A DNA stretch of 64,000 nt from positions 1 through 64,000 of the forward strand of contig NZ_BAJW01000005.1 of NCBI RefSeq assembly GCF_000613905.1, read 5' to 3'. Below, in pieces: positions 1 through 64,000 of this stretch; position 1 is the stretch's first letter, and the number at the start of each line of letters is the position of its first letter. The notes under the pieces are model-generated. The model did not search any database and was not told where the DNA came from. It saw only the letters and a list, made by a program, of their open reading frames with translations. Made by a program: the position numbers and the translations under genes. Source of the stretch: Acetobacter persici JCM 25330. GTDB lineage: Bacteria > Pseudomonadota > Alphaproteobacteria > Acetobacterales > Acetobacteraceae.

Positions 1-789
1 AGAAACGATGCCGTTGGCGATGCCGGGGCCGAAGATGCCGAGCGCGAGCAGCGAGAGCGCCGCGAGCACGACGGCCATCGCATCCTCGATGGTCGGTTCG
101 CCGGTGAAACCGGCAGTGAACTCGCCGAAGATGGTCGAGCCGATGCCGACGATGACGGCAAGCACGAGCACCTTGACACCGGACGATATGACGAGCCCTA
201 GCACGCGTTCGGCCATGAAGGCGGTCTTGTTGAAGAGGCCGAAGGGCACGAGGATGAAGCCCGCGAGCGTCGCCAGCTTGAACTCGATCAGCGTCACGAA
301 GAGCTGGATCGCGAGGATGAAAAAGGAGAGCAGGACCACGATCCAGGCGAAGAGCAGGATCGAGATCTGGATAAAGTTCTCGAAGAAGGAGACGAAGCCC
401 ATCAGGTCAGCGATGGACTCCAAGATTGGTTGCCCTGCTTCAAGCCCGACAGCGGCGATCCGGCCCGGCTGCAGGAGCTCGCCCGCACCGATCGCGCCGC
501 CGGTGGCGATGAGGCCGAGACCTGCGAAGCTCTCGAAGACGATGCGCGCGAGCGCATTCCAGTTGCCGATGATATAGGCGAAGACGCCGACGAAGAGCGT
601 CTTCTTGACGAGGCGACCGATGATGTCGTCATCCGCCCCCCAGGCCCAGAAGAGCGCGGCGAGCGTGACGTCGATAACGATGAGTGTGGTCGCGAGGAAG
701 GCGACATCGCCGCCGAGCAGGCCGAACCCGCTGTCGATATAGGTCGTAAAGACCTCCAGGAACCGATCGATGACGCCGACTCCGTCCAT
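1..789 (-). CDS. trbL: TrbL/VirB6-like conjugal transfer membrane protein (3' end outside window)
   Basis: Inner-membrane component of a P-type (Trb) type IV secretion channel for conjugation. The reading frame opens with ATG at 789 and stays open to base 1, giving 263 residues without a stop; the C-terminus lies outside the window. It begins MDGVGVIDRFLEVFTTYIDS and has several long hydrophobic stretches (about residues 24-50, 65-80, 145-190, 205-255), as expected for TrbL. It lies 3 bases after the stop of the trbK-like gene, the usual trbK-trbL order. Family assignment is from the N-terminal pattern and context. Because trbE and trbJ upstream are collapsed into one chimera, this TrbL probably has no working channel to join. 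Confidence 0.85.
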   Translation of the reverse strand, partial: MDGVGVIDRFLEVFTTYIDSGFGLLGGDVAFLATTLIVIDVTLAALFWAWGADDDIIGRLVKKTLFVGVFAYIIGNWNALARIVFESFAGLGLIATGGAIGAGELLQPGRIAAVGLEAGQPILESIADLMGFVSFFENFIQISILLFAWIVVLLSFFILAIQLFVTLIEFKLATLAGFILVPFGLFNKTAFMAERVLGLVISSGVKVLVLAVIVGIGSTIFGEFTAGFTGEPTIEDAMAVVLAALSLLALGIFGPGIANGIVS

Positions 790-792
790 GAC

Positions 793-1068
793 CTACTCCG
801 GGTCCGAATTGTCGGTGGACGTGCCGAAGAAGCGGCGGCGGTTCTCCTCCCAGGCGGCCTGGCACTCTGTGTCGGCTTCAAGGGCTTCCGGGGTCAGCGA
901 GCGGCAGTGTTGCAAGGTCTCACGCAACGGATCGTCCGAGACCACGGCGGGGCGCTCCATCCGTTCCACTTCCAACGCGCGCTGAAGTTCCATCGCCGCC
1001 ATGAGCGCGGCAATGGCGCCCAAGGCGATGGCGATGGCTTTCAGCGTGGTCTCAGCGGTCAGCTTCAT
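793..1068 (-). CDS. TrbK-like putative entry exclusion protein
   Basis: A 91-residue protein with one N-terminal hydrophobic segment (about residues 8-27) and a polar C-terminal half. The C-terminal pattern (LR..LQHCR.LTPEA, then D..C..AWEENRRRFF) is what I recall for the alternative TrbK family of alphaproteobacterial elements. TrbK proteins act in entry exclusion between cells carrying the same element. It sits between the TrbJ-derived tail of the chimeric ORF and trbL, which matches trbJ-trbK-trbL order. No lipobox cysteine is visible. Function in this remnant is unknown. Confidence 0.7.
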   Translation of the reverse strand: MKLTAETTLKAIAIALGAIAALMAAMELQRALEVERMERPAVVSDDPLRETLQHCRSLTPEALEADTECQAAWEENRRRFFGTSTDNSDPE

Positions 1069-1074
1069 CGCGGC

Positions 1075-2250
1075 TTACCGGAACATCCGCACGGTGGTCG
1101 GCTCGTAGCCGGAGCCGTAATCGAGGAAGCGCGTGAGGTTCTCGCGGGCCTGCGCTTCGGCAGTTGCGACACGCGCGGCTTCGAGCGATTGCGCCCGGTT
1201 CTGCGCGGCGATGGCCGCCGTCAAGTCAGAAATCTGCTGGCTTTGCAATGCGAGGAGTTGATTACCGGCTTGGGTCGCCGCGACCGATTTGCGCTTGGCG
1301 AACCATTGACGCCGGATGCGGGTGAAGAGCTTCGTGGCGTCGGTCTTGTCGAGACAGATGGCGCGCGTCGCCCAGCGATATTCGAAGGCCTGCGCGTTAA
1401 GCTCGTCGAGTAGGCCCGGCCAGGTCGCGGTCGGGAATCCGACGATCGAGAGCGTGCGGAGATGCACCTCGCCAAGCTTTGGCGCGAGCCCGGTGACCAG
1501 CGGCTCGTTGGCTAAGTAGGCGTCGAGATGCATCGGGGTCTCGGGCACGCGGACGGATTGTCGCCGCGTCGAGATCGTCGAATGGAGATAAGACAGCGTC
1601 TCCGCGTCATCGAGCCAGGCGGCCTCCTTCTGCCAGCTATTGCGGATCGTCTCCCAGACCTGCTCCTGGCGAGCATGGTCCTGCGACACGGTGAGGGCCA
1701 TGAGATGCTTCAGCTCCATGCCGTCTTCGGCATAGATGTCGAGCAGCGCGGGCGAAACCGACGCGAGGCGCAGCCGCTGCTTCACGATGTTGACGTCGAC
1801 GAAGAACGCCGCGGCGATGTCCTCCTCAGTCATGCCCTTATCGCGCATGGACCGGAATGCGCGATACTGGTCGAGCGGATGGGCCGGCACGCGCTCGTCA
1901 TTCTCCGCGAGCGAGATTTCCTCCATCAGGATGCCGCTGTCGCTCGCGCCGACGACACAGGGAACCGGCGCGGTCTTGTTCAGGCGCTTCTGCTCCACCA
2001 GCATCGCCAGCGCCCGGTAGCGGCGGCCGCCGGCGGGCACCTCGAACATGCCGGTCTCCTGGCCTTCACCATCGCGAACGGGGCGGACATGCAGGCTCTG
2101 GATGAGACCGCGCCGCGCAATCGACGCGGCCAGATCCTCGATCGAGACACCGGCCTTCACCCGCCGGATGTTGGACTGGCTGAGCACCAGCTTGTTGAAG
2201 GGAATGTCGCGCGAGGACGACAGGGTGATCTTCTGAACGGCAGTTGCCAT
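1075..2250 (-). CDS. Chimeric ORF: ParB N-terminus + TrbE fragment + TrbJ C-terminus
   Basis: One uninterrupted 391-codon frame that looks like three unrelated proteins joined. Residues 1-209 are a ParB/RepB N-terminal region (EVPAGGRRYRAL box near 70, EISLAENDERV near 111-121, HTH-like region near 145-165). Residues about 210-325 match the middle of the conjugation ATPase TrbE (VRVPETP, TLSIVGFPTAT, RRQWFAKRKSVAA) and stop before the Walker A motif. Residues about 326-391 match the end of TrbJ (GNQLLALQSQQ). The fragments keep the order of complete elements (parB, then trbE, trbJ, trbK, trbL), so two internal in-frame deletions are the simplest explanation. ATG at 2250 has an AAGGAA ribosome site. 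A functional ParB is doubtful because its C-terminal dimerisation part is gone. Confidence 0.8.
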   Translation of the reverse strand: MATAVQKITLSSSRDIPFNKLVLSQSNIRRVKAGVSIEDLAASIARRGLIQSLHVRPVRDGEGQETGMFEVPAGGRRYRALAMLVEQKRLNKTAPVPCVVGASDSGILMEEISLAENDERVPAHPLDQYRAFRSMRDKGMTEEDIAAAFFVDVNIVKQRLRLASVSPALLDIYAEDGMELKHLMALTVSQDHARQEQVWETIRNSWQKEAAWLDDAETLSYLHSTISTRRQSVRVPETPMHLDAYLANEPLVTGLAPKLGEVHLRTLSIVGFPTATWPGLLDELNAQAFEYRWATRAICLDKTDATKLFTRIRRQWFAKRKSVAATQAGNQLLALQSQQISDLTAAIAAQNRAQSLEAARVATAEAQARENLTRFLDYGSGYEPTTVRMFR

Positions 2251-2276
2251 GTTCCTTACTCCGCGACGAGCGCCGA

Positions 2277-2333
2277 GAGCCTCTCTCTCGAACCCGAACT
2301 CGTCACGAAGCGAAGCGCCGCCCTCTCACTCTT
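2277..2333 (-). promoter_or_regulatory. Composite motif upstream of the parB-like gene (copy 1)
   Basis: Two short blocks on the plus strand, GAGCCTCTCTCTCGA (2277-2291) and CTCTCACTCTT (2323-2333), start exactly 46 bases apart. The same two blocks with the same offset occur upstream of the DUF932 gene at 3642 and 3688. Both copies precede a leftward gene, so they are probably a shared promoter or operator of the element's maintenance genes. The role is inferred from the conserved spacing only. Confidence 0.6.
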
Positions 2334-2423
2334 GGAGGGCAGCGCCACGGATACGGCGAAACGGAAGGGCACGAAGGCGCAAAGCCAGAGACACGGAAAA
2401 CCGTATCTCCGGCTTCACGGAAA

Positions 2424-3630
2424 TCAGGCCGCGCGATCGAGCAACTTCTTGGCCTTGCCCTCCAGTTCGAGCCGCGCATCCTGGTTGGTCTTTTCGCGGG
2501 CGACGGCGGTGATGCCAGCCACGAAATCGAAAATGGATTCCGGCGGGCGACCTTCTTCGGCCAGAACGGTCTCGATGATCTTGCCGGTCTCGGCCTTCGA
2601 GAATCCGCGCTTGCGCAGGAATTCGGTGCGGTCCTCATCGGATTTTGCGACGATCCGTTCGCGGGCGGCCTTGATGCCGTTGATGAAGGGCATCGGCGAG
2701 GAGTTCGCGAAGTTCAGCAGGGCCGGCGCCGCTTCGTGGGCGAAGCGCGACGCCGCGTATTTGCTATGGCGGATGGTGATTTCCTCGAAATCCTCCACGC
2801 CCCACAAGTTCCTGTTTTGGCAGACCGCGCGGAGATAGAAGCTCGCCATGCCGAGCGTCTTCGCGCCGACTTCGGAATTCCAGCAGTAAAAGCCGCGGAA
2901 GTAGAGGTCAGGCGATCCATCCGGGAGCGGCCGGCTTCGATGGGGTTGAGATCGTCCACGAGGAAGAGGAACACGTCGCGATCGGAGGCATAGAGCGTCG
3001 TCGTGTCCTTCGTGATGTCGACGCGGGGATTGTAGACGCCCGTCGACCAGTCCAGCACGCCGGCACTTTCCAGCGCGTGTCGCCAGTACCGTTGCCGGCA
3101 ATCCGCTGCACCGCCTCGACCAGCTCGTGATCGTAGATCCGGCCATAGTCGGGGCCGGTCACGGCGCGAAGCTCGATTCGGCCGTTGTCGGTTTCGAGCG
3201 TCTTGATCTGCTCGGCCCGATGCGAGGTCAGACCATATTGCAGATTGATGCCGGCAAGCGCGGCCGGGAGCTGACGGAGATAGGCGGCAGGTGCGCCGAC
3301 CTGGCTGGCGAGCTGACCGAAGCTCCAGTGCGTCGGCGCGACGGGCGTGTCCGAGCCAGGCAGAATGAGAGAGAGGCGCTCCGGATCGGTGCGGCTCGCT
3401 TCGACATGGATGAGCGCGGTTTCCACCACGCGCGTCCTGCTGCGTTCCGAACGGCTGCGTACGGAGTCCGCCAGCTCCGACAAGGACAGATAGCGCTCGT
3501 CGTCCGGGCGCGAGAACCATTCCGAGGAAACACGGCCGATCCGCTCACCGCGGCTGACGTCCACCTTGTAGCCACTGCTCATGTCGCGGCGCGCGTCGAG
3601 AACCTGCATGTTCATGGGATCAAACTCCAT
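2424..3630 (-). pseudogene. DUF932 family protein, broken by two frameshifts
   Basis: DUF932 proteins are common in conjugative elements and phages of alphaproteobacteria; their biochemical role is unknown. The product is spread over three frames: MEFDPMNMQV... to about 3060, then the VLDWSTGVYNPRVD frame to about 2926, then the LPDGSPDLYFRGFY frame to the stop at 2424. One missing base at each point restores a 402-residue protein of normal family length. ATG at 3630 is chosen as the first ATG of the conserved part; ATG at 3615 has a better-placed GGAG. The breaks resemble the single-base deletions seen in chromosomal genes of this window and may be sequence errors. Confidence 0.8.
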
Positions 3631-3641
3631 GACGGGCGCGG

Positions 3642-3698
3642 GAGCCTCTCTCTCGACACTCAACCCGTCATGGATCTCCGATCCGCTCTCTCACTCTT
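3642..3698 (-). promoter_or_regulatory. Composite motif upstream of DUF932 gene (copy 2)
   Basis: Second copy of the paired blocks found at 2277: GAGCCTCTCTCTCGA at 3642-3656 and CTCTCACTCTT at 3688-3698, again 46 bases start to start, with ACCCGTCA between them where copy 1 has ACTCGTCA. It ends 12 bases before the chosen ATG of the DUF932 gene. A shared regulatory site is inferred. Confidence 0.6.
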
Positions 3699-3710
3699 CT
3701 CGGGGCGTTG

Positions 3711-3776
3711 CGGGGATGTCCCCGCAGAAGGGGTCGGCCGAGACCTTGGCTCGGCCGCAGGGGAAGGCTTTCCCCT
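3711..3776. repeat. Three consecutive stem-loops between hamB and the DUF932 gene
   Basis: Three inverted repeats follow one another: CGGGGATGTCCCCG (3711-3724), CGGCCGAG/CTCGGCCG (3735-3757, 7-base loop) and AGGGGAA/TTCCCCT (3759-3776, 4-base loop). They lie in the 330-base gap after hamB and before DUF932 on the minus strand. They could be a structured leader of the DUF932 transcript, a termination zone for the hamAB operon, or protein-binding sites. No T-tract follows. Confidence 0.6.
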
Positions 3777-3959
3777 CCCGGGCTCCCAGATTGCGGCCAC
3801 ATTTCCCATTAGCGGGCCATTCGCTCCCAAACGGCGGGGATTCGGAGCTGGAGGCAGTTCGGCGACGCCGGTCTTCGAGTCTTGTCGTCGGCCACGGAAC
3901 CGGAGGGTCTCGACGAACAGCGTGAACCCAGGACGCGTAGGGCTTCATCATTCGCCCTC

Positions 3960-6900
3960 CTACACATTCCAAAGGTCGTCCGGGCCGAGATAGACGAGAT
4001 CGAGTTGTCCACCTTGTGCCGCGACTGTGGCCCGTAGAAGCCCACGGCGACCTGCGTTCAATGCGTAAGGGAGGACGCCATGTGACAATCCTTCGGGGGA
4101 CAGGACGAGAGGCTGGCCATTCCAGTGATATAGGGAAACCGGTGATCCTGGAGGCGGCGGCAAAGTGGTCCAGTTTACATTCGCCAAGTAGGTTCGCTCC
4201 GACCAAGTCTGGCTGGCGCCTGGAGCGAACTCCTGCGCGAAATCGAGCCAAAGGCTTCGTGTCTCGGGCGTTGGCCAGTCCGGCTGGTCGACAAAAGCGG
4301 CCACTTCAGGCGAACGGAGCCAAATTCTCAAGTCGTGGCCGGTCTCGAATGCCGCCCCGGTGTCATTTACGGCTTTGATAGCGGCGAGGCGCGAGTTGAA
4401 TCCAGCTTGCATCAGGATCGAGGCCGACCGGTTCATGGTGCCGGTTTCGACCGCCGACAGTGCTAGACCAAGCTCATGATCTTCTAACGCGGCAACCGCG
4501 CCGAGACCGCCAACTACATCGCCATTTGCGGCCGCTCGAACGCGTAGCGCCTCCATGGCCCACGGCAGCCGGTAAACAAGGCCATCTTCGATGAACCGCA
4601 AGCCGTCACCATCGCCATTGGCAACCAAGGCAGCCAGAGGCTCTCCGCGAAGCCAAAAGCGCAGAATGTCCCGCCAATTGCCGGGTAGCGGATCCGGCGA
4701 GAAGGGATGGAAAGGGAATACACGCTCGGCAATGCCGGTGATCGCAGCGATCGCCACATCGCTATCCCCAATAAGCAAAGCGCCGTTCGCCTCAACAAGC
4801 AACTGATTGGCCTCCGGTGCGACGGCATCCAGAGCTTGGCCTGCTGCCAAGCCAAGGCCCGCAAGGAAGTAGCCCTTGCGCTTCGCTGGGGTGGAGTTGG
4901 CCCAGATATGCCGACTTCGGGTCAGCAGCGTGGACTTAAAAGCTGTGCGAGCTTCGTTCGATGTTCGCAGAAGCCGTCGCTGCCATAAAGATGATTGTAG
5001 GATCGCGTCGAGCGTCGCGAGGTGCGTTTCCCATTGCTTCCGCGCGTCATCCCGGTCTTTAGGCTTTTCCCCCGGCACCTCTGGAAAGTTCCAAGCAGCC
5101 GCGTTGTTGACGACGTACTCCGTCAGATGATTGAGGTCGCCGCCGACGATTTTGTGCATGCGCAGGAGAAGGGCCGTGAGCAATTGGATCAGGCCGCTTT
5201 CCATCTCGCGCGCGCCCGGGTCTCCAATTAGCTGGACCCATTCGTTATGTTTTTTGCTCCGTCGATCCTCGAAGATCGGGAAAAGGACAAGGCCTTCGAC
5301 GTCGATATAGGCTCGGCCGGCGCGCCCAATGACATTCTTGAACTCCGAGACCTTGATCATCTCGCCGTTGCGATAAAGCGAGTGCATGACGACAGCGGTG
5401 GCCGACAGGTTCAGCCCTTGGGCAAGGGTCGGCGACGAGATCGTGACTTTGAGGATGCCGTCGCGAAGGAGACGCTCGACTTCCTTCCGGTAGGCGGTGG
5501 GCAGAGCGCCGTGATGGAGCGCAACGCCGAGCCGGAGGCATTTCAAAATATCGCTATTTGGGCCGAGCCATTCCTCTCCCAAAGCGATGGCCGTCTGGAG
5601 CACCGCAGGGTCCACTTCTAGGAGCGACGGCAGCGCGCCGCGTTCGTGCAAATCGACGATGACCTCGGCGTATGGCTCCACGCTCCGGCGTTGCGGGCAA
5701 TAGATGAGAACCGTTTGCCGGTCTTCGACCAGGCGCCAAGCCGTGGCGAGGCAAAGCTCTCGTTGGTCGCAGGGGAATATCTTCGTTCGCTTCCTTTTTG
5801 GTTTGACGAAAAGCTGCGGAATGAAGCCAGTAAAGAACCGAGGCACGAACGGGCGTTCGCCGTCGACACGGAGGTTCAGGCGTGCATTCGGGCTATTCCA
5901 ACTGACTTCTCCGAAACGGAGACGCGTTGGGCGCCAATCGTTTTTGACAGGCCCGCCAGCCTGATCGCGGCGCAGCCATGCGGAGAAATCCTCCAGCTGA
6001 TCTCCATCTGGGAGGATTGCCGAGAGGCACACGATCCGACGCTGATCGGCGTCAGGTCGGCGAAGCAAGCGCTGAATTTGGACTTCGTAACGAACTTCAC
6101 GTTCGCCTGGGCCGATCATATGGCCCTCGTCGAAAATCAGCAGACCGACATCGTCGAGCAGTGAAGGATCATTGCGAAGCGCGAAATCGATCTTCTCCGG
6201 TGTGGCGACCACGATGTCGCGTTCCCGAATAGCGTCTTCGTCGAAGCCGGAGACGCCGATGCTCCCATAAAGAGCCGAAATCGTCTTACCGAGTGGCCCA
6301 AAGATACGTTGGAGGTTCGCTTCCGTCTGGGCTGAGAGAGCCCTTAGCGGTGTCACAAAAATGACCCTCCGGCCGCCTGCAAGGCACCGAAGAATGCATA
6401 GCTCCGCGACACGGGTTTTGCCGGCGCTGGTCGGCAGTGAGACGACGAGATTATCGGACTGATTGACGGCGCGAGCCGCCGCCTCGATCTGCGATGGCCA
6501 GAGGTCGATTTCAGCCTTTGGCCGGACGCCAAGAGAGGCGATGAAAAGTGATCGCAAGCCGAGCCAGTCGGCAGCGGCACCGCCTGTGGGAATCAAGGGG
6601 ATCTTTTCATGAAACGTATTGGACCAGAGATCGGACAGAAGATGGATCGCGATGCGATGAGCCCACCATTGCGGAAGCAGGTTGAGCTCTGCACAGATGG
6701 CGAGGCTTTCCCGTAGGCGTCCGATCGCCTGATCGACCAAGGCACGTTCGCCCCGGTCGAGCGCCAGCAGGAAGATCGAGATGGCGCCGAAGAAGTTGTC
6801 GGTGAGGGCGATGTCTAGGCCTTCCCAAAGGAAGTCATGACCATCGCGTTCAGGAGCTTCTTGGCCAGCCGGTTCATTGTTTTCTTCAGCGAGCCGCGCC

Positions 6901-7433
6901 TGAAACAAGCCGGTGATCCGTGCGTCAGATCCTTCGCCGTTCAGACGATAATCATGCACAAGTGTACGCAAGGTCGTGATGTCCCTGCGCATCAGCAGCG
7001 CCAGAGTCCTTTCAAGCGGCGAGAAGTTCTCCTCGTTTACGACGATTGCGAGGAGCGAATAGGCCCGCGCCGAAAGCTGCGCGAGATGGTAGCTGGCGGC
7101 TGCCATCACGAAATGGAAGTCCCGATCCGACTCGCCGCGATTACCTTTGGCCATGACGGACTCAAGGGCGGTTGCCGCCTGCACAAAGGCGACCCGGGCC
7201 TGGGCGGGATCGCCATTCATCTCCAGCATTCGCAGGCCAAGGCCAAGTAGTCCGTAGGCGTAGCTGTGAAGATCGTAGCTGAGTTGCGGCGAGAATTGCG
7301 GCGCGTCGGGTGGAAGGACGCCGCCCCGCCAAATCATGGCGCGGGCTTGGCCTTGCGCGATGAGCCTGCCTCGAAAACCGGCTGCGGCCGCCTCGGTAAT
7401 GGCCGCTGAAATGGCGTCAGGGTTGGTTGGCAT
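3960..7433 (-). CDS. hamB: Hachiman-type defence helicase HamB
   Basis: A 1157-residue superfamily 2 (Ski2-like) helicase. Residues 1-310 are a helical N-terminal region. The helicase core has Walker A PTSAGKT (about 334-340), TPLRALS (motif Ia), ATPEKID, the DEGH box (about 435-438), SAILPD (motif III) and an IGRAGRAY motif VI in the second RecA domain; a long C-terminal region follows. In Hachiman systems HamB is the partner helicase of the HamA nuclease, and the pair protects against phages. The start at 7433 lies 17 bases inside the end of hamA, so the two are translationally coupled. No frameshift is present although the gene is long. Assignment rests on the partner gene and helicase type. 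Confidence 0.85.
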   Translation of the reverse strand: MPTNPDAISAAITEAAAAGFRGRLIAQGQARAMIWRGGVLPPDAPQFSPQLSYDLHSYAYGLLGLGLRMLEMNGDPAQARVAFVQAATALESVMAKGNRGESDRDFHFVMAAASYHLAQLSARAYSLLAIVVNEENFSPLERTLALLMRRDITTLRTLVHDYRLNGEGSDARITGLFQARLAEENNEPAGQEAPERDGHDFLWEGLDIALTDNFFGAISIFLLALDRGERALVDQAIGRLRESLAICAELNLLPQWWAHRIAIHLLSDLWSNTFHEKIPLIPTGGAAADWLGLRSLFIASLGVRPKAEIDLWPSQIEAAARAVNQSDNLVVSLPTSAGKTRVAELCILRCLAGGRRVIFVTPLRALSAQTEANLQRIFGPLGKTISALYGSIGVSGFDEDAIRERDIVVATPEKIDFALRNDPSLLDDVGLLIFDEGHMIGPGEREVRYEVQIQRLLRRPDADQRRIVCLSAILPDGDQLEDFSAWLRRDQAGGPVKNDWRPTRLRFGEVSWNSPNARLNLRVDGERPFVPRFFTGFIPQLFVKPKRKRTKIFPCDQRELCLATAWRLVEDRQTVLIYCPQRRSVEPYAEVIVDLHERGALPSLLEVDPAVLQTAIALGEEWLGPNSDILKCLRLGVALHHGALPTAYRKEVERLLRDGILKVTISSPTLAQGLNLSATAVVMHSLYRNGEMIKVSEFKNVIGRAGRAYIDVEGLVLFPIFEDRRSKKHNEWVQLIGDPGAREMESGLIQLLTALLLRMHKIVGGDLNHLTEYVVNNAAAWNFPEVPGEKPKDRDDARKQWETHLATLDAILQSSLWQRRLLRTSNEARTAFKSTLLTRSRHIWANSTPAKRKGYFLAGLGLAAGQALDAVAPEANQLLVEANGALLIGDSDVAIAAITGIAERVFPFHPFSPDPLPGNWRDILRFWLRGEPLAALVANGDGDGLRFIEDGLVYRLPWAMEALRVRAAANGDVVGGLGAVAALEDHELGLALSAVETGTMNRSASILMQAGFNSRLAAIKAVNDTGAAFETGHDLRIWLRSPEVAAFVDQPDWPTPETRSLWLDFAQEFAPGASQTWSERTYLANVNWTTLPPPPGSPVSLYHWNGQPLVLSPEGLSHGVLPYALNAGRRGLLRATVAAQGGQLDLVYLGPDDLWNV

Positions 7434-8193
7434 TCGCGATCACACGATCATAGACAGCGCCGACGAAGGCCGCATGGCCGTCGACGTGGAGACCAACGCC
7501 CCACTGGTTGATCTGCCCGGGATAGGCTTGAAGCGACTGCGTCAGCAACGCCTGCGGCGAGTTGCCCGAGAACGTGAACAATAGATGCTGGACACTCGCC
7601 AACGGGATGCCGTGACGCACCAGTGCGTCGTCGATTGCGTCTGCCAGGGGCTCGTTCGCGAGTTCAAGCAGGCGCGCTGATATGAATGACAGCGCGTGCG
7701 ATGAAGGCCGTCCATTGTCTTTGTCCAGACCAGCGCGCGCCTCCGTAAGGGTCTGCGCGCGGAGAGAGGCACGGCTCTTGGCCTCAGTCTTGAGAAAACG
7801 GAGCCGTTGAGTGGCCTGGTCAAGGATCATGCCGATGACATCGTCTCCTCGCATTGCCATGTTGCGATGATCTTTCCACCGCAGACGTTTGATCGGCACG
7901 CGATAGCCGCTATGTGCGTCGATCCATTCGGTCGCGTAGATTTCACCGAGATCGCCGGAACGGATCTGCTTTGTCTGAGGCAACAACCCTGTGACTAGGT
8001 CGGCAGCCCCCGGCTTGCCGAGGCGACGTAATGCGCGGGCGACTCGCTCTTCGGCCGCATAGTGACCAGGCACCGCTGTGGCCGTCAGCTGGACGCCTGT
8101 CGGGCGATCGACGGCGCGGCCGGTCTTGATGTGGAGGTGGTGGTTGCCGAGTGGAGTATCGGCTCCGTCACACCAGTCGTTGAATTGCACCAT
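7417..8193 (-). CDS. hamA: Hachiman-type defence nuclease HamA (DUF1837)
   Basis: A 258-residue protein matching the HamA/DUF1837 pattern: SGDLGEI near residues 79-85, RLRWKDHRNMAMRGDDVIG near 103-121, then FLKTEAKSRASL near 133-144. The E84, D117/D118 and E137-x-K139 set resembles a PDDEXK-like catalytic site. HamA is the effector nuclease of Hachiman, acting with the HamB helicase encoded directly downstream. ATG at 8193 has GAGAAGG about 9 bases upstream. A third gene begins 573 bases further upstream and ends 18 bases before hamA, suggesting a three-gene operon rather than the usual two. Confidence 0.85.
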   Translation of the reverse strand: MVQFNDWCDGADTPLGNHHLHIKTGRAVDRPTGVQLTATAVPGHYAAEERVARALRRLGKPGAADLVTGLLPQTKQIRSGDLGEIYATEWIDAHSGYRVPIKRLRWKDHRNMAMRGDDVIGMILDQATQRLRFLKTEAKSRASLRAQTLTEARAGLDKDNGRPSSHALSFISARLLELANEPLADAIDDALVRHGIPLASVQHLLFTFSGNSPQALLTQSLQAYPGQINQWGVGLHVDGHAAFVGAVYDRVIANANQP

Positions 8194-8211
8194 GCGCTCA
8201 TACCTTCTCGA

Positions 8212-8766
8212 TTAAGCGCGGCGCAGCATTCGCGGGATGTGGACGCGGTGAAAACCGTGGGTCTGCACTTGTCGGCGAAGCTTGGGGGTATCATTGACGC
8301 CGAACGCGATAGCCGCCTTCAGGGGGCTGGCAAAGGTAGCGTAGAAGGTCCAGCGAGCGTCCTTCGGCAGTGGCGCGTTCTGGCGTCGGTCGGTGATGAC
8401 AACATCGCGGGGGTCCTTCGTATTGCGAAAGGCATGGAAGGTGATCCAGTCGGGCCGCTTGTACCGTGCCGCCTTGCTGAACGGCACCGACTGAACCTTC
8501 ACGTCGCTTTGGTCGAGAACCCAATCGCGCTGCTCTAATATCTGCCTGACCATGTGGCCGACCATCTGCTTAACGCGGTCAATCAGGACGTCTTCGCGGA
8601 ACTCCTCCAGAAGTTGTTCTTCAATGCCTTCGACGGCGGGCTTTCCGAGCTCTGAGGCTGTCTCAAGGCGAGCGATGATGGCAGGCCGCGTGAGAAACGA
8701 CCAAATGCGCTGACCGATGTCGGACTCCGACAGCGAAGCGAATTTTTCCGGATTGTAGCGAAGCAT
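8212..8766 (-). CDS. Unknown 184-aa protein, first gene of the hamAB operon
   Basis: I do not recognise a named family. The start at 8766 is set by a strong AAGGAGG eight bases upstream. The N-terminal half is helical and acidic; the C-terminal half is basic with a pattern YKRPDWITFHAFR, DPRDVVITDRRQ and a GFHRVHIPRMLRR tail that suggests a small nucleic-acid-binding fold. It lies 18 bases before hamA in the same direction and is probably co-transcribed. It could be an extra component or regulator of the Hachiman system, or an independent cargo gene. Its promoter region faces that of the XRE regulator. Confidence 0.7.
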   Translation of the reverse strand: MLRYNPEKFASLSESDIGQRIWSFLTRPAIIARLETASELGKPAVEGIEEQLLEEFREDVLIDRVKQMVGHMVRQILEQRDWVLDQSDVKVQSVPFSKAARYKRPDWITFHAFRNTKDPRDVVITDRRQNAPLPKDARWTFYATFASPLKAAIAFGVNDTPKLRRQVQTHGFHRVHIPRMLRRA

Positions 8767-8950
8767 GATCGGGCCTCCTTGACCGGGCATAATTGGCCGG
8801 TCATAAATGCCTAGTCAAGGGCGCCGCACATTGAATCGCTCAGTCTGCCGGTTTGCCGCTCGTGTGCCGCTCCGATTCCGGTCGGATGCCTCACGCTGCG
8901 TGGCTCCTCCATGTAGATTTGGGTCATCGAAAACGCGGAATGAGGTTGAG

Positions 8951-9826
8951 ATGAAGAAGGTCGTGCCGAACGGGAAGGTCGTGAAAGCCTTGAGGGAGCA
9001 GCTCGAGAGACTGTCGACCCAAAAGGAAATGGCGAATGAAATCGGGGTCAGCGTTCGGATGCTTCGGATGATCGAAAATGAGAATGCGCCGATTACAGTA
9101 ACAACGGCCGATCGGCTGGCAAAAGCGCTGCAAGTTCACCGCGAGCGGATCATCCTCGTCTCGGAGCCTTTGGAGATGGCGCCGACGGGAAGCGCGCCGG
9201 ACGTCTTCTCCGCGCTGATGGAGGATGAAGACCGGCTCATACCCCGCAACGACTATGATATCGCCCGAGCGACCACGGATGAAGGCGCGCTCTATACCGA
9301 GGCAGCTCGCTCACACGACGTGGCCTGCATCATCGAGACGACGCTTGATGAGGAAACGGGTGCCTATGCGCAGGAACTGTTCGATATCCTCGTCGGCTTG
9401 TCCTGGTCGCAACGCGATATTCTCGTGGACATTCCCCCAGCTACGGAGATCGCGGTTCGCCGGCGTATCCGACAGCTCATCGTTCTTCTCAAGGGCAACG
9501 ACATCTGGATCTATCAGACCTCTGTCTTGAGGAGATTGCCGGAGCGCTACACGGTCGCGCCGGCAGACGAGCCTTGCACGTATCAAAGCCGTCAGGTCGT
9601 GGCGCTGGGTCCGCCGGGTGAGTATGGCGAGACCACCATGCGTGTGCCGATCGATCACGGCCAGCCGTTCATCCTTCCGGCGTGGCGCAAGCTTCGCAAG
9701 GGCGACAATGAGGGGTTGGCGACGCTCCATAACGGGAAGCAATCGTTTGATCATCAAGCTGTTGGGCGCGCGCTGAAATCGAATAAATGTGCATTTGGCG
9801 GAAGCCGGGGGGCATATGAAGTTTAA
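8951..9826 (+). CDS. XRE-type HTH protein, first gene of a three-gene cassette
   Basis: A 291-residue protein. ATG at 8951 is chosen because the conserved part starts there (MKKVVPNGKVVKAL) with a GAGG site just upstream; the frame is open earlier but reads as low-complexity sequence. Residues about 10-60 form a Cro/C1-type helix-turn-helix (STQKEMANEIGVSVRMLRMIE). The C-terminal 220 residues do not match a family I know. Its stop overlaps the next start by 11 bases, so it is coupled to the 74-aa gene and the Rad50-like ATPase. The likely role is regulator of the cassette, and possibly of the divergent hamAB operon across the shared 184-base intergenic region. Confidence 0.75.
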   Translation: MKKVVPNGKVVKALREQLERLSTQKEMANEIGVSVRMLRMIENENAPITVTTADRLAKALQVHRERIILVSEPLEMAPTGSAPDVFSALMEDEDRLIPRNDYDIARATTDEGALYTEAARSHDVACIIETTLDEETGAYAQELFDILVGLSWSQRDILVDIPPATEIAVRRRIRQLIVLLKGNDIWIYQTSVLRRLPERYTVAPADEPCTYQSRQVVALGPPGEYGETTMRVPIDHGQPFILPAWRKLRKGDNEGLATLHNGKQSFDHQAVGRALKSNKCAFGGSRGAYEV

Positions 9827-10040
9827 GCTGGAAAATACTTTCGAGGACAATCTCGCCTTGTTTCAGGCTGAGGCCGAGCAAATCGATCCTGACTGCGCGA
9901 AGATCCTCTTCGACAATATGCATCTCCTGGATTCGGGAGGTGACACCGCGCCAAGCCGAGCAACGATCGGCGAGTTTCACAAGGCGGTACTGGCTGCACT
10001 TAATGGTCTGTCCAACCCAACAGGCGAGGACAAGGCATGA
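9816..10040 (+). CDS. Small 74-aa protein between regulator and Rad50-like ATPase
   Basis: Unknown acidic protein beginning MKFKLENTFEDNLALFQAEA. ATG at 9816 is preferred over 9789 because a GCCGGGGGG run precedes it. It overlaps the regulator by 11 bases and the ATPase gene by an ATGA, a tight translational coupling that argues for a shared complex. Candidate roles are antitoxin, inhibitor or adaptor for the ATPase; none can be chosen from sequence alone. Confidence 0.65.
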   Translation: MKFKLENTFEDNLALFQAEAEQIDPDCAKILFDNMHLLDSGGDTAPSRATIGEFHKAVLAALNGLSNPTGEDKA

Positions 10041-12526
10041 CGCGGTATTTCCTAGGCAGCTTATCGATCGAGGGCTTTCGCGGGATCAACAATGACGGCG
10101 ACCCGCTCGTCCTCAAATTCAAATCCGACGCCGTCAACTCGGTCCATGCGCCGAACGGGGTCGGTAAAAGTTCAATATTCGAAGCCGTCTGTTTCGCGAT
10201 CCACGGCATCGTTCCGCGCCTGAAGGCGCTCCAGGAAGCCGAGCAGGGCGACAGCTATATCGTCAATCGCTTCCATCCCGGGCAGCAGGCGACGGTCGAC
10301 CTGATATTCGCCAGCGACGACGGGTCGCCGGATGTGGCGATCAAGGTGGTGCGGTCCGCCAACGGCGCGCGCCTTGTGACTTCTCCCAGCGGTCATGCTG
10401 ATCCGCAGCAATTTCTGGCAAGTCTGCAGGAGGATTTTGTCCTCGTTGACTATAATCGGTTCGCGAAGCTGATCGACATCTCCGCCTTGGAGCGGGGGCG
10501 TTCTTTCGCATCGCTCGTGGGACTGAGCCGATATTCGCGCCTGCGCCAGGCCTTCGACGGCGCCAAGCGAACGCAAAACATCAACGGTGATCTGGGGCTC
10601 TCCGCGCTAGATGCTGAGGTGACCACAGGGGCGCGCGCGTTGAGCGCGATCGAGCGGCGTGTCATCGCCGCCCACGACGAGGTCGCCGGGGCGGGAGGCG
10701 CCGCCGTCGATAAGCTTTCCGATTTGAAGGCGGCGGTGACAACCGCCTTGTCCGCCATCGCCTTGCTCAAGCCATTGATCGGCGAGGCCTCGGTCATGGA
10801 TCTCGATTTCGACGCCGCGGAGCTGGCGATCGAGAAGGAGGAAGGCGGGGAAGCGCGCAAAATGCTGGATGCGCTGACCACCTCGGTCACGTCGCTATCG
10901 GGGCTAGAAGTCACGGTGGAGGAACTGGCTGACCTTGATCGGCTGCTTGAGCTGGCCGGAAGGAGAGACGAAGCGGTGCGCAGCGTTGGCGCGGAAGCAT
11001 TGCAAGCCCTTTTGCGCGATGCGCTGGCTGTGGTGTCCGGCGCCGATTGGCACGACCCGAATCAATGTCCAGTTTGCGAGGCGAAAGGCAGTGTCCCCCT
11101 AAAACCGCGGCTGGAAGGCAAGATCGCTAAATACGATGCCGCCGCCCAGCTAGGCGCCGAACTTGTCAAGGATGTCGCCACGGCGCCTGGGATCGCGAAG
11201 CTCCGCCAGGTTGAAGAGGCGGCGGCCATGGCGATCGCAACGGGCGATCGACTGCACGTCGCGTTCGATTTGGCGGCCAAGAAGGGCGATGTGGCGACCT
11301 CCGACCTGGAGGGCATCAAGGCGCGTCTCGGGGTTCTTGAAACGCAGCGCGGCGAGACTCTTGCTCGGGTGCAGGAAGAGGCTGACGCATTGCAGGCGCG
11401 GTTGCCGCCGTCATTGGTGCAGGTGACCCGCATCCTCAGTTTCGCAAAGCAGTTCCGCGATGCCGTGCTGGAATACGAGAGCGGTGCGCCAGCGCTCAAG
11501 GCGAAACAGGACAAGCTCAAGGTTCTGAATCGTTGGAAGACGTTCATCACGCGTGCCGGCCAGAGCTTCGCCGACGCCGAGGCCGCGCTGGCTAACGAGC
11601 GGATTGCCGAGATTCAGACCGCTTGCCAGGATCTGTTTGGTCGGTTCGTGCGCGGCGGGCCTGATGTGAAGCCGACCCTGAGCCGGGCGCAGAACAGCGA
11701 GAACGTTGATCTGAAGCTCGCGGACTTCTTCGGCCTTCAGGACCTCAGCGCCCGGGCTCTCCTCTCGGAAAGCTATCGGAACGCTGTGGCAGCCGCGATT
11801 TTCCTGGCGGCTGCGACCAAGCACAGCGGCGTTCCGCGCTTCATGGTACTTGACGACGTGACGTCCAGCTTTGACGCTGGTCACCAGTTCGCGTTGATGG
11901 ACGCGGTGCGGACGTTGCTACGCTATGGCGCAGTGCCGGACGGGCTGCAGTTCATTTTCTTGAGCCATGACACCAGCCTGGAGAAATACTTCGACAAGCT
12001 GAACGGCACCGCGGATTGGCATCACCAGAAGTTGCAGGGCATGCCTCCGAAAGGGCGGCTCATGGTATCGGCTCAAGAGGCTGATCGTCTCAAGGCGCAG
12101 GCGTTGCAGCATCTGAATGCTGGCCAGATCGATATTGGTGCGCCGTTTCTGCGGCAGTATCTCGAATACAAGCTGGGACAGATCATCGCCAAGCTGGAGG
12201 TCCCGGTTCCACCGGACTATGCCACCCGTGGCGACAAGCGGACGCTCTCGACCTACATCGACGCGATCGGCGAGGCAGTGAAGCTTTATCATGCGGCCAA
12301 TCGGTGTGTGCTGACGCCTCAGCAGATCACCGATCTCCAAAACCATCATGTGCCATCGATCGTTGGCAATTTCGTCAGCCACTACGAGACCGGCGCAGGT
12401 ACTCCCTTCAACGCTTATGCATTGCTGGGTGTGCTGCAGAGCATCGATGCGCTGGCAGACTGCTTCACATATGTTGATCCAGCCAACAACCAGAAGCGCT
12501 TTTACCGCCGGTTGGACCGGCGCTAG
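10037..12526 (+). CDS. Rad50/RloC-like ATPase with zinc hook and HEPN/anticodon-nuclease-like C-terminus
   Basis: An 829-residue ABC/SMC-type ATPase. Visible parts are Walker A PNGVGKSS (39-46), helical arms broken by a zinc-hook CPVC (344-347), an ABC signature-like LLSESYRNAV (about 574-583), Walker B FMVLDDVTSSFD (602-613) and an H-loop LSHD (642-645). A further 185 residues follow the ATPase. They contain R706-x3-E710 (LRQYLEYKL) and N778-x3-H782 (GNFVSHY), the arrangement I recall from AAA_13/PrrC/RloC-type proteins and HEPN RNases. Such proteins act as phage- or damage-triggered tRNA nucleases. A nuclease function is therefore plausible but inferred. It is the last gene of the cassette, and the opposing gene ends 2 bases downstream. 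Confidence 0.75.
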   Translation: MTRYFLGSLSIEGFRGINNDGDPLVLKFKSDAVNSVHAPNGVGKSSIFEAVCFAIHGIVPRLKALQEAEQGDSYIVNRFHPGQQATVDLIFASDDGSPDVAIKVVRSANGARLVTSPSGHADPQQFLASLQEDFVLVDYNRFAKLIDISALERGRSFASLVGLSRYSRLRQAFDGAKRTQNINGDLGLSALDAEVTTGARALSAIERRVIAAHDEVAGAGGAAVDKLSDLKAAVTTALSAIALLKPLIGEASVMDLDFDAAELAIEKEEGGEARKMLDALTTSVTSLSGLEVTVEELADLDRLLELAGRRDEAVRSVGAEALQALLRDALAVVSGADWHDPNQCPVCEAKGSVPLKPRLEGKIAKYDAAAQLGAELVKDVATAPGIAKLRQVEEAAAMAIATGDRLHVAFDLAAKKGDVATSDLEGIKARLGVLETQRGETLARVQEEADALQARLPPSLVQVTRILSFAKQFRDAVLEYESGAPALKAKQDKLKVLNRWKTFITRAGQSFADAEAALANERIAEIQTACQDLFGRFVRGGPDVKPTLSRAQNSENVDLKLADFFGLQDLSARALLSESYRNAVAAAIFLAAATKHSGVPRFMVLDDVTSSFDAGHQFALMDAVRTLLRYGAVPDGLQFIFLSHDTSLEKYFDKLNGTADWHHQKLQGMPPKGRLMVSAQEADRLKAQALQHLNAGQIDIGAPFLRQYLEYKLGQIIAKLEVPVPPDYATRGDKRTLSTYIDAIGEAVKLYHAANRCVLTPQQITDLQNHHVPSIVGNFVSHYETGAGTPFNAYALLGVLQSIDALADCFTYVDPANNQKRFYRRLDRR

Positions 12527-12527
12527 G

Positions 12528-13289
12528 CTAGATTTCGGGGAGGGAGGGATCGACGAGTTCGAGCATTCCCTCCGCGACCATCAGATCAATGGCGAGGCCG
12601 AGGGCCTCGGTTTCGTTCTCGGTGAAGCGCGCGTTGTCATATCGGGTAGCGAGGTCGATGCTGAGCTCTTCGATCAGGCGCACGACCATGTAGATGTGCA
12701 GCGCGTAGGACCGTCGGGCGAGCCCTTCATCGGTCTCCGGAAAGTAGCGCGTCAGGTTCGTTGGTCCGGGGAGGCCATCCATCTCGCCGTCCCATTCTGT
12801 CGCGCTCTGCACGATGTCATGTTGCGAAACGTGGGCGGCGGCCGACAGCCCGCCGTAGAGCCGGGCGAGTGATTGTTCCAGGGCGGCGATATTCGGGGCG
12901 CCATTGAGTTTTCGCCGGTTTGCACGAACTGCCTTGAGCTGAGCGAGTATCTCAAGTTCCTGGCGCAGCATCGCGTGCGCTTGCAGGTAGCGGGCCTCTG
13001 CGATGGCTGTCTCACAAGGGGCCATCCCGATCACGAAGGCGGCGAAGAGGGCGTCACGCTCGAAAGCGGTCCGCTCACCTTCGACAACGGTCCCGTTGAT
13101 ACGCAACAGGCCGCTGGCGAGGACGCCCGTCACGAGCAAATGGGCATCGATCAGCCGTCCGTAGACGGCCATCGATTTGGCCTTGGCTTGGTCGCCATAA
13201 ACCTTCTGGACGGCATAGAGGGTCGCGGCTTGCTCGATCAGTTCCTGTTTGTGACGCTCGATCGCCTCCTCGTTCAGGGCATCAGTCAT
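12528..13289 (-). CDS. Unknown helical protein (DUF5677/HEPN-like?) downstream of YhcG nuclease
   Basis: A 253-residue, largely helical protein with no family I can name securely. The middle contains AMLRQELEILAQLKAV (about 145-160) and YGGLSAAAHVSQHDIV, an R-helix followed by a His-bearing helix that recalls HEPN-like or DUF5677 proteins. Its start overlaps the end of the YhcG nuclease gene by 8 bases, so they are translated together. It is convergent with the Rad50-like gene, with only one base between the two reading frames. A toxin, immunity or accessory role to YhcG is possible. Confidence 0.65.
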   Translation of the reverse strand: MTDALNEEAIERHKQELIEQAATLYAVQKVYGDQAKAKSMAVYGRLIDAHLLVTGVLASGLLRINGTVVEGERTAFERDALFAAFVIGMAPCETAIAEARYLQAHAMLRQELEILAQLKAVRANRRKLNGAPNIAALEQSLARLYGGLSAAAHVSQHDIVQSATEWDGEMDGLPGPTNLTRYFPETDEGLARRSYALHIYMVVRLIEELSIDLATRYDNARFTENETEALGLAIDLMVAEGMLELVDPSLPEI

Positions 13290-14627
13290 CGGTGTCTATT
13301 GCCCTGAGTTCGGCCAGGAAGATCGTGCCGACCTCCACCGCCCGCTTCGCTACGTCGGTGTCGACGTCCACGCCGTGTGAGGCTTCGTTCATCGCCCGCA
13401 GGGAGCCAAGCATCTGCTCGGTGCTGGCCGGCGCCAGGCCCTGCCGCTGGAGGTCACGCAGCATGTTCATGATGCCGACTGGTCGATTGACGACGACGCC
13501 TCTCGCGGCGGCGAGGTTGCGGAGGGCGCGCTCGATCTCGATGCGGAGCTTGACCACTGACATCAGCGGGAATTCTCGTGCGAATTCTTCGACGGTCGGC
13601 AATTCATGCTGGAGCTGAGGCGGTAGTGCGGGTGACAGACGGTACTGGGCCACGCCCATCGGCTTGCTGCTGTCGCGCAGGGCATATTCGACGATCACCT
13701 CGTTGCGGCCCTTGCACAGAATGATGCCGATGGTCGGCTGATCGTCCCTATGCCGAAGCTGGTCGTCGACGGCAGAGAGGTAAAAGTTCATCTTGCCCGC
13801 GAATTCAGGCTTGAAGTCCTCGATCTTCAGCTCGATCACGACGAAGCACCGCAGCCGAAGGTGATAGAAAAGCAGGTCGAGATAGTAATCCTGCCCGCCG
13901 ATCTCGAGATGGTATTGGCTGCCGACGAAGGCGAAGCCCTTGCCGAGTTCGAGGATGAGCGAACGCAGATGCTCGATCAGCCCGCGTTCGAGGTCGCGTT
14001 CCAACATGTCGGGGCCGAGCGCGAGGAAGTCGAATGTGTAAGGGTCTTTGAGGAGCTGCTGGGCAAGCTCGGACTGTTGGGCAGGAAGGGTTCGCGAGAA
14101 GTTGGTGAGCGCGCTGCCTTGGCGGGCGAACAGATCGCTCTCGATCTGGTGGACGAGGACGGGACGGCTCCAACCATGTTCAATGGCCTGTCGAGCGTAC
14201 CATGCGCGTTCCTCGGTCGCCTTGACGCTATCGAGTAGGCTGACGTTATGGCCCCAGGGTAATTGTGCAATGACCCGTTGCACAAATTCGCTGTCCGGCC
14301 AGGCGTCAGCCAAAGCGCGCATATATTTCAGGTTTCGAGCCGAGAGGCCGGTCATTTCAGGGAAAGCCCGGCGGAGATCCTCAGCCAGGCGGTCGATGAC
14401 CTTGGCGCCCCAACCCTCACGCCCCTGCCGGGCCAGGATATCACGGCCGATGCCCCAGTAGACAGAATCAGTTCACGATTGACCGATAGGCTGGCGCGAT
14501 AGCGCGCCTCGGCGATCTTCTGCTTCAAGTCACCGACGAAGGCAGAATAGCTTTGCGCGTCGATCTCGGCGGCCGTTTTCGCGGCCTTGGCGCGGCGGGG
14601 CGTCGGTTTGGCCGGAGGGCGGCTCAT
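13282..14627 (-). pseudogene. YhcG/DUF1016 PDDEXK nuclease, one frameshift
   Basis: DUF1016 (YhcG) proteins have an N-terminal winged-helix-like domain and a C-terminal PDDEXK nuclease domain; their targets are not established. The N-terminal domain (YSAFVGDLKQKIAEARYRA) starts at ATG 14627. The frame is lost near 14461 (LIL then STGAS in place of LLYWGIG) and continues as the ORF from 14355 (MTGLSARNLKYMRAFA-like region). The nuclease core is intact: GSQYHLEIGGQDYYLDLLFYH, then FVVIELKIEDFKPE, giving D..E-x-K. One added base gives 448 residues, the family's full length. The start overlaps the integrase stop as ATGA, an unusual coupling of a nuclease to an integrase. Confidence 0.8.
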
Positions 14628-15865
14628 GCGGCCGCCTTCAGACGCTTCTTCGCCAGCATGGCGCGAACGAATTTGTCCCATTTCGCCATGCCGGCGCGCT
14701 TCTCGACCATGTAGTGCCAGCGATCGTAGTGCTTGGAGCTGACGTCCTGTAGCGCATGGTTCTGGAGGCGATCGCGGATTTCCTTCGGCACGCCCGCCTT
14801 GCCGGCCAGCGTTTTGAAGGTGCGGCGGAGATCGCGGTTCGTCGCATAAGGGATCACGCCGCGGTCCCGCTGGCGCCAGACGAAGCTATAGAGCGTGCCG
14901 TGGCTGACGGGCTGCTTCGGGTCTTTGGCCGAGGGGAAGAACCAGCCGTATTCGTTCGGCTTGATCGACTCGATCAACTCGGCGGCGAGCAGAGGCACGG
15001 GAACGGCGTGAGGCTGCTCGTTCTTGGTCTTGGACCAGTCGATGATACGCTCTTTGGCGTCCCACTGATCGACATGGAGCCGCGCGATCTCCTCGACGCG
15101 CTGGCCGGTCAGCAAAATAAGCTGCACAGCGCGCGGATAGGAGGGGTGAACCGGCGTGTCGGGGCACTCTAGCCAGCGATAGAGCTGCACGAACTCGTCT
15201 TCGTCGAGCCAGCGAGTGCCTTTGACCTTGGGTTCAGTCGGGATGCCCGTCGCCGGATTGAAAGGAAGCCGGAAGCGACGAGAGGATTGCTGCCGATAGT
15301 CGTTGTCGGACTTCATGCCCCAACTAAAGGCCGCATGGAGGTATGAGCGCACATGGTCGGCCATCGACTTTGCGCCGCGCTCGTAGATCGGACGGATCAG
15401 CTCGATAATTTCCTCGGCCTCGATCTCGCGGGCGAGGCGGTTACGTCCGAGCGTGTCGGCGATCTTGTTGAGGCCTTTTTCTGTTTCCTTCCAGGATGGC
15501 TTGCCCGCATCCTTGAGCGCGGCGACATAGCCCTCGAACAGATCGGTGACGGTGCCGGGGCGAGTGTCGGTGGCGATCTTGATGCTACGCCCCTTCTGGA
15601 TGACGTCCGCGAAGTCGCGCTTGTAGATTTCGCGGGCTTGCGCGAGCGACATTGAGGGATAGGCGCCGATCTTCTTCTTGGTGCGTTTGCCGTCCCGCCA
15701 TTGCTGAGCCATCCAGTCAGCGGTGACACGTTTCGGCATGGGCTTGAGAACAAGAACGAGACGGCCGGTACCGCGCCCTTCGCCATCGGCGAGGTTCTCT
15801 TGCTTGCGACTGATCTCGACGCGCTTCAGCGCATGTCGAATCGCGGTATCGGTTAGGGCGGGCAT
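14624..15865 (-). CDS. Tyrosine recombinase (P4-like integrase) of the element
   Basis: A 413-residue site-specific integrase that inserts and excises the element. ATG at 15865 is chosen for its AAGGAGG site; the earlier open stretch is not conserved. The N-terminal arm-binding domain (residues about 1-90) has KKKIGAYPSMSLAQAR, and a core-binding domain follows. Catalytic elements are R in GQRVEEIARLH, K in SKTKNEQPHAVPV, an NRDLRRTFKTLAG box in place of H-x-x-R, and the final SKHYDRW tyrosine. It lies at the chromosome border, as usual for integrative elements, and overlaps the next gene (YhcG) by ATGA. Confidence 0.9.
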   Translation of the reverse strand: MPALTDTAIRHALKRVEISRKQENLADGEGRGTGRLVLVLKPMPKRVTADWMAQQWRDGKRTKKKIGAYPSMSLAQAREIYKRDFADVIQKGRSIKIATDTRPGTVTDLFEGYVAALKDAGKPSWKETEKGLNKIADTLGRNRLAREIEAEEIIELIRPIYERGAKSMADHVRSYLHAAFSWGMKSDNDYRQQSSRRFRLPFNPATGIPTEPKVKGTRWLDEDEFVQLYRWLECPDTPVHPSYPRAVQLILLTGQRVEEIARLHVDQWDAKERIIDWSKTKNEQPHAVPVPLLAAELIESIKPNEYGWFFPSAKDPKQPVSHGTLYSFVWRQRDRGVIPYATNRDLRRTFKTLAGKAGVPKEIRDRLQNHALQDVSSKHYDRWHYMVEKRAGMAKWDKFVRAMLAKKRLKAAA

Positions 15866-16020
15866 AGCGTTTTCCTCCTTTCCGGAACTGGGATCGGTCG
15901 AGGAGAAGCAGGGATCGCTAGCTGGGAGCGGAAGGCCGTTTTCTACCCCTTTTACAGCCCCCAATTTGCCAAAACCGCCCCCACTACGCAATACCCAAAA
16001 ATCGCTTTTTTATCAGTGAT

Positions 16021-16689
16021 TCAATGTGCTTGGGCGTGATCTAGCGTGATCGAAGAGGGGATAGTGGGATGGTTATGGACCAGCACCAGAAGACGCGCTT
16101 CAAGTTCCAGCGCCCGCCGCATGACTTCTCTTGGGTAAATCGGGGTATGGTCCACTGTGCCGCGCCCCAGCATTTCATCCGCCAGCAGGCGGTGCGCGGC
16201 ATCCAGAAATAACACCCGCACCTGCTCAACCCGCTCATGCGCCAGCACCGCACTCAGATACGCCCTGAGCTGCGCCCTGTCCGCCAGCACTCCGGCACGG
16301 CTAAGGCGCGCTTTGTGCAACCGCACGGCGGCTTCCTGCACAAGACGCAGCGTAACCCGGAGCGCCCGGGGTCTGCCCCACCGCCGCCAGCATCGCCTGA
16401 TCCGGCGCGGACAGGAGCGCCGCCAGAGACCCGAACTGACGCAGCAGAGACGTCGCCACATGTCCGCAGACGGGTGTTTGGGCGCAGTCAACGTAATAAG
16501 CTGTGTCAGAACAGTGTGGTCATCCGGCAGACCAGCCGAAACCCGTGCGTCCGCCAGACCCGGAAAAAACGGCAGGTCAGGCAAGGGGGGCCGCTCCGGC
16601 ACCGTCTCGGCCTGAAGCCTGAACCCGGCAATATCCGCCAGTTCCGACCGGGACTGCCGCCCTTTGCTTTTAGGGAGACGACTCACCAT
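16021..16689 (-). pseudogene. RadC-like JAB-domain gene, cut off by the element and internally frameshifted
   Basis: RadC-family proteins carry a helix-hairpin-helix region and a JAB/MPN metalloprotease-like domain; their cellular role is unsettled. Start ATG 16689 overlaps the end of the preceding RadC-like gene. The middle (about 16385-16460) reads properly only in another frame (LLRQFGSLAALLSAPDQ), implying two compensating shifts. The C-terminal part (LADEMLGRGTVDHTPIYPREVMRRAL, LVLVHNHPT) is good RadC sequence but stops at the HNHP metal motif, followed by 13 unrelated residues. About 40-50 residues are missing. The break lies beside the integrase, so this gene is the likely insertion site. 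Confidence 0.7.
16034..16051. repeat. Paired GCGTGATC repeats at the element border
   Basis: GCGTGATC occurs at 16034-16041 and again at 16044-16051, separated by TA, exactly where RadC similarity ends. One helical turn between repeats fits integrase binding sites or part of the attachment core. The other border is outside the window, so the attachment duplication cannot be confirmed. Confidence 0.4.
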
Positions 16690-17458
16690 GCCTGCTGTTC
16701 CAGATGCCGGAAACTGCGCCACCGGCGGCCTTTCAGCACCACATGGTCATGCATGGTGACAGCCAGCAAAGGCGCTGCCTGCAACAAAGCCTGCACAAGG
16801 GCACCATCATGCAAAAGCTGGCGGTCCGGCTGCACGTCAGCCCCGGCCAGCCTGACAGTAATCAGGGAACAGGCATGCAACGCCAGCGCGCGCTGCATAA
16901 TGGCTGAGACAACCTGCGGTACCGGAATGGACTCACACCCCTCCCCACGCATCGCCGGCTCTCAGTCGGCAGTACTTCGTCGGCCAGCAAATGGTTCCGG
17001 CTATCCAGAAACAGAAGATGCAGAGAGCCCGCCTCAGCCGTTGCCAGATGCGCGGCACAATAGGCCAGAAGCTTATCCCAGCTTCCAAGGTCAGAGCGCA
17101 CCGGCTCCTCCGGCGCGCCAAGCCTGTCTGCCGCCAGCGGCACCAGCCCCAGCAGGGCAGCATTGCTGCGCGTTGCCCCGGCGGCTTTCAGAGCCTCGGA
17201 CGGGGCTTCCAGCACCGCCGCCAGAGACCCAAACTGATTGATCAGCGCCTTGGCCAGAGGTTTGGTATCCCGCCGGGGCACCCCCGGAAACAGAAGCATT
17301 TCCAGCAGTTCGTAATCAGCCAGAGAGGCCGCACCGGCACTCAGCACCCGTGCGCGCATCCGCTGCCGGTGCCCCGCAGGCCCGGTGGACGAAAAAGGGA
17401 CACCCCCTTCCCCGCTTTCAAAACTGCTCGGTTTTTCTCCTCTTTCAGAGGATACCAT
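16683..17458 (-). pseudogene. RadC-like protein without the JAB metal motif, one frameshift
   Basis: N-terminal RadC sequence is clear (GHRQRMRARVLSAG, DYELLEMLLFPGVPRRDTKPLAKALI, FGSLAAVL, then LHLLFLDSRNHLLADEVL). Near 16951 the frame shifts; adding one base continues into MRGEGCESIPVPQVVSAIMQRAL and ends MHDHVVLKGRRWRSFRHLE. The expected HxHPSGDPxPS metal-binding segment is replaced by TVRLAGADVQPDRQ, so metal binding looks lost even in the repaired protein. It is translationally coupled to the second RadC-like gene. Repaired length is 258 residues, slightly longer than typical RadC (about 220-240). Confidence 0.7.
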
Positions 17459-17512
17459 GCCACTGCTCCGATTGGCCTCAGGCTTTCAAGACGATATAAG
17501 GGCAAAGTGAAT

Positions 17513-19734
<2,222 letters not shown>

Positions 19735-19735
<1 letters not shown>

Positions 19736-20646
19736 TGGCCGTTGCTCCCCGTCGTCACGCCACCGCTCTGGAAACGGTTGCGGTCACCGTTCCGGAACCT
19801 GCCGTAGAAGCGTTTGAAAACGCGATTGGCAGTGTCTGCACCACGGTTGGTATTTTTGAAGCCAACCCGGAAGGCACGCTGTGGCGTGTGGAAGGCGTGA
19901 AAGACGCCGGGCACCGTGAGGATGAACTGGCCGCCGCCCTCGTGCTGGCGCAACTGACGACCGGCGTGAACGCTGCGCTGGAGCGGGATGCGACAGAAGC
20001 CGAAGGCTGGCTGGCCCGCACCTATGAATCCTTCCCCGAGCAGGATGTCGGGCAGCGGTTTGTTATCCGCGGCACCCACCTGCCGGATGTTAAACACCCC
20101 ACCCGCATCGCCCTGACGCTAGATGCCGGTGTGGCTTTTGGCTCTGGCGAACATGGGTCCACCCGTGGCTGCCTGCGCGCGCTGGAACGGATTGCCTACC
20201 GCAAACCCCGTAACATTCTGGACCTCGGCTGTGGCTCCGGCATTCTGGCCATGGCCGCCGCAGCCCTGCTGCATAAAAAGGTTCTAGCGGTTGATATTGA
20301 ACCTTGGTCCGTGCGCGTGGCCGCGCAGAATGCGGAGCGCAACGGGCTGGGGCGTGCGCTCACCTGCCGTCTGGGCAACGGCTGGAAAACCCCGGAAATC
20401 CGCCACAATGCTCCGTATGATCTGGTCTTTGCCAATATTCTGGCCCGCCCGCTCTGCCTGATGGCCAAAGATCTGGCCCACAATCTGGCTCCCGGCGGCA
20501 CGGTCATTCTGGCAGGGCTGCTCCGCACCCAAATCCGGATGGTGCTGGCCGCACACCGTAGGCTTGGGCTGATACTGGAACACACCTTTACGGAGGGTGA
20601 CTGGGCCACACTGGTCCTGCGTCGCCCTTACGCCCCCAAGCCCTGA
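19735..20646 (+). CDS. prmA: Ribosomal protein L11 methyltransferase
   Basis: Cytoplasmic SAM-dependent enzyme that trimethylates ribosomal protein L11. It has 303 residues: an N-terminal substrate-recognition domain and a class I methyltransferase fold with FGSGEHGSTRGCL (about residues 138-150), the SAM loop ILDLGCGSGILAMAA (about 161-175) and the NPPY-like ANILARPL (about 240). It starts at the stop of the helicase gene (TAATG) and is followed by a strong terminator. Confidence 0.95.
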
Positions 20647-20652
20647 AACCCG

Positions 20653-20681
20653 GCCTGCATGCCCCCATGCAGGCTTTTTTA
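20653..20681 (+). terminator. Rho-independent terminator after prmA
   Basis: GCCTGCATG / CATGCAGGC perfect 9-bp stem with a CCCC loop, followed by TTTTTT. It lies 7 bases after the prmA stop and ends the uvrD-prmA unit. Confidence 0.9.
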
Positions 20682-20721
20682 GGTCGCATATTGTTTCCAA
20701 GATTGTCTTTAAAGGTCCGCC

Positions 20722-22499
20722 ATGCCGTCCGCTTCCGCCTCCCGCCTCGCCGCTCTGCGCACCCTCCTGCAACAGCACGGGCTGGATGGCTGATTATTCC
20801 CCATAGTGATGAATTTCTGGGAGAATACACGCCGCCCTGCGCAGACCGTCTGGAGTGGCTGACGGGCTTTAGCGGCAGCGCAGGCATGGCCGTCGTTCTG
20901 GCGGACTCCGCAGCCGTATTCTCGGATGGCCGCTACATCACCCAGATGGACCAGCAGGTGGATGGCTCCTGCTGGGAACGCCAGCATATCTACCAGACAC
21001 CGCCCAGCGCGTGGCTTGCCAGCACGGCTCCGAAAGCCGCCCGTATCGGCTATGATGCCCGGATCATGAGCAGCGCGGAACTGCGACCTTTTACGACGCT
21101 GGATGGCATCACCCTGGTCCCTACCGAAGGCAATCTGACAGATATTCTCTGGACAGATCGCCCCGCCTTCCCGGCAGACCCCGCCGCCATTCACCCGCTG
21201 GTTTATGCGGGCGAATCCTCACAGGATAAACGGACCCGTCTGGGGCAGGCTCTGGCTGCCTCCGGTCAGGCCGCCGCTGTGCTGAGCGATTCGGCCTCTG
21301 TCGCGTGGCTGCTGAACATCCGGGGCACTGACATCCCCTGCACACCCGTTGTTCTGGCATTCGCCGTGCTGCATGCCGATGCCTCTGTGGACCTGTTCCT
21401 TCAGGCCAGTAAACTTCCGGCAGACGTAAAGGACTGGCTGGGGCCGGACGTACGCGTGCATGAACCCGAGACGCTGGACACTGTACTGGCGACGCTCAGC
21501 GGTAAGACCGTTGGCGTGGACCCGGCAAGCAATGCCGTCTGGTTCACCCAGACCCTGACCCGCCACGGCGCCACGGTGCAGGACAGCCCGGACCCGTGCC
21601 TGCTGCCCAAAGCCCGCAAAAACACCACCGAACAGACAGGCGCCCGCAAGGCGCACCTGAAAGACGGCATTGCCCTGTGCCGCTTCCTGCACTGGCTGGA
21701 TACGGAAGAGGCCCGCGGCACGACCGAGCTTCAGGCCGCCACCCGGCTGGATGCCTTCCGGGCAGAAGGCGCTGACTATCGTGGCGAATCCTTCCCCGCC
21801 ATTTCCGGCGCGGGGCCGAATGGCGCGGTGATCCATTATCGCGTTACCCCGGAGAGTGACCGGGTTCTGAACGCCAATGAAGTCTATCTGATTGATAGCG
21901 GCGGCCAGTATCCGGAAGGCACGACGGATGTAACCCGCACCGTCTGGACCGGCCCGGATGCCGCCCCTGCCCGCCTGAAAGAAACCTTTACCCGCGTCCT
22001 GCGCGGCAATCTGCGCCTTGGCCGTGCCCGCTTCCCCGCTGGCACCACAGGCCATGCTCTGGATGCGCTGGCCCGGTATGACCTGTGGCAGGCCGGTCTG
22101 GATTATGACCACGGGACAGGCCACGGCGTAGGCAGCTTTCTCTCGGTGCACGAAGGCCCGGCCCGGATTTCCAAAAACGCGTCCGCCATCACGCTGCAGG
22201 ACGGCATGATTCTGTCCAATGAGCCCGGCTATTATGAACCCGGCGCTTACGGCATCCGGCTGGAAACACTCGTTCTGGTGCATGAAAAGGACGGTGAGAA
22301 CCGCCCCGGTTATGCGTTTGAGACGCTGACTCTGGCCCCGTTTGACCGCAGGCTGATCGATACGGCGGTTCTGGGCGAGGAAGACTGCCAGATTCTGGAT
22401 GCCTACCATGCGCAAATCATGGAGCAGATCGGCCCTCACCTGCCGGAAGAGGCCAGAAACTGGCTGAAAACCGCCTGCGCGCCCCTCAAGAGGGCGTGA
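20722..22499 (+). pseudogene. Aminopeptidase P family (Xaa-Pro aminopeptidase), one frameshift
   Basis: M24B metallopeptidase removing N-terminal residues before proline. The true start is ATG 20722 (MPSASASRLAALRTLLQQHG). The frame meets TGA after DG near 20790; adding one C (GGCCTGATT for GGCTGATT) continues into LIIPHSDEFLGEYTPP. The repaired product is 592 residues, normal for the large AMPP form with two creatinase-like N-terminal domains (about 1-300) and the catalytic domain. Metal ligands are visible: D in YLIDSGGQYPEGTTDVTRT, H in GTGHGVG, E in LSNEPGYYEPG and E in GIRLETL. The single defect is probably a sequence error. Confidence 0.9.
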
Positions 22500-22513
22500 A
22501 AGGCGGGTTTTTT
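22467..22513 (+). terminator. Terminator overlapping the end of the aminopeptidase gene
   Basis: AAAACCGCCT (22467-22476) pairs with AGGCGGGTTTT (from 22501), with an inner CGCCC/GGGCG stem, and is followed by a T run. The upstream arm is inside the coding sequence. Confidence 0.75.
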
Positions 22514-22593
22514 CGCAACTGGTCACGCAATTGGGAATCGCCTGCTGGGCGGAAGAAGAGCAGAAAAGTTGCGAAGTGAAGGGAGCTTCCAGA

Positions 22594-23624
22594 ATGACGA
22601 CAGACAGCAAAACCATCCCCACTACTCTTATTGCCGGTGATGGGATCGGCCCTGAGATTGTTGACTCGGTTACCGAAATTCTTGATGCCGTTGGCGCCCC
22701 GTTCGAATGGGACCGCCAGCTTGCCGGCATGGCCGGTGTCGATGCGGTGAATGACCCGCTGCCCAAACAGACCATTGAGAGCATCCGCCGCACCGGCCTT
22801 GCTCTGAAAGGCCCGCTGACCACACCGGTTGGTGGCGGCTTCAAATCCATCAACGTCACGCTGCGTCAGGAATTCGGGCTGTTTGCCAACCTGCGCCCCA
22901 CCAAGACGATTGTCCCCGGTGGCAAGTTCGACAAGATTGATCTGGTCCTGTTCCGTGAAAATCTTGAAGCTACTACGCCGCCATGGAACACTACATTCCG
23001 GTTGGTGATGACCCGAAGGGCATTGCCCTGAGCAGCGGCTTCAACTCCCGCACGGAATGCCGTCGCATTGTAAAGTTTGCTTTTGAGTATGCGCTCAAAA
23101 ACAACCGCAAGACGGTGACGATTGTCCACAAAGCCAACATCCTCAAACTGCTGACCGGCCTGTTCCTTGAAGAAGGGCGCAAGGTTGCTGAGGAATATAA
23201 AGGCCGCGTTGCCTTTAATGAGCGGATTGTCGATGCCTGCGCCATGCAGCTTGTCATCAATCCCTGGCAGTTTGACGTGATTGTCACCACCAACCTGTTT
23301 GGTGATATCCTGTCTGACCTTACGGCTGGCCTTGTTGGCGGTCTGGGCATGGCTCCGGGCGCAAACATTGGTGAAAAAGCCGCTGTGTTTGAAGCTGTGC
23401 ACGGCTCCGCACCGGATATCGCCGGACAGGGCATCGCCAACCCGCTGGCCCTGCTGCTGGCTGCCGTCATGATGCTCCAGCATGTGGGCCGTCAGGATCT
23501 GGCAGACCGGATTGACCTTGCGATCAAAAAGGTCATCACGGATGGCGGCCTCCGCACCAAGGATCTGGGCGGCAACGCAACGACGAAAGATCTCACCGCC
23601 GCTCTCAAACAGCAGCTGGTCTGA
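22594..23624 (+). pseudogene. icd: Isocitrate/isopropylmalate-type NAD(P) dehydrogenase (isocitrate dehydrogenase), one frameshift
   Basis: Decarboxylating beta-hydroxyacid dehydrogenase, TCA step isocitrate to 2-oxoglutarate. Start ATG 22594 has GGGAG upstream. Seen: GDGIGPEI near the N-terminus, LKGPLTTPVGGGF, NLRP and LFRENLEA; after the shift MEHYIPVGDDPKGIALSSGFNSR, then TTNLFGDILSDLTAGLVGGLG and FEAVHGSAPDIAGQGIANP. Near 22970 GAAGCTACTACG should read GAAGCCTACTACG; one added C gives 343 residues, the length of the short NAD-type enzyme. Since essential genes in this window show the same kind of deletion, the gene is probably intact in the cell. Isopropylmalate dehydrogenase is unlikely given the sequence around the active site. 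Confidence 0.85.
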
Positions 23625-23638
23625 GTTCTTTCAAAAAA

Positions 23639-23672
23639 CGGGAGTGCGGTTTGCGCCGCCTCCCGCTTTTTT
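23639..23672 (+). terminator. Terminator after isocitrate dehydrogenase gene
   Basis: CGGGAG (23639-23644) pairs with CTCCCG (23660-23665), with an inner GCGG/CCGC pairing, followed by six T residues. It begins 15 bases after the stop codon. Confidence 0.85.
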
Positions 23673-23740
23673 GAGACATTTCTGCGTTTTCTCTCATCGT
23701 TTCTTTACACAGGTCCCGCTGCGGCGCGTATCATAACGCT

Positions 23741-24456
23741 ATGATACCAAGCTTTTCCGGCCAGTGGCCCCTGCTCAAGCTTTCTCCGTCCTGCATCATC
23801 TCGGTCACAGACCATGCGCCGCGTTACACGGCAGACGTAGAGGCTGAGATCACCCGCATCTGGCAGCCGCCTGCCAGAAAACCCCGGCTCTTTTCAACGG
23901 CTGCGTTTTTTCCGCAGACCGCGTGACCCGTACGGAAATTTCCGGCCACTGGACAGAATATCGCGCTGTTCTGGCCCAGATGAAAAATCCGGCCTTGTTC
24001 CCGCACCTGCGCCTGCAACCGCTTGCCGTGATCGGGCTGCTGGAAACACCGGAAGGCTTTGTGCTGGGCCGCCGCCATCCCTCCTCCTTATATCAGGGCA
24101 ATTTCTGGCAGAGCCCGCCTGCTGGCAGTATTGAACGCCGGGGCGACAGCACAGACGTGCATCTGGGTGAGCAACTTCTGGCAGAAGCTGAGGAAGAGCT
24201 AGGCCTGCCCACCGAGAGCCTGAGCGTTGGGCCGCCATGCCTCATTGCCCGCCATCCCGACACACGCATTCTGGATATTGGCATCCCCATGCGCACGCCT
24301 CTGTCGTTCAGCGCGGTCGAGGCACAGTGGAACCAGTCAGCCAATCAGGAATATGACCAGTTGGCACTCGTACCGCACCAGACTGTCAGAGAGTGGCTTG
24401 ACCGCCCGGACCTGCTACCGACCTCCCGCGCGCTGCTGGCCGCGACCTGCTCATGA
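23741..24456 (+). pseudogene. NUDIX hydrolase, one frameshift
   Basis: NUDIX-fold hydrolase of a nucleoside-diphosphate-linked substrate; the specificity is not readable. The N-terminal 50 residues are in the frame from ATG 23741 and the rest in the frame ending at 24456. One missing T near 23892 (CTCTTTTCAACGG) restores a 238-residue protein (RLFFNGCVFSADRVTRTEI). The NUDIX box region is GSIERRGDS...LAEAEEELGL; the usual RE pair reads AE, so it is a divergent box but keeps the EE acid pair. Its stop overlaps the MFS start (ATGA). Confidence 0.75.
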
Positions 24457-25684
24457 CTTTCCGCCAGACCTCTTCGCCCTCCCAAAGCTCAGACAACCCT
24501 GACAGCCTTGAACGGCCTGAGCATATTCCTGGCCCCAGCCCGGCTCTGGTCAGGGTCATTGCCGCGGCCTGTGGCTGATTGTTGCAAATCTTTATTACGC
24601 ACAGCCTCTGGCCGGGCCGATCAGCGCGGCTCTTGCTATGCCGGAAAGCCAGTCGGGCCTGATTGTCACCATCACCCAGATTGGCTACTGCCTTGGCCTG
24701 CTGCTGATTGTCCCTTTGGCCGACCTGCTGGAAAACTGCAGCCTGATTGTGTGGATGACGCGGCTTGTCATGCTGGCTCTTCTGGCGCTGCCTTTTTCAC
24801 ACCACCCGCTCCCCTTCCTGTTTGCCATTGGTCTGGTGGGCGTTCTGTCCGTCGCGGTGCAGATTCTGGTGCCTCTCGCGGCCAGTCTCGCTCCGGAAGC
24901 TATAAGAGGCCGCGTGGTTGGCAATGTCATGAGCGGGCTGATGCTGGGCATCATGCTGGCCCGACCAGTTTCCAGTTTCGTGACGGAATTTTCCTCATGG
25001 CACACTATTTTCCTGATCTCCGCCGGGATCATGCTGGTGCTGTCCATTCTACTCCAGCGTGTGCTGCCTGAGCGCAAACCGGCCACGCAGAGCCATTACG
25101 GCGCGTTGCTCAGTTCCATGCTTGCGCTGCTGCTCACCACAAAAGCGCTACAACGCCGCGCTTTTTATCATGCCTGTCTGTTTGGGTCCTTCAGCCTTTT
25201 CTGGACAGTTACTCCTCTGCTGCTGGCCAGCCCGCCTTTCCTGTTTTCTCAGGGGCAGATTGCGCTGTTTGCGTTTGTGGGAGTTGCGGGCGCGATTGCT
25301 GCCCCCATCGCGGGGCGCATTGCCGATAAAGGCTGGACATGGCCCGCAAGCCTTGCCGCCATGGCGCTGGTGTCGGTCGCCTTTCTGGCAAGCCTTGCGG
25401 TGCCGCATGGCATTTTTATCGGCGTGCTGACACTGGCCGGAATTCTGATCGATTTTGGGGCCACCGCCAATCTGGTGCTGGGGCAGCGCGTGCTGTTTGT
25501 GCTCCCCGCAGAAAACCGCGCCCGTCTGAACGGGCTCTATATGGCGATTTTCTTTATGGGCGGTGCCGCAGGTTCAGCCCTTGGAAGCTGGGCTTATGCG
25601 CACGGGGGCTGGCCACTGGCGGCAGCACTGGGGGCTACTTTTCCCGCACTCGCTTTTATCGTCTGCCTGACGGAAAAGCGTTGA
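24453..25684 (+). pseudogene. MFS transporter, one frameshift
   Basis: Major facilitator superfamily permease of the inner membrane with about 12 hydrophobic segments; the substrate is not evident. ATG 24453 overlaps the NUDIX stop. After VIAAACG the frame meets TGA near 24574; adding one C (GGCCTGATT) continues into LIVANLYYAQPLAGPIS. The repaired protein has 410 residues. The AEAIRGRVVGNVMSGLMLGIMLARP-like stretch (about residues 145-170) resembles drug-efflux MFS proteins. It is convergent with prfC. Confidence 0.8.
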
Positions 25685-25693
25685 GAAGATGCA

Positions 25694-25711
25694 GCACCGG
25701 TCGCCCGGTGC
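25694..25711. terminator. Hairpin between convergent MFS and prfC genes
   Basis: GCACCGG/CCGGTGC stem with a TCGC loop, in the 42-base space between two convergent stops. No T-tract follows, so it is a weak candidate for a bidirectional terminator. Confidence 0.5.
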
Positions 25712-25726
25712 CGTCATTCAACCCGG

Positions 25727-27274
25727 TTATTTAATCTCAAGCCCGATCTGCTTGATATCATGGAAGGTGATATCCGGGTTCTGCTCCTGCGTGCGGCGCA
25801 TCATGAAGGCGGATGTTGCAAGGAACACCGGATCATCATCCAGATCGTCCGCCATGGCTGAGCGGTTCGCCATGGCAAAGGCTTCAATCTTCTCACGCGG
25901 GCCGGTTACCCAACGCGCCAGAGAAAACTGCACGGCATCAAACCCGATTTCCACGCCATATTCCGCCTTCAGGCGCGCCTGAAGCACGTCAAGCTGGAGC
26001 GTGCCCACCACACCGACAATCGGCTGTGCGCCATCCTGCGGTTTGAAGAGCTGCACCACCCCTTCCTCCGCAAGCTGCGTCAGCGCCTGTTTCAGCTTCT
26101 TGGCCTTCATGGCGTCATTCAGCCGGACACGACGCAGAATTTCCGGGGCAAAATGTGGCACGCCGGTAAATTTAAGGTCTTCATTTTCGGTCAGCGTATC
26201 ACCAATGCGCAGGGTGCCATGGTTGGGGATACCCACTACGTCACCCGCAAAGGCCTCTTCCGCCAACTGACGGTCCCGCGCAAAAAAGAACTGCGGCGTA
26301 TGCACGGCAAAATTCTTGCCCGTGCGACTGTGGCGCAGGCGCATCCCGCGCGTCAGCTTGCCCGAACAGATGCGGGCAAAAGCAATACGGTCCCGGTGGT
26401 TGGGGTCCATATTGGCCTGAATTTTAAAGACAAGCGCCGTCATTTCTTCTTCATCAGCCTTGACGGTGCGGCTTTCCGCCACCTGATCCCGCGGGGACGG
26501 CCCAAAGGCCACCAGCGCATTCAGAAGGTCGGTCACGCCAATTTCCTTCATCGCACTCCCGAAGAAAACCGGCGTCAGGTGCCCGGCGTCAAAAGAGGCC
26601 CGGTCAAACGGCGGCAGAGCGGCTTCCGCCAGTTCCAGTTCTTCCGCAAGCTGCACCATACGCGGGTCGGACTGCGCCAGCTTTTCCTGCGTATGCACTT
26701 CCTTGGTCCGCAGGTCATACGTCCCCACAAATCCGGCCGCACGACCAATCGGCCATGTCGCGGGGGATGTATCCAGCGCAAGGGCAGACGCAATTTCATC
26801 CAGCAGGGCAAACGGGTCCTGCGCTTCACGGTCCATCTTGTTGATGAAGGTGACAATGGGGATGTCGCGCAGACGGCAGATTTCAAACAGCTTGCGCGTC
26901 CGGTCTTCAATACCCTTTGCGGCGTCAATCACCATCACGGCAGAGTCAACTGCCGTCAGGGTGCGGTAAGTATCTTCCGAGAAGTCTTCATGGCCCGGCG
27001 TATCCAGCAGATTGAAGATGCACCCGCCATAGTCAAAGGTCATGACCGAGCTGACCACGGAAATGCCGCGGTCCCGCTCAATGGACATCCAGTCAGACCG
27101 GGTGCGCCGCCGCTCACCCTTGGCCCGCACATTTCCGGCAAGCTGGATGGCCCCGCCTGCCCGCAGAATACGTTCCGTCAGCGTGGTTTTACCAGCATCC
27201 GGATGCGAGATGATCGCAAACGTACGGCGGCGGGCAATTTCCGTGCTGAGGTCAGTCGCGAGCGTTTCAGACAT
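25727..27274 (-). CDS. prfC: Peptide chain release factor 3
   Basis: GTPase that removes RF1/RF2 from ribosomes after termination. It has 515 residues from ATG 27274 (MSETLATDL). G motifs: SHPDAGKTTLTE (G1), RGISVVSSV (G2), DTPGHEDFSED (G3), FINKMDRE (G4). Domains II and III follow (GRDRQLAEEAFAGDVVGIPNHG-type EF-Tu-like barrel). Length and order are typical for RF3. It faces the MFS gene and follows rpsD in the same direction with a hairpin between. Confidence 0.95.
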   Translation of the reverse strand: MSETLATDLSTEIARRRTFAIISHPDAGKTTLTERILRAGGAIQLAGNVRAKGERRRTRSDWMSIERDRGISVVSSVMTFDYGGCIFNLLDTPGHEDFSEDTYRTLTAVDSAVMVIDAAKGIEDRTRKLFEICRLRDIPIVTFINKMDREAQDPFALLDEIASALALDTSPATWPIGRAAGFVGTYDLRTKEVHTQEKLAQSDPRMVQLAEELELAEAALPPFDRASFDAGHLTPVFFGSAMKEIGVTDLLNALVAFGPSPRDQVAESRTVKADEEEMTALVFKIQANMDPNHRDRIAFARICSGKLTRGMRLRHSRTGKNFAVHTPQFFFARDRQLAEEAFAGDVVGIPNHGTLRIGDTLTENEDLKFTGVPHFAPEILRRVRLNDAMKAKKLKQALTQLAEEGVVQLFKPQDGAQPIVGVVGTLQLDVLQARLKAEYGVEIGFDAVQFSLARWVTGPREKIEAFAMANRSAMADDLDDDPVFLATSAFMMRRTQEQNPDITFHDIKQIGLEIK

Positions 27275-27318
27275 AACAGGCAATCCGGCTGGAAAAGAGA
27301 CAGGTTAAAACGGCAAAC

Positions 27319-27351
27319 GCCGGATGGAGAGGGGAACCCTCCACCCGGCGC
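27319..27351 (-). terminator. Hairpin terminator after rpsD
   Basis: On the minus strand GCCGGGTGGAGGG pairs imperfectly with CCTCTCCATCCGGC, followed by a T-rich stretch. It lies 25 bases after the rpsD stop and before prfC. Confidence 0.65.
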
Positions 27352-27375
27352 TGCACAAATCGGCCGAAGCGCCGA

Positions 27376-27993
27376 TTAACGAGAGTAGTATTCGACCACC
27401 AGGTTCGGTTCCATCTGCACCGGATACGGCACATCAGCGAACTTCGGACCACGGACAAACGTGCCCTTCATCTGGCGGTGATCAACGTCCATGTATTCCG
27501 GAACGTCGCGTTCACCCGTCTGGGTGGAGTCCAGAACGATGGCAAGCTGCTTGGACTTTTCACGCACTTCAATCACGTCACCGTCCCGCACCAGGAATGA
27601 GGGGATGTTGACTTTACGGCCGTTGACCAGAATGTGGCCGTGGCTGATGAACTGACGTGCAGCAAACGGCGTGATGGCGAATTTCATGCGGTAGATCACC
27701 GCATCCAGACGACGCTCAAGCAGGTTGATCAGGTTTTCAGACGTATCGCCCTTACGACGCACGGCTTCCTGATAGTAGCGACGGAACTGCTTTTCGCTGA
27801 TGTTACCGTAGTAACCCTTCAGCTTCTGCTTTGCCATCAGCTGAATGGAATAGTCAGAGGGCTTGCCTTTGCGGCGCTGACCATGCTGACCCGGGCCGTA
27901 TTCACGACGGTTAACCGGAGACTTCGCACGGCCCCACAGGTTAACGCCAAGGCGGCGGTTAATCTTGTATTTGCTCTCGAGGCGCTTGCTCAT
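27376..27993 (-). CDS. rpsD: 30S ribosomal protein S4
   Basis: 205-residue primary 16S rRNA-binding protein of the small subunit. It begins [22 protein letters not shown] and has the S4 RNA-binding domain around residues 95-155 ([40 protein letters not shown]). It is full length and intact. It stands alone here rather than in an S13-S11-S4 operon, which is usual in alphaproteobacteria. Confidence 0.97.
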
Positions 27994-28346
27994 AAGGCGC
28001 TCTTCTCTTCTCTGTCTGCATGCAGCACAGTCAGCCTGTGCCGCATCATGGCGCCGGTAGTCTCCGTCCCTCGTGGATCAGAGCGGGCGCAGTCCGTATC
28101 ACCGGCAGGCGGGAGCATCTGTCCACCTGCATCGGCCGTCCTGTCCACATTCCCGGCAATGGGTGCAGCCATTACGGAAAGAGCCGCCCTCTGTCAACTC
28201 AGGCCGGACGCCTGCTAGGGCAGAAAGCAGCAGACAGCCTCCCCCATGCAGGAAAAGAGCGCCTTTACCGATAGTATTTAGGCCCTCTCTGCCTTAGATT
28301 ATTCCATGATTTTCAGAAACATGGTCAGGAGCAAGGAATAACCATC
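27994..28346. other. 353-base divergent spacer between rpsD and the HdeD-like gene
   Basis: No gene, tRNA or convincing long ORF was found. It must hold the leftward rpsD promoter and leader and the rightward promoter of the HdeD-like gene, whose ATG at 28347 is preceded by AAGGAATAACC. No riboswitch class was recognised. Confidence 0.5.
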
Positions 28347-28894
28347 ATGCCATCTTCTAAAAAATGGGCGCTTTTTATCGCTCTGGGCGCTGTGCTGATT
28401 GCGCTGGGCTTTATTGCCTGCGTGGATGCCATTTCCGTCACGCTGGCCAGCACAATTTTTATCGGCATCCTTCTGGTTATTGCAGGCGCCCTTCAGGTGG
28501 CCCACGCCTTTGCCGTGCGGGACTGGGGTGGCGTGCTGTTTTCCGTGCTGTTCGGCCTGCTTTATATTGTTGCGGGCGGCATGATTATTGAAGAACCGGC
28601 AACCGGCTCCGTCATGATCACGCTGTTTGCCGCAGCCTGCTTTATTGTCGTGGGCGTGATGCGCAGCATTATGGCCATCCAGTACCGCAGCCTGCCGGGC
28701 TGGGGCATTGTGCTGGCGGGCGGCTGATCAGCCTGCTGGTGGGGCTGTGCCTGTATTTCACCCTGCCCTGGTCCGGCCTGTGGCTGATTGGCACCTTTGT
28801 CGGTGTGGAACTGATTACCAGCGGCATCGGCTGGCTCCAGTTTGGTCTGGCGCTGCGCCAGAACACGGTCCTGCCGCCTGCCAGCCGGTTATAA
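28347..28894 (+). pseudogene. HdeD/DUF308 family membrane protein, one frameshift
   Basis: Small integral membrane protein of the HdeD family, linked to acid stress in enterobacteria, which would suit an acid-producing host (inference). It has about six hydrophobic segments (ALFIALGAVLIALGFIACV, IFIGILLVIAGALQVAHAF and others). The frame stops at TGA near 28723 (GGCGGCTGATC); one added C gives LISLLVGLCLYFTLPW and a 182-residue product ending at 28894, the normal family length. A bidirectional terminator follows. Confidence 0.8.
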
Positions 28895-28920
28895 GCCCGG
28901 CAACACCTTTCAAAGGCTGA

Positions 28921-28956
28921 AAAAAGGCGCTCTGTCTAACGGCAGAGCGCCTTTTT
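28921..28956. terminator. Strong bidirectional terminator
   Basis: AAAAAGGCGCTCTG (28921-28934) pairs perfectly with CAGAGCGCCTTTTT (28943-28956) around an 8-base loop. It serves the HdeD-like gene on the plus strand and the beta-lactamase operon on the minus strand. Confidence 0.95.
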
Positions 28957-28965
28957 ATTGGCCTG

Positions 28966-29295
28966 TTAATTCAGCGCCCAGCAGCGTGACGTCGGAACAG
29001 TCTGGTCAGATTGCGTGTAGGGGGCTGTCAGCACGCACAGAATGGTTTTCCGGTCTTTTCTGAGGGTAAAAATCTCGCCTTTTGCAACATGGCTGGCCGT
29101 CGTGATGGCATATCCGTCCGTCAGAAGGTCGGATAAAGAGCGGCTTTCCGGCGCCAGCTTTGTCGGCACATCCAGAGGACTATACTGGTTTTTAGAGCCG
29201 GTTTCCGGCAATCCATCCTCCGCAGCCTGCGCATGAGCGACAGCCGGAGCCATCAAAAGTGCCGAGATCGCAGCAAGCCTGCACAGTAGGGTCAT
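28966..29295 (-). CDS. Small exported protein of unknown function, last gene of the beta-lactamase operon
   Basis: 109 residues with a clear Sec signal peptide (LAAISALLMAPAVAHAQA, cleavage after AHA, about residue 22). The mature part has two cysteines (ILCVLTA and RCWALN) that could form a disulfide in the periplasm. The family is unknown to me. It lies 15 bases after the beta-lactamase stop, with GGGAGCG before its ATG, so it is co-transcribed. All three products of this operon look exported. Confidence 0.75.
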   Translation of the reverse strand: MTLLCRLAAISALLMAPAVAHAQAAEDGLPETGSKNQYSPLDVPTKLAPESRSLSDLLTDGYAITTASHVAKGEIFTLRKDRKTILCVLTAPYTQSDQTVPTSRCWALN

Positions 29296-29310
29296 CCGTT
29301 TACGCTCCCT

Positions 29311-30189
29311 TCAGTTGGTTGAATTCTGCGCCAGAGTCTGTCCGGCCAGACGGGCTATCCCGGCAAACGCCGCCCGAAACTGGTCTTCCGCCGGATGGCC
29401 GCCTCGCGTGTAAACGCAAACAATAAGCGGCGTCCGGGGTGAAGGCCACGCAACAGCACTATCGCCTGCGGCGTCTTGCCCATTAGTCCCGGTTTTATCA
29501 CCCACCTCCCAACCAGCAGGAAAACCGGCGCGCAGACGGTTCCTCCCGGTCTGGCACCTTTTCAGCCACTCCGTCAGCACCAGGCGAGAGGACGCCGACA
29601 ACACATTCCCGAACAGTAGATGCTCAAGAACGCCCGCCATAGCGGCAGGCGTTGTCGTATTGCGCACACTCCCCGGCGGAACCCTGTTGAGATCCGGCTC
29701 CCAGTCATCCAGCCGTGTGGCCTGATCCCCCAGAGACCGCCAGAAACGTGTCAGATTTTCTGGCCCGCCCACGCGGGCCAGAAGCAGATTGGCGCACGCA
29801 TTATCACTCTGCTCAATCGCAGCCTGACAGAGCGCGCGGACGGACATTTTACCGGCTTCAAGGCTGGCCTGAGCCACGGGGGCATAGACCGCCCGCTCAA
29901 TGTCGGCCCTGGTATAAGGCACGGCCTCATCCAGCCTGTCTTTTCCCTGCTCCACACGCAGGAGAACGAGAGCCACCAGTGAAGCCTTGAACGTGCTGCA
30001 CAGAGCAAACCGGTCATTTTCCCGCCACGTCAGGCGCTGCCGTGTTGCCAGATTGCAAGCATACACACCGATACGCCCTCCGGTTGCCTTCTCATAGGCC
30101 GCAATAACCGACGGGGCTCCAGACGCGGCAAAGGCCGGGAGCGCCGTAAACGCAGGCGCACATGCCAGAAACTTTCGTCTGAATATCAT
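29311..30189 (-). CDS. bla: Class A beta-lactamase
   Basis: Periplasmic serine beta-lactamase that hydrolyses beta-lactams. 292 residues with a signal peptide (FLACAPAFTALPAFA). Class A motifs are all present: S-T-F-K (CSTFK, active serine and K73), SDN (QSDNACANLL), E-x-x-L-N (EPDLN, E166 and N170) and KTG (GDKTGTNG). The start is ATG 30189. It follows the SnoaL-like gene by 18 bases. A divergent LysR protein resembling AmpR/GcvA regulators lies just beyond, suggesting inducible expression. The spectrum cannot be inferred. Confidence 0.93.
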   Translation of the reverse strand: MIFRRKFLACAPAFTALPAFAASGAPSVIAAYEKATGGRIGVYACNLATRQRLTWRENDRFALCSTFKASLVALVLLRVEQGKDRLDEAVPYTRADIERAVYAPVAQASLEAGKMSVRALCQAAIEQSDNACANLLLARVGGPENLTRFWRSLGDQATRLDDWEPDLNRVPPGSVRNTTTPAAMAGVLEHLLFGNVLSASSRLVLTEWLKRCQTGRNRLRAGFPAGWEVGDKTGTNGQDAAGDSAVAWPSPRTPLIVCVYTRGGHPAEDQFRAAFAGIARLAGQTLAQNSTN

Positions 30190-30207
30190 AGAAGAGTGCC
30201 TATCTCT

Positions 30208-30747
30208 TTACTCTGTCCCAGAACACGGGCCGGCAGCAGTCGCATGAGCAATCTGAATTTCCATCCCTTTCCGGTCTGTCTGAAGCCAGTATTCGACAAT
30301 TTTTCCTTCTTCCACACGATAAACGGTAGACGTCAGTTCGACCAGTTTTGCTCCTGTCGGCTTTTCGCCATTCAAAGACCCGATATGACGCCCCACCTGC
30401 CGCCAGCGGACATGTACCAGATTTTTCTCGGCCAGCAGATTTTCTATCGAAAATGAGAACGTCCCAAACGTCGTCAGGAATTCCCGCACATGTGCCGCGT
30501 AATCCGCCGGGGTGCGTATAAGAGTCTGCTCATCCTCAGACTGCACCTGATGCGCCCGTACAAAAGGGGCAAAATACAGTGCGGCAGCATCTGGATTTCG
30601 CCCGGACCGAACGTTCTCCAAAAAACTCCGTACAATCTGTTTCGGCGTTTTTGAACCTGCCGTCCGGGCACAGGCCGCGCTCGCCGTGGCAGCGCAGGCC
30701 GCGACCAGTAATCCGCGCAGTACCCATAGCCTTTCTCGTTTCCCCAC
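30208..30747 (-). CDS. Exported SnoaL/NTF2-like protein, first gene of the beta-lactamase operon
   Basis: A GTG start at 30747 is chosen: AAGGAGAG lies 8-9 bases upstream and a signal peptide follows directly (LRGLLVAACAATASAACA). An ATG at 30807 is in frame but adds an implausible hydrophobic leader. The mature part is a SnoaL/NTF2-like fold (IVRSFLENVRSGRNPDAAALYF, HVREFLTTFGTF, VHVRWRQVGRHIG, VEEGKIVEYWLQTD). SnoaL-like domains bind small ligands or act as cyclases; the substrate is unknown. A cysteine in SAACAR could also be a lipobox. It is divergent from the LysR gene. Confidence 0.75.
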   Translation of the reverse strand: MGKRERLWVLRGLLVAACAATASAACARTAGSKTPKQIVRSFLENVRSGRNPDAAALYFAPFVRAHQVQSEDEQTLIRTPADYAAHVREFLTTFGTFSFSIENLLAEKNLVHVRWRQVGRHIGSLNGEKPTGAKLVELTSTVYRVEEGKIVEYWLQTDRKGMEIQIAHATAAGPCSGTE

Positions 30748-30821
30748 CTGTTTCTCTCCTTTGAAAAAAACAAAATGATACAGCAGGAAAAATAACCCCA
30801 ATAACAAAAGATAATTGGCCT

Positions 30822-30844
30822 AAGACTTAGTCCAGCTTAGTCTT
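30822..30844. promoter_or_regulatory. Palindromic LysR operator candidate
   Basis: AAGACT (30822-30827) and AGTCTT (30839-30844) are inverted across 11 bases, with CTAAG/CTTAG palindromes nested inside. The site ends 6 bases before the LysR start codon and lies in the 103-base divergent gap. This suits binding by the LysR protein with self-repression and control of the beta-lactamase operon. Confidence 0.6.
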
Positions 30845-30850
30845 GATTTT

Positions 30851-31738
30851 ATGCTTCGCCATTCTCTTTCCCTCATCGCCACGTTTGAAGTTGCCGCGCG
30901 CCACCAGAGTTTTGTCAGGGCGGCAGAAGAACTGAACGTCACGCCCGCGGCCATCAGCCAGCAGGTCCGCCTGCTGGAGGAAAGGCTCGGCCTTGAACTG
31001 TTTACCCGCAAGGCAAGAGGCCTCCTGCTAACCCCGGCCGGACGGGACTATGCGCAGGAAGTCCGTGCGGGCCTTACAACGATCCAGTCCGCCTCCCAGC
31101 TTTTGTGCGCTCCACGCGCGACGGGCATTCTGCGCGTTGCGACATTTCATTCCTTCGGTCTGTTCTGGCTCTTGCCCCGCCTGCCGGAATTTCGGGCCCG
31201 TTACCCGGAAATGGACATTCGCCTCGTTCTTGGAAATGCACCAGCCTCACTCAGTTCTGGGGAGGCCGATCTCGCCATCCGGTTTGGAACCCGGCCTGAC
31301 GACGGCTGTGTTTCTCAGGATCTGATCCGGGACACAGCCATTGCCGTCGCCAGCCCGGACCTTCTGGCCGGACGGCCACCGTTCAGGGACCGTGCAAGCC
31401 TGCAAACAATCCCCCTGCTTCATGATGATGCCGTCGCTGAAGGAGAGCAGGCCCTGCGCTGGTCGGACTGGCTCGGCAAAAAGCCGGTCTCGGAGCAATC
31501 TCATACCTTGCCGGATGGCCTCAGCGTGCTGCACGCCTGCCTGCTGGGTCAGGGCGTTGCTCTGGCCCGTGCATCGCTGGTGAGCACATTACTGCGCTCC
31601 GGACGACTTGTCAGAGTGCTGGGCGAGGAGAGACAACTCTCCCTGCCCTACCGGCTGGTAAGCCTCCCGGGTGACAGGCGGGAACGTGTAAAAGTCTTCT
31701 CACAGTGGGTAACCCACGCAATCCGTATGCCGGGGTAA
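30851..31738 (+). CDS. LysR-family regulator (GcvA/AmpR-like)
   Basis: A 295-residue transcription regulator: N-terminal winged HTH (FEVAARHQSFVRAAEELNVT, AISQQVRLLEERLG, residues about 10-60) and a periplasmic-binding-protein-like effector domain (RVATFHSFGLFWLLPRLPEF, DLAIRFGTRPDDG, GLSVLHACLLGQGVALA). The HTH and the GxGVALAR segment resemble the GcvA/AmpR branch. Divergent transcription from an operon that contains a class A beta-lactamase supports an AmpR-like role, but the true inducer is unknown. Confidence 0.9.
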   Translation: MLRHSLSLIATFEVAARHQSFVRAAEELNVTPAAISQQVRLLEERLGLELFTRKARGLLLTPAGRDYAQEVRAGLTTIQSASQLLCAPRATGILRVATFHSFGLFWLLPRLPEFRARYPEMDIRLVLGNAPASLSSGEADLAIRFGTRPDDGCVSQDLIRDTAIAVASPDLLAGRPPFRDRASLQTIPLLHDDAVAEGEQALRWSDWLGKKPVSEQSHTLPDGLSVLHACLLGQGVALARASLVSTLLRSGRLVRVLGEERQLSLPYRLVSLPGDRRERVKVFSQWVTHAIRMPG

Positions 31739-31768
31739 AATAACAGAAAGGCGCCGCTTTTATTTTAC
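31735..31768. terminator. Bidirectional hairpin between LysR and antiporter genes
   Basis: GTAAAATAA (31735-31743) pairs with TTATTTTAC (31760-31768), enclosing an AGAAAGGCGCCGCTT inner stem. It is shared by two convergent genes and overlaps both stop codons. Confidence 0.7.
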
Positions 31769-34416
31769 TGAAGCAGACGAGTCCGAGGGTTCTGCGCTCT
31801 CATCGTCCTGGCTTCTGGCTGGGGGGGACTCTGGCATTTTATGGTCCAGCTTCAGCAATGTACTGGCAGCCAGACCGGGCCGTTCACTCTCTTTATCGGC
31901 CGGAGCCGCTCCCGGCACCAGCTTGATGGCCCGTTCACCCGCTTCACGCTTGCGGCGCAGTTTCTCAATATTTTCCAGCACCAGCGGATATTCTTCCACC
32001 AACCGCCGGAAGCGGGACGCGCTGATCACCATGAAGTGCCCGAACTGCACGGCGCGGATATTGGCCGGGCACCGTTCATCATTGATTGCGGACAGCGCAC
32101 CGATCAGATCCCCCGCTCCATAGAGAATATCCCGCTCCGCCACATGCGATTCCGCCAGCCCCGCACTGATGAAGTAGATATTGCGGATCTTGCGCCCACG
32201 GCGGCAGATCAGTTCCTGCGGAGCCACAAACCGCAGAGAAGTTGTGGTGGCCAGATCATGCAGTTCCGCATTGGGCAGCCCCCGGAAGACAGCCGCATTT
32301 TTCAGGCGGCTTTCAATCCCGCTGCGCAGGTCAAAGCTCAGGGGCTTGTCCAGCCGATGGCGGCGGCGTTCCAGTTCTTTCAGAAGCTCGCGGTTCAGTT
32401 CATCACTGATCAGGGATTCCGCCAGCAGAGAGTCATATTCCTCCCCCTCCAGCCGCAGCACAATCTGGCGGAAATCCGGTTTTCCAGCGCTTCCGAATAG
32501 CCGTGATAATGCAGGCGCAGGGTTTCCAACGCTTCATCCAGCAGTTTGCGCTGGCGCTGCAACACCTCGGCCACCACGTCCCCAATACGGCTACCCAGTG
32601 TCGGTTCCAGCCGCTCACTCATAAAACGTGTGAGCGAGATGGAGACAAAATGCGCCACCATGAGCATTTCAAACCGCTCCGCCATACACAGCATCAGCGG
32701 GCGGTCGATGCGCAGGTTCTTATGAATCCATTGTGCAATCTTGAAGCGCAGGGACGGACTCAGCCGTCGGCGCAGGGCACGCACATACCCCAGACGCCCT
32801 TCCAGCCGTGCACCGTCAATCGCGGCCTCGGACGAGCGCAGCAGCGTTTCCATCACACGGCGGGACAGACCCTGAATACGGAACAGGTCCAGCAGGACAG
32901 AGCGTTCCTGGCTCGCGATGGTAATCAGCGCAAGGTTCACACGCTGCGTATCACCAAGGGCTGTATCAAAGGTATTGGCCCCCTGCTCCTCATGCGCGCG
33001 GCGGTCCACCTGCTCAATCACGGTGCCCGTTGCATCCGTGGAAAAGCCGAGTTCATCCGCCAGCTTCTCCGAGCGTTCCTTGACGTTTTCCAGCCCAATG
33101 CTCAGCACCTGATGCCGCATGGCTTCATCAATGGGGGAGAGCTTGTCCAGCTTGAGGAACAGCACCAGAGACCGCAGCGTCGTGCCATTCAGCAGCAGCG
33201 TAATCAGCACGAACCCGGTGGCCAGAATACCGATAAAATGCGCAACGGGCGTAGAGACGCGCTCGTTTTCCGTCACCGCCAGCGCCAGAGCCAGTGTAAT
33301 CGCGCCGCGCAGACCGCCCCAGACCATTGTGACCTTGAAGGGTGTCGGCACAGGCGGCGCCAGCTTTGTCATGGCGAGGAAGGGCAGAAGACCAAACACG
33401 ACAGCCCCGCGCGCCGCCAGACCCGCGACACTGGCAATCAGGATTAGTACGCAGTCCCACCGGGTCATGCCTACCAGCAGATGTGGCACCAGCATGGAGG
33501 CCAGCACGAACACCAGAGACCCGGCCCAGAACACAAGCTGCTGCCACAACTGGTTCAGGAAGAGCCATGTCTGCGGCCGTACGGTTGACGGCCCGTAGAC
33601 GGACAAAGTCAGCCCCGCCGCCGCCGTGGCCACCACGCCGGACACCCCCAGAAATTCATCCGAGACGATATAGGCCACGTACGGAAGGGCGACGGTCAGG
33701 GTAATTTCCGCAGCCGCGGACCCGCTGAGAGCCGTGATCATCATCAGCGTTAACTGGCCAAAAACCACGCCAACAATCAGCGCCCCGACAAAGGAAATCA
33801 CGAACGAGATCACGGCCTCGCCCGGATGAATGGCATGATGCAGGGTGACTGAGGGCAGCAGGATGGAGAAGATGGAAATTGCCGCCGCGTCATTCAGCAG
33901 GGCTTCCCCTTCCACCAGACGCGTCAGGCGTGTTGCCGCCCCGATATCCCGGAAAATCCCGGCGACGGCGGACGGGTCCGTCGTCGCCACAATGGAGCCC
34001 AGCAGCAGGCAGACAACCAGTGGCATCTGGGCAAAAGGCAGCAACGCCAACCCGATGGCACCCGTGGACACCACCACCGCCACCACGGCCAGCAGCAGCA
34101 CTGTTGCGGCCTCATGCGCCAGACGCCGCACGTCGATCGCCAGTGCGCCCTGAAAAACCAGAACTGGGAGGAAGATCAGCAGGAACGCTTCACTGTTGAT
34201 CGGGAAATCCAGCAGCGTTTCCGCAATGCCATTCAGGGCGGACGTATGCGTGGTCCGCAAGGCGAAGTCTGCCAGACTACCGATAATAATGCCGACAATA
34301 GCCAGCAGAACGGTTTCAGACAGTTCCAGCCTGCGGGCAATGGGCTGAACCGTGCTGACGATGACCAGAAGAAGCGCAATGGCAAGCAGTACCGCAGCCA
34401 GACCCGTTACCGCCAT
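31760..34416 (-). pseudogene. Large Na+/H+ antiporter with C-terminal cyclic-nucleotide-binding-like domain, one frameshift
   Basis: CPA1-type cation/proton antiporter of the inner membrane. Residues 1-410 have about 12 membrane segments with ATTDPSAV (ND-like motif region) and GEALLNDAAAI (the conserved ND pair of CPA1 antiporters). A helical cytoplasmic region follows, and the last 150 residues read as a cNMP-binding domain (FRGLPNAELHDLATTTSLRF, ELICRRGRKIRNIYFISAG, GDLIG). The architecture resembles plant SOS1 and NhaP-like proteins. The frame is lost near 32473 (ENRI then SARL; adding one T gives FRQIVLRLEGEEYD), producing 885 residues when repaired. It would serve pH and sodium homeostasis. 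Confidence 0.85.
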
Positions 34417-34696
34417 ACCCTCTTTGCTCCTCCAGCCAGATTATTCCGCACTCAGATTCTTCTGTTGCATGACGATAAGGCACCAGAAAGGCAGACGTTC
34501 CGGAAAGTGAGCGTCTTTTAACACACTCCCTGCGCGAACAACCACCTCGCCAGTGCGTTTCCTGCTCTGCAACGGGGTACTTTGCCGGGGCCAAGCCTCG
34601 CCTGAATGTGACTTTATTCTGACATGCGGCAGCAATGCCACACCCCATATTGAAAAAAGACCATCAGAGCGCCTCAGGCACCGGCACGAGGCGAGC

Positions 34697-36176
34697 ATGA
34701 CATCACCAGACACAATCGGGATGACTCTCATGACGACATCACCCACCATCACAGACTGTCCAGTTGGCCTGACGGCAACCGGCTTCCGCACAGAGACGGA
34801 TTCACTGGGCGAAATTCAGGTCCCCGCCGACAAATACTGGGGGGCACAGACCCAGCGCAGCCTCGTGCATTTCTCCATCGGGGAAGACCATATGCCCCTG
34901 CCCCTCTGCCACGCCTATGCGGTAGTGAAAAAGGCGGCGGCACTGGTCAACGCAGCCGATGGCCGGATGCCTCACTGGAAAGCGGACCTGATTGCCCGTG
35001 TGGCGGATGAAATCTGCGCGGGCAAGCTGGACGCGCATTTCCCGCTTTTTGTCTGGCAGACAGGCTCCGGCACGCAGACAAACATGAATCTGAATGAGGT
35101 GATCGCCAACCGCGCCATTCAGCTTGCCGGAGGTGAGATCGGCTCCAAAAAGCCCGTACATCCGAATGATGATGTGAATATGGGGCAATCAAGCAATGAT
35201 TCCTTCCCCACCGCCATGCATATCGTCACACTGCTGGAAATAGAAAACCGGCTAATTCCTGAAGTGGAAGCCCTCAGCGACAGTCTCCATACCAAAGCCG
35301 AGCAGTGGATGAATGTTGTCAAAATTGGCCGCACACATCTTCAGGACGCTGTGCCGCTGACAGTCGGGCAGGAATGGTCCGGCTGGGCCTGCATGCTGGA
35401 AGATGCCCTGTCTGCCCTCCGCACGGCGCGGGAAGGCCTTTTTGAGCTCGCCGCCGGGGGTACCGCCGTTGGCACCGCTGAATGCCCCGGCAGGATTCAG
35501 CAAGGCCATCGCCAGCAAAATCGCTGAACTGACGGGCCGCCCGTTTGTCACCGCTCCAAACAAATTCGCGGCCCTCAGCGGGCTGGATGCCATGGCAAGA
35601 GCCTCTGCCGGGTTGCGAGGGCTGGCTGTGCCTTTGCTCAAAATTGCCAATGATATGCGCCTTCTGGCCTCCGGCCCGCGCTGCGGACTTGGAGAACTGC
35701 ACCTGCCGGAGAATGAACCGGGCTCATCCATCATGCCCGGCAAGGTCAACCCGACCCAGTGTGAAGCACTGGTGATGATTGCAACGCAGGTTCTGGGGAA
35801 TGATGCCACCGTCGGCTTTGCCGCCAGTCAGGGCCAGCTCAACCTGAATGTCATGCGCCCGGTCATTCTCGCCAACTGTCTGCACAGCATCCGTATTCTG
35901 GCGGATGGCTGCCATAATTTCAGAGTTTTCTCCGTAGAGGGAACAGAACTGAATGAGCCCCGTCTTGCACAGTATGTGAACGGCTCCGTCATGCTCGTGA
36001 CCGCCCTCAGCCCCGCAATCGGGTATGATAAGGCGGCGGCCATTGCGCATCGGGCCACGGAACAGAACCTCAGTCTGCGGGAGGCTGCCGTGCAGTCAGG
36101 CTATCTGGACGGTGAGACGTTTGACAGGCTGGTCAACCCGCTGGATATGGTGGGCAACGGCGTGGCCGGTGCCTGA
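34697..36176 (+). pseudogene. fumC: Class II fumarate hydratase, frameshifted by two bases
   Basis: Iron-independent fumarase, TCA step fumarate to malate. ATG 34697 (GAGG upstream) is chosen; 34721 and 34730 are alternatives. Seen: [74 protein letters not shown], and after the shift GSSIMPGKVNPTQCEA, the fumarase/aspartase signature. Near 35477 GGCACCGCTGAATG should be GGCACCGGCCTGAATG; two missing bases restore 493 residues. The gene is otherwise intact, so a sequence error is more likely than loss. Confidence 0.9.
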
Positions 36177-36221
36177 CACACATCCCTTTCGCCCTATCTC
36201 AAATGCCGGTATGATTGCCTC

Positions 36222-36404
36222 ATGAACCGTTTTTTCCTTTCTGCGCGGCTGGTAATCCCCGGCCTGTCTCTTCTGGGCCTGCTGGGCCTCACATCCTGCG
36301 CGGATGACCACGCGCACCATTACTATCACCCCAGAACCCACCATGGGGAGCGCGGGCCGAACTGGTATCGCCCGCCCTCCAACATGCCCACTCCGCAACG
36401 CTGA
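36222..36404 (+). CDS. Small lipoprotein
   Basis: 60 residues with a hydrophobic N-terminus and an LTSC lipobox (cysteine about residue 26), so it is probably lipid-anchored in the periplasm. The mature part is rich in His, Tyr and Pro (DDHAHHYYHPRTHHGE) and might bind metal. I know no family. It lies 45 bases after fumC and just before a second tiny membrane gene. Confidence 0.6.
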   Translation: MNRFFLSARLVIPGLSLLGLLGLTSCADDHAHHYYHPRTHHGERGPNWYRPPSNMPTPQR

Positions 36405-36418
36405 AGGACCGCAGACTC

Positions 36419-36583
36419 ATGGAAGGCAAACTCTTGCGGCTGGGCATTGTTATTGTCACGCTCATACTGGGTATTTTTCTGGTCAGTTCCATCTACCGGA
36501 ATTTCTCACACCTGATGGACCAGCCTCCGGGCTCGGCCGACCAGCAGCCCGCGGTTAACGGCGCACCTGCATCGCAGCCCTAA
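36419..36583 (+). CDS. Small single-pass membrane protein (54 aa)
   Basis: ATG 36419 to TAA 36583 encodes MEGKLLRLGIVIVTLILGIF... with one membrane helix (about residues 8-27) and a polar, Pro/Gln-rich C-terminal tail. AAGGA lies 11 bases upstream. It starts 14 bases after the lipoprotein stop and ends 16 bases before the peptide-binding protein, so it may be part of that operon. Function unknown. Confidence 0.55.
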   Translation: MEGKLLRLGIVIVTLILGIFLVSSIYRNFSHLMDQPPGSADQQPAVNGAPASQP

Positions 36584-36599
36584 GGGTAAAGGGAGAACA

Positions 36600-38348
36600 A
36601 TGCGCGCCTTGAGCATGCTGAGGCACCGGGGCATGCGGCGTTCTGTTTCCACAGTCCTGCTGGCGGGCCTGACGGTGGCAGGTGGTTTGGCCGCGAGAAG
36701 CCCGCAGCCTGCCACCGCGCAGACAGCGGTTGACCCAACGCCAGAAACTCTGGCCGCGCATCGGGGCGGCACGCTCAGGCTTGTCGCCGCAGCCTCCGGC
36801 GGCACGCTGGACCCGCAGATCAATTACACCGCCAAATACATCAATCTGTATGCTGTGGTGTATGACGGGCTGACAACCTTCCGCAAAACCACTGGCCCCC
36901 GTGGGAACGAGGTTGTGGCGGATCTGGCCGAAACCCTTCCCACGCCACAGGATGGCGGGCGCACCTACGTTTTTACGCTCAGGCCGGATATCCGCTTTTC
37001 CAACGGTCAGCCTTTGACCACAGCGGATGTGGTTGCGTCTTTCCGCCGTATTTTCCGTGTCGGCTCACCCACGGCAGGCTCCTTCTATTCCGCGATTGCC
37101 GGAGCCGATGCCTGCCTGAACCACCCGGCGGACTGTAGCCTGAAAGACGGGATCTCGGATGATCCCGCGCTCCGCACCATCACCTTTCATCTGGCACAGC
37201 CTGATACAGAATTCCTGCAAAAACTGGCCTTTACGCATGCCGTTATTCTGCCCGCCAGCACTCCGGACCATGACATCGGCAACAAGCCCATTCCCGGCAC
37301 TGGGCCGTATCGGGTCACAAGTTATGACCCGAACAAAATCCTGAGCCTGGACCGCAATCCCTATTTCCACGTGTGGGATGTGCAGGCCCAGCCTGATGGC
37401 TACCCGGACGGCATAGACTATAGCTTCGGCATCCCGGATGAAGCCGCAGTAACGGCTGTTGAAAACGGCCAGTATGACTGGATGGCGGACACTGTTCCCA
37501 TGGACAGGCTGGGGGAACTGGGCAGCCGTTTTACCGCACAGACCCATGTGACACCGCATCCGGCGATGTATTTCATCCCGATGAACGTCAATCTGCCGCC
37601 GTTCAACCAGATCAAGGCCCGGCAGGCCGTGAACTATGCGCTCAACCGCAAAGCCATGGTCATTCTGTACGGTGGCCCCGGTATTGCCCGGCCTCTGTGC
37701 GGTATGCTGCCCTCTTCATTGCCGGTCACATCTGACCAGTGTTTTTATACGCGCGGTGCCTCTCCCTCCGCCCCGGCTGCACGCTGGGCTGCGCCGGATC
37801 TGGAAAAAGCCCGTGCACTGGTGCGGGAAAGCGGCACCGCCGGGCAACACGTTACGCTGGTCACGGCCAATACCAGTATTGATTATGCCATGGGCACATG
37901 GCTGCGCGACATGCTGCAAAGCATTGGCTATGAGGCCACGCTCCGCCCGCTTAGCAGTTCCATGGCGTTCAATTACATGCAGAACTCAGGCAACCATGTA
38001 CAGATTGCCCTTAAAGACTGGTCGGCAGATTATCCATCCCCATCTAATTTTTTAGATGATCTTCTGGGATGCGAGAATTTTCACCCCAATTCGGATAGCT
38101 CCATCAACATCCCCGGCTTTTGTGACAAGCACATTCAGGCGATTATGGATCGCGCTAAAACCGATGTGTCTCTTACGCCGCAACAGACGAATGATCTCTG
38201 GCGGCAGGCTGACCGCCTGCTGATGGAACAGGCCCCGATCGCCCCGGTGATTGAAAAAGATGATGTGATCATCACCTCACCACGCCTGAAGAATTTCTTT
38301 TACACTCAGGTCAATAAACTGTTTTTCTCACAGGTCTGGCTGCACTAG
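36600..38348 (+). CDS. ABC transporter peptide/solute-binding protein (SBP family 5)
   Basis: 582-residue periplasmic binding protein of the DppA/OppA family. Signal peptide at residues 1-42 (VLLAGLTVAGGLAARS...ATAQTA). Family features: GGTLRLVAAASGGTLDPQ, YDGLTTFRKT, YVFTLRPDIRFSNGQPLTTADVVASFRRI (the SBP_bac_5 signature region), VNYALNRKAMVILYGG, LLMEQAPIAPV. The start ATG 36600 has AAGGGAGA upstream. The permease and ATPase genes are not in the window, so it is an orphan here. Confidence 0.9.
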   Translation: MRALSMLRHRGMRRSVSTVLLAGLTVAGGLAARSPQPATAQTAVDPTPETLAAHRGGTLRLVAAASGGTLDPQINYTAKYINLYAVVYDGLTTFRKTTGPRGNEVVADLAETLPTPQDGGRTYVFTLRPDIRFSNGQPLTTADVVASFRRIFRVGSPTAGSFYSAIAGADACLNHPADCSLKDGISDDPALRTITFHLAQPDTEFLQKLAFTHAVILPASTPDHDIGNKPIPGTGPYRVTSYDPNKILSLDRNPYFHVWDVQAQPDGYPDGIDYSFGIPDEAAVTAVENGQYDWMADTVPMDRLGELGSRFTAQTHVTPHPAMYFIPMNVNLPPFNQIKARQAVNYALNRKAMVILYGGPGIARPLCGMLPSSLPVTSDQCFYTRGASPSAPAARWAAPDLEKARALVRESGTAGQHVTLVTANTSIDYAMGTWLRDMLQSIGYEATLRPLSSSMAFNYMQNSGNHVQIALKDWSADYPSPSNFLDDLLGCENFHPNSDSSINIPGFCDKHIQAIMDRAKTDVSLTPQQTNDLWRQADRLLMEQAPIAPVIEKDDVIITSPRLKNFFYTQVNKLFFSQVWLH

Positions 38349-38408
38349 TCCACCAGAGCGCCGCTTGGATGCCACCCACTTCCGCCCATAATTTCTCTGC
38401 CCGCTTCT

Positions 38409-38431
38409 TTATCCACAGAATCTGTGGATGA
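38409..38431. other. Inverted DnaA-box-like pair
   Basis: TTATCCACA (38409-38417) is an exact DnaA-box consensus, and TGTGGATGA (38423-38431) is an inverted copy with one mismatch. They lie between two convergent genes and could simply be a hairpin. A single pair is not an origin. Confidence 0.35.
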
Positions 38432-38574
38432 AAGTCGGGACAACACCGGGATGAGCGCGGGATGACTGCTGGCAAAATCCTTTTTGGAGAAGACACGCAG
38501 CTTTCAGCAGACACCCGGAATATCAGACAAAGTCAGGAGAGGCGACGCCCAGCCTCTCTTAACCCGCAGTAAAC

Positions 38575-39627
38575 CTACTTTCCAACTGCCTTCTGCCCCT
38601 CAAGCTGGTCCAGCAGCCCAAGCGCCATGGTTTTTACGCGCGCCGGGACCGGCACATAATCAAGCTTGCGGCTGGCGGCTTCACCATTGGTCAGCCCCCA
38701 GCGGAAAAACGTCCGGACAGCCAGACCATGTTCCGTGCCAGCGGAACGACGGGGCACCAGAACATAAGTGGTGGTCACAATCGGCCACGCGCCGCTGCCC
38801 TGCGTGTCAGACAGCGCGGCGGTCAGCGTCTTTTCATCCCACACGGCAGACTCAGCCGCCTTAGCAAAACTATCGGCAGAGGCCGTGACAAAATCTCCGG
38901 CCTTGTTCTGCAACTGGACCATCGGCAGATGGTTACGCTCGGCATAGGCATATTCCACATAGCCTATGCTGCCTTCGGTATTCGCCACGTAGGCGGCAAT
39001 TCCGTCATTCCCGCGTGTGCCGGAGCCTGCGGGCCAGTCAACAGACGTGCCACGCCCGACGGATGTTCCCCATGTCGGGGAGACCCGGCCCAGATAATCC
39101 GTGAAGACAAACGTGGTGCCGGACCCGTCTGCCCTGTGCAGCGGGGCTACAGGCAGATCCGGCAGTTTCAGGTCAGGATTAAGCTCGGCTACGCGCGGAT
39201 CATTCCATGAACTGATCGTGCCATCATACAACCCCGCTAGCACCGGGCCGGTCAGCCGCAAGGCTCCGTCCGGCACGCCGGGCACATTTACAATAACAAC
39301 AATGCCGCCAATACCCGTCGGGAACTGCATCAGATGCCCGGCATCCAGCTTTGCCGGGGCCATCGGCGCATCAGACGCCCCGAAATCCACCGTTCCGGCC
39401 AGCACCATGTTCTGGCCAGCACCAGAGCCGATGGTCTGATAATTCACACTGACGCCGGTGCTGCTGGAAGAGGCTGCAGACCACGCCTGATAAAGGGGCG
39501 CCGCAAAGCTCGACCCCGCGCCGGTAATATCTTCCGCCCGCAGGGTCTGTGTACCGCACGCCATCAGCACGGCAGAAAGCAGCCCCAGTCTCGCTCCGTG
39601 TCTGAGGCGCACCATCCGGTGTGTCAT
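38575..39627 (-). CDS. pstS: Phosphate ABC transporter substrate-binding protein
   Basis: 350-residue periplasmic phosphate-binding protein. Signal peptide at residues 1-31, then EDITGAGSSFAAPLYQAW, the PstS N-terminal signature. Phosphate-loop elements are present: TIGSGAGQNM, DFGASDAPM, HRADGSGTTFVFTDYL, GSGTRGNDGIAAYV. Its length matches PstS. The pstCAB-phoU genes are not adjacent; it lies directly downstream of pheT with 35 bases between. Confidence 0.93.
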   Translation of the reverse strand: MTHRMVRLRHGARLGLLSAVLMACGTQTLRAEDITGAGSSFAAPLYQAWSAASSSSTGVSVNYQTIGSGAGQNMVLAGTVDFGASDAPMAPAKLDAGHLMQFPTGIGGIVVIVNVPGVPDGALRLTGPVLAGLYDGTISSWNDPRVAELNPDLKLPDLPVAPLHRADGSGTTFVFTDYLGRVSPTWGTSVGRGTSVDWPAGSGTRGNDGIAAYVANTEGSIGYVEYAYAERNHLPMVQLQNKAGDFVTASADSFAKAAESAVWDEKTLTAALSDTQGSGAWPIVTTTYVLVPRRSAGTEHGLAVRTFFRWGLTNGEAASRKLDYVPVPARVKTMALGLLDQLEGQKAVGK

Positions 39628-39662
39628 TCCCGTTACTCTCCGCTTCCTGACCTGCTGCCTGC

Positions 39663-42120
39663 CTAGCGCAGGGTAGCCCCTGTCGCTTTGGTGACTGCGG
39701 CAACAATACGCTCGGATACAGCTTCCAGTTCCGCATCCGTCAGGCTTTTGTCCACCGGCTGCAACGTCACTTCCACGCCCATGGAGCGGTGGCCTTCCGG
39801 CACGTGCTCGCCTTCATACAGGTCAAACAGACTAACATCAGAAACAAGAGCGCGGTCTGCGCCCTTCACAGCTTTCAGCAGTTTTTCCCCCGGCACATCG
39901 CGTGCCACCACAAAGGCAAAATCACGCCTGACCGGCTGGAAAGCCGAGAGTTTTGGCGCGCTCTTCTTGCGGCGTTTGGGTTCCGGCACGGCGTCCAGCA
40001 GGATTTCAAACCCTACCACCGGCACATCAATCCCTTCCGCCTGCAACAAAGACGGATGCAGTTCCCCAAAATACCCCAGCACCATTTTCGGCCCCTGACG
40101 CAGTACGCCAGAGCGGCCCGGATGGTACCATGAGGGCGCATCCGGCGTTGCACTCACGCCCTCAACCGCCACACCCAACTGTGTGAGCAGGTCAAGTGCG
40201 TCGGCTTTGGCCGCCCAGAGAGACACACTTGTGCTGGTCTGGCCCGGATAACGCGGCGTATGGCCCGTCCGCAAACCAGCGGCAATCTGCTGCTGCCCGT
40301 CTTCAGAGAACCCGGCCCCGATTTCAAACAGGCCCAGATCGGCCCAGCCGCGTGCGGCGTTGCGCTGGCTGGCCGCCACCAGATTGACCATGGGGGTCGG
40401 CCGCATCTGGTCCAGATCAGACGCAATCGGGTTCAGCAGGCGCAGACTATCCGGCGCACCACCAAACCGCAGCGCATCTTCATGCGAGACAAAGGAGAAC
40501 CCGACCGTTTCCACCAGACCACGCGCCGCCAGCACACGTCGGCACGGGCTGTACGGATCTGGCGCGGCGTAAGAGCCACACCCGGCACCACGCTCACGGG
40601 CGGCAGCGGCACCGGGGGCACCGCATCCAGCCCTTTCAGACGCAGGATTTCTTCCACCAGATCACTCTCGCTTCAATCTGCTCAACACCTTCGGCCGCAC
40701 GGGCCGCCTGATCGGCTGGCAGATCGCGCCCCTGAGCCAGAACCGGCTTCTGCGCAATATCGTTCCGCCAGGACGGCACGCTGGCCCGCACATGGGTTTC
40801 CGTTTTGTCCTGAACTTCAAAGCCCAGCTTTTCCAGCAGAGCGACGCTTTCCTCAGCAGGGACATCCAGCCCGCCCAGATCGCGCACGCGGCTGAAGCGC
40901 AGCGTCGCCTCACGCTGCCATGCAGGCGGCGCACCGGCAGAGACAACTTCACTGGCCTCACCACCGCACAGATCAACAACCATGCGGGTTGCAGCTTCCA
41001 TCGCTGCCACGGGCAGCGCCTGATCCACACCGCGCTCAAAGCGGTAGCTGGAGTCAGAAGACAGGCCCAGACGGCGGCAGCTCAGCGCGATATGCACCGG
41101 GTCAAACAGCGCACACTCAATAAAGACATCCATTGTGCCCTCATCCGCACCGGAGGCCTCTCCGCCCATAATGCCCGCGACGGACTGCACGCCGTTGGCG
41201 TCCGTAATCACGCAATCATCCGGGGAGACGGTGTAATCCTGCCCGTCCAGTGCTTTGAAGGTTTCTCCGGCACCGTGGCAGAGCGTCAGGCGGTTACCAG
41301 AAAGTTTTTTAATATCAAAGACATGCAGAGGGCGGCCGAGATCAAAACAGAAGTAGTTGGTAATATCCACCAGCGTGGAAATAGACCGCAGGCCAATGCT
41401 TTCCAGTTTACGCCGCAGCCAGTCCGGACTGGGGCCGTTCTTCACGCCGCGCACCGTACGGCCCAGCACCCACGGGCAGGCTTCCGGATAGGCGTTTTCC
41501 CACACAACCGGGGACTCAAACGTCCCTTCCACCGCTTCCGCCAGCCAGGGCCGCAGCGTGCCCAGACCAGCCGCAGCAAGATCCCGCGCAATGCCGCGCA
41601 CGCTCAGCGCATCACCCCGGTTGGGGGTAATGGCAATTTCAATCACCACATCATCCAGACCGGCAAAATCAGCGTAGGACTGGCCGGGGAAGGTCTCCTC
41701 CGGCAGTTCCGCAATACCGCCGCTCTCTTCGCCCAGACCCACTTCACGCAGGGAGCACAGCATACCGCCGCTCGCTTCCCCACGGATCTTGCCTTCCTTG
41801 ATGGTAATATCCAGCCCCGGCACATACGTCCCCGGCTTTGCAAAAATTACGGCAAGCCCGGCCCGGGCGTTTGGAGCCCCACACACAACCTGCACATCAT
41901 TCATGCCCGGCCCGGCATCCACCCGGCAGACCTGAAGGCGGTCGGCGTTCGGATGCTGCGTGGCTTCCAGAATACGGGCGGTCAGGAACGGCTCAAGAGC
42001 TGCCCCAGGATTTTCCACCCCTTCAACCTCAAGGCCGATCTGGTTCAGTTTGGCGCAGATTTCCTCAACCGTAGCTGAGGTTTCAAGATGGTCATACAGC
42101 CATGAAAGCGTAAATTTCAT
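39663..42120 (-). pseudogene. pheT: Phenylalanyl-tRNA synthetase beta subunit, two frameshifts
   Basis: Essential beta chain of PheRS, which charges tRNA-Phe. N-terminal B1 and tRNA-binding OB domains (MKFTLSWLYDHLET, PNADRLQVCRVD, VVCGAPNARAG), the B3/B4 region (GFERGVDQ-like YRFERGVDQALPV) and the C-terminal anticodon-binding fold (VRRDFAFVVARDVPGEKLL, LFDLYEGEHVPEGHRSMGVEVTLQP) are all present. The frame breaks near 40669 and again near 40541; one base added at each gives 819 residues, the normal length. Because the gene is essential and its two parts are excellent, these breaks are best taken as sequence errors. It starts 3 bases after pheS. Confidence 0.93.
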
Positions 42121-42123
42121 GTC

Positions 42124-43194
42124 TTACACCCCTTCGTGCAGCAGTGCGGGCGCAAGCGGGTCAGACCCGTAATGACGCAGCCAGCGGATATCACTCTCAT
42201 AAAACGAACGCAGGTCCGGAATCCCGTTCTTCAGCATGGTCAGGCGCTCCACCCCCATCCCGAAGGCAAAGCCCTGCCATTCCCGCGGGTCCAGCCCACA
42301 GTTGGCCAGCACGCGGGCATGGATCATGCCGGAGCCCAGGACCTCCAGCCAGTCCTCCCCATCCCCGATCTCACCCGTACGGCGGGACCAGCCGATATCC
42401 ACTTCCATGGAGGGCTCGGTAAACGGAAAGTAGGAGGAGCGGAAACGCACCGGCAGATCCGGCTTGTCAAAAAACACGCGCAGGAACTCAATCAGGCAGC
42501 CTTTCAAATGCCCGAGCGTAATGCCCTGCCCGACCACCAGACCTTCGCACTGGTGGAACATGGGGGAGTGGGTCGCATCATGGTCCGCACGATAGGTCCG
42601 GCCGGGGCAGATCACACGGATCGGCGGCTTCTGGCTCAACATGGTACGGATCTGCACGCCGGACGTCTGGGTGCGCAGCACGCGCGCGACATCCAGCCCC
42701 GGCACGGGCGGCAGATAGAACGTATCATGGTCGGTGCGTGCCGGGTGATGGTCCGGCGTGTTCAGGGCGGAAAAATTATGCCAGTCCGTCTCGATATCCG
42801 GCCCTTCCGCCACGCTGAAGCCCATGGAGCCAAAAATGGCCGTCATTTCTTCCACAGCGCGGCTGATGGGGTGCAGAGCGCCCTGTGCCGTTCCGGGCGG
42901 TGGCAGACTGATATCCACACGTTCCGCCACAAGTCGCGCTTCCAGTGCTGCGGCTTCCAGTTCCTGCCCGCGGCTTTCAATCGCGCGTGTGAGGTCATCC
43001 CGCAGGCGGTTCAGGGCACCGCCTCGGGCCTTGCGTTCATCCGGGGCCATTTTCCCCAGCGCCTTGAGCAGTGCCGTCAGGCGGCCCGATTTACCCAGTG
43101 TGCCCACACGCACGGCATCCCATGCCCGCATATCAGCCGCACCGGCCAGTTCCGACAGGACGTCCTGCCGGAGAATCTCAAGATCGTCGCTCAT
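42124..43194 (-). CDS. pheS: Phenylalanyl-tRNA synthetase alpha subunit
   Basis: 356-residue catalytic alpha subunit of PheRS. N-terminal coiled-coil, then the class II core: motif 1 region (HPISRAVEEMTAIFGSMGFSVAEGPDIETDWHNF region), motif 2 RTYRADHDATHSPMFHQ and motif 3 GFAFGMGVERLTML. Intact and full length. It precedes pheT by 3 bases. A terminator lies between rplT and pheS, so pheST probably has its own promoter in the 95 bases before its start. Confidence 0.96.
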   Translation of the reverse strand: MSDDLEILRQDVLSELAGAADMRAWDAVRVGTLGKSGRLTALLKALGKMAPDERKARGGALNRLRDDLTRAIESRGQELEAAALEARLVAERVDISLPPPGTAQGALHPISRAVEEMTAIFGSMGFSVAEGPDIETDWHNFSALNTPDHHPARTDHDTFYLPPVPGLDVARVLRTQTSGVQIRTMLSQKPPIRVICPGRTYRADHDATHSPMFHQCEGLVVGQGITLGHLKGCLIEFLRVFFDKPDLPVRFRSSYFPFTEPSMEVDIGWSRRTGEIGDGEDWLEVLGSGMIHARVLANCGLDPREWQGFAFGMGVERLTMLKNGIPDLRSFYESDIRWLRHYGSDPLAPALLHEGV

Positions 43195-43289
43195 GAAACC
43201 TCACACGAGAGGGGAAAATGCTATGAGGCGGATAGCCGCTCAGCCGCGCGGAGAAAACCCCCAAGCCGGAAAAACAGCCGCCTGAACAG

Positions 43290-43319
43290 AAAAAGGCCGC
43301 CCTTGCGGACGGCCTTTTT
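43290..43319. terminator. Hairpin terminator between rplT and pheS
   Basis: GAAAAAGGCCG pairs with CGGCCTTTTTC around a 10-base loop, with T-runs on both strands. It separates the rpmI-rplT transcript from pheST. It could also act as an attenuator for pheST, but no clear Phe leader peptide lies upstream of it. Confidence 0.85.
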
Positions 43320-43341
43320 CAGAGCAAATCGGCCAGAAGCC

Positions 43342-43701
43342 TCAGGCAGCCAGAGCCGCCTGAGCTTTCTTCACGATTTCCGCAAACGTTGCGGCGTCAT
43401 CAAAAGCGATGGCGGCCAGAACTTTACGGTCGATTTCAATGCCAGCCTTGTCCAGACCGTTGATGAAACGGCTGTAGGTCAGGCCGTGCTCACGCACAGC
43501 AGCATTGATACGCTGGATCCACAGAGCGCGGAATTCGCGCTTTTTGTTCCGGCGGTCGCGGTATGCGTACTGGAGAGACTTTTCAAGCCGTTCCAGAGCA
43601 ATACGGTAGTTTGTAGAAGACCGGCCACGGAAGCCCTTGGACATGTCCAGGACTTTTTTGTGACGGGCGTGGGTTGTTACACCGCGTTTTACACGTGCCA
43701 T
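43342..43701 (-). CDS. rplT: 50S ribosomal protein L20
   Basis: 119-residue rRNA-binding protein needed for 50S assembly. It begins [24 protein letters not shown]-like and has the conserved [12 protein letters not shown] and [24 protein letters not shown] segments. Intact. It lies 3 bases after rpmI. Confidence 0.97.
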
Positions 43702-43704
43702 ATC

Positions 43705-43917
43705 TCAGATGCTCCTCAAACCAGCCCGTAGTGCCCACTGCTTGACGGTACGGCCGTCCTGCGGTGTCATCACCTGTGCGCCACGGTTGCTGCGCTTCAT
43801 TTTCTGCGGACGCTTGATCATCCCGTGACGCTTACCGCACGGACCTGAGAGCACCTTGCCGGTCGCGGTGATTTTGAACCGCTTTTTGACCGACGATTTG
43901 GTCTTCATCTTGGGCAT
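43705..43917 (-). CDS. rpmI: 50S ribosomal protein L35
   Basis: 70-residue protein from ATG 43917 ([20 protein letters not shown]), chosen for its AGGAGTAA site and family length; the frame is open upstream but not conserved. It leads the rpmI-rplT unit. infC, which usually precedes rpmI, is not upstream here; a divergent dehydrogenase gene is. Confidence 0.96.
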
Positions 43918-44334
43918 TTCTTTACTCCTGAAAGCTCGAACCGCGTCCCTCTGCTGCCAGAGCGACAAAACACGGCCGGGCATGCCCCACAAGCCCGGAC
44001 GCGTGTAACGAAGCCGCTCACATAACGGAAAGCGTTCAGAGTTTCAAGCGGCATGTGAGCGGGATTTTTCAACAAGGGTATGGTAAGCTCACTCATACGT
44101 CAGATCTTTCCCGCCTCCGGGCAAAGCCGTGCGCCCCCTGCCGCCGCACGCCGGAAAGACCGCGCGCAAGGCTGCGTTTCTGCATTCCGCAGGCAACCTG
44201 CCTCCGCCCCGCGCTTTACTCTGACCAACAGGGGCCTGTGTGGCACAACGAGCCAGTGCGCTGTGGTTAAACGATTTTCTTTCTGCCCCAGACTGGCCCC
44301 ACAACAGAATACTGGCCTTACAACAGAATGAGGT
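43918..44334. other. 417-base divergent spacer upstream of rpmI and mannitol dehydrogenase
   Basis: No convincing gene. Open frames on both strands here lack conserved sequence. It must contain the rpmI promoter and leader (leftward) and the promoter of the dehydrogenase (rightward; GAGG just before ATG 44335). No L20-binding leader structure could be established by eye. Confidence 0.5.
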
Positions 44335-45819
44335 ATGCCGATTTCCATGATTGCCCTTTCCAGCACCACACTCCGCCAGCTTCCGCCGCAGGTTCTCACC
44401 CCCGCCTATGACCGCAGCAAAACCACACCGGGCATCGCCCATCTGGCGGTCGGCAATTTTCACCGGGCACATCAGGCACTCTATGTTGATCGGGTCCTGG
44501 CGCGTCCCGGCCAGCAGGACTGGGCAATTGTCGGGATCGGACTGCGTGACAACGCACGGGAAACCCGCCGCGCCGCCATCATGGCGGAACAGAACGGCCT
44601 TTATACCCTGACGGAATTTGCCCCGGACAACACACACACCATCCGCGTTCTGGGTGCCATTACAGAGTATGTGCAGGCCGCAAAGGACCGCGCCGCCGCC
44701 ATCCGCCGCCTCGCAGACCCCACCATTAAAATTGTCAGCCTGACCATTACCGAGGGCGGCTATTATGTGGATGCGAGCGGGAAATTCATGCTGGATGACC
44801 CAGCCATTGCTGAAGACCTCAAACGCGCCGTGCCTGAAACTGCCTTCGGGCTGGTAACGGAAGCCCTGCGCCTGCGACGCGATAACGGCACCGGCCCCTT
44901 TACCGTCATGACTTGTGACAACCTGCGGGACAACGGCACCGTCGCCCGCGCGGCCTTCTGCTCCTTTGCAGAAGCGCGGGACCCGGCACTGGGCGCGTGG
45001 ATCAGGGAAAACGTCACCTTCCCCTCCACCATGGTAGACCGCATCACGCCGTCAGTCTCTGAGGCCGACGTGGCGCGGCTGGATGCCTTGAGCGGCGTGG
45101 CCGACCAGATGCCGCTGTTCGCGGAGGACTTCACCCAGTGGGTGATTGAAGACAAATTCTGCGCGGGCCGCCCGGAACTGGAAGCCGTCGGGGTGGAGTT
45201 TACGGATGATGTCGGGCCGTATGAGCAGGTCAAACTGCGGATGCTCAACGCCTCCCACTCCATGCTCGCCCTGCCCGGCCTGCTGATGGATTATGATACC
45301 GTCCCGCACGCCATGGCCGACGCAGGGCTTGTCACCCTGCTGGAGCAGTTTCTGGCACAGGATGCCAGTCCATCCATCACCCCGCCAAAAGGCGTGTCTC
45401 TCAGCGACTACGCCCATCAGGTCCTGCACCGCTTCCGCAATCCGGCGGTTGGGGATCAACTTCTGCGCATCGCCTCTGATAGCGCATCAAAACTGCCGGT
45501 TTTCTGGACCGATACCATCAAAGGTGTGCTGAAAGCCGGTACTGACCACCGGCGCATCGCGTTCGGAGTGGCCTGCTTCCTTGAATATCTGCGTGGTCAG
45601 ACCGAGAGCCAGAAGACGTACAAACTTTCCGAACCCGGCCTGCCGGATGCCGCCAGAGCACTGGCGCTGGAGGATGATCTGGCAACAGGCCTGACCATGC
45701 CGGTTTTTGCGGGGTGGAATCTGGAGCAGTATCCGGCTTTTGTGGAGGACGTCGTCCGACTGCGCCGTAGCATCCGCACACAGGGTGCGCGCCAGACACT
45801 TACGCAACTCGGACTATAA
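44335..45819 (+). CDS. Mannitol 2-dehydrogenase-type long-chain polyol dehydrogenase
   Basis: 494-residue NAD(P)-dependent enzyme of the mannitol dehydrogenase / fructuronate reductase family, interconverting a polyol and a ketose (mannitol/fructose most likely). Seen: HLAVGNFHRAHQALYVD (nucleotide-binding N-terminus), ITEGGYY, VMTCDNLRDNG, and the catalytic K-x4-N-x2-H motif in QVKLRMLNASHSML. The length fits mannitol 2-dehydrogenase. Starts at 44335 and 44347 are both possible. Acetic acid bacteria commonly have this enzyme. A related tagaturonate or fructuronate reductase cannot be fully excluded. Confidence 0.85.
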   Translation: MPISMIALSSTTLRQLPPQVLTPAYDRSKTTPGIAHLAVGNFHRAHQALYVDRVLARPGQQDWAIVGIGLRDNARETRRAAIMAEQNGLYTLTEFAPDNTHTIRVLGAITEYVQAAKDRAAAIRRLADPTIKIVSLTITEGGYYVDASGKFMLDDPAIAEDLKRAVPETAFGLVTEALRLRRDNGTGPFTVMTCDNLRDNGTVARAAFCSFAEARDPALGAWIRENVTFPSTMVDRITPSVSEADVARLDALSGVADQMPLFAEDFTQWVIEDKFCAGRPELEAVGVEFTDDVGPYEQVKLRMLNASHSMLALPGLLMDYDTVPHAMADAGLVTLLEQFLAQDASPSITPPKGVSLSDYAHQVLHRFRNPAVGDQLLRIASDSASKLPVFWTDTIKGVLKAGTDHRRIAFGVACFLEYLRGQTESQKTYKLSEPGLPDAARALALEDDLATGLTMPVFAGWNLEQYPAFVEDVVRLRRSIRTQGARQTLTQLGL

Positions 45820-45831
45820 CTCTTGTTATAA

Positions 45832-45873
45832 CGGAAAGGGTCTGCTTTATGAAAGTAAAGCAGACCCTTTCCG
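45832..45873. terminator. Perfect 18-bp hairpin after the mannitol dehydrogenase gene
   Basis: CGGAAAGGGTCTGCTTTA and its exact complement TAAAGCAGACCCTTTCCG flank a 6-base loop, 12 bases after the stop codon. There is no T-tract, so it may act as an RNA-stabilising or protein-binding element as well as a terminator. Confidence 0.7.
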
Positions 45874-45899
45874 CCTTACCTTGCGCCCTTACCTTGCGC
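45874..45899. repeat. Exact 13-bp tandem duplication
   Basis: CCTTACCTTGCGC occurs twice back to back directly after the long hairpin. The rest of the spacer to 46244 is AT-rich and shows no gene; it should hold the promoter of the dehydrogenase operon. Confidence 0.6.
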
Positions 45900-46244
45900 A
45901 CAGCAAAACAGCCCGCTCACTCTCTCACAGCCGTCTTTTTATTACGCTACAGACGCATGCCTTACATGCAAAACAGACGCTGTCCATATACACGTAAATA
46001 TAGTCAAGAGAGAAACTGGCCGTTTTCCATAACATTCTCGTGTTTCAAATAAATCTTATTCAGGTTTTACCGCTTCACGCACAAACCTATGCGTTTATTT
46101 GCGGACCAAATCCAGATAAGTTTTGTCCACTATTAAATAACAGACCTTCAGACGGCAGGTTCCCGGACCTCCCGAAGAGGGAGACTGGGCGTTTTCAGTC
46201 TTTCAGCTTCGGCTGGCTGTCGTATGCACAGGATTGGGGGTAGA

Positions 46245-47575
46245 GTGATTAAACGTCTCTTAGCAGGAGCTGTCGGGGCTGGTGTCCTGGGTGGGCTCGG
46301 GTTTCTGTATTATGCCTGGTATCCGCCGATTGCTACAATACAGCCGCCGGCTGCCAGCAGCTTTTCCGCCGAGCAGATTGACCGCGGCCGCATTGTCGCG
46401 GCTGAAGGCTATTGCGCGGAATGCCACACCCGCACAGATAATGGCGGCGGGCCTGAGCTTGCCGGTGACTACAAGATGGAAACCCCGTTCGGGGCAATCT
46501 ATTCTTCCAACATCACCCCGGACCCGGAAATGGGGATTGGCGCATGGTCGGAAGAGGCTCTGCGCCGCTCCCTGCGTTACGGTGTCTCCCGTCAGGGTGT
46601 GCATCTGATCCCGGCTTTCCCGTACGATCACTTCACCAAAATGACGGATCAGGACATTTCTGATCTGTATGCCTATCTGATGACGCGCCCCGCCGTGCAT
46701 ATGGCCCGCCGTCCGAATGAACTACCCTTCCCGCTCAGCCTGCGTATTTTTCAGGCGGGCTGGAAGCTGATGTTCTTCACCCCCGGCGTCTACAAACCCG
46801 ACCCCAGCATGATGCGCTGTGGAACCGTGGTGCCTATCTGGCGGAAGGCAATGCCCATTGCGGCGCCTGTCATACGCCCCGCAACCTGATGGGGGCCGAA
46901 AAGAAGGGCTCCATGTATGATGGCGCTGTGGTGGATGCGTGGATTGCCCCCCCGCTGAACGACAAGAACCCGACGCCCACCACATGGACGGAAGACGAGC
47001 TGTACCAGTATCTGCGCTTTGGCGTAGCCCCGCTGCACGGCCCGGCTGGTGGCCCCATGTCCCCCATCCCGCACCGCTTCCTCTCTCAGGTGCCCGATTA
47101 TGATGTGCATGCCATTGCACATTACTATGCGGATGTGGACCACGCGGCAGAACGGCAGGGGCATGACAAGGCCGCCCTCGCCCGCGCCATGGAGCAGTCC
47201 AAAAAAGATCTGATCGGCCCGAATACGCTGGACCCGGATGCCCGCCTGTATCAGGGCGCCTGTGGGGCCTGCCATTACAACGCGGCCCCCATGCCCGTGC
47301 TTGGCCGCCCGGATCTGGCGCTGAACAATGCGCTGTGGCTGGATGAGCCGACCAACCTGTATCAGGTCATGCTGCACGGTCTGACGGCTGAAGAAGGTCA
47401 GTCCGGCGTTGCCATGCCCAGCTTCTATAACGCTCTGTCCGACGCAGATATGGCCCGTATCGCCGCCTACCTGCGCCGCACCCGCACCACGCTGCCGCCC
47501 TGGACAGACCTTGAGAAGAAAGCTGCGGAAATTCGCAAGACCGTTAAAACCCTTCCTGTCAATTCTTCTCACTAA
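46245..47575 (+). pseudogene. Membrane-anchored triheme cytochrome c subunit of a dehydrogenase, one frameshift
   Basis: Electron-transfer subunit passing electrons from the molybdenum enzyme to ubiquinone. GTG 46245 (GGGGG upstream) or ATG 46224 starts a hydrophobic anchor (LLAGAVGAGVLGGLGFLYYAWYPP). Three heme sites are visible: CAECH (about residue 55), CGACH (about 205) and CGACH (about 340). The second is destroyed in the raw frame: near 46808 CCCAGCATGATG lacks one C, and repair gives a 443-residue protein. First gene of the operon with the [2Fe-2S] and molybdopterin subunits. The set resembles membrane aldehyde dehydrogenase complexes of acetic acid bacteria. Confidence 0.88.
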
Positions 47576-47595
47576 GGCGGCACACGGAGCCACTC

Positions 47596-48069
47596 ATGAT
47601 TAAGTTCAAACTCAATGGCCGTGACGTTTCCGTCGATGTGCCGGAAGATACCCCCCTGCTCTGGGCCCTGCGTGACGAGCTGGACCAGACAGGCACCAAA
47701 TTTGGCTGTGGCGTCGGCCAGTGCGGCGCCTGCACGGTGCATGTTGGCGGCCGCGCCACGCGCTCCTGCATCACGCCGGTCAGCTCCGTTGAAGGGGCTG
47801 AGATTACCACGATTGAAGGCCTGCACCCCGAGGGTGAACACCCTGTGCAGGTGGCATGGCGGGACATTCAGGTTCCGCAGTGCGGTTACTGCCAGTCCGG
47901 CCAGATCATGCAGGCCGTCAGCCTGCTGAAGGACTATCCGGACCCGACGGATGAAGAAATTGACGGCGTAATGGGCGGCAGCCTGTGCCGCTGCATGACG
48001 TATGTCCGCATCCGCAAGGCCATCAAAAAAGCCGCCGCCGCCATGCGTGAGGAGAAGTCTAATGGGTAA
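47596..48069 (+). CDS. [2Fe-2S] subunit of molybdopterin dehydrogenase (aldehyde dehydrogenase type)
   Basis: 157 residues with two [2Fe-2S] domains of the xanthine-oxidase family: plant-type ferredoxin CGVGQCGACTVH (about residues 38-50) and the helical domain PQCGYCQSGQIMQ...SLCRCMTY (about 95-135). It relays electrons from the molybdenum site to the cytochrome c. It starts 20 bases after the cytochrome gene and overlaps the large-subunit start by 8 bases. Confidence 0.93.
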   Translation: MIKFKLNGRDVSVDVPEDTPLLWALRDELDQTGTKFGCGVGQCGACTVHVGGRATRSCITPVSSVEGAEITTIEGLHPEGEHPVQVAWRDIQVPQCGYCQSGQIMQAVSLLKDYPDPTDEEIDGVMGGSLCRCMTYVRIRKAIKKAAAAMREEKSNG

Positions 48070-50386
48070 ACTGGAACGCATTGCAGCCCGGCAGGACCGT
48101 GCGGCCGGACGTGGCCCGACCCGCCGCGGCGTGCTGCTGACAGGCCTTGGCTCCGCGTTCATGTTCGGGTTTGCACGGGAGGCTTCCGCCGCCCAGACTT
48201 TCCCGCAGAACAGCAGCCTGCCCGGCAATGGCGCGTTTGAACCCACCGTCTGGTGCTCCATCGGGCCGGATGGCGTCGTCAACGTCAACATCATCCGTGC
48301 GGAAATGGGCCAGCATATCGGCACCGCCCTCGCCCGTATCATTGCGGATGAAATGGAAGCCGACTGGGATAAAGTCCGCATTACCTACGTGGATACAGAC
48401 CCGAAATGGGGCCTGATGGTCACCGGCGGGTCATGGTCCGTGTGGATGACGTGGGATGTCTTCCGTCAGGCCGGTGCGGCCGCCCGCACCGTGCTGGTGG
48501 AAGAAGGCGCTAAACTGCTCGGCACCTCCGCCGCCAGTTGCGTTGCCCGTAATGGCCGGGTGGTTGCAGGCAACCGCTCCGTCTCCTTTGGGGACATTGT
48601 CAGCCATGCGCGCCCCACGCGGTCCTTCACACCGGATGAGATGGCCAAGCTGCCGCTCAAACCGCACTCTGAACGCCGTCTGATTGGTAAGGAAGTCCGG
48701 GCGCTGGATATTCCGGCCAAAACGGATGGCACCGCCATTTACGGGATCGACGCCAAGCTGGACGGCATGGTGTATGCGCGACCCAAACTGCCGCCCACGC
48801 GCTATGGCTCCAAAGTCGTCTCCGTGGATGACAGTGAAGCCAAAAAGATCAAAGGCTATCTCCGCTACATCGTTCTGGAAGACCCGTCCGAAACGGTGCC
48901 CGGCTGGGTGGCGGTTATTGCCTCCACCTATCCTGCCGCCATCCGCGCAACCGACGCACTGAAAGTCACGTGGACACCGGGCAAGACGGCCAATGTCTCG
49001 GAAAAAGACATTCTCGAACATGGTCGCAAGCAGATTGCCGAAAAAACCGGCGGCACCTGCGTGTTCAATGATGATGGCGTGGATGCGGCTTTCTCCTCCG
49101 CCAAACAGGTTTTTGAACGCACCTATACCTGCGCCTCCGTGCTGCATTACCAGCTTGAGCCGATGAATGCTCTGGCCCGCCTGCAGGATGGCAAATGGGA
49201 AATCCATTGCGGCAACCAGTGGCAGTCCCTGTTCCTGCCGGTAATTGCCAAGGCTCTTCAGGTTAAAGAATCCGACGTTATCATGCGCAGCTATCTGCTG
49301 GGCGGTGGCTTTGGCCGACGCCTGAACGGGGATTACGCGGTTCCCGCTGCTCTGATTTCCAAGGCGCTGGACGGCAAGCCGGTCAAACTGATCCTCACCC
49401 GCTCGGATGATATGCAGTTTGACTCCTTCCGCTCCCCGTCCATCCAGACGGTGCGCGTGGCGCTGGACGACCAGAAAAACCTCAAAGGCTGGCAGCACCA
49501 TGCCTCCGCAGGCTGGCCGACCCGTGTTATGGCAGCCGCCTTCATGGAAAAAGGTGCTGACGGCAAACCGTATGATCAGTTCGCCATTGCAGGCGCTGAC
49601 CACTGGTATGATGTCGGCCCGATGCGTGTCCGCGCGCTGGATAATGATCTGGCAGACGCCACGTTCCGCCCCGGCTGGCTGCGTTCCGTGAGTTCCGGCT
49701 GGACGCCATGGGCGCATGAAGCATTTCTGGATGAACTGGCGCATGACCTCGGCCATGACCCGGTTGAGTTCCGCCTCTCCCTGCTGACAGCCAAAGGCCG
49801 CAACGCGGGCAAGGCACCGGATTCCGTTGGTGGTGCGACCCGTCAGGCCAATGTGCTGAAGCGTCTGGTGGAAAAATGCGGCTATGGTAAAGCCCAGTTA
49901 CCGCCTGATACCGCCATTGGCATTGCGACCACCTTCGGGCAGGAACGCGCGATGCCGACATGGACGGCGGGGGCTGTACAGGTCCATGTGGACCGCAAAA
50001 CCGGCGCTGTCACCTGCCAGAAAATCTGGCTGGTGCTGGACGCCGGAACCATTGTGGACCCGGATGGCGCCATGGCCCAGACGGAAGGTGGCGCTCTGTG
50101 GGGCCTGAGCATGGCGCTGTTTGAGAACACCGAAATTGAAAACGGCACCGTGCGGGACCGTAACCTGAACACCTACACCCCGCTCCGCATTACCGATATC
50201 CCGGAGATGGATATTGAATTTGTGGACAGCACGGAAAAGCCCATGGGTCTGGGCGAACCGGGGGTCACGACCATTGGTGCAGCCATTGCTAATGGCGTGT
50301 TCAATGCCGTGGGTGTCCGCCTGCGCCACCAGCCCATCCGCCCCGCAGATGTTCTGAAAGGCCTTTCAGAGAAAAAACCTGCATAA
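48062..50386 (+). CDS. Molybdopterin-binding large subunit, TAT-exported (aldehyde dehydrogenase / isoquinoline oxidoreductase type)
   Basis: 774-residue catalytic subunit. ATG 48062 with GAGGAGA upstream is chosen; earlier frame is the end of the small-subunit gene. A twin-arginine signal (TRRGVLLTGLGSAFMFGF..ASA) sends it to the periplasm. Xanthine-dehydrogenase-like elements are LGGGFGRRLNGDY (molybdopterin loop), LTRSDDMQFDSFRSPS and a GEPGVTTIGAAIANGVFNAVGVR C-terminal motif with the catalytic Glu region. With the cytochrome and Fe-S subunits it should oxidise aldehydes at the periplasmic face. The exact substrate is inferred from host type. Confidence 0.9.
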   Translation: MGKLERIAARQDRAAGRGPTRRGVLLTGLGSAFMFGFAREASAAQTFPQNSSLPGNGAFEPTVWCSIGPDGVVNVNIIRAEMGQHIGTALARIIADEMEADWDKVRITYVDTDPKWGLMVTGGSWSVWMTWDVFRQAGAAARTVLVEEGAKLLGTSAASCVARNGRVVAGNRSVSFGDIVSHARPTRSFTPDEMAKLPLKPHSERRLIGKEVRALDIPAKTDGTAIYGIDAKLDGMVYARPKLPPTRYGSKVVSVDDSEAKKIKGYLRYIVLEDPSETVPGWVAVIASTYPAAIRATDALKVTWTPGKTANVSEKDILEHGRKQIAEKTGGTCVFNDDGVDAAFSSAKQVFERTYTCASVLHYQLEPMNALARLQDGKWEIHCGNQWQSLFLPVIAKALQVKESDVIMRSYLLGGGFGRRLNGDYAVPAALISKALDGKPVKLILTRSDDMQFDSFRSPSIQTVRVALDDQKNLKGWQHHASAGWPTRVMAAAFMEKGADGKPYDQFAIAGADHWYDVGPMRVRALDNDLADATFRPGWLRSVSSGWTPWAHEAFLDELAHDLGHDPVEFRLSLLTAKGRNAGKAPDSVGGATRQANVLKRLVEKCGYGKAQLPPDTAIGIATTFGQERAMPTWTAGAVQVHVDRKTGAVTCQKIWLVLDAGTIVDPDGAMAQTEGGALWGLSMALFENTEIENGTVRDRNLNTYTPLRITDIPEMDIEFVDSTEKPMGLGEPGVTTIGAAIANGVFNAVGVRLRHQPIRPADVLKGLSEKKPA

Positions 50387-50418
50387 CGCAGACTTTTTTC
50401 GGAACGAATAAAACGGTT

Positions 50419-50456
50419 AAAAAACCGGCGCGCTCCTCAGAGCCGCCGGTTTTTTG
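50419..50456. terminator. Terminator after the dehydrogenase operon
   Basis: AAAAAACCGGCG pairs with CGCCGGTTTTTT around a 13-base loop, 32 bases after the large-subunit stop. It also lies just beyond the 3' end of the leftward membrane-protein gene. Confidence 0.88.
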
Positions 50457-50500
50457 TGCTTAGTCCATGATCGCGCCGCGATAAAACCGCGTCACTCCCA

Positions 50501-51040
50501 TTAAGGCGCTTTCCGCCTGTTTTGCGTGACAATGGCAGGATATAAGAGCAAAACAGCCAAAAAAATGGATAAAAAGATTACAATATCCTGGATATGAAAA
50601 TTTCTTAAAAAAATACGGACCATCCAAGCGTAAGAAGAAATATTCCGACACGCGTACGCATCACTATATTGCCCATTTTCAACTCTACATTCAGGAAACA
50701 AAGGGACGTGGGCGAGATTCATAATATCGTTAAGAACAATGGCACTTTGCACAAAAACCCAGGAAACCAATCCTGTGATAAGTGAAAAGACACTCCATTC
50801 TTTAAATGATGAAACCCCTTTCATATATCTAAAAGAAGCCATCCAATAAACAAACATGGCCAGTATTGCGCACCAGGATTGAGGGGCAGACAGGCAGAAA
50901 CTTATCATCATTATGAGGATGAATGCGCTCTCTCCAAAACTGGTTGAGGGCATTTGCAGACCCTCAAAAAAGCATAAAATCATGGGAGAAAAGAAGAGTA
51001 AAAACACAAAACATAATATCCAGTTTTTCATTTTAACCAT
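50501..51040 (-). CDS. AT-rich integral membrane protein of unknown function
   Basis: 179 residues from ATG 51040 (GAAAGAAGG upstream); an in-frame ATG at 51076 is less likely. Four or five hydrophobic segments (WILCFVFLLFFSPMILCFF, AFILIMMISFCLS, CAILAMFVYWMAS, VFSLITGLVSWVFV, IVIFLSIFLAVLLLYPAIV) make up most of the protein. The codon use is far more AT-rich than neighbouring genes, a sign of recent acquisition. I know no family. Confidence 0.7.
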   Translation of the reverse strand: MVKMKNWILCFVFLLFFSPMILCFFEGLQMPSTSFGESAFILIMMISFCLSAPQSWCAILAMFVYWMASFRYMKGVSSFKEWSVFSLITGLVSWVFVQSAIVLNDIMNLAHVPLFPECRVENGQYSDAYACRNISSYAWMVRIFLRNFHIQDIVIFLSIFLAVLLLYPAIVTQNRRKAP

Positions 51041-51160
51041 ACCTTCTTTCCTTTTAAAATTCATAGAATATCTCAATAGAAAATAATCTTCCTACATGCA
51101 GGTATCGCCATTTTAATCATCTAATTTTTCATTTTGAAAATGTAATTATTTAGCTATAAA

Positions 51161-51194
51161 AAAACCTTCCTGCGCTTTGACGCAAGAAGGTTTT
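51161..51194. terminator. Terminator after sufE
   Basis: AAAACCTTCCTGCG (51161-51174) pairs with CGCAAGAAGGTTTT (51181-51194) around a CTTTGA loop, one mismatch. It follows the leftward sufE stop by 7 bases and ends the hslVU-sufE unit. Confidence 0.85.
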
Positions 51195-51200
51195 CCAGCC

Positions 51201-51644
51201 TTAAACCTTTAAAGATGCCGCAGCCGACCGGATTGCCCGCGCCATGGCTTCCACGCCGTTACCACGGTTAGTGGACAAAGCCTGCACCAGCCCCAGATCC
51301 CGTAAAAACTGAGGATCTGTCTCCATAATTTCCTCACGCGGCCGCCCGGAATATACCCGCAGCAGAAGCGCTACCAACCCGCAGACAATCGCAGCATCGG
51401 AAAGCCCGGCAAAGTAGAGCTTGCCACCCTCTTCCCGTGCTTCCAGCCAGACCTGACTCTGGCAACCGGGCACCCGATGATCATCATTGCACCACTCCGG
51501 CGGAAAGGGCGGCAGTTTGCGGCCCATTTCAATGATGTACTGGTAGCGTTCCATCCAGTCGTCAAAGACGTCGAGTTCATCACGGATAGCGTCAATCGCT
51601 TCGGAGGCTGTGTCTTCCTCCGGCAAAACAAAAGGTGCGTTCAT
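51201..51644 (-). CDS. sufE: SufE family cysteine desulfuration protein
   Basis: 147 residues. SufE accepts sulfur from the cysteine desulfurase SufS for Fe-S cluster assembly. Hallmarks are IEMGRKLPPFPPEW, the active cysteine in HRVPGCQSQVWL (about residue 61) and FAGLSDAAIVCGLVALLLRVYSGR. Its ATG overlaps the hslU stop, so it is read from the hsl transcript. No other suf gene is nearby. Confidence 0.93.
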   Translation of the reverse strand: MNAPFVLPEEDTASEAIDAIRDELDVFDDWMERYQYIIEMGRKLPPFPPEWCNDDHRVPGCQSQVWLEAREEGGKLYFAGLSDAAIVCGLVALLLRVYSGRPREEIMETDPQFLRDLGLVQALSTNRGNGVEAMARAIRSAAASLKV

Positions 51645-52956
51645 TACAGAATAAACCGGCTGAGATCACCCTTGCGGGCCAGAGGAGCAACTTTTTCCTG
51701 AACCAGAGAGGCCTCAACATGAATGGCCTCCCCTTTTCTGTCAGACGCCGTGAAGGAGATTTCCTCCAGCAGCTTTTCCAACACCGTGGCCAGACGGCGT
51801 GCGCCGATATTTTCCACGCGCTCGTTAATGTCCGCAGCCAGTTCAGCCAGTGCGTCCACCGCGCCATCCGAGAATGTCAGCGTCACATCTTCCGTGCTGA
51901 GGAGTGCCGTATATTGTTTCAGCAAAGAATGTTCAGGGTCCGTCAGAATACGGCGCAGATCCTCACGGGTCAGCGGCTGAAGTTCCACACGGATGGGCAG
52001 ACGCCCCTGCAATTCCGGCAGCAGGTCAGACGGTTTGGCAAGATGGAACGCACCGGAGGCAATAAACAGGATATGGTCCGTTTTCACCGGGCCATATTTG
52101 GTGGACACCGTCGTGCCTTCAATCAGCGGCAGCAGGTCACGCTGCACACCCTCGCGCGAGACATCGCCACTCCGGCCGCCACCGTCGGCGGCACGCCCAC
52201 AGACCTTGTCAATTTCATCCAGAAAGACAATGCCATTTTCCTGTGCATGGGCCACGGCTTCCCGCGTCAGAGCTTCCGTATCCAGCATCTTGTCCGCTTC
52301 TTCACGCTCCAGATACTCCCGCGCAGCCGCCACTTTCAGGCGGCGCTGCTGGGGTGTCTTGCTCATGAAGTTTTTCATCATCTCGCTAAAGTTGATGACC
52401 TGACCGGGGACCATCCCCGGCATCTCGCCACCGCCTGCCGGAGCAGCCTCCACAACCGCGATATCGACTTCTTTATCTTCAAGCTGGCCATCCCGCAGCA
52501 TGGCGCGGAATTTGTTCTTGGTCTCGGCCGAGGCCGTTGCCCCGACCAGCGCCTCAACCAGCCGGTCTTCCGCCGCCTGCGCAGCACGGACCGAGACATC
52601 CCTGCGTCTGACATCCCGCAGCATGGTGATGGAGCTTCGACCAGATCGCGCACAATGCTTTCCACATCGCGCCCCACATAGCCGACTTCCGTAAACTTGG
52701 TGGCCTCAACTTTCAAAAACGGAGCCTGCGCCAGTTTTGCCAGCCTGCGGGCAATCTCGGTTTTCCCGCAGCCTGTCGGGCCGATCATCAGGATGTTTTT
52801 GGGCACAACTTCTTCGCGCAGCCCTTCGGCCAGTTGCGCACGCCGCCAGCGGTTGCGCAGCGCAATGGCCACAGCCCGCTTGGCGTCACCCTGCCCGACA
52901 ATAAAACGATCAAGCTCCGAGACAATTTCCCTCGGAGAAAAGGTCGGTGCATCCAT
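51644..52956 (-). pseudogene. hslU: HslU ATPase subunit of the HslVU protease, one frameshift
   Basis: AAA+ unfoldase that feeds HslV. N-terminal [22 protein letters not shown], Walker [16 protein letters not shown] (about residues 55-70) and Walker [11 protein letters not shown] (about 260) are present, with the C-terminal sensor 2 [18 protein letters not shown] and the RFIL tail that docks into HslV. The frame breaks near 52632 (GTCGAAGCTCCATC should have one more G), between two good halves; the repaired protein has 437 residues. Start and hslV stop overlap by one base. Confidence 0.93.
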
Positions 52957-53561
52957 CAGGAAGAAACCTTATCTGTTGAAGGAGAGGCCGTCAGCGTTTC
53001 CACCCTGACAGAATGATTCGTATAAACGCAGATATCACCGGCTACTTTCATGGACCGCCGCACAATATCCTCCGCGTCCAGCCCTTCAACCGTCAGCAGC
53101 GCCCGAGCGGCAGAGAGGGCAAAATTTCCCCCGGACCCAATGGCGATAATGCCATCTTCCGGCTCCAGAACATCACCATTGCCTGTCAGGGTATAGGAAT
53201 GTTCAGCGTCGGCCACGGCCATCATGGCTTCCAGCCGCCGCAGGTAACGGTCTGTCCGCCAGTCTTTTGCCAGTTCAACACAGGCGCGTTCAAGCTGATT
53301 GGGGTAGCGCTCCAGCTTGGCTTCCAGCCGCTCAAGCAGCGTAAAGGCATCCGCCGTGGCACCAGCAAATCCGGCCAGAATGGAGCCGGAAGGGCCAATC
53401 CGCCGCACTTTGCGGGCGTTCCCTTTAATCACGGTCTGACCGAGCGTGACCTGCCCATCCCCGGCCATAGCCACAGTGGGGCCACGCCGGACACAGAGGA
53501 TTGTTGTCCCGTGCCATCCGACGGGATCATGCGAGGAGGAGGCTGTGTGAAAGCTTTGCAT
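52956..53561 (-). CDS. hslV: HslV peptidase subunit of the HslVU protease
   Basis: 201-residue proteasome-like threonine peptidase. The catalytic Thr follows a longer than usual N-terminal extension ([11 protein letters not shown], Thr about residue 19). Conserved [26 protein letters not shown] and [15 protein letters not shown] segments are present. Intact, first gene of hslV-hslU-sufE. Confidence 0.95.
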
Positions 53562-53623
53562 AGTAGCAAGAGATAAGCTTTCCTGCCGTCAGCACAAGAG
53601 GCCTGCGGGCAGGAAAGCACCGC

Positions 53624-55617
53624 TTATGCGGCAAGCATGGCCCTGACATCCCCCAGCAGCGCGTCCCGCGTGTAAGGTTTATGCAGAACCGTGACCCCTT
53701 CCGGCAGGGACGCAAGATCTGCATAGCCGGTGACAAACAGTACAGGCAGTTCCGGGCGCACGGTATGCAGGCGGCGGGCGACTTCATCCCCGTTCATGCC
53801 GGGCATCATCACATCCATCACGACCAACGCGATATCCGGTTTATCGGCAATCACCCCCAGCGCCTCGGCACCGCTGGCAGATTCCAAAACCGCATATCCG
53901 GCGCGGCGCAGGAAACCGGCTGTTACAGCCCGCACTCCCGGTTCATCATCCACCACAAGAATGGTCTCGCCCTGCTGGACAGGCGGCAGTTTCTGTGGAG
54001 AGGCAGCCTGCACCCGTGCGGGCGTAAGAGACGGAACCGCCGGGCGTTCTTCCGCCATGGCCGGGAGCCAGAGTTCAATGGACGTGCCGCCACCCGGCAC
54101 ACTTTCCACCCGCACTTCCCCCCCGCAATGGCTGATGAAGCCATAGATCATGGACAGGCCAAGCCCTGTGCCCTGCCCGATCCCTTTGGTGGTGAAGAAC
54201 GGATCAAAAATGCGGGCCTGCATTTCTTCCGTCATGCCCACGCCCCGATCCATAACCTGAACCACAACCCAGGCTTCCCCATTATGCGTAGTGCTCACAA
54301 GCCCGAGTGGACGCGCCGCCTGCCGGACAGAAACGGTCGTCGCACCGCCTTCCGGCTGCGCATCCAGCGCGTTCACGCACAGATTGAAGACCGCCAGTTC
54401 CAGTTGTGTTGCGTCCGTCCAGACCACAGGCAAGGGCGCATCAGGCAGCTCAAACTGCACAGTGCTGATGCGGCTGCTGGAATAGCCGCCCTCTGCCCCC
54501 AGCACTGCCTGAATTTCATCCGGCACTTTCCCTTGAGACATAAAACTTTGCAGGGACGCCATCAGTTTTCGTAAATCGACCTGCTGGCAGGCCAGATGGC
54601 GTGGACGACTGAAATCCAGAAGCTTTTGCGTCAGCGCACCGCCGCGCCGTGCGGCTTCCAGCGCGTTATGGAACAGCCGCGCCACACCGGGCTCCTTCGG
54701 CGGCTCCAGATCCATCACCAGTTCCAGTGAGCCGAGAATAGCCGTCAGAAGATTGTTAAAGTCATGGGCAATCCCGCCCGCCAGCGTGCCAATAGCCTGC
54801 ATTTTTTCAGCCTGACGCAGGCGCTGCTCCATGGCCAGCAAATCTGTCACATCCCGGTCAATCAGGATGGAATAGTTTTTCAGGCCCGCAGCCCCGCCGG
54901 ACACAGTCACACCCGGCTCACCGTCCAGCCGCACGCGTGTGAGGTCATGCCAGCGGGCCTGCCCGTCCGGCCCGGCCAGTTGCAAAATCTGCTGGTCCCG
55001 GCCAGACGAATCCAGAACCTCTGCGCTTCTTTCAGGCTATCCAGACGGGTGGCGTCCACCAGTTCCTCTTCCGTCTGGCCAACGCAGGCCTCTATGCTCC
55101 GGCCGAACTGGTCCGCCATCTGGCGGTTGAGGCGAATAAAGCGCCCGGTCTCCTCCTTGAACGCCAGACCAAACGGCAGGTTATCCAGCAGCCCACGCAG
55201 CAAAAGCTGTTCGCATTGCAGCTCTTTTTCCAGACGATAGCGGGACGCCGCCTGCCCCACCATGGAGAGCAGGGTTTCATCATCCCACGGCTTATAGGCA
55301 AAAAAGGAAATCTGCCCCTGATTCAACGCGGCTTCCACCGCGGTAATATCCGCATAGCCCGTCAGCAGAATAGCCCCGGCGGAGGACAGCAGTCTGGCCC
55401 GCGCCAGAAACACATCCCCCGTCATGCCCGGCATCCGCTGGTCGGACACAATCACCGCTACGTCAGACCGTTGCTTCAGCAACGCAAGCCCCTGTTCGCC
55501 CGAGGATGCGGAGAGGACGTCATACACGTCTTCCAGCAGGTCTGTCAGAGCAATCAGTATTTCCGGCTCGTCGTCCACAATAAGGACAACGGGCCTTTTG
55601 TCAGGTTCAGGCAGCAT
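53624..55617 (-). pseudogene. Hybrid sensor kinase REC-PAS-HisKA-HATPase-REC, one frameshift
   Basis: Cytoplasmic hybrid histidine kinase. Residues about 1-125 form a receiver (VVLIVDDEPEIL, phospho-Asp in VSDQRMPGMTG). A PAS domain follows (GLLDNLPFGLAFKEETGRF), then the H-box GGIAHDFNNLLTAIL, HATPase (FNLCVNALDAQPEGG, GTGLGLSMIYGF) and a C-terminal receiver (ILVVDDEPGVR, VVMDVMMPGMNGDEV). No membrane segment. The frame is lost near 55022 in the PAS-linker; one added G gives 664 residues. It lies 17 bases after the second hybrid kinase and is probably co-transcribed with it; the signal is unknown. Confidence 0.87.
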
Positions 55618-55634
55618 GGGTGCGCCTTTCCTCT

Positions 55635-57388
55635 TCAGCCCGATAGCACACGCAACGTAAAGCAGGCTCCGCCGTTCTCCCGAGCATCGGTCACAACAAT
55701 ACTCCCGTCATGGGCCTGCACAACGCCATACGCTGTCGCCAGCCCGAGCCCTGTTCCTGAGCCTACAGGTTTTGTTGTGAAAAACGGTTCAAAAACGCGT
55801 TCCTGAAGATCTTTCGGCACACCGGCCCGGTATCACTAATCCGGATAACGTAATCTTGTCCGGTATGGGTGGCGGCAGGCTCCAGAGAGGACGTAATTTC
55901 AATCCGGTCCTCCTCGCCCGCGGCAAGGCCCGCAGCCTCCTGCTCACGCTGCTTTTCCGTAATGGCATCGGCAGCGTTGCTGACAATATTCATGACAACC
56001 TGATTGACCAGCGCGGCCTGACAGAACAGGTCCGGCGGGGCGTCCAGCGCGCAGATCACACGAATATTCTGGCCCAGCTTGGGGGCCAGCAGGGTCAGAA
56101 CCATATCAATGGCTTCCGGCACATCCAGACGGCTGAACTCTCCTTCCTCCAGCCGTGAGAACCGCCGCAGGCTCACCACCAGATCCCGCATCCGGGAGAG
56201 GCCGATGAGGGAAGCTGCCAGACGCTCACTGCTTTTTGCCAGCGCCTGCTCCGCCGCCAGCGTATCACCTTCCCGCACAGCGCTGAGGGCGCGGGAAATA
56301 CTGCGATTAACGGTATTTTCATGCGCCAGCACAAAAGCGAGCGGGTTGTTGAATTCATGCGCAATCCCGGCAGCCAGTTCCCCAAGGGACGCCATTTTGG
56401 CGGACTGCACCAGCTTGGCCTGCGCCTCAATCAGCTTGCGGTTGGCTGAGGCCAGATCCGCATTCACCCGCCGCAGCGCATCCGCCAGCGCCATACGGGC
56501 GCGGGCACTTTCAATATGTGCTTCTTCCCGGCGGGTTTCATCCTGCACCATTTTACGCCGCACAAGGCTGCTGATGCGCGCCACCAGCAGGTCCGGCGCG
56601 ATATCCGCATCCACCAGATCATCCACGCCGGCGCTAAAGGCCATGCTGGCCATCTGGCCGGAAAGCTGGCCGCCTTCCACCATACCCAGCACGCGCATGC
56701 ACTGCCGGGTCCGGCGGCGCATGGCCACAACCGTATGGGCAAAGGCCAGCCCATCAAAAGATGGACAAGCCAGATCCACCACCAGACAATCCGGCTGGTC
56801 CTTGCCCACAGGGCAGTTTGCCAGATTGAAATCAGCCGGATCGTCAATCAGAGAAACCGTGGCTCCATGCCGCCGCAGCAAATCCTGCAACACAGGCGGG
56901 GCATCCCGCCCACCGCCCCGCCAGGACCACAACAACCCTCCCGGCGCCGTCGCAATAGCAACGCTGGGCTGACGGAATGTTCCCCCGGCGCGGGAGAGTG
57001 GATCTTCATCATTTTCCCGCAGCAGACCACAGACGCGGAACATCAGAAAAGCCGGATCAGCCTGACGGCTCAGGCAGGCATCCGCCCCCTGTTCCAGCAC
57101 CAGCCGTTCCTGCTCGGCATCTGGCGCCTCGAGCAGAACCAGAACAGGAATACTGCGGGTCACGGCATTGACACGCAGCCGCTGGCACAGCCGCGCCACG
57201 GACATATCCGGCAGGGTGCCCGCCACCACCAGCAGATCCGGCAACTGGCTTTCAAACCCCGCAAAGGCCTGACATCCTGTGGAGACAGACTGAACCTGCA
57301 AGCCGCGCTGGGTCAGCAGCGCGGAAAAAGCGCCCTCACCCACGGCGTCCAGCCCCACCAGCAAAACGGTACCCGAACCAACTGTCAT
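55635..57388 (-). pseudogene. Hybrid kinase with two receiver-like domains and HisKA-HATPase, one frameshift
   Basis: 584 residues when repaired. ATG 57388 is preferred. Residues about 1-115 are a receiver fold whose phospho-Asp position reads VVAGTLP (D replaced by A), so it cannot be phosphorylated normally. Residues about 140-280 form a second receiver-like domain with DCLVVDLACPSFDG. A coiled linker leads to the H-box ELAAGIAHEFNNPLAFVLAHE, and the HATPase has NIVSNAADAI and [13 protein letters not shown]. The frame breaks near 55823 (DTGP then VCRK); one G restores [18 protein letters not shown]. It precedes the other hybrid kinase. Confidence 0.85.
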
Positions 57389-57775
57389 CTCAATCCCGCA
57401 TCCCGCACCTGTTGTTCCGGAGCGCACATCACGTTGTTCAGGTGTCCTGCTTTCTTCCGCTATTTTTTTTCTACATCATGCCCTTGCCTGACGGCCACAG
57501 AGGCCGCGCATTCATGAGCGTGAATCGCTCTATCTAACCAAATCCCGGCGGTCCCGTCTGTTCGCGAATGCGTTACCAGAGAGAGAGAATTCAGCCTTGT
57601 CACCCAGACGCCCTTACGGCCTGTTATAGCAGGAAAGCCACAGCAACCACCTTTTAGGTCATGCGTCTGTGCCCTACCGCCTCTCTTGTGTATAATCACG
57701 GTAATTCTGTGCGCGCCTGCCGGTTTCTTGAGCGCGGCACACCCTGCTTTTACTGGCTGAGGAAACACCAGACCC
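57389..57775. other. 387-base divergent spacer upstream of the kinase operon
   Basis: It holds no gene I can support. It must contain the leftward promoter of the two kinases and the rightward promoter of the small membrane protein starting at 57776. Confidence 0.45.
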
Positions 57776-58189
57776 ATGGACCCCACCCCCAACCGTGCTG
57801 ATGCTCATCGGCCGTTTTCTTTTGTCTCAGAGGCATCAGGCAGCAGTTCTCCCGCCCTCAGGCTGGCCCGTGCCGGGCTCTGGGCCGTCTGCTATTTTTT
57901 CTTCTATTTCATTCAGCAACTGGCTGAACTGTTTGCGCCGCTGCTGCTGATTGCCGGTGTTGCGTGGAAAGCCCTGCCGGTGCTGATTGGCGCCGTCTCA
58001 CACGTCAGCGCCTCTGCGGACCCTCAGGCGCGGGATGCCATTGCCAACGTCGCCTCCGCCATTCCGGCACAGATCACGGTCGCAGGCCACACGCTGACAG
58101 CCAGCGGCATGGTCTGGGATGGCATTCTGCTCATGGGTCTGGCAGCCGCCGGTGCCACTCTGGCCACTCTGGCTGGCCGCAATATGTAA
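57776..58189 (+). CDS. Small membrane protein of unknown function
   Basis: 137 residues with two or three hydrophobic stretches (AGLWAVCYFFFYFIQQLAELFAPLLLIAGVAW and WDGILLMGLAAAGATLATLAG). No family recognised. It starts a stretch between the kinase operon and ftsE. The good start context and the membrane pattern support a real gene. Confidence 0.65.
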   Translation: MDPTPNRADAHRPFSFVSEASGSSSPALRLARAGLWAVCYFFFYFIQQLAELFAPLLLIAGVAWKALPVLIGAVSHVSASADPQARDAIANVASAIPAQITVAGHTLTASGMVWDGILLMGLAAAGATLATLAGRNM

Positions 58190-58261
58190 TCTGGCTGACT
58201 GTCATCTGGCGGGGCACGACGCTGCAAACGTCCCCCACCCTGCACCGGGTGGGGTGAGACC

Positions 58262-58489
58262 TCACCCCGGCAGATACAGACGGGCGGCAGCAGGCCAGAC
58301 CCGCACAATATCATCCCACCACTCATAACAGGCCACGCCTGCCAGCATGGCCACAATAAGGCTGACGCACCACGCCCATCGCCAGAAAGCGTCCGTCAGC
58401 ATCCAATCCCGCACACTCTGCACCTGCCCCTCCGACTCTGCTCCCTTATTCTGCGCATAAGCCGTGAACTGAAAAGGCCGACTGTGCAT
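58262..58489 (-). CDS. C-terminal part of a probable MJ0042-type zinc-ribbon membrane protein
   Basis: 75 residues from ATG 58489 with one membrane helix (WAWCVSLIVAMLAGVACYEWW) and a WPAAARLYLPG end. In many alphaproteobacteria a zinc-ribbon protein with such a tail lies beside ftsE, divergently. The upstream 250 bases contain Cys-rich stretches in several frames but no continuous zinc ribbon, so the true N-terminus may be lost to a frameshift like others in this window. This identification is tentative. Confidence 0.45.
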   Translation of the reverse strand: MHSRPFQFTAYAQNKGAESEGQVQSVRDWMLTDAFWRWAWCVSLIVAMLAGVACYEWWDDIVRVWPAAARLYLPG

Positions 58490-58739
58490 ACTCGGCTCTT
58501 CCGGTGCCACAGGACACCCCTGACGGACCCCACCCACAGCAACGCTCCGTAACGGCCCCCAAACATGTTGCACGCCCTCTCCCCGCCGTTGTGCTTCAGC
58601 ACGCTGAGGGAACCGCAACCCTGAACGGAACGGCACCAGAAATCGAATCGACAGCACCGCCTTCCCTCCGTTACAGTGGCACCATGCGTAACCCCCGCCC
58701 TTCCTGCCTGCCTCTGGCTGGCAGACCCGTGCTTTCACC

Positions 58740-59411
58740 ATGATTCGTCTCAGCAACGTCTCGTGGCGCAGGGAGCGCAAAGCAAGCACACCAGTGCTCT
58801 CCAACCTGTCCTTCTCGGTGCCTCAAGGGGGCTTTCGCTGGCTGCTCGGGCCGTCCGGTGCGGGCAAAACAAGCCTGCTCAGCCTGCTGCATGTGGAAAA
58901 CCTGCCCTCCGATGGCACACTGTGCCTGCTGGATAAGGATGTTACCGCGCACACGCCCCGCGCTGTTCTGGTCCGCCTGCGGCAGAGAATCGGAATGGTA
59001 CATCAGGATTTCCGGCTGATGCCGGACCTTTCCGTGGCCGATAACGTCGCTCTTCCCTTACGCCTGCAACACAGGCCGGAAGACAAGATTACGGACGAAG
59101 TGCACGCCATCCTGAAATGGGTAGGGCTTGGGAACCAGCTGAACGTCCGCGCCTCCCGCCTGTCAGGCGGGGAACAGCAGAGGACGGCCATTGCGCGCGC
59201 CATTGTACACCGCCCCGGCCTGATTCTGGCCGATGAACCCACCAATGCGCTGGAAGAACCGCAGGCCCATAAATTGCTGGATATGTTCAGTGAACTGAGC
59301 AGCATGGGCACCACAGTTATTGTCGCCACCCATAATGAGGCACTGGTCCGTCGCCTGCCCCGCCCGGCGCTGACACTGGAACGCGGCCGCCTTGTGCAGG
59401 ATGGAGCCTAA
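58740..59411 (+). CDS. ftsE: Cell division ATP-binding protein FtsE
   Basis: 223-residue ABC ATPase of the FtsEX complex, which links the divisome to peptidoglycan hydrolase activation. Walker A LLGPSGAGKTSLLSLL (about residues 37-50), Q-loop GMVHQDFRLMPDLS, signature RLSGGEQQRTAIARA, Walker B LILADEPTNALE. ftsX starts inside its last codons (11-base overlap). Confidence 0.95.
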   Translation: MIRLSNVSWRRERKASTPVLSNLSFSVPQGGFRWLLGPSGAGKTSLLSLLHVENLPSDGTLCLLDKDVTAHTPRAVLVRLRQRIGMVHQDFRLMPDLSVADNVALPLRLQHRPEDKITDEVHAILKWVGLGNQLNVRASRLSGGEQQRTAIARAIVHRPGLILADEPTNALEEPQAHKLLDMFSELSSMGTTVIVATHNEALVRRLPRPALTLERGRLVQDGA

Positions 59412-60363
59412 GCCATGGCCCTTCCCTTTCCGGCCGAAAGATGGCCTCTCCCTTTCAGAAGCGCTGCCGGACAGAAGCCTGTTCATTCTGGTCGCGATGA
59501 TGAGTTTTCTCGCCGCCCTGACGCTGACGGGCGCTACCGGAGCCCGCACCCTCTCCACCCGCTGGGCTGGCGGCGCCGCGCAACTGCTTACCATTCAGGT
59601 CTCAGAACCTGATCAACCTCTGAGCGGGGCCAGCAAGAGCGACAAAACCGCCTCCCAGAGCCGGGCCGAGATCGTGCAGGCGGACCTCGCCACCCTTCCA
59701 GCTGGCACGCAGGTCCATCGGCTGACACAGGAGGAACTGGCCCGTCTGCTCACACCCTGGCTCGGCGATGCAGGTAAAACGGCCCTGCCGCTCCCCGCCG
59801 TGATTGAGGTGCGTCTGGCTGAAGGGCATGAAGCCCCGGCGGATCTGGAACAGACGCTCAATGCGCATGTGCCCGGCACCGTGGTGGAACATAATGCTGA
59901 ATGGAGCAGCCGCCTGCGCGCACTGGCCGAGAGCCTGATGGCCTGCGCAGCCCTCGCGCTCGTCACCGTGGGCGGCATTGCGACCATGATTACCGCGCTG
60001 GCCACAAGAGCAGGCCTGTCAACCCGGCGCGATATTATTGAAATCCTGCACGGGCTTGGAGCAACAGACAGCTATATTGCCGGGCGCTTTGCCAGCCGCA
60101 CCGGCGGGCTCGCCCTTGGCGGCGGCCTGCTAGGCACGCTGCTAGCTATGGCCCCGCTCCTGCTGCTTTTCCGCATGGCCGCCCCGTTTGCCGCCTCCAC
60201 ACTTCAGGCGGCCACGCCTGCCATGCCAGACTGGCGCACCCTGCCTGACCTGCTGCCGGGTGATATGCTGGCAGGCCTTGCCGCTCTGCCATGTGTGGCT
60301 GCCTTTATTGGCTGGACGACCACGCAGATCATGGTCCGCATCTGGCTGCGACGGATGCCATGA
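59401..60363 (+). CDS. ftsX: Cell division protein FtsX
   Basis: 320-residue four-helix integral membrane partner of FtsE, from ATG 59401. A membrane helix near residues 26-45 (LFILVAMMSFLAALTLTGATG), a periplasmic domain and three C-terminal helices (ALALVTVGGIATMITALA, LALGGGLLGTLLAMAPLLLLF, LAALPCVAAFIGWTTTQIMV) with the cytoplasmic RRDIIEILHGLGATDSYIAGRF loop give the FtsX pattern. It overlaps both ftsE and the next gene (ATGA). Confidence 0.93.
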   Translation: MEPKPWPFPFRPKDGLSLSEALPDRSLFILVAMMSFLAALTLTGATGARTLSTRWAGGAAQLLTIQVSEPDQPLSGASKSDKTASQSRAEIVQADLATLPAGTQVHRLTQEELARLLTPWLGDAGKTALPLPAVIEVRLAEGHEAPADLEQTLNAHVPGTVVEHNAEWSSRLRALAESLMACAALALVTVGGIATMITALATRAGLSTRRDIIEILHGLGATDSYIAGRFASRTGGLALGGGLLGTLLAMAPLLLLFRMAAPFAASTLQAATPAMPDWRTLPDLLPGDMLAGLAALPCVAAFIGWTTTQIMVRIWLRRMP

Positions 60364-60977
60364 GGCGTGAGGCCAGCCACCGCCCCTCCCGCCTGTCCCG
60401 CTTTATCCTGTGGTGGCTTAAAATGGGGCTGCTTGTCTGTCTGGCGCTCTGCGGCGCTTTTGGGTGGTTTGTGTATGACGCGCTGCGCCCCGCCCCGGAC
60501 AACATGCCGCACACCGATGGCATTGTCGCCCTCACTGGCGGTCAGGGCCGGGTAGACACATCCCTGCGCCTGCTGATGCAAAACCGGGGAGATAAACTGC
60601 TGATTTCCGGAGTAGACCCGCAGGCCACCCAGCAGGACCTTCTGCCGCCCCACCTGCCGGACAGCGTGAAAGACCGGGTAACTCTGGGTTATCTGGCCCG
60701 CTCCACCATTGAAAACGCCAGTGAGACCGCCGCATGGGTGGTGGATAACCATATCCATACCCTGACGGTTGTGACCGCAGGTTACCACATGCGCCGGGCA
60801 CTGGTGGAACTGCGCCGCACCCTGCCGGGTGTGACGCTCTACCCTTACCCCGTCATCCCGCCTGCGCTGGAACACCCTTTTGACCGCTCAACCCTGCACC
60901 TCCTCCTGCGGGAATTTGCAAAATGGCTTGGTGCGCTTGCGGGTTTTGTGCATCCACCGGCGGGCGTCACGGGGTAG
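60360..60977 (+). CDS. YdcF/DUF218 family protein
   Basis: 205 residues, ATG at 60360 overlapping the ftsX stop. An N-terminal membrane anchor (LLVCLALCGAFGWFVYD) precedes a DUF218 domain: DGIVALTGGQGRVDTSLRLL, GDKLLISGVDP, STIENASETAAWV, LTVVTAGYHMRRALVELRRTLP. The YdcF/SanA family is linked to envelope processes, but its reaction is unknown. Coupling with ftsEX suggests a role in envelope or division. Confidence 0.88.
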   Translation: MRREASHRPSRLSRFILWWLKMGLLVCLALCGAFGWFVYDALRPAPDNMPHTDGIVALTGGQGRVDTSLRLLMQNRGDKLLISGVDPQATQQDLLPPHLPDSVKDRVTLGYLARSTIENASETAAWVVDNHIHTLTVVTAGYHMRRALVELRRTLPGVTLYPYPVIPPALEHPFDRSTLHLLLREFAKWLGALAGFVHPPAGVTG

Positions 60978-61033
60978 GCGAAAGATCGCAGGAACAGTGT
61001 CCGTTAAGGGGGGGAGCCGAATGTCCACTTAAG

Positions 61034-61069
61034 GTTTGAGAAGCCCGAAAGCGGACGGCTTCCTCAAAC
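61034..61069. repeat. Long hairpin at the border of the AT-rich patch
   Basis: GTTTGAGAAGCC (61034-61045) pairs with GGCTTCCTCAAAC (61057-61069) with one bulged base, 57 bases after the YdcF-like stop. It marks the switch from GC-rich host sequence to AT-rich DNA. It may be a terminator or the end of an inserted segment. Confidence 0.5.
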
Positions 61070-61135
61070 GAGGATGAGTATAGCCACGAAGCAAAAGTCG
61101 AGACATAGTGGAAGTCAAAAGAAAAGAGTTAAATA

Positions 61136-61828
61136 ATGCTGGTCAGGACTATATCATTCTCTGAATTTGACCTTAATCTTATTAACTCTTTGAGAGGGCA
61201 GAACGTCTCTCATATCCGCGTACTCAGCGAAGTGTTTCTTGATATTCATTGTAGCAACGGCACAGTCGTTGGCTTCATGCCGGATGAGACAGAGATACTA
61301 CATCCTCCTGAAGAATTTTGGGGCGACATCAAACATCCGAGGATTATTAACGGGCCATTTTGCGAAGAAGACTCCCTTAAAAACACTATCCATGAAATAG
61401 ACATTCTACCAGCGTTCGGAGAAATTCGTAGTATATGGGGTCTTCGCACAGCGGTCAGTGTTTACGAATTTCAGCCTCTTTATTCAGGATATGACCCGGC
61501 GGCAGGCTTCTTACGCGATGCTATGCCACCTGAAATTCAAAAACTTCCCTTGAGAGAATTTCGATGGGATAATTTCAATCCAGATTTAGTGCCTGCGGGC
61601 GCTGATTACGTAATTGCTGATATTGGTATTATCCTTGATGTCGGAGGTAGCGCCGTAAATGCATCAACCTTGAAAATCAGTGGAGTATTACACAGGAAAT
61701 ACCAGGAATTTCTATGCTTACCGAGGGTGTATTTAAATTGCGCTACGAGGTGTATCGGATATTCTAAAAACGAAGCGGGCATCATAATGATGATCTTGCC
61801 TCAAGTCTTTGGAGATAGATGCAACTAG
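61136..61828 (+). CDS. Unknown protein in AT-rich patch (230 aa)
   Basis: Unrecognised soluble protein with no signal peptide or membrane segment. It begins MLVRTISFSEFDLNLINSL and has a regular mixture of beta-like and helical stretches (FLDIHCSNGTVVGFMPD, YVIADIGIILDVGG). AT-rich codon use differs from ftsEX and fghA, pointing to transfer. It may be an immunity-type or phage-related protein, but nothing seen proves that. Confidence 0.6.
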   Translation: MLVRTISFSEFDLNLINSLRGQNVSHIRVLSEVFLDIHCSNGTVVGFMPDETEILHPPEEFWGDIKHPRIINGPFCEEDSLKNTIHEIDILPAFGEIRSIWGLRTAVSVYEFQPLYSGYDPAAGFLRDAMPPEIQKLPLREFRWDNFNPDLVPAGADYVIADIGIILDVGGSAVNASTLKISGVLHRKYQEFLCLPRVYLNCATRCIGYSKNEAGIIMMILPQVFGDRCN

Positions 61829-62274
61829 ATCGAGCTTAATCCCAGACATATGTTCTCCCTTCCAAAAAATAAAATTTTCTAAACATGGTTGATAAAATCA
61901 TTCCTGTTCCGGACAATGTTTTGAGAAGGACCCATTCAGTGTGTCTTCATTCATGCGTTTTAATGTCACGCAACGCGCAGACGAAGGAGATTGCGTTCTC
62001 TTTAAAGAATCTGGAAGACAGAATATCAGGCAATATAAGACACAAGAAACGTTAACCGTTCATCGGGGAAGTAATGCCCGCTTTTCAGTGCTTAGTCCGA
62101 TGTCTCAAATATCTTACATGAAGGCGATTACGACCTGCCTGCTGCGTTCACTCAACGAAAGGGCAGTGAGTGAGCAAAAACCGCCAGAGACACTTCGCTG
62201 TCAAAGCCGTTGAGCAATAATTTACCAACAACATTTATGTTGCTCAGACAATAACCGAACTGCATCATTACAAG
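61829..62274. other. 446-base AT-rich spacer with a doubtful 87-90 aa ORF
   Basis: An open frame at 61941-62213 (also ATG 61953) lacks a good ribosome site and a recognisable pattern, so it is not called a gene. TGAGCAA (62211-62217) and TTGCTCA (62240-62246) form an inverted repeat that could be a hairpin before the next gene. The region may be the relic of a lost gene. Confidence 0.4.
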
Positions 62275-62739
62275 ATGAACTGGCCACAGATAGCTCCACA
62301 CTTCAGATACGACGGTGCCCTCCGTGATATATACATACATAATACATCAAAAGATGACTGGGCACATGTCTGGAATTTCCTTCTGCTAAATCGTTCCAGA
62401 TTGTCATTCAGCATAGACGGCGCAGTGACCTCACCCCCTTTAACGGTTGGACAAGTCTTCGATATGCGGCGCGCTCATGCTGTAACCGCCTCGTATATTC
62501 TCGGCAAACAGCGCTTAAACTGTCATTTCTTCGCTGAGCAGGAAGTGGAGTTCGACTTGAATCCATGCGACGTCACAGGCCCCGACGAAGCAGAACAACT
62601 GGAGGAGTTTCTCAGAGTTCTGGGCCGTGTGACGGGGAAACAAGTAAGCCTTACGCATGAAAACGCGCCTTATGACGTCATCGCACGATTTGATCCAACC
62701 ACTGGAAAGCTCTTCTGGTCCCCAAGCACCGCCGCGTGA
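62275..62739 (+). CDS. Unknown 154-aa protein overlapping the end of fghA
   Basis: Unrecognised soluble protein (MNWPQIAPHFRYDGALRDIYIHN) with a compact pattern of strands and helices; the small acidic form recalls immunity proteins. Its last 70 bases run opposite to the end of the S-formylglutathione hydrolase gene, a real overlap of two coding sequences. It lies in AT-rich DNA together with the 230-aa gene. Confidence 0.6.
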   Translation: MNWPQIAPHFRYDGALRDIYIHNTSKDDWAHVWNFLLLNRSRLSFSIDGAVTSPPLTVGQVFDMRRAHAVTASYILGKQRLNCHFFAEQEVEFDLNPCDVTGPDEAEQLEEFLRVLGRVTGKQVSLTHENAPYDVIARFDPTTGKLFWSPSTAA

Positions 62740-63575
62740 TGCCGGATATGATCCGCGGCAAAACTCTGCACAAACCAGTAGGAATGGTCATATCCGGTGT
62801 GTCTGCGGATGCGCAGGGCCTGTCCGGCTTTTTGCGCGGCCTCTTCCAGCAGGTCCGGCTTCAGTTCGCGTTCCAGAAACTGATCGGCCTCACCCTGATC
62901 AATCAGAATATCTGTCGGGTGGCGGTATCCGTCTTCCAGCAGGCACACCGCATCCTGCGCGCGCCATGTCTGGCGGTCCGGCCCTAAATAGCCGGTAAAG
63001 GCCTTCTCGCCCCACGGCACGACGGAAGGGTGCACAATAGGCGCAAAAGCCGAGACGGATTTCCAGAAGTCCGGCGCGCGCAGCGCATGCACCAGCGCAC
63101 CATGCCCGCCCATGGAATGGCCCATAATCCCACGCCGTGTGCCATCCAGCGGGAAAAGCTGCTCTGTCAGGGCAGGCAGTTCCTGCGCAATGTAGCTGCC
63201 CATGCGGTAATGCTGGCTCCACGGTTCCTGCGTTGCATCCAGATAGAACCCGGCTCCGGTCCCAAAATCCCAGCTCTCTTCCTCACCCGGAACGTGCGCC
63301 CCACGGGGCGAGGTATCCGTCGCGACAAGTGCCACGCCCAGCCGCGCCGCTTCCGCCAGCGCATGTGCCTTTATGAAGAAGGTTTCCTCCGTGCAGGTCA
63401 GGCCCGCCAGCACGTGCACCACCGGCGCAGGCCGCACCGCAGTCGCCCCCGGTGGCACAAACACCGCAAAGCGGGCGTCCAGCCCCAGCGCAGCAGAGGC
63501 ATGGCTGTAAAACCCGACACGCCCTCCGTGGCAGAGATGTTCTGATCTGGTTTGCAGCACGTTGCTGGACGTCAT
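62670..63575 (-). CDS. fghA: S-formylglutathione hydrolase
   Basis: 301-residue esterase D-type enzyme that hydrolyses S-formylglutathione to formate and glutathione in formaldehyde detoxification. ATG 63575 has AGGTCAGG upstream. Alpha/beta-hydrolase features: VHVLAGLTCTEETFF (oxyanion loop), the nucleophile in IMGHSMGGHGAL, the acid in DQGEADQFL and the His in TGYDHSYWF. The family normally ends soon after HHAAVLG; here about 16 extra residues (DQKSFPVVGSNRAMTS) follow, read through into the AT-rich patch. The original stop has probably been replaced. Confidence 0.92.
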   Translation of the reverse strand: MTSSNVLQTRSEHLCHGGRVGFYSHASAALGLDARFAVFVPPGATAVRPAPVVHVLAGLTCTEETFFIKAHALAEAARLGVALVATDTSPRGAHVPGEEESWDFGTGAGFYLDATQEPWSQHYRMGSYIAQELPALTEQLFPLDGTRRGIMGHSMGGHGALVHALRAPDFWKSVSAFAPIVHPSVVPWGEKAFTGYLGPDRQTWRAQDAVCLLEDGYRHPTDILIDQGEADQFLERELKPDLLEEAAQKAGQALRIRRHTGYDHSYWFVQSFAADHIRHHAAVLGDQKSFPVVGSNRAMTS

Positions 63576-63896
63576 CAGCCTGACCTTTCCTGTGGTCCAA
63601 AACTCCGGATACCGGGCCTTTAAAAAGCCATCAGGTATCCCGCTTGTCACGATAAGCCCCTTTCCCACCGGCAGGCCAGAGTGCAGACCTCTGCCGGGAC
63701 AAAAAGCAAATCATAATATTTTTTTTTAAAAAGCACCCCCGCTCACGTCACATCCCCACAAGAGCGTGCTATCATCGCACTCAACGCATTACAGCATTGC
63801 ACGCAAGGAAACTCTGCGGGCCACAGACTGTTAAGCACACTTGTCTTTTACGGTCCGGCGTTACGCCTGACACCAGAGAAAACGGAGAGTGAATGG

Positions 63897-64000
63897 ATGA
63901 TCGTTGACCAGCGGATCGGCCTGCGCATCATCAGTAAAGAAATTCTCGGTGTCATCCTGCTGATGACAGCATGGGATTTCGTCGTAGTTATCCTGTTTCA
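63897..64000 (+). CDS. Start of a membrane protein, possibly bestrophin-like (incomplete)
   Basis: ATG 63897 opens a frame to the window end with 34 complete codons: MIVDQRIGLRIISKEILG followed by a hydrophobic helix (VILLMTAWDFVVVILF). The MIV start and early helix resemble bacterial bestrophin (UPF0187) proteins, but too little is present to be sure. Another ATG at 63893 gives only four codons. Confidence 0.45.
   Translation, partial: MIVDQRIGLRIISKEILGVILLMTAWDFVVVILF

Follow-up and report, generated by a model that had tools for sequence, protein, structure and literature searches.

The window (the whole 64,000-nucleotide stretch of Acetobacter persici JCM 25330 DNA that was analysed) contains a two-gene module that is probably, with a likelihood of about 60%, an abortive-infection system of the RNase-guard type, equipped with a dedicated small subunit and working like RloC and PrrC. 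The conserved unit is two genes, encoding a 74-aa protein and an 829-aa ATPase, not the trio that includes the preceding HTH gene. The three open reading frames of the initial annotation, all on the plus strand, were recovered with the same boundaries, as was the Hachiman system that it had reported next door. The features of the locus are:

3960-7433, minus strand: HamB of the adjoining Hachiman system (E 0)
7417-8193, minus strand: HamA of the adjoining Hachiman system (PADLOC E 3.5e-116)
8212-8790, minus strand: 192-aa gene divergent from the HTH gene, without a Pfam or NCBIfam family
8951-9826, plus strand: HTH_3 protein gene (Pfam HTH_3, E 4e-9)
9816-10040, plus strand: 74-aa small protein gene, core gene 1 (open reading frame; small gene or fused domain in 42/42 core loci tested)
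10037-12526, plus strand: 829-aa Rad50/SMC-like ATPase with predicted C-terminal HEPN domain, core gene 2 (AAA_23, E 1.1e-10)
10148-10174, plus strand: Walker A, residues 38-46 (APNGVGKSS)
11066-11077, plus strand: CPVC zinc-hook motif, residues 344-347 (both cysteines invariant in 23/23)
11762-11773, plus strand: ABC signature LSES, residues 576-579
11840-11875, plus strand: Walker B and D-loop, residues 602-613
12074-12523, plus strand: predicted HEPN domain, residues 680-829 (structural model; HEPN entries lead the matches)
12152-12166, plus strand: R706-x3-E710 (RQYLE)
12368-12382, plus strand: N778-x3-H782 (NFVSH)
14624-15991, minus strand: tyrosine integrase of the host element, adjoining the RadC-like gene
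16021-16722: RadC-like gene, adjoining the tyrosine integrase gene

The 74-aa gene and the ATPase gene join at an ATGA. At the right, the shared end lies by the RadC-like gene; no tRNA attachment site was found in positions 1-20000 of the window.

The ATPase and its predicted HEPN tail

The Walker B and CPVC motifs lie where the initial annotation had placed them, and its Walker A is present with a span of residues 38-46 instead of 39-46. In an alignment of the window ATPase with 22 homologues (33-97% identity), the hook cysteines, R706, E710, N778 and H782 are invariant in all 23 sequences, in agreement with the two tail motifs as first annotated. ATPase, hook and tail stay together in full-length homologues, and the Foldseek matches of the full ATPase model are SMC, Rad50 and Lamassu LmuACB chains.

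The HEPN-type tail that had been proposed behind the ATPase is predicted from a structural model of residues 658-829 (pLDDT 82.5), which indicates the HEPN helical fold. The best VIA-align rows are HEPN entries, 1o3u (Z 8.9, rmsd 3.0, 108 residues aligned) and then 1wol (Z 8.2, rmsd 3.0, 105 aligned), and HEPN appears in 7 of the top 20 titles, with the reservation that, for helical bundles, a Z below about 13 (the best here is 8.9) may mean only that a frequent arrangement is shared. With Foldseek alone, no match to the tail model had E below 0.001, and nothing convincing came from a Pfam search with 23 tails, as suggested in the initial annotation, or from a PDB profile search with the tail. 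The canonical HEPN motif R-x4-6-H is absent from the window tail, which has N778-x3-H782 instead, with Asn at the usual place of Arg. The combination of R-x3-E and N-x3-H is kept in 36/36 distinct ATPases (35 by pattern, L070 by reading). Two of the 13 more distant members are exceptions: the haloarchaeal L085 is without the tail, and L079 is without R-x3-E and reads RNEVGAH at the HEPN motif.

The small protein and the HTH gene

The tiny coupled partner noted in the initial annotation is real and travels with the ATPase. Immediately before the ATPase gene, or fused to it, there is a small gene in 42/42 close-family (core) loci tested, a count that leaves L072 and L073 (the latter annotated as a shortened coding sequence) outside the small-domain profile test. 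The same-place small gene was also present in 13/13 distant loci read, haloarchaea included. Partner lengths range from 57 to 83 aa, and across 30 loci the identity of the small protein follows that of the ATPase (r 0.97). The 74-aa protein matched no Pfam, NCBIfam or PADLOC family. So tiny a gene is easily missed in annotation: plasmids of Rhodococcus and R. rhizogenes have the small open reading frame, unlisted in a gene table that is incomplete by its own description.

Fusion of the small domain to the ATPase is seen in 6 of the 42 core loci; searched against these six proteins, the profile gives E 9.2e-12 to 4.6e-6. Five of the fusions are in the tree, where they group as a single clade (100/100); the tree has 36 rows, near-duplicates and partial loci not having been entered. 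Such permanent fusion would be odd for a labile antitoxin. A toxin-antitoxin pair, in which the small protein would neutralise an ATPase-HEPN toxin with no partner system involved, would account for the small coupled upstream gene, the HEPN-type effector and the location on plasmids and islands; given the fusions and the coupling of the module to restriction-modification (R-M) genes in several lineages, we consider it unlikely.

The HTH gene is an accessory gene of the window's clade. It was found in 10/38 loci, all within that one clade, and is accompanied by the 192-aa gene in 9/31 loci; the HTH protein had no match in the plasmid collection, though 19 ATPase records are present there. Compared with the near-identical copies L002 and L017, where the HTH frame stops at 9696 and 9780 is the first position of the small gene, the window is short of one base at 9724. 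The 11-base overlap between the HTH and 74-aa genes arises because this deletion makes the HTH frame read on beyond its normal stop, shifting the C-terminus of the protein. Of the two gene overlaps in the initial annotation, the ATGA is confirmed and the other is a product of the window's own deletion. Likewise, of the three-gene cassette, the last two genes are a fixed unit in the neighbourhood analysis and the HTH gene is not a fixed third member. HTH, small gene and ATPase do occur together in most of the window's clade, as they would if they made up one three-component system, but the count of loci, the plasmid result and the origin of the overlap make that reading very improbable.

Distribution and neighbouring systems

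Relatives were found in bacteria and in haloarchaea, and are sparse: the ATPase is present in 2/398 genomes of the phylum, one of them the window's own, and in 8/395 genomes of the order. No relative occurred among 77 candidate stretches of viral contigs or in the phage records searched, and because of this a phage origin of the module is unsupported.

Defence genes are often present near the family. Outside the HTH clade, the gene preceding the small gene encodes a type III restriction subunit, another R-M helicase or nuclease, or an integrase. In L012, type III mod and res genes are directly upstream (MTase_III E 2e-227, REase_III E 3e-186); the order mod-res-small-ATPase is shared by L014, and L062 has res-small-ATPase (REase_III E 1.4e-294). 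Further partners are an Eco57I methylase with T5orf172-ResIII, Hachiman and BREX-5. Some plasmid copies (L027, L031 and L071) have no annotated defence gene nearby.

The Rad50-like head and hook, and the tailless L085, could also indicate a DNA-repair relative of SbcC/Rad50 with a non-catalytic, RNA-binding HEPN tail and no part in defence. Against this stand the invariant polar residues of the predicted site, the sparse distribution and the defence neighbours, which leave the repair reading with a small chance.

Proposed mechanism and significance

In the RNase-guard reading, the Rad50/SMC-like ATPase, probably dimerised by its zinc hook, would monitor either DNA or the condition of a DNA-attacking system nearby. 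The small partner would act as a regulatory subunit in stoichiometric amount, holding or coupling the ATPase and the HEPN domain. Once the partner system is broken or blocked by a phage, an ATP-driven rearrangement would free the putative HEPN site (R706/E710/N778/H782), which would then cut RNA, most likely tRNA, and stop growth. The ATPase motifs, the hook, the predicted HEPN fold, the invariant site, the constant small partner, the fused form in one clade and the changing defence neighbours come from sequence or model, while complex formation, trigger, RNA target and defence activity are inferred. In the window, the module would serve as a backup to Hachiman, probably under the control of the HTH protein.

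The analysis points to an alarm system, so far little studied, that may bring infected cells to a halt. More tentatively, at somewhat less than even odds, the pair represents a defence family that has no name yet and is widespread in bacteria and archaea. It would be an evolutionary link between RloC, with its single gene, and Lamassu, with its three, and would serve as an interchangeable module behind type III R-M, Hachiman, BREX and further DNA-targeting systems. No description of the small-protein/ATPase pair was recognised in those parts of the literature that the searches returned, and absence from print is not claimed. The module would connect the RloC/PrrC RNase guards with the Lamassu SMC complexes, both well-known designs, and would provide a minimal system of two proteins, or of a single fused protein, in which to study how a toxic RNase is gated by SMC heads. 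The changing partner systems make the guard hypothesis directly testable.

Comparison with known systems

Lamassu/ABC-3C, according to the portion of PMC10586767 available, combines an SMC-like ATPase, a small gene beside it and a DNA-sensing logic, with the gene of the middle component before that of the ATPase. By gene position, the putative small subunit is placed like this middle component. Among PADLOC models the ATPase matches LmuB best (E 6.9e-17); the similarity covers the SMC head that both have in common, and none of the models is a good fit. These resemblances, with the LmuACB chains among the best Foldseek matches, could mean that the module is a Lamassu relative whose effector has moved onto the ATPase and whose middle component is the small protein. 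The predicted effector domain is on the ATPase and not on a separate LmuA; no LmuA-like gene lies in front, the genes there being HTH, R-M, integrase or others, and 24 small proteins searched against PADLOC reached at best E 0.037, none of them to LmuC. We consider this reading unlikely. PDC-S06, a single-gene PADLOC candidate, fits two AAA_13 controls (E 2.1e-277 and 3.7e-164), whereas the window ATPase reaches only E 7.4e-8.

RloC (AAA_13, a wobble-nucleotide-excising anticodon nuclease) shares with the window ATPase a Rad50-like ABC ATPase with a CxxC zinc hook and a C-terminal domain with R-x3-E and Ser-His; in several RloC-type loci, as in the window tail, Asn stands four places before the tail His. 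Formal tests do not place the ATPase, whose arrangement the initial annotation had likened to that of PrrC and RloC, within RloC/PrrC. The ATPase scores 20 bits against AAA_13 (PF13166), below the gathering cut-off of 36, and E710 and H782 are separated by 71 residues, outside the 36-52 given for RloC in the available part of PMC2610378. Of 18 RloC-type proteins extracted, 14 served for tails (L047, L051, L052 and L056 being cut short or without the motif) and 11 at full length (also without L044, L045 and L058, cut short); the fragment L042 and the locus L067 entered none of the analyses. The full-length profile matched these 11 with probability 98.6 (E 5.1e-16, one comparison), and the global alignment sets R706-x3-E710 on the R-x3-E of RloC, with low per-column confidence there. 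The tail profile alone reached probability 0.2 and a score of 13.2, which is not significant: the reversed profile scored 19.5, and among five shuffled profiles one scored 14.7. With distant tails added (L085, which has none, omitted), the score of 20.6 exceeded all 100 column shuffles (maximum 17.2; E 0.02), the R-x3-E stretch alone aligning. Homology of the tail to RloC, as judged from these profiles, is weak. One AAA_13 query against the PDB gave no chain at E 0.01.

A constant small partner or fused domain also distinguishes the window's family. The small-domain profile reached only E 0.02 at best against the 18 RloC-type proteins, and in four RloC-type plasmid regions read, no annotated small gene was coupled to the start (the gene table being incomplete), versus 13/13 distant loci of the family; in one such region, L090, the nearest same-strand upstream gene is a recombinase 133 bases off. 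A divergent RloC anticodon nuclease with the small gene as a non-essential helper would explain the hook, the R-x3-E, the Ser before His in most members and the full-length match; set against the sub-threshold AAA_13 score, the wide Glu-His gap, the poor tail match and the constant partner, it is improbable.

PrrC, in the consulted part of a HEPN review (PMC3710099), is an ABC-ATPase-HEPN protein within the R-M operon of EcoprrI, where it acts as a second-line guard. An R-M operon with an embedded guard is seen in the relatives L012, L014 and L062, though not in the window. The family differs from PrrC in having a zinc hook and a small subunit of its own, and in being associated with type III R-M, Hachiman or other systems.

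Gene organization

The ATPase gene and its surroundings in the window contain the following features:
8212-8790, divergent from the HTH gene: 192-aa gene without Pfam or NCBIfam family
8951-9826, + strand: HTH_3 protein (HTH gene)
9816-10040, + strand: small protein, 74 aa
10037-12526, + strand: ATPase, 829 aa, with AAA_23 domain (E 1.1e-10)
ATPase residues 38-46: Walker A
ATPase residues 344-347: CPVC hook
ATPase residues 576-579: LSES
ATPase residues 602-613: Walker B/D-loop
ATPase residues 706-710: RQYLE motif of the tail
ATPase residues 778-782: NFVSH motif of the tail
12528-13289: 253-aa gene, found in 4 of 31 related loci and without a Pfam, NCBIfam or PADLOC family
13282-14355 and 14352-14681: two ORFs of a split YhcG-like/PDC-S02 nuclease gene

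The ATPase architecture proposed in the initial annotation, with Walker motifs, hook and two tail motifs, was borne out, as was the adjoining Hachiman system, which lies on the opposite strand (HamA E 3.5e-116, HamB E 0).

Conservation of the small gene and ATPase

The conserved unit is a pair of genes, the small gene and the ATPase gene, and not the three-gene unit of the initial annotation: the small gene is present in 42 of 42 tested core loci, the HTH gene in only 10 of 31 (L002-L032). ATPase homologues came from 23 loci on genome contigs, from 19 plasmid records, of which 8 and another 6 were read, and from 7 additional core loci in whole genomes. Among the 31 loci L002-L032, BLAST placed the small gene directly upstream of the ATPase in 26, position or annotation located it in three (L027, L029, L031), and the small protein forms a fused N-terminal domain of the ATPase in two (L030, L032), so that it is found, stand-alone or fused, in every locus. 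It was likewise found in 7 of 7 loci from L034 to L040 (stand-alone in two, fused in four, and seen from ORFs in L036/L062) and, by position or annotation, in four more plasmid loci (L068-L071); six of these 42, a set that excludes L072 and L073, are fused. For the 31 stand-alone small genes whose ATPase junction was read (30 loci plus the window), ATGA (26) or GTGA (5) contains the stop codon; the annotated ATPase start of L028 is 12 bases further downstream. Small-protein and ATPase identities are correlated (r 0.97, 30 loci), and the fused forms (5 rows in the tree) are one clade with support 100/100. Its fusion to the ATPase in one clade makes a fixed regulatory subunit the best reading of the small protein.

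The overlap of the HTH gene and the small gene does not belong to the design but is due to a 1-bp deletion in the window. Two copies of the block (L002, L017), about 99.5% identical, have one extra base at window position 9724. In these copies the HTH ORF terminates at 9696 and the small gene begins at 9780 of the locus; the deletion in the window shifts the HTH frame onward into the small gene. A second 1-bp deletion relative to the same copies, at 14462, splits the nuclease gene into its two ORFs, so sequencing or assembly error is a possible source of both. A stretch of about 11 kb (window about 4999-16200) recurs at about 99.5% identity in Ancylobacter dichloromethanicus and a Rhizobiales MAG, and the shared block stops at 16161-16197 in 8 relatives, beside a RadC-like gene with an integrase as its neighbour.

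Genes upstream of the pair

The gene upstream of the small gene varies between loci. All holders of the HTH gene fall within one tree clade, which also includes two loci without it (L010, L068), and no match to it was found in L034-L040 within about 1.5 kb of flank. Nine of 31 loci have both the 192-aa gene and the HTH gene, and two of these nine (L006, L007) have no Hachiman match; Hachiman itself is present in 7 of 31 (L002-L032). In the neighbouring clade (L012-L015), the end of a type III res gene lies 22-24 bases upstream of the small gene. This res gene was identified by profile in L012 (REase_III E 3e-186) and through at least 94% identity to L012 in the others, and is preceded in L012 and L014 by a methylase gene (N6_N4_Mtase; MTase_III E 2e-227 in L012). 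In L062 the small-gene start and the stop of a type III res gene (E 1.4e-294) share one base. Other loci have an Eco57I methylase and a T5orf172-ResIII protein (L016; similar proteins in L018), a DEAD helicase and a T5orf172 protein (L019, L060 and, by position, L061), or, at a gap of at least 121 bases, an integrase (L020, L021, L024) or FRG protein (L010). Type I R-M, DpnII R-M, DUF262 or restriction endonuclease genes are annotated near five plasmid copies (L026, L028, L029, L030, L069); nearby annotations of three others (L027, L031, L071) include no defence gene. Locus L011 (19-9761) carries a run of type III REase-like, TmtA-like, MkoA-like helicase and HTH genes ahead of the pair.

Structure of the ATPase tail

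The HEPN-type tail of the initial annotation is supported as a predicted fold. Modelled alone (residues 658-829, 15 sequences), the tail had a mean pLDDT of 82.5; the top three Foldseek matches were two chains of 2q00 and the HEPN protein 2hsb (E 0.26-0.40, not significant alone). HEPN proteins ranked first in VIA-align (1o3u, Z 8.9, rmsd 3.0, 108 aligned; 1wol, Z 8.2, rmsd 3.0, 105 aligned), at Z scores that, being below about 13, may reflect only the common arrangement of helical bundles. HEPN is named in 7 of the top 20 titles, and several further matches, among them Csm6, SO_3166 and MntA-HepT, also belong to HEPN proteins. The full ATPase model was weaker (pLDDT 73.5, pTM 0.34) and matched SMC, Rad50 and Lamassu LmuACB chains.

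A distant family

A whole-genome match (L033/L074, E 9.8e-21) led to 57 plasmid records of a wider family, 12 of which were read together with L074. All 13 distant loci, including three from haloarchaea and one Bacteroidota plasmid, have a gene for 57-80 aa directly upstream of the ATPase, with an overlap of 4-26 bases (that of L074 resting on an ATPase start chosen by us). One haloarchaeal pair (L082:3805-6469) is flanked by pglX and pglZ, which are annotated as BREX-5; in another (L085:3822-5968) the ATPase stops short of the HEPN tail. Both R-x3-E and N-x3-H were recognized by eye in the tails of 11 of 13 members; in L079, R-x3-E is missing but the sequence RNEVGAH is present. Tails of the two families matched in profile comparison with both motifs in register (probability 97.4, E 1.6e-11), whereas their small proteins showed no clear likeness in alignment, and 24 small proteins searched against Pfam and PADLOC gave no convincing match. 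The 12 tailed distant members (L074-L084, L086) have an extra CxxC after the N-x3-H region, usually with a second cysteine pair; this C-terminal CxxC is absent from the window family.

Comparison with known systems

In PrrC and RloC, the HEPN anticodon nuclease is held by an ABC-ATPase, according to a HEPN review (PMC3710099) and an RloC paper (PMC2610378). By analogy, the ATPase may sense DNA, and a phage that breaks or blocks the neighbouring system might cause it to release the RNase; target RNA, trigger and defence role are all putative. The full-length profile matched AAA_13/RloC-type proteins (11 of 18 in the profile; probability 98.6, E 5.1e-16), and global alignment set R706-x3-E710 on the R-x3-E of RloC with low per-column confidence, leaving the second motif unaligned. 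The tail matched the RloC tail profile weakly (probability 0.2; the reversed control and 1 of 5 shuffles scored higher). With distant tails added, the score was 20.6 against a maximum of 17.2 in 100 shuffles (E 0.02, R-x3-E stretch only). When only the distant tails were used, R-x3-E and the His motif were in register, at probability 6.4 and E 0.0057. Four RloC-type plasmid regions had no annotated small gene coupled to the ATPase start, a weak control, as the plasmid gene table is incomplete.

The pair is not classed as RloC, because the AAA_13 score is under the cut-off and the Glu-His spacing lies outside the range published in PMC2610378, nor as Lamassu, because LmuA is absent. In the literature searched, with one key classification beyond reach, no paper was recognized as describing the pair. 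The place of the small gene before the ATPase recalls the Lamassu middle component LmuC, as described in the review PMC10586767. The pair would work like RloC and is arranged in part like Lamassu.
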